Shown: piece after piece, positions 1-64,000 of the stretch
How the letters are laid out: each line of letters opens with the position of its first letter
Numbering within the stretch: the first letter of the stretch is position 1
Assembly (NCBI GenBank): GCA_963669155.1
Contig: OZ022577.1
Coordinates: 28,211,237 to 28,275,236, forward strand
Direction: 5' to 3'
DNA from: Arbacia lixula
Lineage: Eukaryota > Echinodermata > Echinoidea > Arbacioida > Arbaciidae
Length of the DNA stretch: 64,000 nucleotides
Translations under genes and position numbers: made by a program
Notes under the pieces: model-generated
Seen by the model: only the letters and a program-made list of their open reading frames with translations
Databases searched by the model: none
What the model was told of the DNA's origin: nothing

Positions 1-424
1 TTTCTTTCCCATTCGTTTTCTCTCGCCCCTTTATCTTACGTGGCTATTAATTACATGTTAGCACAATATACATGTAACCATTTAGGCATGTCTCTGAAAT
101 GTACGTTAGTAGACATTGTAGGTGCGCTCTGAGCTTTCTTGAGCGGAGTCTCTGATTGCTTATGAATAGATGGTGTCACGATTGAAGGTCCATATCACCG
201 TGCATTTTCTAGCCCATGTCAGTGCATGAAATTGCCAATGCAGACCACCTTATACTTGTCCACAAGTATGTCTCGTTTTTCTTTTTCTTTGGCCATCAGT
301 ATATAATAATTGTATGCATGTTTGTGATGAGCTTAAAACTTGTCTCGAACAGCATTCTATGTACACATTGATGGTATGAAGCAATTCAATATGAATGTCT
401 CAGTCACGGAATAAAAAGAATCCC

Positions 425-550
425 ATCTTTGGGGCCGCACATGTGTACATAGTAGATCCTACTATGTCTGGCACTCCCAATGAGAGTCCTTGCTGTGATC
501 ACTGCTGTTTGCTTTACCCACATAGTTTAGAACCAGTTGTCTTCACGACA
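425..550 (-). repeat. Interspersed repeat, copy 1 (also at 50905-51000)
   Basis: Read on the minus strand, this stretch matches the plus strand near 50905-51000. The shared core contains AACTATGTG, CAAACAG, AGTGATCACAGCA and GGGAGTGCC in the same order with scattered substitutions. The family is not recognised; a SINE or short DNA element is possible. It lies in what should be NSL1 intron 2. A small palindrome (ACATAGTAG, two bases, CTACTATGT) occurs at about 447-466. Confidence 0.5.
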
Positions 551-675
551 TACCCATAATATGGCATTACACATGTACTCTTTTTTATTTTATCCCTCAA
601 CTAGATGTCTATTGGTTTTTGTTGATTAACTTTATTAACATAATATTTTTGAAGAGTTAGATGTGTCTTTTTTAC

Positions 676-3510
676 CTTTGGTTGTGTTTCCATCCTCCAT
701 GGCCTGGCTCCATGTCTGCCCCTCAATGGTGACATTGTCATGAACAGCTCTCTCATAAATCTGCACAGAAGAGAAGAATGTGAAATCGTGTCCAGGAAAA
801 TGCTTGGAATATACATGTAGGATTAGGCACATGTTAAGCTTACTGTACATACTATATGAGGAACCCTTATCTGTAAACAGTTCTTTTTTGCAGGTCAAAA
901 ATATGATATTTTGTTAAAAACACAGAAATTGGAAAACGATAGTGTGTATCGAGCTTCCTTCTCAATAATAGAAACTGGAAACTGAATAAGTGCAATGACA
1001 GAGATGTCTAGATTTCGAGGTTTGGGGCAGTAGAGCTATTCTGAGGTTGTTTTTTTTTTTTAAAGAAACAATAACATAACACTATTAACAGGCAACACTA
1101 CTTACTATCCTCACATTTGCCCTTTGGGCCTGGCTTTGGTTTGCCGTTTTGGTCATTGGGCTTATTTGGGGATAGTTGAATCATACTAGTTCCCTTAGGT
1201 CTATTAGTATTACACTACTGAACACAGAGTGTAATGACTTCACTCTCGAGTCTTGACAGCTCAGCCCTTGGCCTTGCATCATGTGCATTGCAGCATCAAT
1301 TTTTTTGGCCGTCACGGCCGTCAGTTAGTGGTTAGTTTACCATCTCATTTGGGGCATTCTTATACTAGTAATCAAAATTATTTTTTTACATACCCTCGAA
1401 TAGTAGGCGTTCAGTGGAGCCTGATGCCAATGAAATTCTAAGAGGTTCCAATGACGTACAAAGACTGATTTTTCGGTCTAGGTCAGGAGGGCATTTCATG
1501 AAAGTTGTCAGCACTGACTAAGTATACAGTCAGTGCTGACAATTTCAGTGAAATCCTCGGTTTTGATTGGCTGAAAGGCACCAGCCTCTGACTGTTTACT
1601 ATGGAGAAAGACAACTTGTCAGTGCGGACAACTTCCATGAAATGCCCCCCAGGGGTGCATTTCTCAACAGGATGACAACTCTAACCTCAGCTCTAACTCC
1701 GATAATTAGCACTGAGGTGATCCTCGAAGCTTGTTTAACATCGCTCCATTGAAGGCAAGATTCAATTTTTCATATTTCAAAATGCTGAGTATCATTTGAG
1801 CATGCCGTAGATCAGAGGGCTAGTCTATTAAAGCAATCCAACATTTTAACACTGTTTAATATTGAAAATTCACTCGTGTTTGCTTATCCAATTATGAATG
1901 ATTAAGACGTTTGATTGAGATTTTTGCATCAGTTGCGAAAATCAACACATGCATGTGATAACCCCTTTCTTCAATATTCAGACATTTATTTTAAGGATGA
2001 CATGTTTGTGTAGCATGGTTATTTTGTCATTCTTACTTTGTTTATTTCCTCTTATGTTCTCTTTGCCAGCTGCTTAACATTTCTGTTCCGTCAAGACTTA
2101 GTTCATTTGCATTTCTTTTCAGCACTGCCCTTGCAGTCTGAACTTAGGTTATATGAGTTAAATGATATTCAGTTGTCATTCATTCATTCTACTCCAAATG
2201 CCTTTCCCTTTATTCTCTTGTCATCTTCATTCCTTCACTATTCAGATGTTCCACTCATTACATCCCTCACCTGACTCCGTAGTCTCTATTCTCATTTTTA
2301 CATAATCACCCAGAAATCCTTTATCATCTTCAACTCATTCCTTATTGGTTTATCTTATGAATTGGGTTCTTACATTTTAGTTTGACCCTTCCATTATCAT
2401 TAGTCTGATTGGTTATAGTTTCTAATTTAAATAGTTATGTATTCAGTCTGAGTTTTACTGAGGCAAAGAAGCCCAGAAAATAAAACAGTGCACTACTGCC
2501 ACTACCAGACTTCTTCGCGTTCAGTTCAGTTTATTTGCGTCTTCTAGTTTCACCTATTTTCCCTTCAATTGATTTGAGCTGCAACTTAGAACTCGTACAC
2601 TTTCACACCTGACAACTGGTGGAAACGGTGCAAAGAGAACATAAGAGGAAATAAACAAAGTAAGAGAATGACAAAATAACCATGCTACATAAACTTTCTT
2701 CTTCCAGGATTTATTTATTTATTTTATTTCATTTATTTTAAGGATGACATGTTTGCATAGACAAATCTCTCAACACAAATATGACCAAAATGGAAAGCAT
2801 GAAAGAAAATCAATGAATTGATTTAACAAAAGAAAATTAGAGATTGATAGCACACCAATATTCAGGAAAATGATGCGTTATACATCATCAAGCCATGCAC
2901 AGACTAATCAACGTTTTACAATACTTCGCCCCACATTTAACAAAATTGTTTCAACCTGATAATTTATCAATTATTGCAGAATTTTGTGAATAGGGCTATG
3001 AATTTGTCTGAGAATTCCAATCTGGTATCGATACATGAGATGTCACTGATATCCGACTTAGCATTCTCTTCGAGAATCAGTTTAACAGCATGAGTTCTAA
3101 ATCGAGGACCCGATCTACACCAAGCTTTTAGGCCGGCCTCGGGCCAGCCCGAGGCCGGCCTAAGTAAGATGTCACTGGCATTCTATAAATGCAGAAACAG
3201 GCCCCAGGCCAGGTGTCAGTCGCCTACGCCTCGCGCTCGCCACGCCTACTGGCTGGCGTGCAGCTGCAGCTCAGCCTCAGGCTTGGTCGGAATGGATTTA
3301 CGGAATAATTATGGACACACTTACTTCTTTGAACCGCTGTTTAAGACCTTCACGAAATTCTTCAGTATGCTCAGACTTGTCGATATGTTGATAAATTGAT
3401 GACAGAACTGTGTTAACTGATGTCTCAACTGCTTGTTTGCTGCAACACCTTACTAGTACCGGTGATTCCGAGTCAGAAGACTGACTGATTTGACTGCTAC
3501 TGGCATCCAT
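676..3510 (-). CDS. NSL1: NSL1, MIS12 kinetochore complex subunit (5' part, two coding exons)
   Basis: NSL1 is a subunit of the MIS12 (MIND) complex, which links the inner kinetochore to NDC80. Two coding exons are visible: exon 1 complement(3325..3510), 62 codons, and exon 2 complement(676..760), 28 codons plus one base. Exon 1 starts at an ATG in a good context (AAAATGG) after a GC-richer leader and ends GAA|GTAAGT. Exon 2 follows a clean pyrimidine tract and CAG and ends AAAG|GTAAAA; the joint is phase 0. The peptide has VRCCSKQAV in exon 1 and IYERAVHDNVTIEGQTWSQA in exon 2, matching the N-terminal NSL1 blocks 'VRCxSKxAV' and 'FExAVxxNxxIxGQxW' recalled from the vertebrate protein. A Ser/Asp-rich stretch (about residues 4-16) precedes them. 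Later exons lie beyond position 1; I found none in 1-675. The 2.56 kb intron 1 holds two inverted-repeat elements and a perfect palindrome. Confidence 0.85.
1489..1650. mobile_element. MITE-like element, ~30-bp terminal inverted repeats
   Basis: The left end reads GGGCATTTCATGAAAGTTGT followed by CAGCACTGAC. The right end (about 1618-1647) is its near reverse complement, GTCAGTGCGGACAACTTCC followed by ATGAAATGCCC. A second, internal palindrome (GTCAGCACTGAC ... GTCAGTGCTGAC) lies in the left part, so the element can fold in two ways. No coding capacity. It lies in NSL1 intron 1. Confidence 0.75.
2009..2689. mobile_element. Foldback element with ~60-bp inverted ends
   Basis: The arm at 2009-2069 (starts TGTAGCATGGTTATTTTGTC) is repeated in inverse orientation at about 2630-2689 with only small differences. 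A direct repeat (TTTAAGGATGACATGTTT) lies just outside both ends, at about 1990 and 2741, longer than an ordinary target-site duplication. The interior contains AATAAAAC and a TGGTGGAAACGG string resembling the start of an LTR-retrotransposon primer-binding site, so part of it may be a decayed LTR. No intact ORF. Confidence 0.65.
3128..3163. repeat. Perfect 36-bp GC-rich palindrome
   Basis: Two 17-bp arms (TTAGGCCGGCCTCGGGC and its exact reverse complement) flank a 2-bp CA centre. The arm holds GGCCGGCC. It lies about 160 bp downstream of the NSL1 exon 1 donor in AT-rich DNA. It can form a cruciform or RNA hairpin. No family is recognised. Confidence 0.9.
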
Positions 3511-5329
3511 TTTCTTTGATATTCGCGCCCTAGCGTTTTAGTTCTGTCTCGTTTAATTAAGAGTTTTAAAATATATAAAAACAATTAAATATTAACGAGT
3601 AAATATTGACACTTTAACTAATAAAATAAATTATAAATACAAAAAAATATATATTATTGTGCAAATATGACTTTTAATTTTTATAATATGTAGCATTTCA
3701 TAATCAGAAAGACAAGTGAGTCTAAGTAGTAAAGAACGAGGTTCGCTTTGACAACCTGGTAAATCCCCGAAATCAAGCAGGAGCCAGCTAGCTTGCAGCA
3801 CCTTGAATTTAATTTACTAATGTAGGGCTATTGTTGGCGCTTCCTTATCTGCGCTGTCAAGGCAAACTATTTAGGCCTCAATTTAAATAACGAATGAGTC
3901 ATTCCAGAATTCGTTGTTGAAAAAAAAACCGCTGAATCAATCAGTGAATACGACCAATTTTTCTTATACTTTGAACATGTTTGTAAAATGTAAAGATAAC
4001 ATCCTCTGTACAAAATCATATATATTTAACGTGCCCGTCTGATCGTGATATCCATGACTCTAAAGGAAATGTATTTTAACGGAAGCTCATGATCAAGGGG
4101 TCCGGGAAGATTTTGAATTGATTGATTTCAACCTCGGTCTGCCAGTTGGGGCGTGTGTGCATGGGGGAGGGGGGCCGGGGCGCTTTTACAAGCTTCACGT
4201 AAGTTACGGTCTTGAAGACCAATCAATTGCCAAATAAAACCAATATTACCCACAATTCTGTGAGAAAATGTTTTTGTTTCTATTTAAAAGAAACAGAAAA
4301 AAGTTCTTCAATTCTGAACAGTCAGAGGATAAGTAAGATCAAGCAAGATTACACTTTTGTGAAAATCGAGTTAGGAACAACCAGGATGTCTATACGTGAA
4401 GAACGTTAAATTGCTCCGATGTTCTATTCCTCGACGTTTCATTTTTTTTTTCATTTTCCCCTGACGCACATAACATATAGGGTGCGCATCGCGTATCATC
4501 TTCGAGATAAATTATTTTAGTAGCAAACACTTTATTATGTTTACAACGCAGGATCGAGCAGCCACATTGACTGAAATCATACTTTAGACATGAATCATAA
4601 CCGTCTCCCCCACCCCCCCCCCCACCCCCATCCCGCGTGCGCGCGCACACACACTTTTTTTATTATTGTTTTTTTATTCATATAAAATTACATGTCAATT
4701 TTATTTACAAAGGTGCTCTATTTCTAACAAAATACAATTCTAATACAATTCTGTTACAATGCAAAAACATGTACAATTCTAATAAACCTTTATACGCAAT
4801 TATAAAAACAACCAAAATGTTAACCTTTACACATAATTGTGCAATGAATTAAATCAACTTAACCCCGTTAAATAAACCCACCCCACGCTTTTCACCCCCC
4901 TCCCCCCCCCCCCCCCCCGGACACACACACACACATACACACGTGGCTGTAATTTATTTTGTCACTCATTGCTGTGATAACGAAATCTGTGAAGGTATTT
5001 TTTTGTCTTGTAAAAACACGGACAAATCAAATAAATATGGAATTCGTACAGGAAGCTGATAGGCCCTAATAGAATCACCCGGGGCCCAGAAAAGGAGTGC
5101 CCGATACATGGTGACACAATGGATATTGTCTACTTCACTTTTTGTGTGCCACACGTGAATTTATTCATTAGAAATACACACAAGACCCATAGAGTGCATT
5201 TTGTCTTGCACACACTGCTTTCTGTCCACGCACCCCGTCCTGCTGACTGGAATAGGAATAGTACATAACTATACATCTTTATATATTACATCAATCTGAA
5301 TAACAAAGCTGCATTCACCAGTCCAGTAC

Positions 5330-6310
5330 CGCCCCCCTCCCTTCCCACAAGCCCATGTAACTATGTAGGCGCTTTATCAGCCCCTCCAGCCCCTATCACA
5401 ACCCCCTCCCTCACGACCACCACTGCCAGCCCCTTATTATCCCGTACGCTCCCATTAATCCAGAAGCGCCCAATCGCCCCACCGGCTTTCTTCCGCTCAT
5501 GGGACCACCGCCCCACTTCCTTTAATTTGATCGACCCCGCCAGTGTTCTACCGCTCCCTCTATCGCAGTCACTCCACTACACCCATCAACCCCCTATCTC
5601 CCCACCATTACACTCAATCATACCGCTCCTCTACCTATCCCCCCCCCCCCCCCTTGTCATTTATTTCCCCATCCACCCATATTGCGCTCATCGGCCCCTA
5701 TCAACCAGCCCGCTACCGACTTCTTCCCGCGACCAGCCCTATCGATCATGCCTGTACCGCTCATCCTTCCACCCCATCAGCCCCCTATTACCAAAACAAG
5801 TATCATCGTGATAAGTGATGATTTGTAAATTTGAGTTTTTTTGGTAATAAACTGATTCCTTCATTCTTTCATGTTGCCTCGCCAGCCTTCTACCGCCTCA
5901 TCTTTCACCCAACCACAAATATTGCCCCTTTCGCCCACAATCTATCCCTTATCATGATAGGGAGCAGATTTAATTGTCACCCCCGTGAACTTCACATCGC
6001 CCTACTGCCCCTTTCATTCATTTTATTCCTCTCCTCTATTGCTCCCAATCGACCCCCAACCCTCTATATACTGCCCCCCCCCCCTTTAGTTTACCCCACA
6101 AGCCCCACATTGTCCTCACGAGCCTTCTACCACCGCCCTAAACATGCTCTCATCGCCCCTAGCAGCCCCCTGTAACTCTAAATTTTCCCCAAGTTTACCC
6201 CACCATAACTCCCTTTACCATCACTCTCATGCAGCCCCCTCTGCCCCTTCACCCTTACCTATCGCCCCCAACAGCCCCCTACCACTCACAACAGTGCCCG
6301 TCAGACCTCG
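5330..6310 (+). repeat. C-rich, G-poor degenerate tract
   Basis: About 1 kb in which the plus strand is dominated by C, with T and A and very little G. Degenerate words such as CCCCTATC, ATCGCCCC, CAGCCCCCT and TACCGC recur without an exact period. Long open frames arise here only because the composition avoids stop codons; they give Pro/Ser/Leu/His-rich peptides with no domain. Best read as a decayed minisatellite. Confidence 0.65.
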
Positions 6311-6940
6311 TCAGCCAAACCATCCTGACGACAATACGTCAGTTGTCATGGTACTACGCTTCATGCATCCTTGGTTGGTGGCTTGCTGGCCGGGGCAGGC
6401 ACACATACCGATCAGGTTCAGTTTCAGCGCTGTCGGCTTGTCTGGCTTGTTTGGAATTTGACGGAAATTTAAGTGAAAAAATGTATGTCTGTGTAAGTGT
6501 GTGCATGGTGGGTGGACCGGGGGATGGGGTCTTCCCAAACTGTGTTTACAAGAAGTTTCACGTGTTTTGAGGCTCGAATACTATTAGCTCCATGAGTAAA
6601 ACTGATTTGGCCAACCTAATTAATTGGGGGGGGGGGGGGGGGGGACATCACCGCACCCCTGCAGTGACGCATATGGGAGTCATAATAGGCTGATTAACTG
6701 GAATGGATATCTTAATCGACATCCACCATGCAACTACAAATGAAGGACTACGTTATATCGGGACACATGGGTGACTAATATTTATATCGTTTTCTATGTC
6801 AGCGTTCATCCGTGATTATTCTGTAACACAATGTTCATTTCCAACATTTTTCTTTGGTTTTATATTTGTATGTAAATGTATCATATTGATACATCTTGAC
6901 ATCGGTGACATGACACTGCGTCAATAGAGGGTTCCCACAA

Positions 6941-7049
6941 GCAGCCATGGAGGACAAACAATAAAAACCTGTGCATCACACCATGGAAAGTCATTGTTTT
7001 CATGGTCTGATGCACATGTATTTATTGTTTTGTCCTCCAATATGGCGGC
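6941..7049. mobile_element. Short palindromic MITE
   Basis: The left arm GCCATGGAGGACAAACAATA followed by AAAACCTGTGCATCA is mirrored by TGATGCACATGTATTTATTG followed by TTTTGTCCTCCAATATGGC. The two ~48-bp arms almost meet, so the whole 109 bp folds into one hairpin. No coding capacity. Confidence 0.8.
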
Positions 7050-8184
7050 TTTTATTATCATATATCATTATATATCACTTATTCTTGTTTGTATAAAATC
7101 ATATAATTAAGTTTGCGGACACTTTGCAAGTCATCGATTGCATCGCTTCATGTGTGGGGAACTCCACTTTTGGAAACCGCACGGTAACCATGGCAACCGT
7201 TTCATATTGAACTCGGGAAACTTGGCTTTTTATTTTCAAAATTAAAATATAGATAGGCCTTTCATTTAAATGTACATCTAAATATCAGTCATAGGTAGAA
7301 ACGGTTAACATGATTTAAACAATTATAGGCTACATTCAAAAGATAGCAAAAATGAAGAACAAATTGCGAGGAAAAAATACTTAGGGTTAGGCATATAGTT
7401 CTAAGAAAATTATAGTACACTTCACATTTAGCAATGAATAATTCCGTTGAAAATAAAACTGACATCAAACTAGTAAAAATACTTACGATTCTCATATATA
7501 TGAACTGAATTTTTAATAGCTTCTTTGAAAATGTAACCCAAAGCTGGTAAGTATATAGGCATACGTGCAAAGATGTTCAAATGTCATGAAAAACAATGAT
7601 AAGACAGACTTAAGTTATCATTAAGCATGAACAAGATTTTTTTTTATTTGTTTACATCCAACGGTAGCAAGTGTAGTCTTAAACATGTTAAAAGCAATCA
7701 AACTCGGTAATGAGTTCTATATAATTGATCATTTAATAATAATAACATGTAAACAAAATTCTTGTTTCCTATTTTTGAATGTTTTCTGTTTTAACGCATC
7801 AACGTGCATCACAGTGGTGATGGTCCGGCCGGGTGGGTGATCGAAGCACTAGGGGCGAGGTGTGGTTATATGATTTGAATACATATGTTATTTAAAATAA
7901 AAAACGAGAGAAATACACGAAAACGTGAACAAACGTTGAAAAAGAGACACCCCCCCCCCCCCCCACCTCACCCCGGCCCTCCCCCTTTCTCCCGCTTTTC
8001 ATTCCCGCATTTGGAATAGCACTTCATACTTCTTCCTTCGCCAAATAAAGATTATGGGGCAAGCTACTATTTCAATCAGAGGTGTTTTTTTTTTTTTTTT
8101 TTAGTCTTTCGAAGCGTTTTGATCTAGAAGAACAGGGCCGTCTTACACTATGTAAGGTTATGATTATTGCACATTTTTTCTTCT

Positions 8185-9569
8185 CTTTTTATGCCTCCGC
8201 CACGAAGTGGCCGGAGGCATTATGTTTTCGGGTTGTCCGTCCGTCCGTCCGTCCGTACGTACGTCCGTCCGTCCGTACGTACGTCCGTCCCGAATCCGTT
8301 TCGGCAATATCTTGAGAACCGTGAACAAGATTTGCTTCAAACTTGGTACATGTGTGTATTGCATAAAACCAATGAAGTGTGTAAAATTGGGGTGAAATCT
8401 GATTGAGGTCAAAGGTCAAAGGTCATTGAAAAATTGCCCAAAATTGACCTTTTTCACATTAAATCCAAATCCAAGGATACAATTTGCATCAAACATGGTA
8501 CAAAGATGGATCACTACTTGGTGGTAGACTGGTGACATTTTGGGTAAAATTCCTGAAAGGTTAGAGGTCAAAGGTCAATGAACTTTGTGAAAAATTGCAA
8601 AAATTTGACCTTTTTCACAATAAATCCAAGTCCAAGGATGTAGTTCTCATTAAACATGGTACACGGATGGATCACTACTTGGGGATAGACTGATGAAATT
8701 TTTGGTAAAATTCCTGAAAGGTCAGAGGTCAAAGGTTAATGAACTTTGCCAAAATTGGCTAAAAACTGCCCCAAACTTTATATTTTTCACAATAAATTCA
8801 AATTCAATGGAACATTACCAAGTAAACATGGTGCAAAGATGGATCACTACTAATTGGGGCCAGACTTGGACATTTTTGGTGAAATTTCTCAAAGGTCAGA
8901 GGTCTAAGGTCAATGAACTCTGCCAAAAATTACCTAAAAATTGCCCCCAAAGTGATATTTTTCAAAGTAAATCCAAATCCAATGGTCCATTACCAACTAA
9001 ACATGGTGCAAAGATGGATCACTACTTGGGGGTAGACTGATAACATTTTTGTGAAATTTCTCAAAGGTCAGAGGTCAAAGGTCAATGCACTTTGCCAAAA
9101 TTGGCTGTTTTTCGCATTGAATCTAAATCTAATGATTCAATTCAAACAAACATGGTACAGAGATGTGTCACTTCATGAAGGTAGACTGGTGAAAGTTTGG
9201 GTAAAATTCCTGAAAGGTCAGAGGTCAAAGGTTTATGAATTGCCCCCAAATTGATACTTCTCACAATAAATCCCAATCCAATTATGCATTTCAAGAAAAC
9301 ATTGTACAAGAATCACAAGGATACAAGGATGGATTTAGACAGACTGGTTAGATTGGAAGTCAAAGAAGTAAGAGATCAAAGGTCAAATGAACATTGCCAA
9401 TCTTCCCTAAATGTGGAAAAACAGAATAAATGGTATTTTCATTTCATATAGGAATTCACTGGAACATTCCCAACCAAACAAACAGATTTTCTGAAAATAA
9501 TCTAAATAGAGCTAGCAAATTAGAGGCGGAGGCATATTTATCGACTGCGTGGCAGTCGAATTGCTCTAG
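8185..9569 (+). mobile_element. Pearl/Helentron-like non-autonomous element, copy A
   Basis: Boundaries come from comparison with the inverted copy at 29150-30594: both begin CTTTTTATGCC and end GAATTGCTCTAG followed by T. In order: a 5' palindrome ATGCCTCCGCCAC-GAA-GTGGCCGGAGGCAT (8191-8220), a (GTCC/GTAC)n microsatellite (8237-8290), five to six core repeats of about 150-175 bp, a 3' subterminal inverted copy of the 5' end (GGCGGAGGCAT, 9525-9535), an 8-bp-stem hairpin (TCGACTGC-GTG-GCAGTCGA, 9541-9559) and terminal CTAG next to T. This order resembles bivalve pearl elements and Helentron-associated repeats. No protein is encoded. Most core units carry AGGTCA direct repeats with 1-bp spacing, for example three in a row at 9065-9084. 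The family assignment is inferred from structure only. Confidence 0.8.
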
Positions 9570-9699
9570 TTTTTTAATGCAAATGTTTAACACAACGAGT
9601 TTTACACATTTACACATGGAGAGATGTCATTAACCCCAAAGGTGCGTTCAATTTTAGGGAAGTTGCGTTTAATTTTGGGAGTTGCGATTAATCGTAACT

Positions 9700-9985
9700 T
9701 TTAGTGCAATTGACGGCCCAGAAAGGGTCCTGTGAGTCATGTTTCAACTTGGGTGACCTATGCTTCTCGTTGTTCACAAGTGTAACACAGGTGCACCGGT
9801 CGGCGGTAGCGTGTGTGTGTGGATATCTCGCTAGCTCGCCGAGCCGCGCCGCGCCGCATACGTTGCAGTGTAACAACGCGGTGCGGATTGACATGTCATA
9901 ATTCAGTGCATAAATTGCATTGTGGACACATCCTGCCGATCGTTTCATCTGAGAAAACTGACGACATTTGTCATTTAATTGCGTT
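9700..9985 (+). promoter_or_regulatory. Likely SYNJ2BP promoter / 5' UTR
   Basis: CpG-rich DNA (GCCGAGCCGCGCCGCGCCGC near 9838-9857) stands out from the AT-rich surroundings directly before the SYNJ2BP start. No TATA box was identified at a sensible distance. The in-frame TGA at 9959-9961 shows the leader is not coding in the SYNJ2BP frame. The transcription start cannot be placed. Confidence 0.45.
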
Positions 9986-12900
9986 ATGGAACTAAGGGAA
10001 GAAAAGATCGAGCTCCTGAGAGGAAATGCAGGTACGTCTAAATACAAAATTTGAATGTCTGATGTAGTCTTCCTTGTATTTTACTGACAGATCTCGGTTC
10101 TGCGACACTGTGTTCAGTAAAGTTACTGTGCATTAAAGTCAATGGGGCACGGTCATATCTAAATCACAGTCCCAGATATGTGTTTTGGTGTACGGTTGTG
10201 TGACCATGACTCGTACTAGGAAATGAAATGCTAATTGCACTTGGAAATGGTGTACTCAATCATTTATTACACAGCACATTGCGGGAACTTTCAACATTCT
10301 ACCTGTATGGTTTGGTCTGTAAAATATCTGTTCCAGACACATCCCCATGCAAGAACATATTTGTTGACTAGATCACGATCTCGATCGAGGCTAGTCCGGT
10401 CTAACTCAGTCTCTGTGTCCCTGTGAAACTGTCGGGGACGCATATTTTTATATACAACACTGCTCCGCCACAATATTAAAAAAAAACACAGAAACAGCTC
10501 GCGCAAGAGTCTAACACGTTGACTACACGTTTTCGTCGTGCACATCTCCTTGATTTCGTTCATATTAGTTTTTAAAAACAAACCTTATTTCAAAATACGA
10601 ATAAGATAGCTTTAGGCAGAATAAGTGTGTTTATACAATTCTAGCAGAAAGAGTACATTTCATTGAGCTCAGATCAAGATGAGACAACGTCAACTCGACT
10701 AGACTCGTCGATTGACACAATCAAATCTCACACGAGAACGACCCGAGAGCTTAGCTTGAGTGCACAGATTAGACTTGCCCGCGAGCTGTTTCTTTTGTAT
10801 TTATAAAGGGAATTTTGGCGGAGCAGTGGTGTAAATAAAAAAAATACGCATCCAGGACTGCAGGAGTGTCAGACTTAGTCCAAGTAACACTGACACTAAT
10901 GTAGAATTAGTAATAGTATTGGGATTGTTCAATCAACTTTTTGTTGAATATGGCTCATGGGTGGGTATTTGATACTTCATCAGACAGCAATTTTCCTAAT
11001 TTTGATGGGGCCTTTGATGAATACACAGCTTGATTTAGGTTAAACTCAATAATTTTAGGTTGACTAAACAGTTAGTAAACTCACTAAAGCCAAGGTTCTC
11101 TGCCAAAATTTGTGATTTTATATGGGCAAAAGAAAAAAGCCTCTTAGTCTAGGCTAAGCCTGAAATTTTACATGGGCAGGAGACCGAGTCCATGTTTCCA
11201 AAAAAATTAAACTGTTTATTTTATCATTTAAAAGTTATCTTTCTTTTAATTCTTTAGATATTTTCTTAATACCTTGTGTCATTTAACAGAAGCCTTCCTG
11301 CATTTCATACAAAGTTTATTTAATGCACTTCAAGGGTCAGTGTTTTCATTGCCTGAAAGGCTTGAAAAGTAATCATCCACAAATACTTTTCCCATGGCTT
11401 TTTTGTGCTAAAAAGCCTAAAATCTATATTTGCAAATGTTGTTGGAGGCTTAATTTGATCTCAGTTCTGATATATCACAACAATAGATAATTTTTGTTAT
11501 GTATTCAAATTAAAACAATTATTCAAGTTAAAACAATATGTTACTAATGGTAACCTCAATGCTTTTTCGAGGTTTGTCCGAGGTGCGTTCCATCCAGTGA
11601 ATGTAATAATGTGTTATAGTGGAAAAGTTGTAAATGCAGTATGAAAATGATACCCATTTTTGCCCTCCCCCCTCCAAAAAAAAAATGCAGGTCTTGGATT
11701 TAACATCAAGGGTGGGCAGGACCAGCCGCTCATCCCTGGGGACACCGGCATCTTTGTCACCAAGATCAGGGACGAAGGAGCAGCAGCAAAGGATGGCAGA
11801 CTCCAGAGAGGGGATAAGATCTTGGAGGTTTGTACATCCCAGTTTTAACTACTCTAAGATAGGGGAGCCCTTTTGCAGGTCTGAAAAATAAACTTCTATT
11901 AAAACAATGGAAAATGGAAAGTTATACTGTATGAGAATAATAGAACTGGAAACTGCTTAGAGCAGAATTATATTGATTGCGGATAAGTTTTTGATAGGTC
12001 GTCGAAAACCTTGTGGTTCCTGTAGCGTAGAGACCGAAGACCGTAACATTTATCATTGAAACCTGTATTGAGGTAACCTGTACAGAAAGACCACATCTCT
12101 TTTCTTCCTTTAGCAGTCTTTGTATAAAAGACTGCATACAGGTTTTACTGTATCTCTAACATAATTGATTAAAATTACATTTTTAAGGCAGATATCATTT
12201 GAAATAAATGAGTAAGTCAGAATTATCTGCTATCTTTTCTTTTCCATCACATCAAGTATTTCATCTTCACCACATGCTATCATGATTTCTATGATGACAA
12301 AATGAATGCATTTTATTGAGTTTGATATTTCTCCCTTTTTTCAGATCAATGGAGTAGATGTGCGAAGCGTTCCACACAAGAAAGCTGTAGACTTGTTTGT
12401 AGGGGCAGGTGAAACGGTTAATCTCTTCGTCCAACACGATGCTGAGGCAATTCTAAGGGTAAGGAATATGTTCTGTATACATTCGTTGATCTTGAATACA
12501 ACTACGGTATACAGATTAAACATTTAATTAAGTTCAGGACTGTCCATAGTCTGTTGTTATCGTACAATATGTATTATGGTTATGTATTCTCTTTATTTCA
12601 GTGGAAGCATTTATTTTTTAAGTGTTAAGACATTATGCTCAATAAGGGCAGATTGACAGCTAAAAGCTAAATGTGTGTCTGTACTCAAACAGGGTGGAAT
12701 TAGGGTGCATTCCTTGCAATGCAAGCATGCAAAAAAAAAAGCCATTCACCAAGCTTTATCTTGTACTAGCACATGCCCCTGTGATTGTGGACTATAAAAC
12801 ATCTTGATATTTTGAAAAGTGAGGGATTTGAAATCTCCACCTTCTCACCGTCTGTGATGGTCGTATCCTTACTCATGTATAAAGAATACAATTCTATTCC

Positions 12901-15028
12901 ATAGTTATACATCAGTTTATTTAACTCTTTATGAGCCATTGAGACATTTTTTGTACTGGTAATACAGACCATTCCCATACAGTATGGAGACTGTCAGAGC
13001 AGGAGTTATTACAGACCAGAGCAGCAGTAGTAAGGAAAGGCATAAGTTTTGTTTGCAATATCTTAGAGAATAACATGCATAGTTTATTTTAGTTTCGTTT
13101 ATTTCTTTATTAAACAACCACACCCGTCCAAAGACGACCGGCCTAAAAGGCTATGAGTGGTATGCATGTACATCAAACATAGTAACAGTAATACAAAGTA
13201 GTCCAAAACTATAGATACAGCAGTTAATACTCAAGAATAAAAACAAAATGCAAGGCTAACACAGTAATAAAAAAGAGAAAAAAATATGTATAGTGGCTTG
13301 GCAAATCATAAAGTCATTCGTTTTTCGAAAATGATAATTTTTTACGTCATGTTAAAATAAGGCTTTCAAAGCTGGCTATTGAACAGCACAGTGAATCTGA
13401 CGACATTAGAAAAAGGAATTGTTGGTGATTAGGTAATTGAGGAAATGTTGGATCTATACCTGATATAATACTAGATAGTTGTGATCTTGGCTCATTGTAT
13501 GCAGAACAAATCATAAAACAGTGAAACTCGTCTTCAGTGTCACCCAAATTACAAATGATACACAATCTATCAGCAAGTGGGACATTATAACAACCTGTTT
13601 CAAGGGCAATAGGGGTACATTCACATCTGAACAATGCTAATGGTCGCCTTTGAAATCTATTCTGTCATTGAATCACATATTTTGAAGTATTCAGCAAGTG
13701 TTTGAAATTGCGAAAGGTTCTAAGTTTATTTCTGGCATGGGCAATTCTCCTTCTGTCATCAAAGAGTGAATATTTCCACTCATCAAAACCAGTGCCATTG
13801 TCAGTAAAAAGAGAGGAGAAATCTTTTTTTTTTTCCAGAAACAACCCAAGTCTTTGTTAACCATTGCATCAAAAGCATTGATTTTTTTATGCTGATCTGC
13901 CCTTTTTGCTTAACGCACAGCTTTATCAAAAGCTTCTATGTCCAGCTTTATAATTAGCAAACTTAGTCTTTCTACTATGAGTATGTTTACAATCCAACCG
14001 ATCTTTTTGTTTGCATTTCTCTTTATTCCACAAAGATTCGAGATTCTCGTTCCACCATGCTTTAGGGGTGTGAGGGAGACCTATTGAGGGTTTTAACATT
14101 TTCTTTTCCCTACAATGCCTGTGTCCTGCTTTTTGCATAACTTTTTCAAAATCACCATATATGTCATCCTTGTGCTCTTGTGGTGGTAAACCATCTGCTA
14201 ATGTCCTTATAAGAATGTAGACTGCATTTTTACTTTCCACATCACACATAAATGTATCATTGATATCATTTGAATGATACAATTTTGATAAATTTAGAAA
14301 ACTTGGATTAACCGACTCTTTACAATCATCACTTTTGCAAGAAGGCTTTCTGTCAAGCGACCAGCATAAAATTGAGTGATCAGGAATTTCAAAGTCAGAA
14401 TCATCAGCTACAGAGCCTACAGATACACTCACTTGTCGTGGCTTTGATTTATCCTTGTTGCTATCCGCGCCTCCGGTGGGGCATTTGCGCAGCTCCCTGG
14501 ACATGACTGCAGGCTTCCACAATAACACAAAACACAGTACGTTGGGCTGTATCCACCACAAATACATGTGTAACACGGCAAAACAACTCCACAGATTTTG
14601 TCAGTAAATATGGAAATTCTAGAACTCACAGACTGCACACACGAGAGATGTTCCCTTTTTATGTGACAATGTTCAAAACCAATAACTTAGAAACGTATGG
14701 ATGCTGTCAGTTGGAGAAATTCAGCAATTTGTTGAGGTGATTCGCAACATGCGTTGCGTTGCGTTGTGTTGCGTATGTGTTTTGTAAAACATGTGTACAT
14801 ATGTACCAGTCACCCATTAATGTAATATTTAATCTGCCTCTATCTCCTGCTCTAAAAATATACCAGTGATTGTTTCTTCTTCTTCTTTCTCTACAGAAAA
14901 GATACGAGGATGCAAAGGCTAGAGCATCCAGCTCCGAAGGGAAAGGGGCTGGTCTCCAGTGGATTATTGTCATAGGTGCTGTGGTAGCGGTCGGAGCTTT
15001 CTTATGGTTAAGAACAAGACAACGCTAA
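9986..15028 (+). CDS. SYNJ2BP: SYNJ2BP / OMP25, mitochondrial outer-membrane PDZ protein
   Basis: Tail-anchored outer-membrane scaffold; in vertebrates its PDZ domain faces the cytosol and binds C-termini of synaptojanin-2 and other partners. Exons: 9986..10031, 11691..11827, 12345..12458, 14897..15028; 429 nt, 142 aa, close to the 145-aa human protein. All junctions are GT-AG and phase-consistent. The start is the first ATG after an in-frame TGA at 9959-9961. The PDZ domain covers about residues 7-95: carboxylate loop GLGFNI (16-21), [32 protein letters not shown], and helix B starting HKKAVDLF with His72, as in class I PDZ domains. A charged linker (100-117) leads to a membrane segment (about 120-136) and the basic tail RTRQR, the usual signal for mitochondrial tail anchoring. 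The exon 2 acceptor is odd: a run of about ten A precedes TGCAG. Confidence 0.94.
10390..10882. mobile_element. MITE with ~70-bp inverted ends in SYNJ2BP intron 1
   Basis: The left arm (about 10391-10475) includes GACGCATATTTTTATATAC and ACACTGCTCCGCCA. The right arm (about 10818-10882) is its reverse complement with small differences, including TTGGCGGAGCAGTGGTGTAA and ATACGCATCC. The outer ends read TAGTCC/GGACTA-like. No coding capacity. Confidence 0.7.
13090..14580 (-). pseudogene. LINE retrotransposon remnant lacking its reverse transcriptase, in SYNJ2BP intron 3
   Basis: Read on the minus strand, 14576..13926 is open for 216 codons. It contains [13 protein letters not shown], resembling the C-terminal (S)DH motif of LINE apurinic-type endonucleases, then [13 protein letters not shown], typical of the endonuclease-RT linker. 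After a gap, 13634..13347 encodes a C-terminal domain with [20 protein letters not shown] followed by SAYNEPR, the CxxC...H...C plus Y-x3-R pattern at the end of many LINE ORF2 proteins. The palm domain is missing, so it is internally deleted and dead. The 3' part includes AGGCCGGTCGTCTTTGGACG (minus strand) and AATAAA near 13110. It is antisense to its host gene. Confidence 0.75.
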
Positions 15029-17644
15029 CGTCCCGCAGGACTCTAGAGTATTCAGATATATATTTCTACAGTTATACTTTATCAATCGACTTTCATTTCT
15101 TTTTATAAATGTGAACATGGAAAAGAAAGAAATAACGAAGATGAATGAAAACACCAGTATCAAACTAGGGTGCTCTCCTTGCCATATCAAGTCATGTGTT
15201 TGTCAAGAAGTCAAGAAGATGTTATGATGTAGAGTAGCAGGTGGGACATGTTTGATAGTGAGAAGACCAGCCTTAGAGTTGGATATAGTATATCAATAAA
15301 CAGTCTGTAACACTCGATCAGTATTGCACGGCAATGCATAAGATAGGGCCACCGTAACGAGGTGAAGAATGCTTGGAAAGCATCGAAGGGATGTTACCAA
15401 AGTGATTGCCACGAGATATCTTGGGTTAGGTTTAGAGGACTGGTATAATAGTGAGTTATCTCGTGTAGGTATCAGCATGGATGCATGATGCTTGGTATGG
15501 AGTGCTTCACCTTATGAATTTGAGTGTAATGTGATCATTTTCTTCCTCCTCCTCCACCTCAGCATCATCTCCCTCATTATAATCCCAGGATTGTTTTAAT
15601 TTTTTTGTGATATTCACATGTAAATTGCTTCAAATGGAGTTCTCACTCACAGAAGTCATTTCACTTTTGTTGTAATTTCATTAAAATATATATGAACAAG
15701 AGATACATATTGGATACTATACATGTCATGCTTACCATATTGAACCATAGTAAGTTGAGTATCACATACCAGTAATAATGTATTTATCCTGTACATGACA
15801 AAGATGTTGAATTAGAAACCCAACATGTATCAAAGTATGTGTTGTACATGTACATGTAGACTTATGTAATGCATTGACAAAAGTAATCAACATTCACATA
15901 CCGGAAAGCACATTTTTGCAGTAGTAGCATAAAAATTTCCTTCATTGGGGAAAATGTTAGCATGTTGCTACTGTGTGCTCACAAAAGGAAGCTTTCTTGA
16001 ATTATTTTGATTTTTTTGCATGTAGGTATGAATCCAAAGAATGACAGTGTTTTGTGTTGTTCTCTTGTGATACATACCCTTCATTGAGTCTTTCATCACT
16101 AATTTGAAGGCGTTTCCTTAGAGATGTACATGTATGTATACAGCACCTCCTGGAGTTCTGTCATATGAGTCGGTGACAATAAGGAACGTGCTTACCACTA
16201 CATTGCATAATTCTATTTGGGGCAGTGGCAAGGGGCTGTTTTATTTGTTAAATTCCACATGAAATTACCAAATCAAATAAACATGTCTACTGTTTATAAC
16301 TTTACATAGATTAACATGTATGTCTAATAATGTTAATTAATGCCTTATTCTGAAATTCTGCATGTAACTCTTGTACTAACTTGTGGCCATTTCCTTGTTT
16401 GTTCATGTAAAACAACACAACTCACAAGTCAGGCTCCCATTGGGATTTGTTTTGCAAGTGATAAAAAAGAGACTCCATGGCAAAAGGGTTGACCAACAGC
16501 ATGGAATTGTTTCTTGCCAAGAAGTTTGCGCATGTTGGAAACAGCGTTGACAAGAGCCCTGCTCTTAGCACTGTTTATTAACTCTTTGTCTGCCACATGT
16601 GACCTTTTCCCACAAGTAATACTTACCGTACAAGTCTTATAAAGTATCAGTTTATCTGACACACAAAGCCTCAATGAGGAACATTGGCTGAGATCCAATG
16701 GATACCGGTATCAAAGAACATGTATTTATATGTACCTGTAAAATAATTCAGTTTCCTCCATGCAATACCATCTAGAGCATGTCACATGCTAGCACTAGCT
16801 TAGTCAAATTCAATGCACTTGTAGCAGATAATCCTGTAAATGATGAGAACTTGCTTTGTTGAATAGAGTAGTCCAATAGGAAGATTGAGTGTGTTCATGT
16901 ATAAAGTGTAGATATCTATCACCAGAGTGCTTTACAATTTCTCTTCATTCATCCTTTTTTTTTTAGCTGTCCTTCTCTCCATTTTTGTTCATCCATCGTT
17001 TATTAGTTGCCCTCATCTTATTCATTGATTCATCCTTTTGCCCTGCTCTCATTCATGGATTCATCTTTTTTTTTTTTTTTTAGTAATCATTCATTCAGGG
17101 TTTGTAGTGGATAAAATGCCTTGTCTCAGGGACACATTCCCTCTCAGATTTATCAGACAGAAAGCGATTTTACAAACTACAGAGCCATGCAAATCACTCA
17201 TGCTCATAATATCACAATGTCTGAGCTTGAATGAACCCATCAAAAGAGCCAAAGTAAGGTGGGAAATGAGATGATTAATTGCATTGTACAATCATGCTGT
17301 GCCATCAATTAATTGAAGTGTGGACTCAATCAAATGAAACTGTGTATTTAACAGGGATTTGAGCATTATAAGAAGTCTGAAGGTATGCATTGCTCAACTT
17401 GCTTACATTTTCTAAATCTAATCCAAACAATCTCTGCCTTTGCCAATTGTTGGGGTAAACATGTACATGTACAAATAATCTTGGGATGGCTGAATAAACC
17501 CTACAGGTTATTGGTTTTAGGGATACTTGGTCATAACGTATAGGGTTAGGACTCAGGTTAGGATAAGAGTTAGCATTATACAATCAAATACAACGCATAG
17601 CAATCCGAAGGACCTACAATCAGTAAGAATGTAAACCAATGAAT

Positions 17645-17965
17645 TTATTTCTTTTGTTGTAATGTTCATTAATCTTGAATATGTCATTGCTTTTGTTCAT
17701 CATTACAGGCATTGTATTCTTTAATATGTTTTGGTATTATGCTCATCATTACAGGCAATTAATTCTTGAATACATCCATGCATATACTCATTGTAATAGG
17801 CAATACTTTTGCAGGTTATGCATTTTTGGTAACCAAAAAGGTAATTTCTTTCATTGCAATGTTCAATATTCTTGAATATATCAACGCATTTGTTCACCAT
17901 TACCGGCAATGTATTCTTTAATACATCTACACATATACCCATTGTTAAAGGCAATACTTTTGCAG
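17645..17965. repeat. Degenerate tandem repeat
   Basis: Units built on TTCTTGAATA(C/T)AT, CATATACTCATTGTAA and AGGCAATACTTTTGCAGG recur; a higher-order unit of about 200 bp is seen roughly twice (compare 17787-17817 with 17940-17967). Each unit contains TTTTGCAGG, which resembles a 3' splice site, but no exon was found. Confidence 0.55.
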
Positions 17966-18165
17966 GTAAAAAGGGACAAAAAATGTCCATGCAGCCCAAA
18001 GCAAGTTGTCCACTAGTGTAGGGAATGTAAGGGTGTTTATTAATTGTGTAGCAAACATGGTAATTGTAATATGAAAACTGCATGTTTGACTACTTACAAG
18101 TACTAGTACCTGGGCTCTGGGGCCTGCCAGCTGTGTGGGGCAGTCTATGGCTAGGATATCCTTCA

Positions 18166-18441
18166 GGGGTGATATTCTGAAAATTGTCTCATCGTTTTGT
18201 CTTATCTTTTGCTGTATCTTTCTGAGATAAAAGAACGCTATTGTTGTAAGTTTTTTTTTTCAATTGTTGTATCTTTCCAAGGACAACCTCTCTTATTTAT
18301 TAAACCAATCAAAATTGATTTTTATAAAGGGGGCCTAGATCCATCAGCCAATCAAAATTACTTCTGAGGCTCTAAAGCGCATGTACGCTTGTCTGCTAAT
18401 TAAAAGGGGGAAAAAATCAACAATTTTCAGAATACCACCCC
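18166..18441. mobile_element. MITE with 22-bp terminal inverted repeats
   Basis: The left end GGGGTGATATTCTGAAAATT plus GT matches the right end AC plus AATTTTCAGAATACCACCCC with a single mismatch as inverted repeats. The interior of about 230 bp is non-coding. Confidence 0.8.
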
Positions 18442-20094
18442 AGGTTTGAGAACTGGGGTCACAACAGCCAATAGCGCAAGGAGGGGTCACAAGAAGATTT
18501 ACATCTATTTTAAAAGACATCCTGAAATGAGTAAAAAGTTTTTAGACTGTAAAGCATTAAAACTTAGTTTGTGTTCATAGGATAATGTTAGATATGGTAA
18601 TGTTAGGAAGAGTGTGTCTTAAGTTTAGTCCGACTTCTGTTTTGAGGAGTGAACTTATTAAGGACTGTAGAGACCCAGGGCAAAGTTTGCTGACCACAGC
18701 TTGTTACTTCTAGCTTTATCATTTCAACTCCATTGTAAATGGTTTATCTCTTCATTTTACCTCACAAAATTCAGCTATTTTAGCTAATATCCTACCTCGA
18801 CTAAGACAAATTTACAATATGTTCAATGAGTTCAAAATGGTAGGTTTACAGGGGATTTAATTTGTCTTTGCGAGTGTATTCATTTAGTATGATATATCCG
18901 ACAGGAAGTTGATTTAAATGCACAAATGAACTGCAATTGTAGTTGATTACCTGTCATCCATTCAATATTACAAAATCATTATTTCTCTTATTTAAATGAG
19001 ACAAACACTCATCAGTTTTGAAGGATTTCATGTTATTACAATGTATGTAATTGTCAGTTAATAGATTTTCAATACATTTGGACAGTGTTACATGGCCATG
19101 AAGAGGGTCCAATGGTGTTCAATATATTCATAGCAAAACAAGAGGACTAATCTAAACATCACATACAGTAATGGCAACATTGTTTGTGTTTAAAATATGG
19201 TGCATAGGGACTTTGTGCTGAAGATTTCTTTCTGTATATATCTGAATTTCACTCATCTACTTACAGCTGCTTGAAGACTTATTTCCCAAATATAGGATCT
19301 GTGTAGGTAGTAATCGCTGTATAGATAATAGGGGCAGAGGTTTTGCATTCCGTAATCCTTATAAAGTTTATTTGAAATGACAGGACTTTATTCAAACATG
19401 TCCTTGTTTAGACCAAGTTTAACTTGTATGTAGACTATTGCCAAATGAATGTTGATCATAGTAGAAAGTTGTATAATTCTTGTTAATGTAGATATTGCTT
19501 CTGTTTATGAATGAAGCACAAACACTGCCTGTGGATTTGTTGATAAATAATTCAAACTGTACACTTCTGGCTGATGTGCAAGGATGATAAACATGGAACT
19601 GTGGAGCTACTAACCATTTTACTAACATATTATCAAAGGGGATCATCAATGTTCAACATTTTTATTGCTGTACAAGGACTTAGAGAGAACAATTGGAACC
19701 CTCAGAAGTGTCCAGTGCGGTAAACTGCTTTTATTGTGACGTGAAAGTGCCAGAATGCCATAGAGGATGGAACATAGTGAAACACCATTCATATCATGAT
19801 TATAATGTAGGGTAAATGTTATACAGGGATGCCAGTTCCTATTAAGGCAGAAGCCTGAATTCAGGCCAGGATACTTGAAAGTTTGCCCCACTATTCATGC
19901 CTATAGTGTGAGTAAGCAATTTCCTTGTAAAGTAATGTTCAGGCCTTAAATGATAATAAAAGTGGTATCTCTGGTTATTGTAAAACTTTGGTGGGTGGTC
20001 ACTGTGATGTTCTCTACCATGCTGTTTAGATATATGTATAAGAAATTTGAACAGAACAGCACATGTGTAGGATGGCTTTATACCAACATATATA

Positions 20095-20267
20095 CAGTGA
20101 AACCTGTCTATAGTGGCCACCCAAGGGAAACAAAAAAATGTATAGACAGGTGGCTGCTATAGACAGATTCCTTAACACATGATCTCTCTCCCGGGGAATT
20201 TTTTTTAGTGGCCACTATAGACAGGTTGGCTGATATAGACAGGTGGCCGCTAAGACAGGTTTGACTG
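20095..20267. mobile_element. mariner/pogo-type MITE flanked by TA
   Basis: The ends CAGTGAAACCTGTCTATAGT and GGCCGCTAAGACAGGTTTGA plus CTG are inverted repeats of about 25 bp with small differences, and TA flanks both sides, as expected of a Tc1/mariner-superfamily TA duplication. Further GTGGCCAC/CTATAGACAGG motifs recur inside. 173 bp, non-coding. Confidence 0.85.
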
Positions 20268-20754
20268 TACACATGTGTGATGGAAGAAATTTACTTTGGA
20301 ATATGAAATGTGTTACCCCTTGGTTTAACCTTCTCAGTCCCATGGACACACATGTGTGTAATACACCCATGGGGTTTCCATTGCTTGGTACTGAGTGGGT
20401 ATGTTAACCCCCTCAGTCACACAGCCCAATGGGTTTTCCAAGGCTTGGCACTGAGAGGGGGGTAAAGACTTCTGTCTGAGCCTGGAATTACATGACATTA
20501 TATGTGAGTGTTAGCCAGGGGCTTGTTATGTCAGGCATCTTGTGTGAGCAGGGATACAGCATGCATGAATGTGTGAGGAATTAAACAATTGATGTGCTTA
20601 TCCAGTACATGATCTGGTTTGAAAAGAACAAAATGGTCTCAGATTGTGTCATTGAACTGATCATGTTTATTAATGATTTGTGTGAGAAATGTGGAAAATA
20701 ATAGGTGTTTTCAAATGGATCTGTACAGTATACAAATATACCAAGCTGTGAGAT

Positions 20755-20960
20755 TGTATAGTATACAAATATTTCATGACCATGAGGGATCTTGTGGAAT
20801 CTATTTGCACCGAGGTTAAGTGGAGGGCGAACGGTACTATTTTCCCCGAGACCGCAGGTCGAGGGAAAATGGTACCGCACGCCCTCCACTTCACCGAGGG
20901 GACCAATAGATTCCACAAAGAATCCCGAATAATGATCATGAAATATTTGTTTTATATCCT
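20755..20960. mobile_element. Foldback element with ~90-bp arms
   Basis: ACAAATATTTCATGA and GGATCTTGTGGAATCTATT on the left are mirrored by AATAGATTCCACAAAGAATC and TCATGAAATATTTGT on the right. Inner arms GTGGAGGGCG and TATTTTCCCC mirror GGGAAAATGGTACCGCACGC and CCTCCAC around position 20857. The whole unit folds into one long hairpin. Apparent ORFs on both strands here are by-products of the palindrome. Confidence 0.85.
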
Positions 20961-21423
20961 TCATTGATATATTCTTTGTTCATTCATTTAATCCTTACCA
21001 TGGACCTTGTAGTAGTGCCCATGCTCTAAGCTCCGAACGCAGGAGCCCGATTCAGGTGTTATGTTATTTCCTGCGGCTTGAGCAAACCAACGGAAATTCA
21101 AGTAGCACCTCGGCCGCAACACCGCAGGAGTTCCGGCAGCGCGCCCAATAATTTTCCGCTGTGTTGCCAAAAAGCAGCTGGAAAGAAATGTATCACGTAG
21201 ATTTTGCGTGTCGCGCATTTACCTGGGATGAATCGATGAAAATTGTATCGATCACCAATAACCCGGATATCGATAGTTCAGAGGGAAAGAAAAGACTATT
21301 TTTTACATGACGTCACGAAATAGTACTTTTTTTCCCTCTGACGTCACGAAATAGTACTTTTCTTCCCTCTGCGCTCTCTTCCTTGAAATAGTTAATCTAT
21401 TTGAGGTCATGTGACACCCTTTC

Positions 21424-22463
21424 AACCAATCAACGAACCGGAATATATTAATGAGGGATATAATGGAAATTATCTATCTGAGGAGGGAGTGGCATAGAAC
21501 TATTTTTTCCGAGGGGCGAAGCCCCTGAGGAAAAAATAGTAACTTATGCCAGTCCCTCCGAAGATGGATAATTTTCACTATACTTTCGAACTCAATGCTT
21601 GGTATATTGGTTTTATATCCCTTTTGTAAAACAATAACAACAAAAATAGTCACCTTTTTTTTCTCTGTCTCGATATCAGTTCATCCCAGGTAAATGCACA
21701 ACACGCCGCGCACTGCATTCACTGTGCACTAATTTACGCCCGTTCAGGTAGAGAGCATGTGCAGTAGTCCCAAGGAAGAAAATAGTAAATAGAGCATGCG
21801 CAGTCCTCCCCAGGAAAAAATAGTGAAAACTATCCGGAGCTCTTCGAGCATCAATTGACCAATCACGTTCCTAGAATACTCATGAATATTCATAGAAGGG
21901 ATATAATATACAAATATACCAAGCTGTGAGATTGTATAGTGGAAATTATCTATCTGAGGAGGGAGTGGCATAGAACTATTTTTTTCCGAGGGGCGAAGCC
22001 CCCGAGGAAAAAATAGTAACTTATGCCAGTCCCTCCGAAGATGGATAATTTTCACTATACTTTCGAACTCAATGCTTGGTATATTTGTTTTATATCCCTT
22101 TTGTAAAACAATAACTAATAAAAACTACTTAGAAAATAGTAAAACTTTCCGTAACACCATGTGGTTGTATGTCGCCTTTTTTTTCTCTGTCTCGATATCG
22201 GTTCATCCCAGGTAAATGCGCAACACACCGCGCACTACATTCATGCGCGCACTAATTTACGCCCGCGCTCAGGTAGAGAGCATGCGCAGTAGTGCCAAGG
22301 AAGAAAATAGTAAATAGAGCATGCGCAGTCCTCCCCATGAAAAAATAGTGAAAAATATCCGGAGCTGAGGCAGATATAGTCAAATTATTTTGTAGTCTGC
22401 GATCATCAATTGACCAATCACGTTCCCAGAATACTCATGAATATTCATAGAAGGGATATAATG
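21424..22463. repeat. Tandemly duplicated (~476 bp) foldback unit
   Basis: The hairpin GGAAATTATCTATCTGAGGA ... CGAGGGGCGAAG ... GAGGAAAAAATAGTAACTTA ... GGATAATTTTCACTAT occurs at about 21465-21585 and again at 21941-22063, an offset of 476 bp. Each copy is followed by CTTTCGAACTCAATGCTTGG, a CTCTGTCTCGATATC segment, GAGCATG(T/C)GCAGTAGT(C/G)CC and ACTCATGAATATTCATAGAA. The second copy is longer because of small insertions. The tandem arrangement suggests unequal exchange after insertion. Confidence 0.85.
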
Positions 22464-22889
22464 TGATATATACATGTACATTGATCCTTATAAAGGTCAT
22501 TCATGTTTTACTGCGGAAGAGAAGAGAAAAGCACTGAATATTTATCTAAATCTGCCTCTCTCTCATCATCTCCCATACATCAATTTCTCCATAGCTATAT
22601 CTTTATCATTTTTACATGTAAAAACACTTCAATATTGTCTCTGTTATTGAGAGGAACTCATGAGAATTAAACGTTCAACTTTATTTTTTCAAGTATGTTC
22701 ACAGATTTCTGTAGCCCTGTGACCTATGAAATATCCCTCCCACCATGCACCACCAATTAGCAATATCCTGTCATGGTACTGGTACATTTTTCTCAATGTG
22801 CTACTGAAACCCGATTCTTGACTCTGTAAAATAAAATGAACATAGGTGCAACGGTGAACATACAGAAAGCCTAAGCTGGTGTATTAAAG

Positions 22890-23170
22890 TAGCCATGAAT
22901 TACTCTAGGTCCTTCGGATGGGATGTAAAATGGAGTCCTATGTGTAGACTAGCCACACTCTATGCCCCAAAGACCCTACTTCACTTCTCCATTAAGAGCA
23001 GGGGGAAAACCAAATTAGGACAGCTCTATGGTGAAAACCTGGTGGAGTAGCCGGAAAGCCTTTACCGAAAACAAGCGAGAGATGCCGACCTCTTGTGGTT
23101 TCTCCCAGAAGGCTATTTAGCTGACAAATGGTATTGAACGGGCATTAAGAGTGCCTTACGGAAATAATGA
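22890..23170 (+). repeat. SINE-like interspersed repeat, copy 1 (also at 37135-37395)
   Basis: It shares an ordered set of words with 37135-37395: GGATGxxATxxAxTGGAGTC, GCCACACTCTA, CACTTC, ATTAAGAGCAGG, GAGAGATGCCGA, CCCAGAAGGC, ACAAATGG, CGGGCATTAAG and GTGCC. The motif set resembles a SINE core common in marine invertebrates. No pol III boxes could be assigned with confidence. Confidence 0.55.
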
Positions 23171-25078
23171 TAACTATAAAAGATTTGAACTTTATCAGTT
23201 TTTGGTCATTGGTAGACTAACAGGAGACAGACATTCTACTGGAATCAGGGTACAGGAAAGAGAACTTGCCTGGTAAACCTCAGCTCATAGAGGAAACAGG
23301 AACAGGTGATTTACACGTTGAAGCGACCTACACATCTTACACAAGCTCTCTAGCACAAGCCATCACCTAATTAGTGGTAAGGCAAATGGGGTCCATGCAT
23401 ATCTAAACAGGTGTATCACAAAATAACTAGTATTCGCTCAACATACTTAGATTATAAGGTGGATAGAACATTAGCGACCAAATTCCAATCGATCAGACGA
23501 CTCGACAGGATTTGTAAAAACAAACTTGTCTTCCAAAGCAAATACCATACTTCTACAGATTGTCTTGCCAAAACAAATATTGGGCTACCCTTTGCAATTT
23601 GCATATTGTTATTCAGCCTACATGTTACATAATTTAATGTTTAATCGTCATTTACCTGTAATATTTATGCACCATTTTTTTGTTCTCCATGAGTCTGGGT
23701 TATATTTCCTATTCGTGTTTATCCAATATTCAGTCAGGAGACAACACTTAAGTCCTTGTTTAAAGTGAACAAAAACACTAGATCTAATTGGGAAGTGCAG
23801 CAGTCAAAATATGCTTCAGCATCACTTCAAAAAAATGATTACTCCAAAACACATACAGTACCTCAACTCCCTGCCTCACTACAGCTCTGTTTTCTCTCTC
23901 TCTCTTGGTTAATCAAGTTTTTAATCCACCCCCACACACATTGCACCGAACAGTTCATTATTGTAGTTATAACGAATAAACCATTTTCGTTATACATGTA
24001 CATGCAAATTTGATTACATTATCACATTACTAATGGTAACCTTAAAACTTGCCCAACTAGGTTTGTCCAAGTAGCAACAACTAATAGATTCAGAGTGTTT
24101 CATCCATTGAAACTGAATCACAAAATAAAGGTTAATGTAAAAACATGCCACTAAGCAGTTAGGAGAAAAGTTGTAAATACATGAAAACAGCTTATTCTGG
24201 TGTATTAATTAGCGTACGAGACAGGAAGTGCCTAAGTGTGCTAACATGCTGCACAAGGCATTGTGGGGCGACTTCATACGGTCGTGAGGATTGCTCCTCT
24301 TGTTCTCATCACACCCATATCACACAAGGTAAGCATTTTTTTTTTTTTTGGGGGGGGGGGGGGGGGTTAGCAAGAAGACGGCCCAGATGGAGGTGAAGGC
24401 TACGCTCATTAAGTATAAAATGCACCAGACAATCTTTTAACTTCTTTACAAATGACTCTTTATTCATCCTTGCAGGGCACAAATGCAACACCAAAACAGC
24501 ACCATGACTTGCATGTCTGAATGCACATGATATGTTTAAGAGTGATTTATTTTCAGTGGGCGAGCGTTACAAAAAAAGTTAGTGCAAAGATGCTGCACAA
24601 ACTATTAAGTCTTTTGCAGGATCCATGATAAGATATGCCATCCACCAAAAACACAAGCACCTCATACACACTGCAATGAAAAGTGCTTCATACCAAGTCT
24701 TCATGATTCATGTCTGGAGTATCATTAACCATTTGGCGTACATACAAGGTATTCACAAGTACCAACATGTGCAATATTAAACCTCGTCACTGACGCAACA
24801 TTTATCATAATTTTCACACACAACCAAAGCTATTGGTCCTGGAATCAATGAATTACTTTTGAGGCAGCTCTTGTATCAAAGGACGAAAAATACATTTGTA
24901 ATACATGTAATACCAATGACAATATTTTTTTAAAGCATTACACATTTTTTAGCATACAGAAAATGTTTTTCACACTTTTACAATTTTCAGTGAACTCATA
25001 TACTTTTGCTCAATCTTCTTTTGCTTGTCTATTTTCAACAAATTTCATTATATAACACAATTTAAAATAGCTTGAATG

Positions 25079-25389
25079 TTCGCTAGTGATAATGGTTTGG
25101 TCAACGGAATAAAAAAAGATCACAACGTTTCGTGGGCTGCTGCAACACTTCGTCAGGTGTGATACAAGACTTGAGGAAGTAGGGGCTTAAATACCCTTTG
25201 GTCAGTGCAGAGCACTAACCGAAACCCGCTCATAAATGGTCTAATACTAATGGCCGGCGCATTCGGTACTTAACCAACAATAGACCGCTGATGCGGCTCA
25301 TATCGTTGGGCGCAGTAACAAGTTACCGACGTGATCTTTTTCAATTCCGTTGACCATACATTGCGAGACAAACGATTATCACTCGCGAA
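25079..25389. mobile_element. Inverted-repeat element with Penelope-like hammerhead-type motif
   Basis: The left end TTCGCTAGTGATAATGGTTT, then GTCAACGGAATAAAAAAAGA plus TCAC, is mirrored at the right by GTGATCTTTTTCAATTCCGT plus TGACC and CGATTATCACTCGCGAA. On the minus strand, 25160-25124 reads CCTGACGAAG ... CCACGAAACGTTG, resembling the CUGANGA...GAAAC core found at the ends of Penelope-like retroelements. Stem pairing could not be fully verified, and the element may simply be a MITE. Confidence 0.55.
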
Positions 25390-25677
25390 TTATCCGCAAT
25401 GAGTAACATATTTAGCAACATGAATGTTGTTAGTTTACACAAAAAGTGGAATATCACATATCCCAACTACTTACAAAAGACTAATGATTACAAATTTCAC
25501 AAATACCACACACAAATTATTATTTCAAAATATAATTCTTTTAGAATTACATGCATATCTCACAATCTTAATCTTATATTCAAACTTTGAATTATATTCT
25601 TATCATCCCTGTCAATTTGTCTAGGCACCTCATGGAAGAGAAAGACACATAATGACAATGAAAATCTTTCATGAGAG

Positions 25678-25712
25678 GGAGAGGGGGAGACAGACAGACA
25701 GACAGACAGATT
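25678..25712. repeat. (GACA)n microsatellite in purine-rich DNA
   Basis: GACAGACAGACAGACAGACA inside a GAGAGGGGGA-type purine stretch. No gene nearby on either strand. Confidence 0.8.
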
Positions 25713-26591
25713 AGGAGGGAGAGATAAGGGGAAAGAGATTGGGTGTGAGAGACAACAAAGGTGATGTCAAGGAAGAAAAAGAAACTCAAATATCATTCCA
25801 CTCTCCCTCTCTATTAGCTCAAGTGTTGCCTTACTGTGACAAGATATCAACCATATCACTTTCTATCACAAAAGAAATGTACTAATTAACTTTGGTTGAC
25901 ATATCAACCAATCTCATATTCATAAAAATACAAATACATGGGCTATAATGAATTTTTGCAACTTCCTGTGAAAAATCCATTCCCTGCAACCAAGAGAAGG
26001 CCATAGATGCTTCTCCATTAATTGAAGTAAATGACTTAAGTTACCAAGCATACTATTCTCACAAAATAAGTAAAATAAAATCTGAATTTCATTCATAATG
26101 TCAAAAGTGATCCAACTTGTGTTTAGCCTTCAGAAAACATTTATTTCAACGGAAGAGCACTGCAGATTCAAACAAGTTGCAATTTGTACATTGTACATGC
26201 ACAAACTATCAATGGCAGACATTTCACATTGACACATGAGCACAAATGATATAGTGTATGCTTACTTAATATCGCACCCAAGCAAGCTCTCACATATGAC
26301 ATACTCAAAATATCGCTTCACTTATAACACATACATACTTATACATAAATATCGAAACACAATAAATATAAATAAATTCTAATAATTTGCCATTGACATT
26401 GATTTTGTTACTGATTCAGCCTTTTCTTTCGGATGAGAAGTCCGTCATCTATGGAACTCCTGTCCACAACACTCAAGGACTACACTCCTTTGCTGTCTAA
26501 ATAATGATAGCATTACATGACCCCAGTTAGAACTATGGATGATCACTTCTCAAATCTCTATAATATCTAATGCTATACATGGATAATACAT

Positions 26592-26705
26592 GTTTATATA
26601 ACTATTATGTAAAACATTTGCGTTGGGTATATATAACTACTATATAAAATATTTGTGTTGGTTATATATAATTACAACCGGTATATAAAACATTTCTGTT
26701 GGGTT
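26592..26705. repeat. Three ~36-40-bp tandem units
   Basis: Units of the form TATATAACTA(C/T)TATxxAAA, CATTTxxGTTGG recur three times with substitutions and one small insertion (CAACCGG). Confidence 0.6.
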
Positions 26706-26929
26706 GATGGAAGAATGCAGTAATACTTGATCCTAAAGAATTGTCTGTAATAGAGGTGCTACTTGCCATGCTACAACAAATCAATCCATTCACTCCGAGA
26801 CAATCCCAATTTCCTTAGACTTAACACAGGCACTACGCAGTTCAAGTAAGCTATATGTTAACAACCAGTATGAAACATAACTGCATCAATCATACTATTG
26901 CACAGGGAAGCCTTCATAAAAACAAGGCA

Positions 26930-28342
26930 TTAGCAATATTGTGTCTCGCCCACTTGCGAAAATAACCTGAAATATCGCGATCTCCGTTGCTACGCAAAAG
27001 AATTGTATGCCTGGCTGATTGTGAAATATCTGCCATAGAATGTAACATTCCATAAATGAGAAGGGCTATTTCACGCAATGCTACTTCCTCTATCTACTCC
27101 CCCTCCCCCACCTTCCCCCTTCTTTGAGATGGAATAAAAAGCCTCCACCAAGTTCTATTAGATTAGACAAAGACAAAACAGGATGATAATCAGTTGCACA
27201 ATAGAGGAGGTACCCCCAGTGCATCTATGACCCAAGTTAGGTTGTAATCCAAGCAACCTATGTGAAGTTATTTGTCAAAAGAGAGTCTAACAGGTAAACT
27301 TTAACGTATGACCTCAAATGACCTTTGACCTTATCCTGTGACCTCCAACAGCACCATAACATGAAGGTACCCCCAGTGCATCTATGACCCAAGTTAGGTT
27401 GTAATCCAAGCAACCTATGTGAAGTTATTTGTCAAAAGAGAGTCTTGCAGGTAAACTTTAACGTATGACCTCAAATGACCTTTGACCTTATCCTGTGACC
27501 TCCAACGGCACCATAACATGAAGGTACCCCCAGTGCATCTATGACCCAAGTTAGGTTGTAATCCAAGCAACCTATGTCAAGTTATTTGTCAAAAGAGAGT
27601 CTTGCAGGTAAACTTTAACGTATGACCTCAAATGACCTTTGACCTTATCCTGTGACCTCCAACAGCACCATAACATGAAGGTACCCCCAGTGCATCTATG
27701 ACCCAAGTTAGGTTGTAATCCAAGCAACCTATGTCAAGTTATTTGTCAAAAGAGAGTCTTGCAGGTAAACTTTAACGTATGACCTCAAATGACCTTTGAC
27801 CTTATCCTGTGACCTCCAACGGCACCATAACATGAAGGTACCCCCAGTGCATCTATGACCCAAGTTAGGTTGTAATCCAAGCAACCCATGTGAAGTTATT
27901 TGTCAAAAGAGAGTCTTGCAGGTAAACTTTAACGTATGACCTCAAATGACCTTTGACCTTATCCTGTGACCTCCAACGGTACCATAACATGAAGGTACCC
28001 CCAGTGCATCTATGACCCAAGTTAGGTTGTAATCCAAGCAATCCATGTGAAGTTATTTGTCAAAAGAGAGTCTTGCAGGTAAACTTTAATGTATGACCTC
28101 AAATGACCTTTGACCTTATCCTGTGACCTCCAACGGTACCATAACATGAAGGTACCCCTAGTGCATCTATGACCCAAGTTAGGTTGTAATCCAAGCAACC
28201 TATGTGAAGTTATTTGTCAAAAGAGAGTCTTGCAGGTAAACTTTAACATTTGTGACGGACGACGGACGACGGACGGACGACGGACGGACGCCATTTGGAT
28301 CCCTTAGTCTCGCCTTCACCTCCGGTGGGCGAGACAAAAAAG
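26930..28342 (-). mobile_element. Second pearl/Helentron-like family, carrying the 157-bp array
   Basis: Read on the minus strand it begins with a palindromic hairpin (GTCTCGCCCACC ... GGTGAAGGCGAGAC, 28335-28307), then a GTCCGTC-type microsatellite (about 28288-28252), then tandem 157-bp core units. Near the left end it has GGGCGAGACA (26950-26941), an inverted copy of the 5' end, and it finishes ATTGCTAA next to T at about 26930. This is the same part order as the 8185-9569 family with unrelated end sequences. The final T-adjacent CTAA fits a Helitron-type CTRR terminus, but the outer boundaries rest on this copy alone. Confidence 0.65.
27211..28251. repeat. 157-bp tandem array, ~6.6 near-identical units
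   Basis: TACCCCCAGTGCATCTATGA starts units at 27211, 27368, 27525, 27682, 27839 and 27996, and with one change at 28153: a constant 157-bp period with only a few substitutions per unit. The last unit is cut at the microsatellite. Each full unit contains TGACCT, four bases (CAAA), TGACCT, one base, TGACCT (first at 27309-27331), that is, DR4 and DR1 arrangements of nuclear-receptor half-sites. The homogeneity points to recent expansion or gene conversion. Confidence 0.95.
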
Positions 28343-29149
28343 GATGACTCGGGTACACTGCCTTGGATTGATACACTTCCTTGATTTGATATATTTTTGT
28401 CCTTGGTAACAGAGTATCTCAAAACTGATTTCTGAGTGATAAGCATATTTTTTAAGTGCATCTCTATCTAGACCGGAAGGCTCTTCAATAAATTCTCATG
28501 ACTGTGATGAAGTAATATAACAGAATTCACATTTTCTTGAACTGTATAATGCAATGGATGACACCTTACTTCATTTTAGTCTGGTCCTGATTCGTGGAGA
28601 CATCTCCATGTCAACATTACAGCATATTCACTTGAATATCCAGGACATAGCTTATGCATACATCAATCAATAAAGGTTTATAGAAACATGAGATACAATT
28701 CAGTACAAACAAAAAAATCAACCACTTCAACGGGAATCATATTGAAAGAGGAATGGATCTAAGCATTCAAAGCAGAAATACACATTGTTCTCTTGTGCAG
28801 CATATATCTTTTTTCTGCACATACCATGAGCACCAAACAGATATTGTTTTCTTCTCAAAAAAACATAATTGCCCCACCATACCCTACTTTAATCCTAATT
28901 AATATGATTATATAGTCAAGAAATTAATGAAGCCATCAAACATGATGACAACTGCTAACCACTGCTAAAGACATGTGAAGTATAGATATGCAATCTCTTT
29001 GAAACTCCATCCTCTCACAAAAATAAATACATAACAGATGTCATACTGCAACATAATCTTATCCTTACATAGCTTGTATAACGATACAGAGTACACATTA
29101 AACAGGGAGGTGAAACAACAGAACTGTCCTTAGGTGCACAATGTCAAGA

Positions 29150-30594
29150 CTAGAGCAATTCGACTGCCACGCAGTCGATAAATATGCCTCCGCCTCTTTG
29201 CTATTCTCAGAAAATGTGTATGTTTGGTGGGCAATACACCATTGCTCCTATGTGAAATGAAAATATCACATTCTGTTTTTTCAAGTTTAGCCAAGTTTGG
29301 CAATGTTCATTGACTTTTGACTTCTTACTCCTGTGCCTTCCAATCTAACCAGTCTGTCTAAATCCATCCTATCTAAAATTAGCCAATTTTGGGTGAAGTT
29401 CATTGACCTTTGATCTTTCAGGAATTTTACCCAAACTTCACCAGTCTACCTCAATGAAGTAATACATCTCTGTACTATGTTTGGTTTGAATTGAATCATT
29501 AGTATTGGATTCAATGTGAAAAATATCTATTTGGGGGCAATTTTTAGCCAATTTTTGGCAAAGTTCATTGACCTTTAATCCCTGACCTTTGAGAAATTTC
29601 ACCAAAAATGTCATCAGTTTAGTAGTGATCCATCGTTGCACCATGTTTGGTTGGTATTGCTCCATTGCATTTGGATATATTTTGAAAATTATCACTTTGG
29701 GGGCAATTTCATTGACCTTTGACCTTTGAACTCTCAAGAGTTTTACCCAAACTTTCACCAGCCTACCTCCATAAAGTGATACATCTCGTACCATGCTTGG
29801 TTAGAATTGCGCCATTGGTTTTGGACTTGGGTTTATTGTGAAAAATATCAATTTTTGCAAAGTTCATTGACCTCTGACCTCTGACCTTCCAGCAATTTCA
29901 CCAACAATATCACCAGTCTACCCCCAAGTAGTGATCCATCGTTTCACTATGTTTGGTTGGAATTGCACCATTGGATTTGGATTTATTGTGAAAAATTTAA
30001 AGTTTGGGGCAATTTCTCGCCAATTTTGGCAAAGTTCATTGACCTTTGACCTCTGAACTTTCAGGAATTTTACCAAAAATGTCACCAGTCTATCCCCAAA
30101 TAGCGATCTATCTTTGTACCATGTTTAATGAGAATTGCATCCTTGGATTTGGATTTATAGTGAAAAAGGTCAACTTTTGGCAAATTTTCACAAATTTCAT
30201 TGACCTTTGACCTCTGACCTTTCAGTAATTTTACCAAAAATGTCACCAGTCTATCCCCAAGTAGTGATCCATCTTTGTACCATGTTTAATGAGAATTACA
30301 TGCTTGGATTTGGATTTATTGTGGAAAAGGTGATTTTTGGGACAATTTTTACAAAGTTCATTGACCTTTGACCTTTGACCTCAATCAGATTTGACCCAAA
30401 CTTTACACACTTCATTAGTTTCATGCAATACATACATGTACCAAGTTTGAAGCAAATCTGGTTAGCGGTTCTCAAGATATTGCCTAAACGGATTCGGGAC
30501 GGACGGACTTACGGACGGACGGACGGACGGACGGACGGACGGACAACCCGAAAACATAATGCCTCCGGCCACTTCGTGGCGGAGGCATAAAAAG
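29150..30594 (-). mobile_element. Pearl/Helentron-like element, copy B (inverted relative to copy A)
   Basis: The same family as 8185-9569 in opposite orientation: CTAGAGCAATTCGACTGCCA at the left edge, and the (GGAC)n microsatellite (about 30498-30543) and palindromic GCCTCCGGCCACTTCGTGGC plus GGAGGC at the right. It has about eight diverged core units with TGACCT direct repeats, for example three in a row with 1-bp spacing at 30201-30220 and again at about 30361-30381. The two copies lie about 20 kb apart and flank SYNJ2BP. No coding capacity. Confidence 0.85.
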
Positions 30595-31353
30595 GGAATC
30601 CAAACAAAAAATAAATTTATCAGTATTTAGAAATATGGTATGTGCGACTACACTTTGTACATGAATTACTTTATACACTGCACAACTGGTATTTCAGTAC
30701 CATACATAATGCCCAGAAGGCCACAAGCTTGGCGATATTTCACTTTGAAGCATCTTCTTTTTAAAGAGAGTTTCAAAGTAAAACACGAGATGTAAACAAA
30801 CATTGATATGATGTAAGGTTGCATTAAATCATCACATCAGTGCAACTAAAGAGCAATTTATTAGGATTCAACTTAATTTACGGCAAGAAAAGAAACATCA
30901 GCATTAGCCCTTCAACTATTAGCAACATAGATTTGCACTGATACACATGGTATCAAATCACCCCGCGAGGCACCACCACTAAAATATAAGCGCAAATATT
31001 TGGAGATAATTATTTAATACATAAACATGTTTGATATCCTTAAAGAAGATTCTGTAATTAAACAACATATTGATACATAAGATTGCCTGCAGGTTCATTG
31101 ACTCTCTGCCAATTTAATAATATGTGAACACAAGAACACTACATATGATGGATTGCTGAGTGAGCATAAAATGAGTATTAGACCAGACAGTGCAAGCATG
31201 CACTGCTGAGCCAATCAAAGTACAACGTACATCCTATATCATGACAGCTTTGATAAGAGTATCATGTGGTATTACCTTTATCATCGAGAATGATCAGTGG
31301 GTGATAATGTAAATTACTTCCCTGGAAAATAAGCAGTTGGAGAAGATCACATA

Positions 31354-32135
31354 CAGGCAAGCCCTGTTTTAACAAGCACAAGTATAGCAAGAATCTGCTA
31401 ATGACAAGAACTTTTCTTAGGTCCCAATTTTTTTCCACAGACCTCCACGTATTCTGTTTTCATATAACGAGATCGGCTATAGCGAAATTTAGCGAGGCAA
31501 ATTCCTAGCCCAGGAATAAAGAAAATATGAAGGAATTAACCATTTTTACGAGCACTCCCTTCAGTCATGCCGCCCAGCGAGAGAAATACAACAACAGATT
31601 TATTTTGTTTGCGTCGTCAAACACTGATCACACACACAGTGTAAGAATCTACACATGTAAAAGTCCACATTACGTGTGTGAAGGACTGCACGCCCCGCGC
31701 CCAACCATCAACACAGTCATGCATGCACATGGCAAAAGAGCCTCTAAATACACATGTGACACCGTGTACGACATGAAGATTGCATTCAATGATCATTCAT
31801 TGTTTACACACGGTCATGCCAGCAGGTGCGGCCGGGTAACTGAGCCTCCCTGCTGCTTCATTTGTCGGTAAACAGAGACGTTAGAAGTGTCATTTATTTA
31901 CACTTTCAACTGTGCTGTCAGATATTTTAGTGAATTTTTAGCTAGTCAATTCAGTTTAGTATGCTTGCAAAACCATTAAAAAGATTACAATACTAGCGGT
32001 AAATATTGTATTTTGTGTGTAGTCCTATATGCATTTGTTTCTGTATGTTTTGATCATGTACTGGTATAGCACGCAATCAGCTATAGCGAGGAAAAAGCAT
32101 GGGCCCGACCCCCTCGTTATAACAGGGTTTGCCTG
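31354..32135. mobile_element. ~780-bp non-autonomous mariner/Tigger-like element
   Basis: CAGGCAAGCCCTGTTTTAAC at the left mirrors GTTATAACAGGGTTTGCCTG at the right; TA precedes the left end and a TG/TA context follows the right. Inner repeats AACGAGATCGGCTATAGCGA and AATCAGCTATAGCGAGGAAA also pair. A 114-codon frame at 31527-31871 matches nothing I know and is probably chance. Confidence 0.75.
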
Positions 32136-33604
32136 TGTACTCTTTGTGTGCCCAATACTCAATTCAGAGAGGCAATCTCTGGGGGTTGGCTTTCTTTAAC
32201 TTCAATCTGGCTTGAAATATCAATCTCTCATGTTGACAATTGTCTAAGAAAGGCAACCTCTCGTGTTGTCTTTCTTTACCTTCAATCTGGCTTGAAATAT
32301 CAGACCATCGTGTTGTCTATAAATGGATGAGACTTGTTTAACACACATCTTCTTTTTCAAAGTCAATCATTTCAATCAATATTCCATGCTAATCAAAGAA
32401 CACTTTGATAAAGCTTTTAATGACCTTTCAGGGGAAATCAATGATGGATTTTCTCTACTTTTCACATCCTTTCTCTCCATCTCATTATCTATCTATGCTT
32501 GCAACAAGGCTGATTTAAAACCTTTGCCCTTTTACCTGCAATTTATGTTTTCTTTTAACCCAAATCTCATCAGTCAATCTTTAAGTTATAGTCTTGTTGG
32601 TTTAGGTTTGATTATAAGCTGTTCTTTGATTTTTAATTTACAACTATATCTAACAACTTTTTGGCAAAGTTCATTAACTTTAACAGCTGAAAGATTTGAC
32701 GTAATTTTAGTATGTTTTTCTCCATTTGGTAATCCATCTTTATATCATATTAGGATAATCTTTGCACACTAGGTCTTCAGTTCTTTTGACAACAATCAAT
32801 TTTTGGCATTTTGGGGCAAGGTTGTTTTGCTTCTTAAACAGTAACCTCTGATGAATTTGATTTGAAAGCTCATTCAATCTCCATAATGTTAGAGTGTTAT
32901 GTATGAACCAGCTATAAGCCAAATTGACTCACTCTTACCAATTGCACTAATAGTTTAAAATATCAGGAAAAATTCATGACCTCTGACTTTTAAACTCTCG
33001 CAGACTGGCTCTTTGGATTTCAACGTTCGTCTCTGGTAAACTAAAGTTCATTGACGTTTGATGTCTAAGGCATTCAACATCAAATGCCATTAGGTCAAAT
33101 ATGCCATTAGGTCAAATTACAAAGTATAAAGCTGAAAGTCTATCCATCTTGTGGGAGTGTCTCGCAAGCTACACAGCCTGCTTCAGTACTGTTTCATATA
33201 GTAAGCTGGTACATATAAAGCCACAGCGCCGACTATTCACACACTATTCAGCAGTGCAAGTTCAGGGTTCACAAGTCAAGAGCATTTAAAAAGTATTTAA
33301 ATAAGATCATTCTCATCTGCCTGAGTTTTTTTTGCTTTTATCAAGCTCTTATGTAGGTTTTGCTCTCCTAAAACATTACACACACATAATTTGAAAGTTT
33401 TAGTACCACAGTTATTCTGCTTTTAGTGCACAAGAAGAAATTGCCTGCATAGATGATCATGAAAGTAGAAAATAGCAGTGCAAACAAAAACTGTATGAAC
33501 TCCCAGCCAGGGACACGATGTACATACATCTAAGTAATATCATGCTGACAATATAATGATCGCTTTAAGGCTGGTCAGTGCTCAAGCTATGCACGGACTC
33601 CTTC

Positions 33605-33904
33605 TTAATTGATTACGCCCACACTGGCCACGCCCTCAACGGCACTACCTCCCGTTGCCATGCTATCATTAGCCACACCTCCAGTTACCATGACACCATT
33701 AGCCACACCTCCATTGGCAACTGCTCCCTTAGTGACGTCTCCATTAGCCACACCTTCCTTAGCCACATGTCCATTGGCCACGCCTCCATTGACCACGCCA
33801 CCATTGGCCACGCCTCCATTTGCCATATCCTCGGTGGTCACAGCCAGATTGGTCACACCCCCACAGTCTTGCTCATCATCCACAGACTGGATACTCTTGT
33901 TACC
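33605..33904 (-). CDS. Scavenger receptor exon 12: pentapeptide-repeat cytosolic tail
   Basis: The last coding exon (residues 516-614, stop TAA at 33607-33605) opens after TTCTGTGTAG with an in-frame stop across the acceptor, so translation must enter by splicing. The preceding exon ends phase 0 (MEEQ|GNKS). After a short acidic lead (SVDDEQD) come about 14 degenerate pentapeptides of consensus V-A-N-G-G, from about residue 542 to the end (DNA 33826-33608): MANGG VANGG VVNGG VANGH, and so on, to VASVG VIN. It has no charge clusters and no recognisable PDZ ligand. Tails in this family are usually roughly 10-45 residues. Confidence 0.88.
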   Translation of the reverse strand, partial: GNKSIQSVDDEQDCGGVTNLAVTTEDMANGGVANGGVVNGGVANGHVAKEGVANGDVTKGAVANGGVANGVMVTGGVANDSMATGGSAVEGVASVGVIN

Positions 33905-36900
33905 CTACACAGAACACATGCAACATCACAGAAATAATAAAATAACAGGTCAATAGATAGATACCTGAACCCTCTCAGTACCAAGCCAAAAAAAGCCCAT
34001 TGACTTAATACATATTTCATGTAATTTTGGCGTTGATGAGGTTAAGTGAAATAACATGTACGAACTACAATTCACGCATCAAGGGGATGTGGATATTGGT
34101 CAAAAAGAATTACACATTATTATAGCAACTACAGTGGAGCCTGAGATCAAGTGCACAGTGATTGCAATCAAATGCAATCAGCTACATATATTGACTGCAG
34201 TCTGACTGCAATAGATTGCAATCAGCTGTGACGTTGATCTCAGGCCCAATTGTATGTATACCACATGACATGATTAAAGACAGGTGTCCCATTTGCAAAA
34301 GACATGAAACTTGGCAGGAATCAACAGTATACCCTAATAACGTGTATGAAATTTCATAGGCAAAGCTTCACAAACACTATTAGGTCAAGTGAAAAATTTT
34401 CCTTGTTTACGTTTGAATGGCACCAACTATAGTCTACCTTCATAATCGATTGTCCCTGTCAGTGCCCGATCCGGGAATTGCTCACATTGAACACATGCAC
34501 TGCGGAGCTGACTGGTGCGGACAATAGCGCACAGCGGTCGCCAGTCTCTATGCTATAGGTTTCGGTTGACCCACCCAAAACCTCCTCAAAACGTAGCGAT
34601 ATAATTTTGCTCAAAGTCAGGTTCCAATTCTATTATTGGGAGGATAGTTCTAATACAGAATCTTCTTCCAATTTTTTGTGATTTTTAGAAGAAAAAGAAT
34701 TGACCTGCAAAACACCTTGTCTTTAAACTCTGACTGAACATCACACACACAGCTCTGTTTTCCATTACAATGCGAACCATCAGTGGTAAATTTTTTTTTT
34801 TTTTACCATTCTGCTATTGATACTACTGTCATGAAGGGTGCATGGTTGACTTAGGTTATTGTTAATAAGTGCACCAAAAGTTGAACACCAGCAGCATACC
34901 TAGCCATGTGAAGCCTTTGTATTGAACATAGCTGAGGTATGCCTGGCATGTCACCATCAGCTTTGCCTTTAAACAAAAAGGGAAAATTTCACCTATGGGG
35001 CTTTGTGCAGCTTGTGCCATGCATGTGTAAATAGATAATTTCCTTATTTTGATTTAAATGCTAATGAGTTTTACAACTTGTTTGTAAAATCTAATATTCC
35101 ACATCTTTTTCATATTTCTGCCGTTAGTTATGATGTTTATATGTCCATATAACGTTTCAATGAAATTCCTAAAACTTGAAATTGTTTTTTGAAACAGCAG
35201 TTACCACAGTGGTATGGCTCAATTGTGTCCTATAGGGTAATTTAAGTTTATTCATAACCTGTGGTCTATTGTACAAACAGCAGATTGTATGGGAGTCATG
35301 CTACTTAGTATCTGGGTGGAAAAGAGCCAGCTTGCGTATCAGCAAGCTCAGTAAAAAAATAGGTTAAAGCAAATTTCATGTCAAGGAGATGGTTAATACT
35401 ATGGCGTGATATTCAACCAATCATATCAAATGATATTTTTCAAATGAGGTCTATAAAAATTCCAAAGCCCACACTAAAAATAATGTTTTTTCATACCATC
35501 AAGCTTCAGCCTATTATGAATACCCTGTTTGATTTTCTTTCATTACGTACAATATATTATATGATGTTTCTTTGGGCTTTCAATCCATCAAATTTGGTGT
35601 ATTATGAATAGCCCGTTACTTGAACTTCATTCATTTTTGTTTTATCAATGTGTAGAATATCTGCACTTTGTTCCAATTAACACATGTACTGTTGTATTCT
35701 CATCTGATGTATTGGAAATAAAGCAGAAAAATAAATAAATCAAATCAAAATCAAATAATGATAAATCAAGTAAGAGCATGATGAACGGAACAATAATGAA
35801 ATCTTCATGCTAGATATTTTTAAAGCTAATTGAGATATATTTACATGTTCTAATGTGCAATCTCCATCTATAAGTACACACACAAATTCATGTATTATTA
35901 TAATAAAAACCATGTGGAACAATATTTTCAAAAGAAGCATACAGTACAATTTTGTTTGTTTCTTAGTAAGCTTTTGCCATTGTCTATGAGACAATAGCAC
36001 TTCCTCTAACAAGTTTTTGTCATGAGATCGGCAGCTCGAAAGTTGCTCATTTAAAATAATGTCTAAACATAGAGCACATACCTGCTCCTCCATCTTGCCC
36101 ACTGGCGGATAGGCAATCCTCTTGGCAAACTTGTAGACGGTGAGAAGAAACACAAGGATGCCGATTGCAAAGATGATCCACTTGACAATCATCGCGATGT
36201 AGGCAGTCAAGACAAAGCCCGTCTTGTAGTAGTTAAGTATTCGGTCATTGGCTTCAACGCTCTGACACATGCCCAGGAAGATATGCAAAGAAAAATCAAT
36301 TTAGAAAGAAATCTTGCATCAGCTTGTAGTAGTTGCATCAGTCTTGTAGTAGTTAAGCATTCGGTCATTGGCTTCAACGCTCTGGCACATACCCGGGAAG
36401 AAATGCAAAGAAAAATCAATTTAGAAAGAAATCTTACATCAGCTTGAGAATGCAATGTTCCATTAAAGCTGTGTAAGAGTAAGTCCACCCTAAATTGAAG
36501 TTGGTTTTGATAAAAGCAGAAACATAAGTAAAGGTTTGACAAAAATCAAATGATAAGAGTGTTATGATCTCTTTAATTCTTTATTTTCTGCTGCCATGAG
36601 TGAGTTCCTCTCCCATATCTTGTGTACTAATTTTGTTGAAAATATCAATTTTCTAAAATAAAAATATGCATTATTTTACATGCACATTTGAAATATTATT
36701 ACAAATGTTTTTTTGTTCACCCATACCTATATACATTGTATATGATAAAGATTTAATCCTTCATCAAAAACAGAAAAAGAGTAATTTATGGAATTATAAG
36801 CACTTCCCTATCCTTTCACAAATTTCTGTCAAACCTCCACCAATATGTTTCTTTCATGTGTCTGACTTAATTTGAGCCAATCTACCTTCAGAATGGACTT

Positions 36901-39900
36901 TCCCTGTAACTTCAACAATGATATCAAGATAGTTTGAAGACCTCATATCTTATTAAATTTAACATAACATGAAAGCATGCATAAAATTAACACTTATATC
37001 AAATCACACTTATATTTTCTGCTTTAAATTCCTCAAGAATATTTTTATTCAAGTATTCTCCATATATGGCTAAATAAACCCAACTTTTTCAGGGTTAATA
37101 AAGAGATACTTGAGGGAGAAGCATCACGCACAATCTCTGGTCAGTTTCTGTCCCTCGGGTAGGATGTTAAACAGAGGTCGATGTAAGGATCGGCCACACT
37201 CTACACACGTTAAAGAACCCACTTCACTTCTTGACTATTAAAGAGCAGGATGAAAACTTGTTTGAGAGAGCCTACACTGCAAAACGGGTGAGAGATGCCG
37301 AGCCCTCATAGTTCACCCCAGAAGGCCATATAATCCTACAAATGGCATCATACGGGCATTAAGTGTGCCATACTAATTAATGATAACCTGGACCACGTTG
37401 CATAAGACTTACTTTAATGGAAAATACCATGGTAACATCGCTTAACAGCCAATCAAACGCAAGGTTCCCATAGAAGCTGCCATTGGTAGCAAAGTTACCA
37501 TTGAAGTTTAAGTTTTATGCAACAGGGCCCTGGTCAGTTCTACTCACCTGCTCAAACCAAAGCACAGGCATCATCATGTTGCGGACATTCTCCACCTCCC
37601 TAAAGCAACAGAGATGAGAGAGAGTAAATGTAAATGGGGATCATGAGTACCAGTGTCCTGGTAATACATACATCTACAATAAATTGTTTCAAACTAGTTT
37701 TCAGCTTTTTCGAGTTATATGTTTCGCCAAAATATCTGAAACATTTCATTCCATGGGATCACTGTTTAGGAGATCCCCATAGTTTACATATGTTAAAACT
37801 TAATTTGATCGTTAGAATAAGTACCCACAATTAAATCAAAATGACCTTAAAGGTTTGAGGTAGTTGTTGGAATGATTACGGCCTATAATCATGGCAGATC
37901 CATTCTACCGTCATCACCAGGTCCGGATTTCACTTCTTTTCAATGATTTTCAAAATTTTGAGATGCATCCTTCCTGGTATCCTGAAATAAAACCACAATA
38001 GGACCCATGGTAGAGGTAGAACAGCGCTCTTACTGATTACAGATCCCATAATCTCTAGTTGTACTTACCTTTCAGACATCAATCATACTTGAGTACAGGC
38101 TTGTTCGAAAACAGATACTTGAGATATGGAGCGCACTGATAACATTGTGTGTGGAGAGAAGGTCAACAGGAAGCAAGGACAAACTAAAGCAGGTTGACTG
38201 CCACACAATCAATGAATATGCCTCCACCTTGATGTTAGATAATGTTTTGATTTAAAAATCATCAATGGTCAGAAAACTTGTGTGTTTGGTTGAAACTGGA
38301 CCAGTGGGTCCCTAATTATTGCCAAAATGTATTCACCTTTGACCTCTTATCTCATCAATCTATAACATCTCTGTACCACATCTGGTTGAAATTGGATCAT
38401 GGTATTTAAATTTATAAGCAAAGGTATCATATTGGGCCTTTTTTGTATAATTTTGAAAAAGGTCATTGAGCTTTGACCTCAGAATAATTTGACCTCATGT
38501 TGTATGGCATTGGGTGGAAACTGAAACAATGCAATTTTGGTTATTGCAAAAAATATCACTTTGGGGCCATTTTAGCCAATTTCTTCTTAAAGTTGTCAAA
38601 TAATTCAACCTCTCTTCACGCTTGATCAGTGAACAGTGACTGATCAGTGACTGATCAGTGAAACAAACAGGGGAAGAGTGGTGAGGTGTTTAAAGATTTA
38701 CAAGAGAAGAGAAAACAAATTTTTATCTTACAAGAAAGGATGTGAGACAGGCACACGGATCTCCCCTGGTTATTAAAAAGACCTTGAGAACTTAAGAGGG
38801 TGTGTGAAGATAAAGGTCACCTGCAGACGATCCGATCAGTCTTACAACTCTGAAAATTGCTAAATCACAGAACACGATCTCTGGACTTGTGGAAGAAGGT
38901 TACATCACATTTCCAATCGTACGCCCTTATAGCCACAGAATCTTGGCATAAACGTAACTTCTGCGGTGGCCTCAAGACCTTGGGAACTTTGTGAGGTATA
39001 TGAAAATTTACAGCAGAGATGGATAAAGAGAATGTGTTCTTACATAAGGCCCTGGGAACATGACAAGGTGTGTGAAGACTTAATAAAGGAGAAAGGGATC
39101 GAGAAAATATGATCTTACATAAGGCCTTGAACTCATGGCAAAGTGTGTGAAGATTTAATAAAGGAGAAAGGGACAGAGTGAATGTGATCTTACCTCAGGC
39201 CTTGGATATCTGTTTGCAAGGTGTGTGATGACTTACAGGAAAAAGGTATAGAGAGAATGTAAGAATTTGGGAACTTGGAAAGTTGTGTGAAGACTAAAAG
39301 GAGAAAGGGACGGAGGGGGAATGTAATCTTACGTCAGGTCTGGCACCGGCACAGTCTCCATGCTGATCTGAAGCCTCATCTTGAGAATGTAGGGCATGCC
39401 CATCAGCTGTAGCAGCACAGAAACAGGAAGCAGGGGAATGGGAGAAAGAGGGCATACGTGAGAGCAGGCATGGGAGGGAGGAAGGAAGTGAAGGTAATTC
39501 ATGCATAGGATATCAACCATTCAGTCAACAGTGTGAAAGTTTGGTGTTACGGCACTGACCCTGATGGAGGTATGAAAATATACCACCACCAGACTACGTC
39601 CATGCACCACACACAACCATGCAGTCTGTTAAATACTTCAACAAGATGCACATGATATGCATGATTTGATTACTATTATCATGCTCTACATGTATGCTCT
39701 ACAGTAAAGGGCCCAGCTCACAAACAAATTTCATCTTTTGTTTGATATTGCATTTCTTTCTTTGTTTTTCACAATAGTTGAAATATATCAAAGGAACTGA
39801 ATACAGCTACAGCTAAGTCAGTGATGTGACTTATCATGTCATAGGTAATGGAGAGTAAAGATGGTGAAGATAACAGGTCCAAGAACACTACTAACACAAG

Positions 39901-42900
39901 GTTTAAAATGCAGTCATATTTTTTTCACCCCTCAGTTCTTCCAGAAGCGTGTAACAAGTCTGTGATTTAGACTACTGAATAAACATGAAAAAAGAACAAC
40001 TACCGGTATACTTGGCTAAGAGCCAGTTTTAAAGTACAATACAAGTACATGTACCATACTTGACTCTGTAGATTCCATGTTGTTTAGGCCCTTAACTCAC
40101 TTCTAGATTTTATCTTCTAGATACACCACAACAAAAAAACATTCATAAATATTCCTCACCCCTTTGTCCGTTTTCCTAAAGGTTGGGCCACTAATTTTAG
40201 AATTTGTTTCTTTCTTGTTGTTCACATTCCATTTGTACCCCTTTTTCCTGCATTTTGAATTGCATGAAAGCCCACAATGGATTATCCATACAATGGGATG
40301 TCTGTGATGATCTTGCCATCACACACAGAGCCTCGTATTATAAAGTAGTGCTATCAATCTGAACTGCATGATTGCAAGTCCAATCCCCTATCTCTAATTG
40401 TGAGTTACAATGGACATCCCAGGCAAGTTGAGATTCATCACAATTCTTTTTAAAAGGAAAGTCCACCTGATGTCAAGTTGGTTTTAAATATAGCAGAAAA
40501 ATGAAAACAAGACATTAGTGAAGGTTTGATGAAAATCTGTCAAAGGATAAGAAAGATATGGTTTGTTTAATTTATAATTTTGTGACATCAAATGTGAAAT
40601 ACTCTCCCATATGTCATGTGCTGAATAACTCCATAAATTCCCCTACTTCTGGTTACTGATAAAGGAATAAATAATTTACTTAGAGGTATATGTGTAAAAT
40701 CATCTAATCAAATGATATATTAAATGTGCAGACTAAATGGTATATATCCTTTGAGAAAATGGCAATTTTTCAAAAGATCAGTTCACAACTTAAGGGATAG
40801 TATCTCCCAAGTGACATCACAAAAAAATAATTTGTGAAATCATAACTCTATTATCATTCATGGATTTTTGTCAAACCTTCACAAATTGTTTCTTTCATGT
40901 TTTTGCTTTCATTCAAACCAACTTAATTTCAGGTTAGACTTTCCCCTTTAAGACATGGTCCATGGACTCTATCTAACAAAGCACTTGAGGGCACTCACTG
41001 GTTCTATCTCCATGTAGTGCTGGTGGTATTTGGCCTGAGGATCTAAGCCCCCGACAGCCTCGTAGAGGGCAGGGTCTCCCTGGAAGAAGTGAGGGTTGGA
41101 GATGGCTGATGGACTTCCTGCATGGGTGAAGAGACGTGGGGGAGGGATGGAAGTGGAAAGAGAGGGGGAAGAGAGGAATAGAGAGAGGGGGGGGGGAGAA
41201 GGAAGGAAAGGAAGGAGGGATAGAATGAAAGAGGTAAGGAGGAGAGGGTGGAAAAAGGGAAGGGAGGAAAGGAAAGAAAGACCCCCAAAAAAGGGGAAAA
41301 AAAGCATAAAGCATAAAACATAGGCAGGTGTAAGGCGTACCCAGTGCTCATTTTATAACGCATCATCACAATTTGTTTTGTGTGTGCAACATACATCTCT
41401 CTGCACCAGCAAGGCACAACCAATCCTGCCGAGAGGCCAGGCATGATATTGGGGCACCAGAACAAAAAAGCAGGTCAAGTATGACAGGGCAAAGGCCAAG
41501 TTTTGTCGTGCCTGGTTGCTGCACTTGAGGACAGCATATAATTGCCACACGTGCTGTGATAGCATAAACACAAAGCCCATATTTTACACTTCTCATGGAC
41601 AACTCAAGGAAAGTTCATTGACCCTTAACCTCACGCACTTTCAGGCATCACTGTTGCTACTATAAACATCTACACAATGCAGAAGAAAGCTGAGATCAAC
41701 CTCCTAGTGCAGACAGTCAAATGCGAGGCATAATATTGTGATGTAACATGATTTTGTGTGATATCCTTTGGGGTAATATCGCACAACATACTTTTGTGCA
41801 ATCATGGGAGAGGTTTACGATACACCATGTGTAAAGTCCTGGAAGGACTGAGATGAGAAAAGGTGGATAGAATTGGAGGTAAATTGGAAAGGCGAGAAAG
41901 TGGAGAATTCGAAAGTAGAGTATTCTTTCAAAATGAGCGCATGTAGTCCATAAAAGGACTGTAAACCAGGAGAGAAGTAGAGAAGTAAACTCAACGTTTT
42001 TCGTGCTATATTGTGTAATGTGTTTTTGTGTGATTTTGTGCAACACACTTGTGTGTGATATTGTACATATGCTTTGGTGTGATATTGTGCAACATGATTT
42101 TGAGTAACATTGTGTAATGTGTTTTTGAGCGATTTTGCGCAACACGCTTACGTGTGATAGTTTGCACATGGTATTTTTTCGCCAAGGTTTTCACATCAAC
42201 AATGATGAGAGCCCGAAAGCCAAAGATTTGTTATCACCAATTAAAACCATGTGCCAAGTTAGTTTGAAACAAATTAAACAGAGATACCAATGACTGTGCC
42301 ACCCCATGAAATAATGATGTCTTTGTTTTGTACCAGCTTCACAGGCAAGACAAAGTAAACAATGCCATTGACACACTGATAACTCCCAAGGAGATATACG
42401 TGCCACTTCAAGAGTTTGCACAAAACAATGGTAAAATCGTGAAGATATCAAAATGTTAACAATGCTTCAACTTGAATTATGGACAAACTAGAAATACCAC
42501 CTGCTAAGGAGCTGCAAAGTAAATATAATTTGGCATAATGAGTATGGGATTGCTCTAGATAAATGTCCATGTCATTGTCTCTCTTCAGTCATAAAAAGTT
42601 GGATGAGTCGCTACACATTATCAGCAAATATCGTGCAAAGAGTTTTTTTATCTGATATTGTTGTTCATTTGCAAGATAAATATCTAAATATCTTTATTCA
42701 AAGGACCTAACCACGTTTTGAAAACACCAATGGCTTACTATGCATTTTAATGCTAATGGTAATGAAAGAGAGAGATTAATTAGTCAAACCTGTTACTACA
42801 GAGAGCACCAGTAAAACAAAGATAAAGATCTTATTCTTTAAATATTTCCGGATTCTTGCGGCCTACGTCAAGTCTTCTTTTCTGCATACTTTCAAGTGAA

Positions 42901-45900
42901 ATACATGTAATTCATATTATTGTAATTTAATGATTATTTAATTAACAATTATTGTAATTGCCATTAAAGTGTTTTTTTAACTTTCTTTGTAACTTATGAA
43001 TATCAATTTATTTTGTTTGTATGGTAAATATAATTATGATGAAAGGAAATTAATGTTTCAAATGGAATAAAATTGAATGCATTCTTCAGGCATGAAGTAC
43101 ACCATGAAATTAATATAGGTAAGAGAATCTGGGTTTAACTGACTCATGTCATAGATCTATGTAATCAATGTAATACTAACTATTAATATTTTTTTCTGCA
43201 ATGCTTCTCACTTCAAAATTTCTTGTCAAACAATTGTTTATCCATGATTTAAAATGAGTCATAATAGGTGATTTGTCCTTACCAAATCGACAAGGATCCT
43301 GCCTCATGATGCCTGACGGCCCACACAGATCATGGTCCTTCTTGCAGAAGCCTGCGTTGGGAGGGTAGTCCGACCCATTGCTGTACGCGTAGGACGCCAG
43401 AGTAAACTTCAGCAAGGGCACGTCTTTGAACACAGTGTCCTTCTCATACAGGTATGGCACAGACCTTGTATGGGTTGAAAATAAACAAGGGATGTATGAA
43501 GGAAGGTATTGCAATGCTCTAAAAAAAGAAATATGTTATTAAACTAAAAGAAGAAAGATGAAACCCTCTCAAGCAGAAATTGTCAAAGCATATATCTTTC
43601 AAAACGTAGTGTTGCTTTATAAACAAAACAAAAAATCCTGTTTGCAAATATGCATTTACTGTTTTCCTTGACTTGAAAATTTGTATTACTAAAATACCTC
43701 AATAATGCAACTGAGGAACATCCTTGATCTCCTGTCAACATACTCAATTCAAGTATCCTTGTTAGTGCCCTTCTTCTAAACACTGAACATTTGCATCGAC
43801 ACTAACATGCTTAAGGTAATGATCCCAAACAGTCTCTGGCAAGCATCAATTTACATGTCACGTTGCGTGCTACGAATGGCATTACAGTTTGACACAATTC
43901 ATCTCATTTTATACCACCATCTTTCTGAAAGATTTAACAATGAGTCAATGATTGTGGCAGTCAGCAACGGGAAGAGCGATGTCACCTCCCTTCCTCAGAT
44001 TCAAGTCTAGGTCTGTCCATGTCTGAAATGTTGAACCCCTTCACAACTGGTTGTTGAACTCAATCACAACTTTCAGCTAATCATGTAAAGTGTGCATACT
44101 TTTATCATGGCGAGATTGCAGCCGACTAAATATAAATCATGATAAATAATTCCTCTCATGTGAAGATCTCTAGAAAGATATAAAATCTTGAACTCCAGAC
44201 AAATAGGTCTGATTAGGAAGCTGCTGTTACATGTATGTCACATGTAAAGCACATCTATTCACACCAATAACAATATTATGGCTGATTTCCAGCTCAAGGA
44301 GATCAGTTTGTACATCATACTTTTTTTTATCATTTGTTCTCTTTAAATGTGTACATGTACATGCAGCATTTGTTGTGTATTCATTTCTTTATGATACTCT
44401 TATCGTTTTACGTTGAATGGTAAATTCACAAACTGAAGTGAAGGAATGAAATGAAACTTGTATAGTTCTAAGTTCTAGAATAAAATATTGTACTGCTTAC
44501 TGGTTGCATACATGTTATTCTTGTAAGCCAACATTTCACCAGGGGCCTTGGCACAAAAGAGAAACGTTTCGAGGGAAAAATATCCACTTAAGTATCAACA
44601 TTTAGTTTATATTCATATGGTAGGGGAACAAATAGGTCTGAATTCTACACAAACTCATCAAGCCATGTCTGCTACCAATGAATCAAGCTATAAATCTATA
44701 CAGATGATGATCTGTTGCCAAACAAAAAGGGTAACAGTTGTGAATACATTACAGAAATGGCTTCTTAGATCAGACGGAAATTACATTATTTACCTGCACA
44801 AATCTGGATGAAAAAGGTACAGCTTTTCAGCTCTTGATATGTACGGGTGATACATTGTCCCATCTGTGAAGTTGAACATAAAGGTTTAGTGTAAGTCACA
44901 ACCTTTCAGACTCCTAAATTTTACCAACTGATTTACACAAAACAAACAATTGGATAATTGTTAATGTCAATAATTGAAATAACTTACACAACGGAGACCT
45001 AAAGTATAATATCACATAAGATGTCAATATGAAATCTGATGTAACAAAACCTAAGATGAGAGGCATTTGTTTTGCTATAAGATACAACCACTTCTCAAAA
45101 GATTGAACAATCTAACAATTTACAAGTTAATAAGTTATGAAATATTTTCCACTCCTCGAGATGAATTAGAATGTGACTGCAGAGTTGTCCACAGAGTTGG
45201 GATGACCACGACACACATTCACCCTTAAAGGTCCCCTATCATCAAAATGTATGTCGACTTATATTGATGCAACATAATATGTACATAACAAAATCACTAA
45301 CTGTTCAATGGAAATATGCGTCCTATATTTTAATATAATTTTTTCTTTATTTTTTCTCAGCACTGATAAGCCCCGCCTCCAAAATATCCTCCAACTCAAG
45401 ATTTCCCCCTGTGACATCATCAAAGGTAGAAATTAGCAGGATAATAAGCAGAACTTATGCACAAATTAAACATTGCAATGACTACCTCCACCTGCCCACA
45501 AGAGCATCACATGTCTTCACACAATACCATCTAACAACGTTTCATGTGGGAATAACCGTTTCCTTATGCCAGAAATGTGCTAGCTATGTGATGCTATTAT
45601 AAACACTTGTCGGTAGTCATTGCAATGTTAAGTCTGTGCATCAATTATGTCTATTATCCTGCTAATTTCTACCTTTGATGATGTCACAGAAGGAATCTTG
45701 AGTTGGAGGATATTTTGGAGGCGGGGCTTATCAGTGCTGAAAAAAAAATATAGAAAAATTATTTTAAAATAAAGGATACATATTTTCATTGAACAGTTAG
45801 GGATCTTGTTATATACATAAGTTGCATCAACAGAAGTAAACATGCATTTTGATGACAGGGGCCCTTTACTGTTCCACTAGTGGATTATGTCATCATTTAT

Positions 45901-47765
45901 ACATACAAATCCTAAAGAGCAGTATTTTATTTGACATATTAATGGTTCATACGGGAGGCCACACACCCCTTTGAGGTACATTGATTTGGAGGGTGCAGTT
46001 TTCATCAGGTCACTCTGAAGTCAATATGTTGCCAGAGACTATAACGTTTAACATGATTTTTATTTCTAAAATTGTTGTGTCTGACTATGAAACTTGTTTC
46101 AAGTTGTGAAAATATCAATTACTCTAAAAATGAAGTTCGATATCACTACATTTATCTAAAACTGTTATTATATTTTAACATGATTTCGTTATTTTTCATT
46201 TTGTTGGATAAAACTTGTTCCATGTGTCCCAGTTATCACAAACTTATTTAGGTCATGATATCAACTTTCTCGTGATACCAGAAACACCATACTTTGTGGG
46301 ATTAAAGGCAAGCAAACTTGACTTTGCAAAGAGGTGTATTATTCAATAAATAAAGGTTCACTCGCACTAAGCAGGATGTGACCACTCCAGTGACAGCATT
46401 CCTTTATTTCAATGGAGGTCACTGTCGTTTGTACTCATTTTTGTTCAATTATTGATTACTTCTACCAGCTTACATAACCCCGTATTCTGAATGTACATTA
46501 AACACAAACAGTTTATTACACCTGGACTACCTTTATGGGATGCCAAAAAACCCAAAATGAAACATTATCATTGATTTAATACAACTGATTTTTTCTTCAG
46601 AATCACTATGGTTTATTGGGTTTGTCCAGATAATCACAGTGAACAATTGAAATTCACCACAGGTGATTCTCTGATGAAAAATCAATGATTTTGTGATTGT
46701 GATTTCCGCCAATAAAGTCAGTCTACATTAAGTCCGTAGTTCAAGTTAAACCAACGTTGTGACTCCGGGCCAATGACTCTAACTCAATGTATATTAAGAC
46801 TTGCATGTATCTGCGCTGTAATATTGCATGTACACCGCTCTGCCGGTAACACGCAAAGAGTTAATATGTACACAATACCTCACCATCATCAATGCAGCTT
46901 TTCTTTGCATCACTGAACACATCGCTTCCTTTCGGCCTATTTGTTCTTTTTATCACTAGGCAATCTACTATCAGGAAGGGCCATGCTACTAATTTCATCA
47001 TCAGTTGTTTGTCATGCAAACTATTCAAATATTTGACATGTCACAGTCATAGCCGACCTTCTTGTATATGAGCGTGTGAGCCTTACAACTGGTGCTCTGC
47101 CAATGTGTTAATTGTCAAAGAAGACTGGTTTTACTTTACTTCATATAAAAGTGTGTGTGGGGGGGGGGGGGGAGGGGGGTCAAGGACGGGGAGCCTACTC
47201 TAGCCCTTGACCACCACTGACTCGCCTGTTCCACTGAAGTCATTGGCTTCTCCATACCACCAGGGCAGGGAGAGACCAAGCCATGGAAGCCTTCTCTACC
47301 TCCTGATTACCACTAACTCACCTGTTCCCTAGATGTCATTGGCTTCTTCATACCACTAGGGTGGGGGGGGGGGGGGGGCAAGGCCTGGGGAGCCTACTCT
47401 ACCCCCTGACTTTCACTGACTGACCTGTCCCATTGATATCATTGGCTTCTCCGTACCACCAAGGCAGGGAGAGACCAAGCCATGGAAGCCTTCTCTACCT
47501 CCTGACTTCCACTGACTCACCTGTCCCATTGATATCATTGGCTTCTCCGTACCACCAGGGAAGAGAGGCCATGCCCTGGAAGCGCTCTACCAGATTCACC
47601 AGGCTCCGGTTTGCTACCCCGTCGTTCACCGTGTACAGGTTATCTATGGTGTCATTAAACTGTCAGGAGCAGAGAGAAATTCACATCACAGCAAGGCTTA
47701 CAATAAAATACACCATTGCATGACAACAATATCACTTTGGATACGATGGCATTTAAAGGAGAGTC

Positions 47766-47822
<57 letters not shown>

Positions 47823-49383
47823 ACAGTACACAGGCAGACAATATGACCAGTTAATATAGAAAATTACAAAAACGGAAGAAAAAAAACAAATATATACACA
47901 TGGTTCACGGATACTATCTTATTCACTTGCAACAAATACCTATACTAGTTGACATTAAAGAGGCTTTAATATGACTTTAAGACATTAATCATCCATTCTT
48001 TCTCTAATTCTCTGCAAAAAATGCTAATTCTACCATCCTACACACATGTTTACATACTTTTCATAATGTTATCAGTATCATTAAAGGAATCCCTTCTCTC
48101 TTTTAAATTCCATAAGTCATACACATTTTCTTCCTCTATAAGGTATTAAAAAAATCTTCCCTTATTTCCTCCCCCCCCCCTTCAAATTTTATAACTGTTT
48201 CTTCATTTTTTTTAGGTAACATTCGCATGAGATCTTTGCCAAGCATAATACACTTACCCCAAGCAGGAATCCAAACTCGCCCTGGTCAAACCCGGGAATC
48301 GTAATGATTGGTTGGATCAGCTTAAAGAGCGGCTCATCGTATCCCCATAGCAACTCTTCAACCGTCTTGTTCAAGGTTAGTTTCTCTCCAAGGAGTTCCA
48401 TGAGGCCATTTGTGAGTTTCCTCACGGCAAAGCCAGAATTGCGTACAAAGTAAGCCACTGTCTGCATGGGGAAGGGGGGGGGGGGCAGATGAGTGGTCAG
48501 GAAATAAATGCAACAAGTATGGAACATTGTTCCATGAGCTATGATTAACATTCTGAACATATACCTGGGTATTTGCAAACTTACATCAACATAATTAGTC
48601 GTACATGGAGAACAATGACACAAGAACTCATAAAACCATTACAGTTGTCACATAAATAGTTGATTTATTACCTCAATTTCTTCATCTGATAAGCATAATA
48701 TCAATCTATATTTGTTACATTGAAGACATTATAAAACCGATGATTCAGTTAAATATTTCACTTCTGTGGACAAAGAAGACAAGCTGTTTGTGTTCTCTTG
48801 AGTTTAGATCAATACAAATATTTACATCACGGGTGTGAAATCAGGAGACCAGTCTTTCAGAAACAGCCACGAAAATCAAACACCTTGATGCACACCAATT
48901 TACAAAGTGAGTAAAAGAAATGAAAAACAGACATACACAGAAGAGAGTGAGAGAGAGAGAGAGAGAGATAAAGCCAAAGGGAAATATTCAGATACATAGT
49001 TGAGAAACAGACAAACAGTAAAGAAAGAGAAAGGGAGAGAGAAGGGGAGAGAGGAAGGGAGAGAGAGAGAAAGGGAAAGAGAGAGAAACGGGGATAGAGA
49101 GAAATCATACAGAGAGGTGAAGACAAAAAGAGAGGCAGAGGCAGAAATAGAAATAGACCAGGCAAATAGAGAGATAAAGAAAAAAAACAGAGACAAAGAG
49201 AATTGCACACACGCACACACACAGCCTTCTTTCAAACGTGCCAGCATTACTGCAGGTTGATGCTGTGCACATGACTCAGTCTAAGGTAATGAATTGAGAG
49301 AGAAGAGAGATAAAGAGATGGAGAAAAGGAAAAATAAAAATAAACAGGTATTCTAAAAGATAAACAAGGAAAGAGAAAAAAGT

Positions 49384-49437
<54 letters not shown>

Positions 49438-52400
49438 CACTCTCCCAAACATACCAGCATTACTGCAGGTTGCTGCTGTGCACACAACTCACTTCAAGGT
49501 GATGAATTGAGAAAAATACACAGAAGAATGAGAGAGAGAAAGATAAAAGGAGAATGAGACAGGCATACAGAGAGATGGAGAAGAGGAGCAAATTGCTGCT
49601 TGGGGCATGACTCACCACAAGAGGCATGTTCAAGGTGATAAATCTGTCGGACTCTGGACCCACAGAACGCTCCTCAGCAAACGAATACAGGTACCTCGGA
49701 CGGAAGGACAGGGTGCCATTGTCGTAGCGTGATAGGTTCAGTCTGTCAAACCCTAACCTAGAAGCACAAAAATCAATCATGATATAAAGCAGAGACAACA
49801 AAATCATCCCACTTGCAACTTTGGACTAAATATGAAAATATGTTTGATCTATCAAAATTCAAAGGGGCAACATATACAGGCAAGGATATCATGGTCATAT
49901 TGGTACGTTACTATAGAATATTTTTTTTTAAAGACACAACTCTTAAGAAAAAACAGTGCCCCAGCGAAATACAGATCATTAACCCATGCAAATGTCAGAA
50001 AATCAAAATGTATTTTTAACCAGATGAATACAAACATGATGAACCTTGAGCACATCTCTAGAAAGATCCATAAAGTATCAGCAAGCTTTTAACTAGTTAA
50101 ATAGCACAATTATTCATATTACAATGTAGTGATGACCTGTTGATGTAACTTGAGTTTCAAGCTATTTATACAAGTCACCATTGTACACTGAATACAAATT
50201 GGCATATTGGTTGTGATGTTTGATGTAGTAAAACCTTTCAATTCAATTAGGATGGACATTTCTTTCATGTAGCATAATTCCTCATCATACCTTAAGCAAA
50301 TATAAAAATTTGCCTCAGCAGTAATTCACCAGTTAAACAACATGTACGAAAGTTACCTGTGTTGCCTCTGTGACTAATAGTATCTAGGCTATAGGTTTTG
50401 CTCCCAAACCTACTCATAATTTAGCGATTGCTATAACTCAGGTTCCAGTTCAATTATTGTGATGAAAGTTCTTATACAGATGCTTCGTTTTTCGGGGGGG
50501 TTTTAACCTACAGAAGGGCTCCACTGTCTTTAATTTACTACAACTTGCATGGAGACAGCATCATTATTTTCATTCTTGTTTTTGCTTTCTTTTGTTCCAT
50601 AGCTGTGAACCCACAATGAGCAGGAAGATCCTCCATTCTGCCCTTTTTCATCATGTAAAACAGATTCATAAAATGCAGTTGTACTACATTTGAAGTGAAT
50701 CCAGCGAACAAGAACCAAATCATAAATAATTCCTATCCATATGTAACTTTTCAGGAGCCTGCTTTAAGTTTCAGTGGCCATAGGCCTCATAGTACAAAGA
50801 TCCCAGCGATGTGAAGTCATCGAGAGAAGACAAAAAAATTCAAATGGCATGCATAGAAAGTACCTATAGTAAGTATGACATCATATGAGCATGTTTTCAA
50901 GACAACTGGTTCTTAACTATGTGAGTAGAACAAACAGTAGTGATCACAGCAGGAACTCTCACTGGGAGTGCCTGACACTAGCCCGCTATCCTCTGTAGAC
51001 CAGTGAAAATCTCACTTGAGTGCTTTTGTTTAGAACAAGAAGCCGGCCCAATAATGGATATGACATACTACTGCGGTACTCTATTGGAAATGGAAAATAC
51101 ACCATACTTGTACACATATGGGCCCCTCTGAATGACCTCTGGTTTGCCACCAGCTTTGAACTCCTCTGGGTTCTGGATGTCAAAGAAGTAGAAGGACTGA
51201 TACATGGGGATGTTTGGTGTGAGCCACTCTGCATACAGTGGTGACTTTGGGTCTAGCTGCATCATCTGCACATAGCAGGAAACAGAGAGATACAACAACA
51301 TGATAGCAGGAACCCACAAGCACATCAATCAATAAAACAATTAAAAATAATTTTGACTAAGTGAGGAGGAAACCACATGAATTCTCCATAAGTTCTAAAA
51401 GCGGTATCTTAATTTGCCATCGTCTCATTTTGTCAACATTGATAAACACGAAAAAACAAGATCTTTTGTAACATTGAATTATTCATCAAAAATATAATGT
51501 GAAATATTTTCCAGCAAAGGTATATTGAATATGGGACAATTTAATGTCACAAGTAAACACATGGACTCATTAGTTGAGTAAGTCCATGTCTATTTACACA
51601 TGATCACCTCTTCGCATTGCATCATCAAACTAAACTCAATATCAGTAATGACAGTGCAATCTAAATGTCTCAAGTAAACACATGGACTCCATACCGGTAG
51701 TTGAGTAAGTCCATGTCTATTTACACATGATCACCTCTTCACGTTGCATCATCAAACTAAACTCAATATCAGTAATGACAGTGCAGTCTAAATGTCACAA
51801 GTAAACACATGGACTCCTTAGCAATCTAAAATCTAAATGTCACAAGTAAACACATGGACTCATTAGTTGGGGTAAATCCATGTTTTATTACACAAATACA
51901 CAATATCACCTATAAGCAATGCATCAGCAAGCTTACCTCAATGTTTTTAATGATTACACATTTGCACAGCATAACTCATCAGCACGAGGCAACGTTACAA
52001 AACAGAGTAGAGCAAATACCGGTACTCCTTTTCTTGGAATGGAATATTGAGCATGTCCCCAAAATCAAACAATAGCAATCTTTTGGTTGCTCTTGCTGTG
52101 GGCTAGGGAAAATGAACAACCAGTGCCACTCATTAACAATATACGAGAAAAAAATTAAAGTCAGCTTCCAGACAAATGTAATGCGAATTCGCGTGGAATT
52201 TGCCATTGTGACCCAGCAGCCCAAAATGAGACACTTGTTGCAAATGATCATTTTTTTAGTTTACACCTTATTCTCCGTGCCCTAAGCTTTAATTTGATAC
52301 TTAAATCATAGATTTTGGTGGCTTGGGCGCAGAAATACAACTATTTTCATGTAGAAAATATAAACGGCAGTGAAAAAAAAGAAACAGAGAAATTCGCTTT

Positions 52401-54638
52401 CAAAGAATACGATACGTTTTGTGCAGTCATGTGATTGGTCGCTCTAGACAATAGGCTAATGTATAATGCATGATTTGCGAAGACACAGAATGTAGAAAGC
52501 AAAGAGAAAAAAAATTACAATCACACAAATAGGTGATATCTAAATTAACATGCGTTTGCTTGTATTGAGACGATTATCAAAAAATAATGAATGTGATACT
52601 AGTTGGTATAACCGTTACATTGAGCGAGAAATATCACAAATTAGATACTGTCTGCTGTTTATTACGATTTAACATCAATCTTTGTTAGTGCAACGCCAAT
52701 TGCCGTTAAATATCATAGAGAATGAGACGCTATGGTAATATCAACCCGGAAGTGTACACAGGATGACGTCACATTAGCATGTTGTCAGGATTTCCAATTA
52801 TTGCGATTGATTGTTATAATCATTGTTATAGTCAAGGTGATGATGGTGATAATTGTCATCATATTTATGATCATGGCGATGCTAACGATGGTCACGGTGT
52901 TGATTTAATATGATGATGAGACTGATGATTATGATGCTCATTATGACGATCGATGATTACGGTGGTCACGGTGTTGTTCATAGCGATCATTTCTATGGTC
53001 ACCGGTGATGATGATCATCATTATTATTACAACAGGTACCACAAGCAGCGGCTTGGATCGATGATCAGTGATAGAAGGTTTATTCTCTCGGTCAACTGGC
53101 AAAATCATACAACTATTTGGAGTAACAGAACAAAACAAACAAAAAGCTTTCACATCGCAGCACAAACTTTTGAGAGTTACAAGTCTTTTCAAAGAGCTGA
53201 AAAATGAGCAGGATGCAAGATCATCTCCATTCCGGCGCATATTTCTTAAAAAGAGAACGAACACTAAATCGCGCACCGTCGATTAGCAGGCTATTAAAAA
53301 TAACAGTCGGCGGATTTGAAGGCGGCTTGAGAAATGTAGTTACGACCATGATGATCAATGATCACGGTGATGATGATTATCATCATAGTTATGAACATGA
53401 AGATGATTACGATGGTCACGGTGATGATGAAGATGATAATTATAATAGATTGTGGGCGGATTTGAAAACCAATGAGAGACGTGGGAGGTGAATTGCTTAT
53501 GGTAACGATCACCTGTCTTACCCTATAGCAATAATAATGATAATGATTGTGAAACGTAACCAAAAAAGTGTTCGAATAAGAAATATTTTGCAGTCCTTTT
53601 AACCATAAGTATCAAAAAATAAATTTGTGTTGAGCTCTGACCAGTGCGTACAGTAAAAGCTACATTTTCAGGTGAATCCGGGTCATTCATTCATTGATTA
53701 ACTGACCACAACACACACAATAGAGCAATGCATCTACGCTGCGCCACCGCGCCGATCTCCTTAGAAATCGGTGCCTCACACATCAGTTGTACAAACCGCG
53801 AAAAATAAGCCAATGAACGGCGAGCAGTAACTAAGGGGGCGGAGCTTAGACCACTATCCATGCAGGTCTTTGCATTGCTCGCTCTGGAGGCACACGCAAA
53901 ACGCAAAACTCACATAAACATGACTTCAGAAAAACAATAAAATTTCATCTTTAGATTTATTCTTTTGGTCTGAAATTTTGACACATGATAGATTAAACTA
54001 TGGACAATCTTATAAGGTAAAGATACAAAAGGTCGATTTTTTTCGTTTGATGATCTTTTTCGTTTGATGAGTTAATTATCAATTTTCTAGGTTCGAGCAA
54101 GCGCGACTTGTCAACTACTTTGGGCTGTCGGGTCTCATATGGTAAGTTAGGTCACAAAATGAAAACCTAGTATCTGTCATGGATTTGACAATCGAGACGT
54201 TTGTATGACACAATTAGATACGGTAGATTGAGGAAAGAGAGAAGGAGAGGGAGACTTAACGAGAGTGAGCAGTGAGCTTCATAGTAACTCTCTAATTATC
54301 ATTGGCAGGAAGATGTGTAGTAAACCAATGGGGTTTATCAAGGCCTGGTAATATCAGTAGGTCAAGTTTAATGTGAATTACCATGGAATTGCCCATATGG
54401 TGAGCATACTAACCAGGTTGATGACGTAATTGTAGATCTCTGCCATGCCCCATGGTATGAGCAAAAGTGCCGAGAGCACTAGGGCGAGCCCCAGCAGCAT
54501 CAGCACCCCGTAGCACACTCCTCGCTTGGCGGACATGGTAGCGCAGCGCTGCTTGATGGACCTTTGGTCTCCTCGGCAGCCAGGTGTCGTCTGCTTGCTT
54601 CCCAGAAGGGGCTGCTCTTCTTCAGGGATGAGTGCCAT
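33605..54638 (-). CDS. Class B scavenger receptor (CD36/SCARB family), 12 exons, 614 aa
   Basis: Two-pass glycoprotein of the CD36/SR-BI/LIMP-2 family, which binds or transports lipids at the cell surface or works in lysosomes. Exons (complement): 54414..54638, 51108..51265, 49616..49757, 48258..48461, 47521..47659, 44794..44863, 43283..43464, 40999..41117, 39333..39406, 37548..37599, 36082..36261, 33605..33904. All junctions are GT-AG and phases match; total 1845 nt. TM1 is about residues 41-63 and TM2 about 477-499, around a large ectodomain. Family marks: FYFFDIQNPEEF, GPYVYK, LLWGYDEPLF, NDINGTDG, LCRSVPYLYE, NAGFC, CRFGSPSAISNPHF, PVLWFEQ. Seven N-glycosylation sequons: N135, 141, 206, 245, 260, 287, 342. 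Ectodomain cysteines C312, C353, C360 and C371 fit two of the three CD36 disulfides. Unusual: a dileucine signal at the N-terminus and a ~115-residue repetitive C-tail. The paralogue (SCARB1, SCARB2 or CD36) cannot be fixed from sequence alone. Confidence 0.95.
33608..33826 (-). repeat. 15-bp coding minisatellite
   Basis: On the plus strand, units read like GCCACGCCTCCATTG, with the period of 15 bp kept throughout, so every substitution is in frame with the pentapeptide. The period being a multiple of three also leaves plus-strand frames open (33578-33937 and 33609-33956); these are shadows. Confidence 0.9.
34540..34740 (+). repeat. Interspersed repeat pair member (with 50385-50530)
   Basis: It shares GCTATAGGTTT, ACCTxCTCAxAA, TAGCGAT, CAGGTTCCA, TTCTATTATTGxGA and TTCTxATACAGA in the same order with 50385-50530. 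Both copies are in introns of the scavenger receptor. Family unknown. Confidence 0.5.
36302..36445 (-). repeat. Duplicated 5' edge of scavenger receptor exon 11
   Basis: The segment around TCGGTCATTGGCTTCAACGC at 36361 repeats the one at 36241 at an offset of exactly 120 bp. It carries a copy of the exon 11 acceptor (CAG|AGCGTTGAAGCC) and the first ~14 codons, then reads into a stop (TGA) and has no donor. It lies in intron 10, upstream of the real exon. It is a decaying pseudo-exon edge, not a functional alternative exon. Confidence 0.85.
36476..36906. mobile_element. Long-inverted-repeat element, family L, copy 1
   Basis: The left arm (AAGTCCACCCTAAATTGAAG, TTGGTTTTGATAAAAGCAGA, GGTTTGACAAAAATC) mirrors the right arm (TTTCTGTCAAACCTCCACCA, TTTCTTTCATGTGTCTGACT, GAATGGACTTTCCC). 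The same family occurs at 40452-40950 and 60548-60985. Confidence 0.8.
37135..37395 (+). repeat. SINE-like interspersed repeat, copy 2
   Basis: It matches 22890-23170 in word order (GGATGTTAAACAGAGGTCGA, GGCCACACTCTACAC, AAGAGCAGGATGAAAAC, GTGAGAGATGCCGAGC, CCCAGAAGGCCATATAA, ATACGGGCATTAAGTGTGCC). It lies in scavenger receptor intron 10. Confidence 0.55.
38183..38600 (-). mobile_element. Decayed 3' part of a pearl/Helentron-like element (copy C)
   Basis: Starts CTAAAGCAGGTTGACTGCCA and continues ATGCCTCCACC, matching the terminal hairpin and subterminal repeat of copies A and B with several changes. It is followed by diverged core sequence (GTGTTTGGTTGAAACTGGAC, CACCTTTGACCTC, GGTCATTGAGCTTTGACCTC). 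The 5' half is missing. In scavenger receptor intron 9. Confidence 0.7.
38780..39345. repeat. ~73-bp tandem array running into the exon 9 donor
   Basis: Units of GGTGTGTGAAGA, TTAATAAAGGAGAAAGGGA, AATGTGATCTTAC and TCAGGCCTTGG recur; the ATCTTAC word falls at about 39039, 39112, 39187, a degenerate copy near 39259, and 39326. The last one is the genuine exon 9 5' splice site (minus strand GAC|GTAAGAT). Others keep donor-like strings, for example CCTGAGGTAAGATCACATT at about 39200-39182. Confidence 0.8.
40452..40950. mobile_element. Long-inverted-repeat element, family L, copy 2
   Basis: AAAGGAAAGTCCACCTGATG, TCAAGTTGGTTTTAAAT and AGTGAAGGTTTGATGAAAAT at the left pair with GATTTTTGTCAAACCTTCAC, AAACCAACTTAATTTCAGGT and AGACTTTCCCCTTT at the right, arms of about 85 bp. 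The interior includes TTTTGTGACATCA / TGACATCACAAAA, also inverted. It ends about 50 bp from exon 8 in intron 8. Confidence 0.85.
41125..41295 (-). repeat. Long polypyrimidine tract before exon 8
   Basis: On the plus strand this is almost all purine (GGAGGGA, GGAAAGAGA, GGGGGGGGAGAAGGAAGG). On the coding strand it is a ~170-nt pyrimidine tract directly upstream of the exon 8 acceptor (CCATGCAG|GA at 41118). It is far longer than needed for splicing. Open frames through it are compositional. Confidence 0.8.
41730..42180. repeat. Degenerate TGTG/GCAACA-rich minisatellite
   Basis: Phrases TGTGTGATATTGTGCAACA, GTGTAATGTGTTTTTG and ATTTTGTGCAACACxCTT recur with a subunit of about 26 bp and a larger unit of about 105 bp (compare 42010-42075 with 42112-42175). 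A separate block at 41735-41805 belongs to the same family. Intron 7 of the scavenger receptor. Confidence 0.65.
45226..45868. mobile_element. Foldback transposon with ~250-bp inverted arms
   Basis: The left arm (45226-45485; AAAGGTCCCCTATCATCAAA, AAGCCCCGCCTCCAAAATAT, CATCATCAAAGGTAGAAATT) is repeated inverted at 45605-45868 (AATTTCTACCTTTGATGATG, ATATTTTGGAGGCGGGGCTT, TTTTGATGACAGGGGCCCTT). The loop is only about 120 bp. No coding capacity. Intron 5 of the scavenger receptor. Confidence 0.9.
47195..47560 (-). repeat. ~98-bp tandem copies of the exon 5 3' edge and donor
   Basis: The real exon 5 end (minus strand ATCAATGGGACAG|GTGAGTC) is repeated downstream in intron 5. CATTGGCTTCTCCxTACCAC recurs near 47241, 47339 (diverged), 47440 and the true 47537. 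At about 47423 the ACTGACCTGTCCCATTGATA copy is nearly identical to the true 47516 site. Each copy keeps about 30 nt of exon-like sequence plus a donor-like GTGAGT or GTCAGT, without an acceptor. Poly-G tracts (47158-47172, 47365-47379) interrupt the array. Confidence 0.85.
47770..47821. repeat. (GA)n microsatellite
   Basis: About 25 uninterrupted GA units, roughly 110 bp upstream (in gene orientation) of exon 5. It is a mirror-symmetric purine tract able to form triplex DNA. Confidence 0.95.
48944..49110. repeat. GA-rich purine tract
   Basis: (GA)n at 48944-48968 and AAAG/GGGAGAGA-type sequence at 49019-49100. Open frames on both strands are low-complexity Ser/Leu or Arg/Glu peptides. Intron 3 of the scavenger receptor. 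Confidence 0.85.
49385..49437. repeat. (CA)n microsatellite with flanking duplication
   Basis: About 26 CA units. The flanks are duplicated: GCCAGCATTACTGCAGGTTG at 49239 and ACCAGCATTACTGCAGGTTG at 49451 are each followed by CTGTGCACA-ACTCA-type sequence, an offset of about 212 bp. Confidence 0.9.
50385..50530 (+). repeat. Interspersed repeat pair member (with 34540-34740)
   Basis: Contains GGCTATAGGTTTTGCTCCC, TTTAGCGAT and CAGGTTCCAGTTCAATTATT, in the order seen at 34540-34740. Intron 2 of the scavenger receptor. Confidence 0.5.
50905..51000 (+). repeat. Interspersed repeat, copy 2 (with 425-550)
   Basis: CTTAACTATGTGAGTAGAAC, AACAGTAGTGATCACAGCAG and CTCACTGGGAGTGCCTGACA match the minus strand of 425-550 with substitutions. 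Confidence 0.5.
51547..51900. repeat. ~120-128-bp tandem repeat in intron 1
   Basis: GTCxCAAGTAAACACATGGA begins units at 51547, 51667, 51795 and a short one at 51839. Full units continue with AGTCCATGTCTATTTACACA, GATCACCTCTTC and CTCAATATCAGTAATGACAG. The last unit decays toward 51960. Confidence 0.85.
52790..53460. repeat. GATGAT/GGTCACGGTG degenerate minisatellite in two blocks
   Basis: Blocks at 52800-53030 and 53340-53445 are built from GATGATGATGA, GATTACGATGGTCACGGTG and ATTATCATCAT-type words. The intervening 53035-53290 is more ordinary sequence with a 72-codon frame of no recognised family. This is intron 1 of the scavenger receptor. Confidence 0.6.
54414..54638 (-). CDS. Scavenger receptor exon 1: N-tail with dileucine signal and TM1
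   Basis: 75 codons, ending CTG|GTTAGT. The start is the ATG of MALIPEEEQPLLGSK; the codon before it is TTG and no earlier in-frame ATG was seen nearby. The cytosolic N-tail is about 40 residues, longer than in vertebrate relatives (about 5-12). It carries E7-E8-Q9-P10-L11-L12, fitting the [DE]xxxL[LI] adaptor-binding sorting motif. Basic residues (KR at 38-39) precede TM1 (GVLMLLGLALVLSALLLIPW), consistent with a cytosolic N-terminus. A second Met (residue 35) could serve as an alternative start that removes the signal. Confidence 0.9.
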
Positions 54639-54732
54639 CAAGCTCCAATTGGCTCCTCAGCTTTATCCCCGATAAGCAGATAAGGTGCTAGGCACTGCTA
54701 GCTCACAGATAGCCCCTTGTGTCTCTTCTATT

Positions 54733-54943
54733 GACTTGTTTGTCCTCAGCTGTTTGAATGAGCACTTACCTGCCGATATACGGATAAATAAACAAACAAA
54801 CACAGAGGTATATAACCTTGACTGTTGCAATATCAAAGACTTGTTTGTCCTCAGCTGTTTGAATGAGCACTTATCTGCCGATATACGGATAAATAAACAA
54901 ACAAACACAGAGGTATATAACCTTGACTGTTGCAATATCAAAG
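54733..54943. repeat. 105-bp tandem duplication upstream of the scavenger receptor start
   Basis: ACTTGTTTGTCCTCAGCTGT occurs at 54734 and 54839, offset 105 bp, and the two units are almost identical. On the gene strand each unit has TGTTTGTTTGTTTATTTA (forkhead-like), CAGCTG (E-box) and, in the proximal copy only, GGCAG|GTAAGTGC at 54770, a strong donor consensus; the distal copy has GGCAGATAAG. The duplication starts about 95 bp upstream of the ATG, so it may be promoter or 5' UTR. Confidence 0.85.
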
Positions 54944-55666
54944 AAGCCAACAAAAAGAACTGCATGATGCTAGTTGTGTAAATCAATCTGGGGGTGTTTT
55001 TTACGATCAATTCAAGACAGAAAGGATCACACAAAATGATACCAATATTTAGTTTATGTGTTCTTTATTATATGGGGTATTTCCCCTTTAAAATCAAGAC
55101 AAACTTTCACAAACTTGTACAATGGTCTTATCAATTACTTTACATATACATTTAAATACATGACGATGTATTAGCTTACAATGCTGGAGGATACTGTAGT
55201 CAAATGAATCCACAGCTCTCGTTGATGGTCCAGTTCAAAATCCAATCCAGTATTCCCAAATTATGATCGCAATGTTGATCCCTATGTTGTACGCTGAAGA
55301 GCAGGTATTCCAGGTAGTCAAGTCCGAATAGATGATCCAAGATGGTCAAATATCAATCCACTGACTCACAGAGTGTACAGTTTTTACAGGCAGGATCTCT
55401 TAAGCACTATTTAACAGGCAGGGAGTTATCCACGCAGAGAAAATCCTCGTATAAATCCACAGGTGTGTGTCGAGCCAAGGTCACAACAAACTCTTACTAC
55501 AGGTTACTATTACCACAGGTGACTGGAGGGAGATGATATAAAAACTCTGAACTCATGTCCCCAAACCGCTTATTACAATCTGTACATTCTAGAACGTTCT
55601 ATCATCTATGTATCTAGAAATTTCTCAGTACATCTGGAAATACATGACAAACAATATTGACCTGAT

Positions 55667-56587
55667 GGTGGTGTCACACCTTGGCGTTTTAGACAGCGTA
55701 TGCCCGACGTATCAAAATTTCTCTAAAACATCGGCATACGCTGAACTTTGATTTATTTTTTCAACTCTGGGCGTATACTTAGCGTATTCCTAACGAATTG
55801 GACGTATACATAACGTATTAGTAACTTATATCGAACGCTTCGTTAACTTATAAGTAACGTATTCCAATGAATGCTTAGCGTATTGCTGGCGTACACAACT
55901 TATGCCCTACGATAGCCTAACTTACGCATAGCTCGTGGCAGCGTATCACTGACGAACACGTGTCGAAGCCTATAAAAAGGCTGCCGCTCGACTATTCAAA
56001 TCATAACCGCACGATACATCACCGTATCAACACCACCGCCATGCCGAAGAGACCCCACCTTTATATACCAATTCCTATAAACGTTGTCAATACGCCATTA
56101 TACGGTAGCTGTAAGTTATAAACACGTTCAGTAAGTTTTGTGGTCGTCCGGAGCACATCTTCATACGTCTTCATACGTCAATATACGTTGGAGTTAAGTT
56201 ACACATACGTTCAAAGCACGTTACTTATAGGTTAGAAGTAAGTTTTAGGGTACGCTGGACATTATCTCGACGTACATCGACTTATGAATAACTTACAAGT
56301 AACGTGTGTCAACGTGTATCAACGATCGCGTAACTTACCTACAACTTATGGCCCGCGTATGCGGGACGTATGAGCCATACGCTGGCATGTGTCGAAAAAT
56401 GTTGTGCTTGCACAAAATTTTTCGACGACCTCGCCGTATGACGACGTATACCAGTGTGTTTTAGCGTACTCTTAACGTATGCAAAACTTACCCATAACGT
56501 ATTTGACGTACGCCAGCGTATTCGCCAAATTCCTCATACGTCGAGCATACGCTGTCTAAGACGCCAAGGTGTGACAGCGCTACCACC
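55667..56587 (+). mobile_element. TIR transposon with CGTA/TACG-saturated interior and promoter-like core
   Basis: The left end GGTGGTGTCACACCTTGGCG, then TTTTAGACAGCGTATGC, pairs with the right end GCATACGCTGTCTAAGACGC plus CAAGGTGTGACA ... CCACC; the left copy appears to lack six bases (TAGCGC). The interior is crowded with GCGTAT, ACGTAT, TAACTTA and AAGTAACGTA words on both strands. Near the middle, TATAAAAAGG (55971) is followed 70 bp later by ATG (56041), which opens a 26-codon frame beginning MPKRPHLYIPIP; a donor-like GCT|GTAAGTT lies near its end. A local palindrome (TCGAAAAATGTTGTGC ... GCACAAAATTTTTCGA) sits at 56393-56427. No transposase is encoded. Confidence 0.8.
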
Positions 56588-57013
56588 CAGATTACACTGA
56601 TGAGTCATCACTGGCCCAAAAGGTCACTGAACTCCATGGGCACATTCCAGCCAGTGCCTCCTTTATTGTGCTGAGTCCCAGCTAGGTGTAACATTCTTTT
56701 ATGTAAATAACACCTGGCCCAGGTAGCTTTCCAAATTCCAGAATCTTCCAGGCAGTACACATCGCGCAATGTTGATTTCATCAAGGTGGAATTTCACAAC
56801 CACATAGACTGCATCTCAGTTAATGGCTGCATGTACAACTTACACAAATTTATAACAGTGTGGTAGGGGAGTGACAGCCAATCACAATCAATATTTCCCT
56901 GATAGTCATGGTAGGCTTGCCTAGAAAGCCTGGGGTGCATTTATGGATAAACACAATGTACCGGAATTTGGCATGCAGTCAAACCACAAGTTATCAATCT
57001 TGTGGTTCATTCA

Positions 57014-57545
57014 TTCTTAAAGACAGCCCGTCCCTTTTTCAGATCATCACAAAGCCATCGAAACATTGGCAAAACATATAGAGAAGTGTTAGCAAGCTGT
57101 ATATTCTTAATTTGAAACTGATACGTAGCGTAAAATTCAAAAGATGCACGTAAACAACGTCTGATTAATAGTCTTTACCTCAGGCTCTTAGCAGTTTGTG
57201 TTGAAATATCTGCTTTATTGATTAATGTATGTATTAAATTATAAAACGCATTATGAAAAAAAAATTGTTCTATAGAAGGAATCATCCCCAAAGTTTGGTA
57301 ATTACTCATAAAATTAGGATTTCACACATGCATAATAACCACATAGATACTGGAACAAAGACTAATACTTTTTTCGTAGTAAAAAAAGTCGGTTTGAAAT
57401 TTAACGGCTGAAATTTTTACAGATACAGAAAGCTTCAACATGCTATATTCTTAGAGATGGTCTTGAATCACACTTTCTTCAATTTACGATCGTGATAGAC
57501 GATTTCAAATTTTAAGCTTGCAAAAGGGACGGACAATCTTTAAAC
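57014..57545. mobile_element. MITE-like element with ~25-bp inverted ends
   Basis: TTCTTAAAGACAGCCCGTCC plus CTTTTT at the left pairs with AAAAGGGACGGACAATCTTT plus AAA at the right. About 530 bp, AT-rich, non-coding. Confidence 0.65.
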
Positions 57546-58403
57546 CATTTACTGTGCAGGAATCAGGTACTGTATACCCGGTTTCCAAGATTCCTCATCA
57601 GAATTCCCACCTGAAACGGTCCACCTGAAACTTTCAAATTAGTTGCCACTGGCCAAAAAAAAATTGCTTATCGCTTAAAGTCGAGACCACCTGAATATCC
57701 CTTTGGCCAGCTGGATTTCATGCCACCTTAAATAAAAGTTAAGGGCAAGCCCTCAACAAATTTTCACATAATACGACATGACTACATGTATCTATTTCTT
57801 TTATGGCTCCTGGCAGTGTCCTGATCCTTTGTACGCTACATACCTATGAGTATGACCTCCTTTCCATAAACTTTAATCAGGGAAGTGTTATAGGAAGGAG
57901 TAGAAACTCGAGCATAATACATTCAAACATCTGTATGGGTTCTAAAGCGTGCTCATGAATGTCAAAAGAATTCCATAATCATGACAATGCTTTGATGTTC
58001 CATGTGCCGAGCCGACATTTAGCTGATGTCAACTTGAAAAGAAATTTCTTTAATTTCCCGTATGTCTGTAGACGTTTTTTTTTTGACAAATTCGTTTGCA
58101 AATTATAAGGAAGTTAACGGCAGATAATGACAGATCCTAATACTCTGCTTTTGTTTCGATAAGTATTAAGGAATCATTAAAAATCGGACATATAAGCTAT
58201 TTGTATTAATTACAAAATTGACCAATTTCTTTACTTTCCGACAATTAGGGAGATTCAACCACCCTCAAAATGATATATTAAGCTGTGTGTTATCATTAAC
58301 GGCGTTTGTGTGTGTTTGCGTGAAGCAGAGATATTTTACTTGAAAAACTTGTTTGTTTGCTGATACCTGTTGGTGAGTGTTGTGCTCATGGAAGTAATAA
58401 TAC

Positions 58404-59275
58404 GGAGCTTTCTAACCTGAGACCGAACGTCAGCTACTACGAGTTAACTGGTGCGTATCGAGGTTGTGCAGATCTCGTTCGTTCTGTCGCAGAAGCGCTT
58501 TCGGTTTTCACGACGGGGCCGCGGCATTCGGCGATATCACGTGACTAAATGTTCAGATCAAAGACCGTGCGTAGAGCGGTGCGAAGCTTCGCCAGCGCTA
58601 TGGTCGAATACATCGCATGCTGAATCATCCGAAATGGCGAGCTTCATGCTCCGGCGCAGGCTTTAACTTACACCGAGCTAGAGATATGTTGGCATTTGCA
58701 TAGGCCTACTGTCTGCGATATGCTGGACGATAGGCCTAGTAATTTCTTAAACATACCCATAAACAGAAAAGTTAACCCTAACAATGTTCATAAACGAGTA
58801 TTTTTGTGCAAATACCTGCGCTTATACCGATAGCTAAAACCATTTGGGCTAGGCTACTCACCCGATGTGTCGCCCGCCAGCCGCGGCGGCTGGCCTTGTC
58901 GATTTCCACTGGGAAACATGACTTAGGCTAAAACATGAAATTCAAAACTTTCACTCAAATTTACATCTAAGAGACGATTTCATGAAAAATGTGATCGCAT
59001 AATGATTGATAGTTTATATTTCAAGCCCTCTCAAGAAACTATTTTATGATGCAAGAAGTAGAAACAACAAAATAGACCTACCTATTCCGATTGTTTAGAC
59101 AGTGAATCTCACTCACGTTGTCGTTTTCATCACAATGTGGAATCGGGGAAATTTGCCCCGACTCCCGTCGTTAGAATTGGACGGCGACGCGAGTGTATGC
59201 TTTCGGGCATGCGCAGTGGCAAAATATGACGTCACTCGTAGTAGCTTGACGTTCGGTCTCGCGTTAGAAAGCTCC
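58404..59275. mobile_element. Element with ~40-bp inverted ends
   Basis: GGAGCTTTCTAACCTGAGAC plus CGAACGTCAGCTACTACGAG at the left is mirrored by CTCGTAGTAGCTTGACGTTC plus GGTCTCGCGTTAGAAAGCTCC at the right. The interior is GC-richer than its flanks; short frames there have no recognised domain. Confidence 0.8.
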
Positions 59276-60547
59276 CTAATGTCATTAACAGAACGGGACA
59301 AGTGAAATGAGACTGTACATTTCTTTTGTTCTCTCTGAGAAACCGTTGCCACACATCATGTTCATAATTGTTCAAACACCTGAACAGCACCTGTTGAGAA
59401 CACCATAACTTTTCAGCGGCTTGGCACATGGGTTCAAAGAAAGAAAGTTGCTTCCTATCCTTCCATAACACATCCCTGCTTTAATGAAAGCAAAGCCCCA
59501 ATTAAATAATCTGAAAGTGAAACAGCTATTCCAATCCTGAGACCTAGTCATTGCTTGTAATAAGCTATCACTCCCCGTATCACTCATAGGCCTACTTATC
59601 TGACAAACAAGTTAACACTGGTTATGTTATCTGAATGTATTTTCAACTTGTAAATAGTTACACAAACGAGATCGATATCTAAGAGTCTAGACCGAGCAGT
59701 AATCATATTTATCGCACGTTATCAACGGCACACATTTACATACCCTGGCCTAGTTACATACCACTGCGTATACTCACGGGCGATTCAGGACCCGAGTAAT
59801 GTGCCGCTCTTCAGCCTGGCTCAGCGTTGCCCTAGCCCTGCCCCTACTGGCCCTAGGCCTACTGGGGTCGAAGATATCACACTTTCCACATTACCATTAC
59901 ATTAGAGATTTCCAAGATTTCTCTGAGACTTAAATCTATGATAAGTCTAGTTTGTGACACTTAAACAATGACTAATACGCCTACTGATGATACATGCCCA
60001 TTGCTACAAATGCTAGTCAATTTTACGACATCGATACGACAACTGCAATACATGTGTGGCGCTGGCGGCTGGCGCTGGCTTACCTGGCTAGGCTGGGCAT
60101 GCGCATGCAAGCTGCTAACGACGTGTGCCGTTATTGCACTGTCGCCGTATGCGTTGGGATCAGCATCCCTACGTTGTTGCTGTTGTTGTTTTGGGTCAAA
60201 GTTGACTAGTCTTTCTCATGTTCTTCTTCATTTCTCGTTTGGATGAATCCCGGGATGAATCAAGTAATACAAGTAATACTATTTTAGATCATCTTCTTTT
60301 CTCCTTTCTTCCTTTTTTGCCATTCATGCAGCTCAGGCGAGCTGCAGGCCGCGCATATTTTTTTTTGTATCCTCCTCGCTTTCTTTGATTTTGTTTTTCT
60401 ATTAATTGATGTGACTATGGGGGGGGGGGGGGGGGGGGGGTCATGCGGACTAGCTAGAGCAATACAAAAATCGTATAATTTATAAGAGGCATGCCCAAAA
60501 TATCCAGCTCGTGTCACATGTCGAAGCAAAAGAAGAAAATTTGTGTT

Positions 60548-60985
60548 CAACAGAAGCAGAAACATGAAAGAAACATATTAGTGAAGGTTTGACGAAAATC
60601 CGTCAAGGAAAGAGAGGTTTTGAAATTTTAATTTTGTGACGTCACGTGCAAGGTGCTCTCCCATAATTTATTCTGTGCTGTATGATTCCTTATATATATA
60701 TTTTTATATTTTGAGAATGGAATCATGTTTTTCACAGAGGTATGTGTGTATATAAAAATGATGTATCAAATCATCATTTAAAAAGATGCATATAATATCT
60801 TTTGGAGAAAACTGACATTTCCCCCCCCCCCCCCAAAAAAAAAAAAAATACACGTGACGTCACAAAATCACAACATTATAAATAATTTTCTCATCCTTTG
60901 ACGGATTTTCATCAAACCTTCACTAAATATGCTTCTTTAATGTGTCTGCTTTTGCAACTTAATTTCAGGGTGAACTATCCCTTTA
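60548..60985. mobile_element. Long-inverted-repeat element, family L, copy 3
   Basis: AGCAGAAACATGAAAGAAAC, TTAGTGAAGGTTTGACGAAA and TTTTGTGACGTCACGTGCAA pair with ACACGTGACGTCACAAAATC, GATTTTCATCAAACCTTCAC and TTTAATGTGTCTGCTTTTGC. The TGACGTCA in each inner arm is a CRE-type palindrome, where copy 2 has TGACATCA. Confidence 0.85.
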
Positions 60986-62178
60986 AATTTACTCTTTACA
61001 TATGTACAGGCCGGAGACATAGTCCTATACTGTCCTTGGTATTTGATCATGGAGTTGATATCCACAGTACAGACTGTGTCGTTTTGTGAGACAGTATAAC
61101 CCTATCGAACATGCTGATATTCGATAACCATATCATAGTGGCGCGTCTTAAAGTCTAGCCATTCCATTGTTAGATTGTTATCAGGTAGCGGAAGTGATAA
61201 GCGTTAACTAGTGAATGAGCCTTCTGTAAAACAAAACTAAAAACAAAACAAAAATAATTAAATGAACTTAGTATCATGACCCTGTATTTTTCTGTCGTGG
61301 ATTTCAAAGAGGGCATTCATTTTCAATGTTTATTTTGAACATATTGAGGCAGGGGGATCAGGCGGGGGTGCCGTCCCCTCCCCCCCCCCCCCCCCTCCTT
61401 ATCCTGACCCCGGCCCATGCACGCCCCGCTGGTCATTTGGACTAAAATGCCTATAATATGTAATAAAAATACAAAGTAATAAACATGCCGGAGAAGATTT
61501 TTGAATCTCCATTTGTATCGCCATCGCAGCCTCTTGGATTATCGTTGATATAAATATAGAGAGCCAACTACGCTTAAAAAAAAAACTGTATCTGTAAAGT
61601 CAGAATCACATCAATTCAGCAATGAAAACATACCATTTGCCAGGATGAGTAATGGACTGCTTCGTAAACGGCACGAGTCGTATCTCTTGAGACGGGCAGT
61701 AAAATGAGCTTATAATGGAGGGACGGAGTGAGAGGCTTAACCCTTCCCGTGTCAGTCAACATTATGCAATATAGTATTAGCGTGCACTATACGGGCGTAA
61801 ATAATGACGATGTTACCATATTGGAGTGATATAGCTGCTGCCCCGTGAAATATACACACTCCAACGCATGCAGTTATGAAGCTGTAAACACATACCGTAT
61901 CTCACATTCCATTTAGATGATGATCGTAGATGAGACGTGGACAGGGAGATGAGAGTTATTCTAAATATCGGCCTCTCAGCTGTCCTCCGGTCTCTCTCAT
62001 CACAACATTCTTTAATATTCCCTCATGCATGCACTCTTCGCCATACAAGAAAATTACCTCAATCAAAAAGGCGTTTGCGAAACTATTATTATGCTAAAAA
62101 CTGAAACTGAAACGCCAGTTAAGAGTTGCCGGCATCCCCGAGGATGACTGGGTGCATATTACTAGGAACATGAAACAT

Positions 62179-62681
62179 GTGAAAATCACATTAATCCAAT
62201 TAGTCATGCATGAGTGAGCACATTTTAAAGGCAAAATGTCACTTTTCAAAAGTCACAAGGGTAATTTTGGGAGTCACGAATTTTAATGAATTCCATTTTT
62301 GGTGCGTAATTTATGTCCTTTCATTGTTTATCATCCATCTCTCGACGCACTAACACCTATCCCGACACTAACCCATTGTTCTGGTTGAGTGAGCACCGTT
62401 TGAAGAATACTCGTCCCTCTTAATTGAGTTTGAAACTTAAAAAAAAAACCTTTTTGTGAAAAAAAACCCCTGGATATTTTGACAAAGATGCAACATGACC
62501 TGTTATGTAAACATAATAAGTCATTTTCATGTCATAGTTGAGTGAATACACTTTCAAAATCGCACAAGAAATGCCAAAATGTATTAAAACGGCATAAACT
62601 TGTGACTTTTGAAAAGTGACATTTCTGCCTTTAAAATTTGTCCACTCATGCATGACTAAGTAGATTAACATGATTTTCACA
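62179..62681. mobile_element. Foldback element with ~80-bp arms
   Basis: GTGAAAATCACATTAATCCA, TTAGTCATGCATGAGTGAGC and GGCAAAATGTCACTTTTCAA plus AAGTCACAAG at the left are mirrored by CTTGTGACTTTTGAAAAGTG, CATTTCTGCCTTTAAAATTT and CACTCATGCATGACTAAGTA plus GATTAACATGATTTTCAC at the right. The 99-codon minus frame over the right half is not a gene. Confidence 0.85.
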
Positions 62682-63689
62682 CAGAAGTTAGTCAATAAGT
62701 TAAGGAACAATCCTACCAAATTATTTTTCCCAAAACCTCTTCGATAAAAAGTTATTTTATTTTTGTTTTTTGTGTGTGTTTAGTTAACTCCCATATATAG
62801 GCATGCTAGGAACACCTAGGCCTGCAATATACTCAGAGTTCAATGGTACGGGTGTTCTTCTTATCAGTCGCGGGTAACATTCAAGTTAATGTTTGCATTT
62901 GATCACACCATAAAAGGCTAGTTCATGGAGCTAGTGTTATTTGAGTTCACAGTAAACGGATTTATTTGTTCCCTTTGGCTACCCGCAACATGTGACCATC
63001 GACCTTCGGGTCACAGTCAATCGTTTTACTGATCCAGTTGAAACCAGTTAAAGCCAACTGATGAAACCGAGACATTGAAATTCGGTCAAATTCAAATTAA
63101 ATATTCAATATCATTATCTTACTGTTCGATGGCATGTCTCCTCCCTTCCTCATAACAATAGGGCAACTCGATAAAGCAGCATTTCCAGCATACCCACTTC
63201 AGAGCATTTCAACTGACACCATCGTGAATAATGAAAAACAATGGAAAAGTTTAACAAGAAAGTAGTTCAGTTCAATTCGACCATTCGTCGAGCCAGACAG
63301 TTGAAGTTTAACTGGAATTTCTACCGGCCATAATACCGGTACAGTATCAATTTCCATCTGGTAAATTGGTTACAAACTGCAGACATTTTTTGTTTATATC
63401 GAAAGGGATGACATAAAAGTTGCTTTCGACCGATTATTATATCGATGGGGCCCATGGCCGATGGATCCAGGTGCAAGCAGGCGCTGACATCTGCAATGCA
63501 TATGAAATATTAGATTCTAATTCACAACTTTACAATTGCACTTTATTCATTTCCAACATCAACCAGAGTTAATCCAATATAAGCCATCTCATAATAACAC
63601 AAATATAACTGACGACATATTGTATCGAAAATAGAATATACATTCAACTCATAATAAGTATTATACATTGTCATAAAGTAACATGTTTA

Positions 63690-64000
63690 GCATGATGATG
63701 ATGGCTTATACCTCGAGTCCTAGGATTTAAGGGAATATCTTTTCAGTTGCATGCATTAAGATGACATAACAAGCAAATCCTCGAGCGACAGACTCTAGCG
63801 CAATTTTGGCACTGAAAGCCCTGGACAGGAGGGCTTTGTGCAGCTCTAGCCTTTCTCTGTTGGCGCTTCTCCTCTACAACTTCTCTTCGCTCTTTCTTAA
63901 ACCTCTTATCTCGCGATTCCCTCAGATTCGTGCTTTGTGCTTTGTGCCGAGACCGAATGGAACAATCCTGCCAAATTATTTTGCCCCAAAACTCTTCGAT
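63690..64000 (-). pseudogene. LINE ORF2 C-terminus and 3' end (runs off the window)
   Basis: On the minus strand, from the right edge to a TGA near 63750, the frame reads FWGKIIWQDCSIRSRHKAQ, then a basic stretch KRFKKERREVVEEKRQQRK, then GFQCQNCARVCRSRICLLCH. The last segment matches the 'FxCxxCGRxCxSRIGLxSH' zinc-binding tail seen in many RTE/CR1-type LINE proteins. The 3' end shows a short CATCATCATCATG run (about 63693-63705), like the simple-repeat tails of such elements. Only the 3' end is in the window. A related ~43-bp string (GGAACAATCCTACCAAATTA and on) lies at 62703-62745. Confidence 0.75.

Follow-up and report, generated by a model that had tools for sequence, protein, structure and literature searches.

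A CD36-family receptor gene of Arbacia lixula with a putative cytosolic tail of VANGG-like pentapeptide repeats

The window analysed here, a stretch of 64,000 nucleotides from the sea urchin Arbacia lixula, carries, on its minus strand, a CD36-family gene that extends from 54638 to 33605. The gene model was obtained from open frames and splice signals joined by script. It consists of 12 exons that encode 614 amino acids with no inner stop, and GT-AG boundaries are present at all 11 introns. Exon 1 (54414..54638) encodes the N-terminal cytosolic tail and the first transmembrane segment (TM1), as indicated by the TM1 hydropathy peak and a homologous exon 1 in a paralog on C11, and it ends at a phase-0 donor. 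Residues 6-12 of this tail, EEEQPLL (54603..54623), match the acidic dileucine pattern [DE]xxxL[LI]. In the spliced model exon 1 is followed, also on the minus strand, by exons 2 (51108..51265), 3 (49616..49757), 4 (48258..48461), 5 (47521..47659), 6 (44794..44863), 7 (43283..43464), 8 (40999..41117), 9 (39333..39406) and 10 (37548..37599). Exon 11 (36082..36261) encodes the end of the ectodomain, the second transmembrane segment (TM2, placed by its hydropathy peak) and the first ~17 residues of the C-terminal tail (KFAKRIAYPPVGKMEEQ), and ends at the phase-0 donor GTATGT. Intron 11 (33905..36081) is 2177 bases long. Exon 12 (33605..33904, minus strand) encodes a 99-residue C-terminal tail and the stop codon TAA; it contains a VANGG-like 15-bp coding array (33608..33826) that was delimited by Tandem Repeats Finder, translation and a unit search.

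Membership in the CD36 family, which the first-pass annotation had already claimed, was confirmed for the complete 12-exon gene. The Pfam CD36 profile (PF01130) covers residues 49-499 of the protein with E=1.8e-129, from profile position 2 to 462 of 463. A hydropathy analysis revealed two transmembrane peaks that flank the ectodomain, at residues 43-61 (TM1) and 477-495 (TM2). The search of the PDB matched eight distinct sequences, all of them LIMP-2/SCARB2 or platelet glycoprotein 4 (CD36), with E values from 2e-65 to 5e-60. When the transmembrane segments were included, CD36 was the top match (224.2 bits, 2.3e-65); with these segments left out, LIMP-2 scored slightly above CD36 for the ectodomain (210.8 vs 206.8 bits). 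The ectodomain has four cysteines (312, 353, 360 and 371), which align with LIMP-2 cysteines in the PDB alignment. Class B scavenger receptors are described by a CD36 domain, two transmembrane helices and short cytosolic tails; the first two are present here, and the C-terminal tail, at ~116 residues, is not short. We treated the domain and the two helices as the defining features and the length of the tails as a descriptive one, and for this reason the gene is a member of the CD36/class B scavenger receptor family despite its long tail. The gene was not assigned as a LIMP-2/SCARB2 orthologue, since its C-terminal tail has no acidic dileucine. Its relation to LIMP-2 was judged by the bit scores of the ectodomain.

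No second CD36 gene was seen in the window; the additional tblastn matches were weak or fell on the antisense strand of the array and on incomplete copies of exon 5. Intron 5 contains tandem copies of the 3′ end of that exon and its splice donor (47161-47583), and a pattern search located further ones at 47452 and 47253, with GTCAGT and GCGAGT at the donor position. The start of exon 11 and its acceptor are likewise duplicated just upstream (36221-36446; 120-bp unit, 1.9 copies, 94% matches), which creates a partial decoy exon 11. Among viral contigs, a search for genes closely related to that of the receptor gave three pattern matches, none of which was confirmed, and an Rfam scan of the window returned no matches. 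Elsewhere in the window, very regular arrays were found at 27208-28247 (157 bp, 6.6 copies, 98%) and, just upstream of exon 1, at 54733-54944 (105 bp, 2.0 copies, 99%). Two 161-bp arrays (8405-9239 and 29549-30328) have consensus units that look mutually reverse-complementary by eye. Open frames at 13350-14600 on the minus strand look like parts of a non-LTR retrotransposon.

In the case of the last exon, the frame is open from 33904 to 33608 and is closed by TAA at 33607-33605. Intron 11 begins with GTATGT directly after position 36082 and ends with TGTGTAG directly before 33904, and exons 11 and 12 join in phase 0. An in-phase join of this exon to the TM2 exon, adding 99 residues, had been proposed in the first-pass annotation and is borne out in the DNA. 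The same annotation had placed about 73 of these residues in five-residue repeats with a 15-bp period, and we obtained the same figure. Tandem Repeats Finder reported a 15-bp array at 33667-33825 (10.6 copies, 71% matches, 2% indels, score 120), and in the coding register residues 27-99 of the exon form 14 five-residue units followed by VIN, that is 73 residues. The consensus of the array, GTG GCC AAT GGA GGC, translates as VANGG. Periods of 30 and 60 bp were also reported by the program in the array, in line with block duplications of the repeat. With up to three mismatches allowed, the unit GTGGCYAATGGAGGY occurs 10 times in the window, each time inside exon 12; 100 shuffles gave a mean of 3.46 and a maximum of 7 occurrences, which rules out an array arising by chance composition.

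Together with the ~17 residues from exon 11, the exon gives a cytosolic C-terminal tail of ~116 residues, rich in Gly, Val, Ala and Asn. PMC10715195 calls the cytosolic tails of SR-B receptors 'relatively short', and PMC4030837 gives 11 residues (462-472) for the C-terminal tail of human CD36. The earlier contrast between short family tails and the one described here stands with regard to length, by a factor of about ten relative to the value for human CD36. It stands with regard to the array as far as the flanks of five paralogs were read, and none of these holds a similar one.

We considered whether exon 12 belongs to the main protein at all. The gene could instead use a different last exon or run on into intron 11, with the array a non-coding minisatellite that is open by chance. 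Several properties argue against this. The junction is in phase, the GC content of exon 12 is 54.5% compared with 35.1% for intron 11 and 35.5% for the kilobase that follows the exon, and its codon score was matched by only two of 217 non-exon frames of at least 60 codons. When acceptor and codon scores were combined, 33904 ranked first among the 333 AG sites between ~36.04 and 30.0 kb. On the other side, the acceptor score alone is modest, since 51 other sites of the 333 were equal or better. The open frame by itself means little, because the antisense strand of the same stretch contains two further open frames of 122 and 115 amino acids. Codon score as proof of the frame was dropped, because another sense frame of the repeat part, which has two stops, scores 0.296 and the coding frame 0.256. 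Read in a different frame, one site within the array has a codon sum of 23.4 vs 21.6 for exon 12, but its acceptor is poor. Third-position GC amounts to 65.8% over exons 1-11 and to 47.5% in exon 12, whose score per codon is exceeded by 10 of the other 11; this comparison flatters exons 1-11, because the score was trained on them with no exon left out in turn. A low indel rate was discarded as a sign of coding, since other low-identity arrays in the window likewise have 1-2% indels. No AATAAA polyadenylation signal was found within 1.7 kb after the stop, and the nearest ATTAAA lies 968 bases on.

Differences between the units were then compared as synonymous and non-synonymous changes, as had been proposed in the annotation, with a divided outcome. 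Diversity among the 14 units is 0.516 at the third codon position vs 0.200 and 0.374 at the other two, a value that random column sets equalled or exceeded in 44 of 3003 cases. Of 48 single departures from the consensus, 22 are synonymous in the coding frame vs 6 in each other sense frame, in a count where inherited changes are entered repeatedly. By distinct derived states, however, 8 of 24 changes are synonymous against an expected 28.9%, which is no real excess. The evidence for selection on the repeat is weak, and the evidence that exon 12 is coding is fair, not strong.

Paralogs in the same genome bear on both the junction and the alternative ending. A PF01130 search of the assembly (607 Mb, 590 contigs) gave at least 29 exon-by-exon matches, a lower bound, which group by position into six loci: the window gene, four loci on C7 (A-D) and one on C11. 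Ranked by summed tblastn bits, the C11 paralog (G000:C11:18751781-18757587 and flanks) is the nearest to the window gene among the five (409.8), followed by D (280.0), B (256.8), A (232.2) and C (211.4); its identity to the window protein is 40.5% over the matched pieces, and that of D is 41.2% over fewer residues. The TM1 part of its exon 1 is homologous to that of the window gene (score 92 vs a maximum of 37 in 500 shuffles). In the fetched flanks a TM2 exon is present in all five other loci, and in each an in-phase GT was seen by eye ~10-18 codons after TM2. This supports use of the donor at 36082, and a separate tail exon after TM2 looks like the layout of the family. The paralog frames nevertheless meet a stop soon after the donor, at 5 (A), 10 (B), 39 (C), 5 (D) and 8 (C11) codons, so these genes could end without a tail exon. 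In the window gene, reading on from exon 11 into intron 11 would add 113 open codons. According to PMC10715195, fusion of gene models seemed to account for some of the SR-B models that have long cytosolic regions. In view of the in-phase GT at a like place in the five paralogs and of the evidence from the exon itself, we nevertheless regard a protein that ends outside exon 12 as unlikely.

The readable sequence after the TM2 donor amounts to ~3.1 kb in A (the rest is N), 5.6 kb in B, 12.9 kb in C, 10.1 kb in D and ~17 kb, including a run of N, in C11. A tblastn search of the tail against these incomplete stretches gave nothing array-like; the best match (E 0.021) is a Gly-rich frame in locus C. 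The search for tail exons in the readable downstream sequence of A, C, D and C11 yielded only low-complexity or weak candidates. In the case of locus B, it gave a putative tail exon of 12 residues, GDDQSPLMNGGT, with a strong acceptor (9.58 bits); its site is the first in rank among 335. This candidate holds an acidic dileucine-like motif, which is weak evidence, because the same motif count after acceptor-like sites also gives matches in C, D, C11 and the window; A has none.

A further possibility, that exon 12 is one of several alternative tails, is suggested by mouse Scarb1, whose own exon 12 is included or skipped to give the differing C-terminal domains of SR-BI and SR-BII (PMC9771820). 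The position of the exon in the gene is similar, and other acceptor-like sites are present in intron 11 and downstream, such as 34966 (7.87 bits, 34-codon frame). Among the 12 best sites listed, however, codon sums are 1.5 to 6.9 for the three that lie outside exon 12 and 21.6 for exon 12 itself, and we consider alternative tails very unlikely.

The tail itself is probably disordered. AlphaFold2 run on the 99 residues as a single sequence gave a mean pLDDT of 44.1, a pTM of 0.15, one five-residue helix and no strand. No match was obtained for the tail in Pfam up to E 1, among solved structures in the PDB, or among phage proteins at E 0.01. A pentapeptide repeat protein of the beta-helix type was rejected on the Pfam result and the lack of any predicted strand. 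In the literature that was searched (titles and abstract openings, mainly from non-subscription sources), no repeat tail in a CD36-family protein was described. Against its own genome the tail gave 33 matches at E up to 10, including itself; the others are weak, and several lie in long open frames. The best non-self matches are at C2:12475172 (E 1e-5, 41%), C20:12415618 (1.2e-4) and C22:5118798 (7e-4), followed by lower ones, and the tail-like long open frames span C2:12475172-12475417, C20:12415123-12415869 and C22:5118477-5119031. Such matches could reflect shared Gly/Val/Asn composition, or other proteins with related repeats.

These properties allow the array to be viewed as a working multivalent surface, in which VANGG units at even spacing would recruit a cytosolic partner or favour clustering, and the number of repeats would tune avidity. 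Consistent with this, the register is maintained across the 14 units despite a DNA identity of only 63.1% between neighbours; the best-kept positions are A (11 of 14), V (10 of 14) and the first G (10 of 14); and the tail has weak matches in other open frames of the genome (best E 1e-5). Yet all five positions vary among the units, synonymous changes are not in real excess among the distinct states, and the tail has neither a known domain nor a predicted fold. A binding or length-tuning role of the tail is possible, but as an explanation a working multivalent surface seems to us improbable.

Known SR-B receptors carry their sorting and adaptor signals in the C-terminal tail. In the window protein, [DE]xxxL[LI] occurs only at residues 7 and 237, once in the N-terminal tail and never in the C-terminal tail; AYPPV in the latter also fits YxxPhi. 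An N-terminal acidic dileucine was found in two of the six CD36-family genes, the window gene (EEEQPLL) and the C11 paralog (DDDDAPLI), and the candidate first exons of A, B, C and D encode short N-terminal tails that lack it. Signals of this type are recognised by AP-1, AP-2 and AP-3, and one in the N-terminal region of mucolipin targets that protein to lysosomes (both PMC5297682). From the motif in the window gene and its closest paralog, its absence from the C-terminal tail and these known signals, we infer that the N-terminal tail does the sorting and that the C-terminal tail is free to drift. The N-terminal motif, which the first-pass annotation had not mentioned, bears on what the C-terminal tail need not do.

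The explanation we favour, and judge moderately probable from the sequence, is a disordered, loosely constrained C-terminal tail that grew by in-frame 15-bp duplication in a receptor sorted through its N-terminal dileucine. The last coding exon of a class B scavenger receptor would have been lengthened by tandem duplication of a 15-bp unit in frame. Sorting to endosomes and lysosomes would be done by EEEQPLL, a motif of the same type as DDDDAPLI in the closest paralog; this signal may have relieved the C-terminal tail of sorting duty, and the repeat would then have expanded as a flexible spacer under weak sequence constraint. A bolder version, which we find distinctly unlikely, is that the branch formed by the window gene and the C11 paralog shifted endolysosomal sorting from a C-terminal to an N-terminal signal, and that the C-terminal exon thus freed expanded in one member as a coding minisatellite, giving a length-variable multivalent tail that tunes receptor clustering. 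If this were true, the weak tail matches elsewhere in the genome would be other proteins using related repeats.

If the favoured explanation is correct, it suggests that an SR-B C-terminal tail can lose its sorting job when the opposite terminus carries a signal, and that slippage within a repeat can lengthen or shorten a receptor tail without loss of frame. The gene would then offer a natural way to ask whether a change in tail length is enough by itself to affect the trafficking of a scavenger receptor. Otherwise, the array would be an ordinary coding minisatellite in a disordered terminus.

Among the known relatives, the C11 paralog shares with the window gene a long N-terminal tail with an acidic dileucine and an in-phase donor after TM2, and differs in the lack of a VANGG-like array in what was read downstream, a stretch that contains a run of N. 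LIMP-2/SCARB2 resembles the window protein in being marginally the best ectodomain match, in the four aligned cysteines and in having an acidic dileucine in kind. The signal of LIMP-2, however, is C-terminal, whereas that of the window protein lies in the N-terminal tail and its C-terminal tail is a long repeat. SR-BI/SR-BII (SCARB1) is similar in that the C-terminus is set at a late exon, but no SR-BI chain was among the PDB matches. We know of no repeat in SR-BI, and the GVIN end of the window tail is one that we take not to be of the PDZ type, unlike that of SR-BI. CD36/SCARB3 shares the CD36 domain, the two transmembrane helices, the top PDB match with these segments included, and the number of coding exons, usually 12 in vertebrate CD36 (PMC4030837); the window receptor differs from it in having four ectodomain cysteines instead of six and a C-terminal tail of ~116 residues instead of 11.
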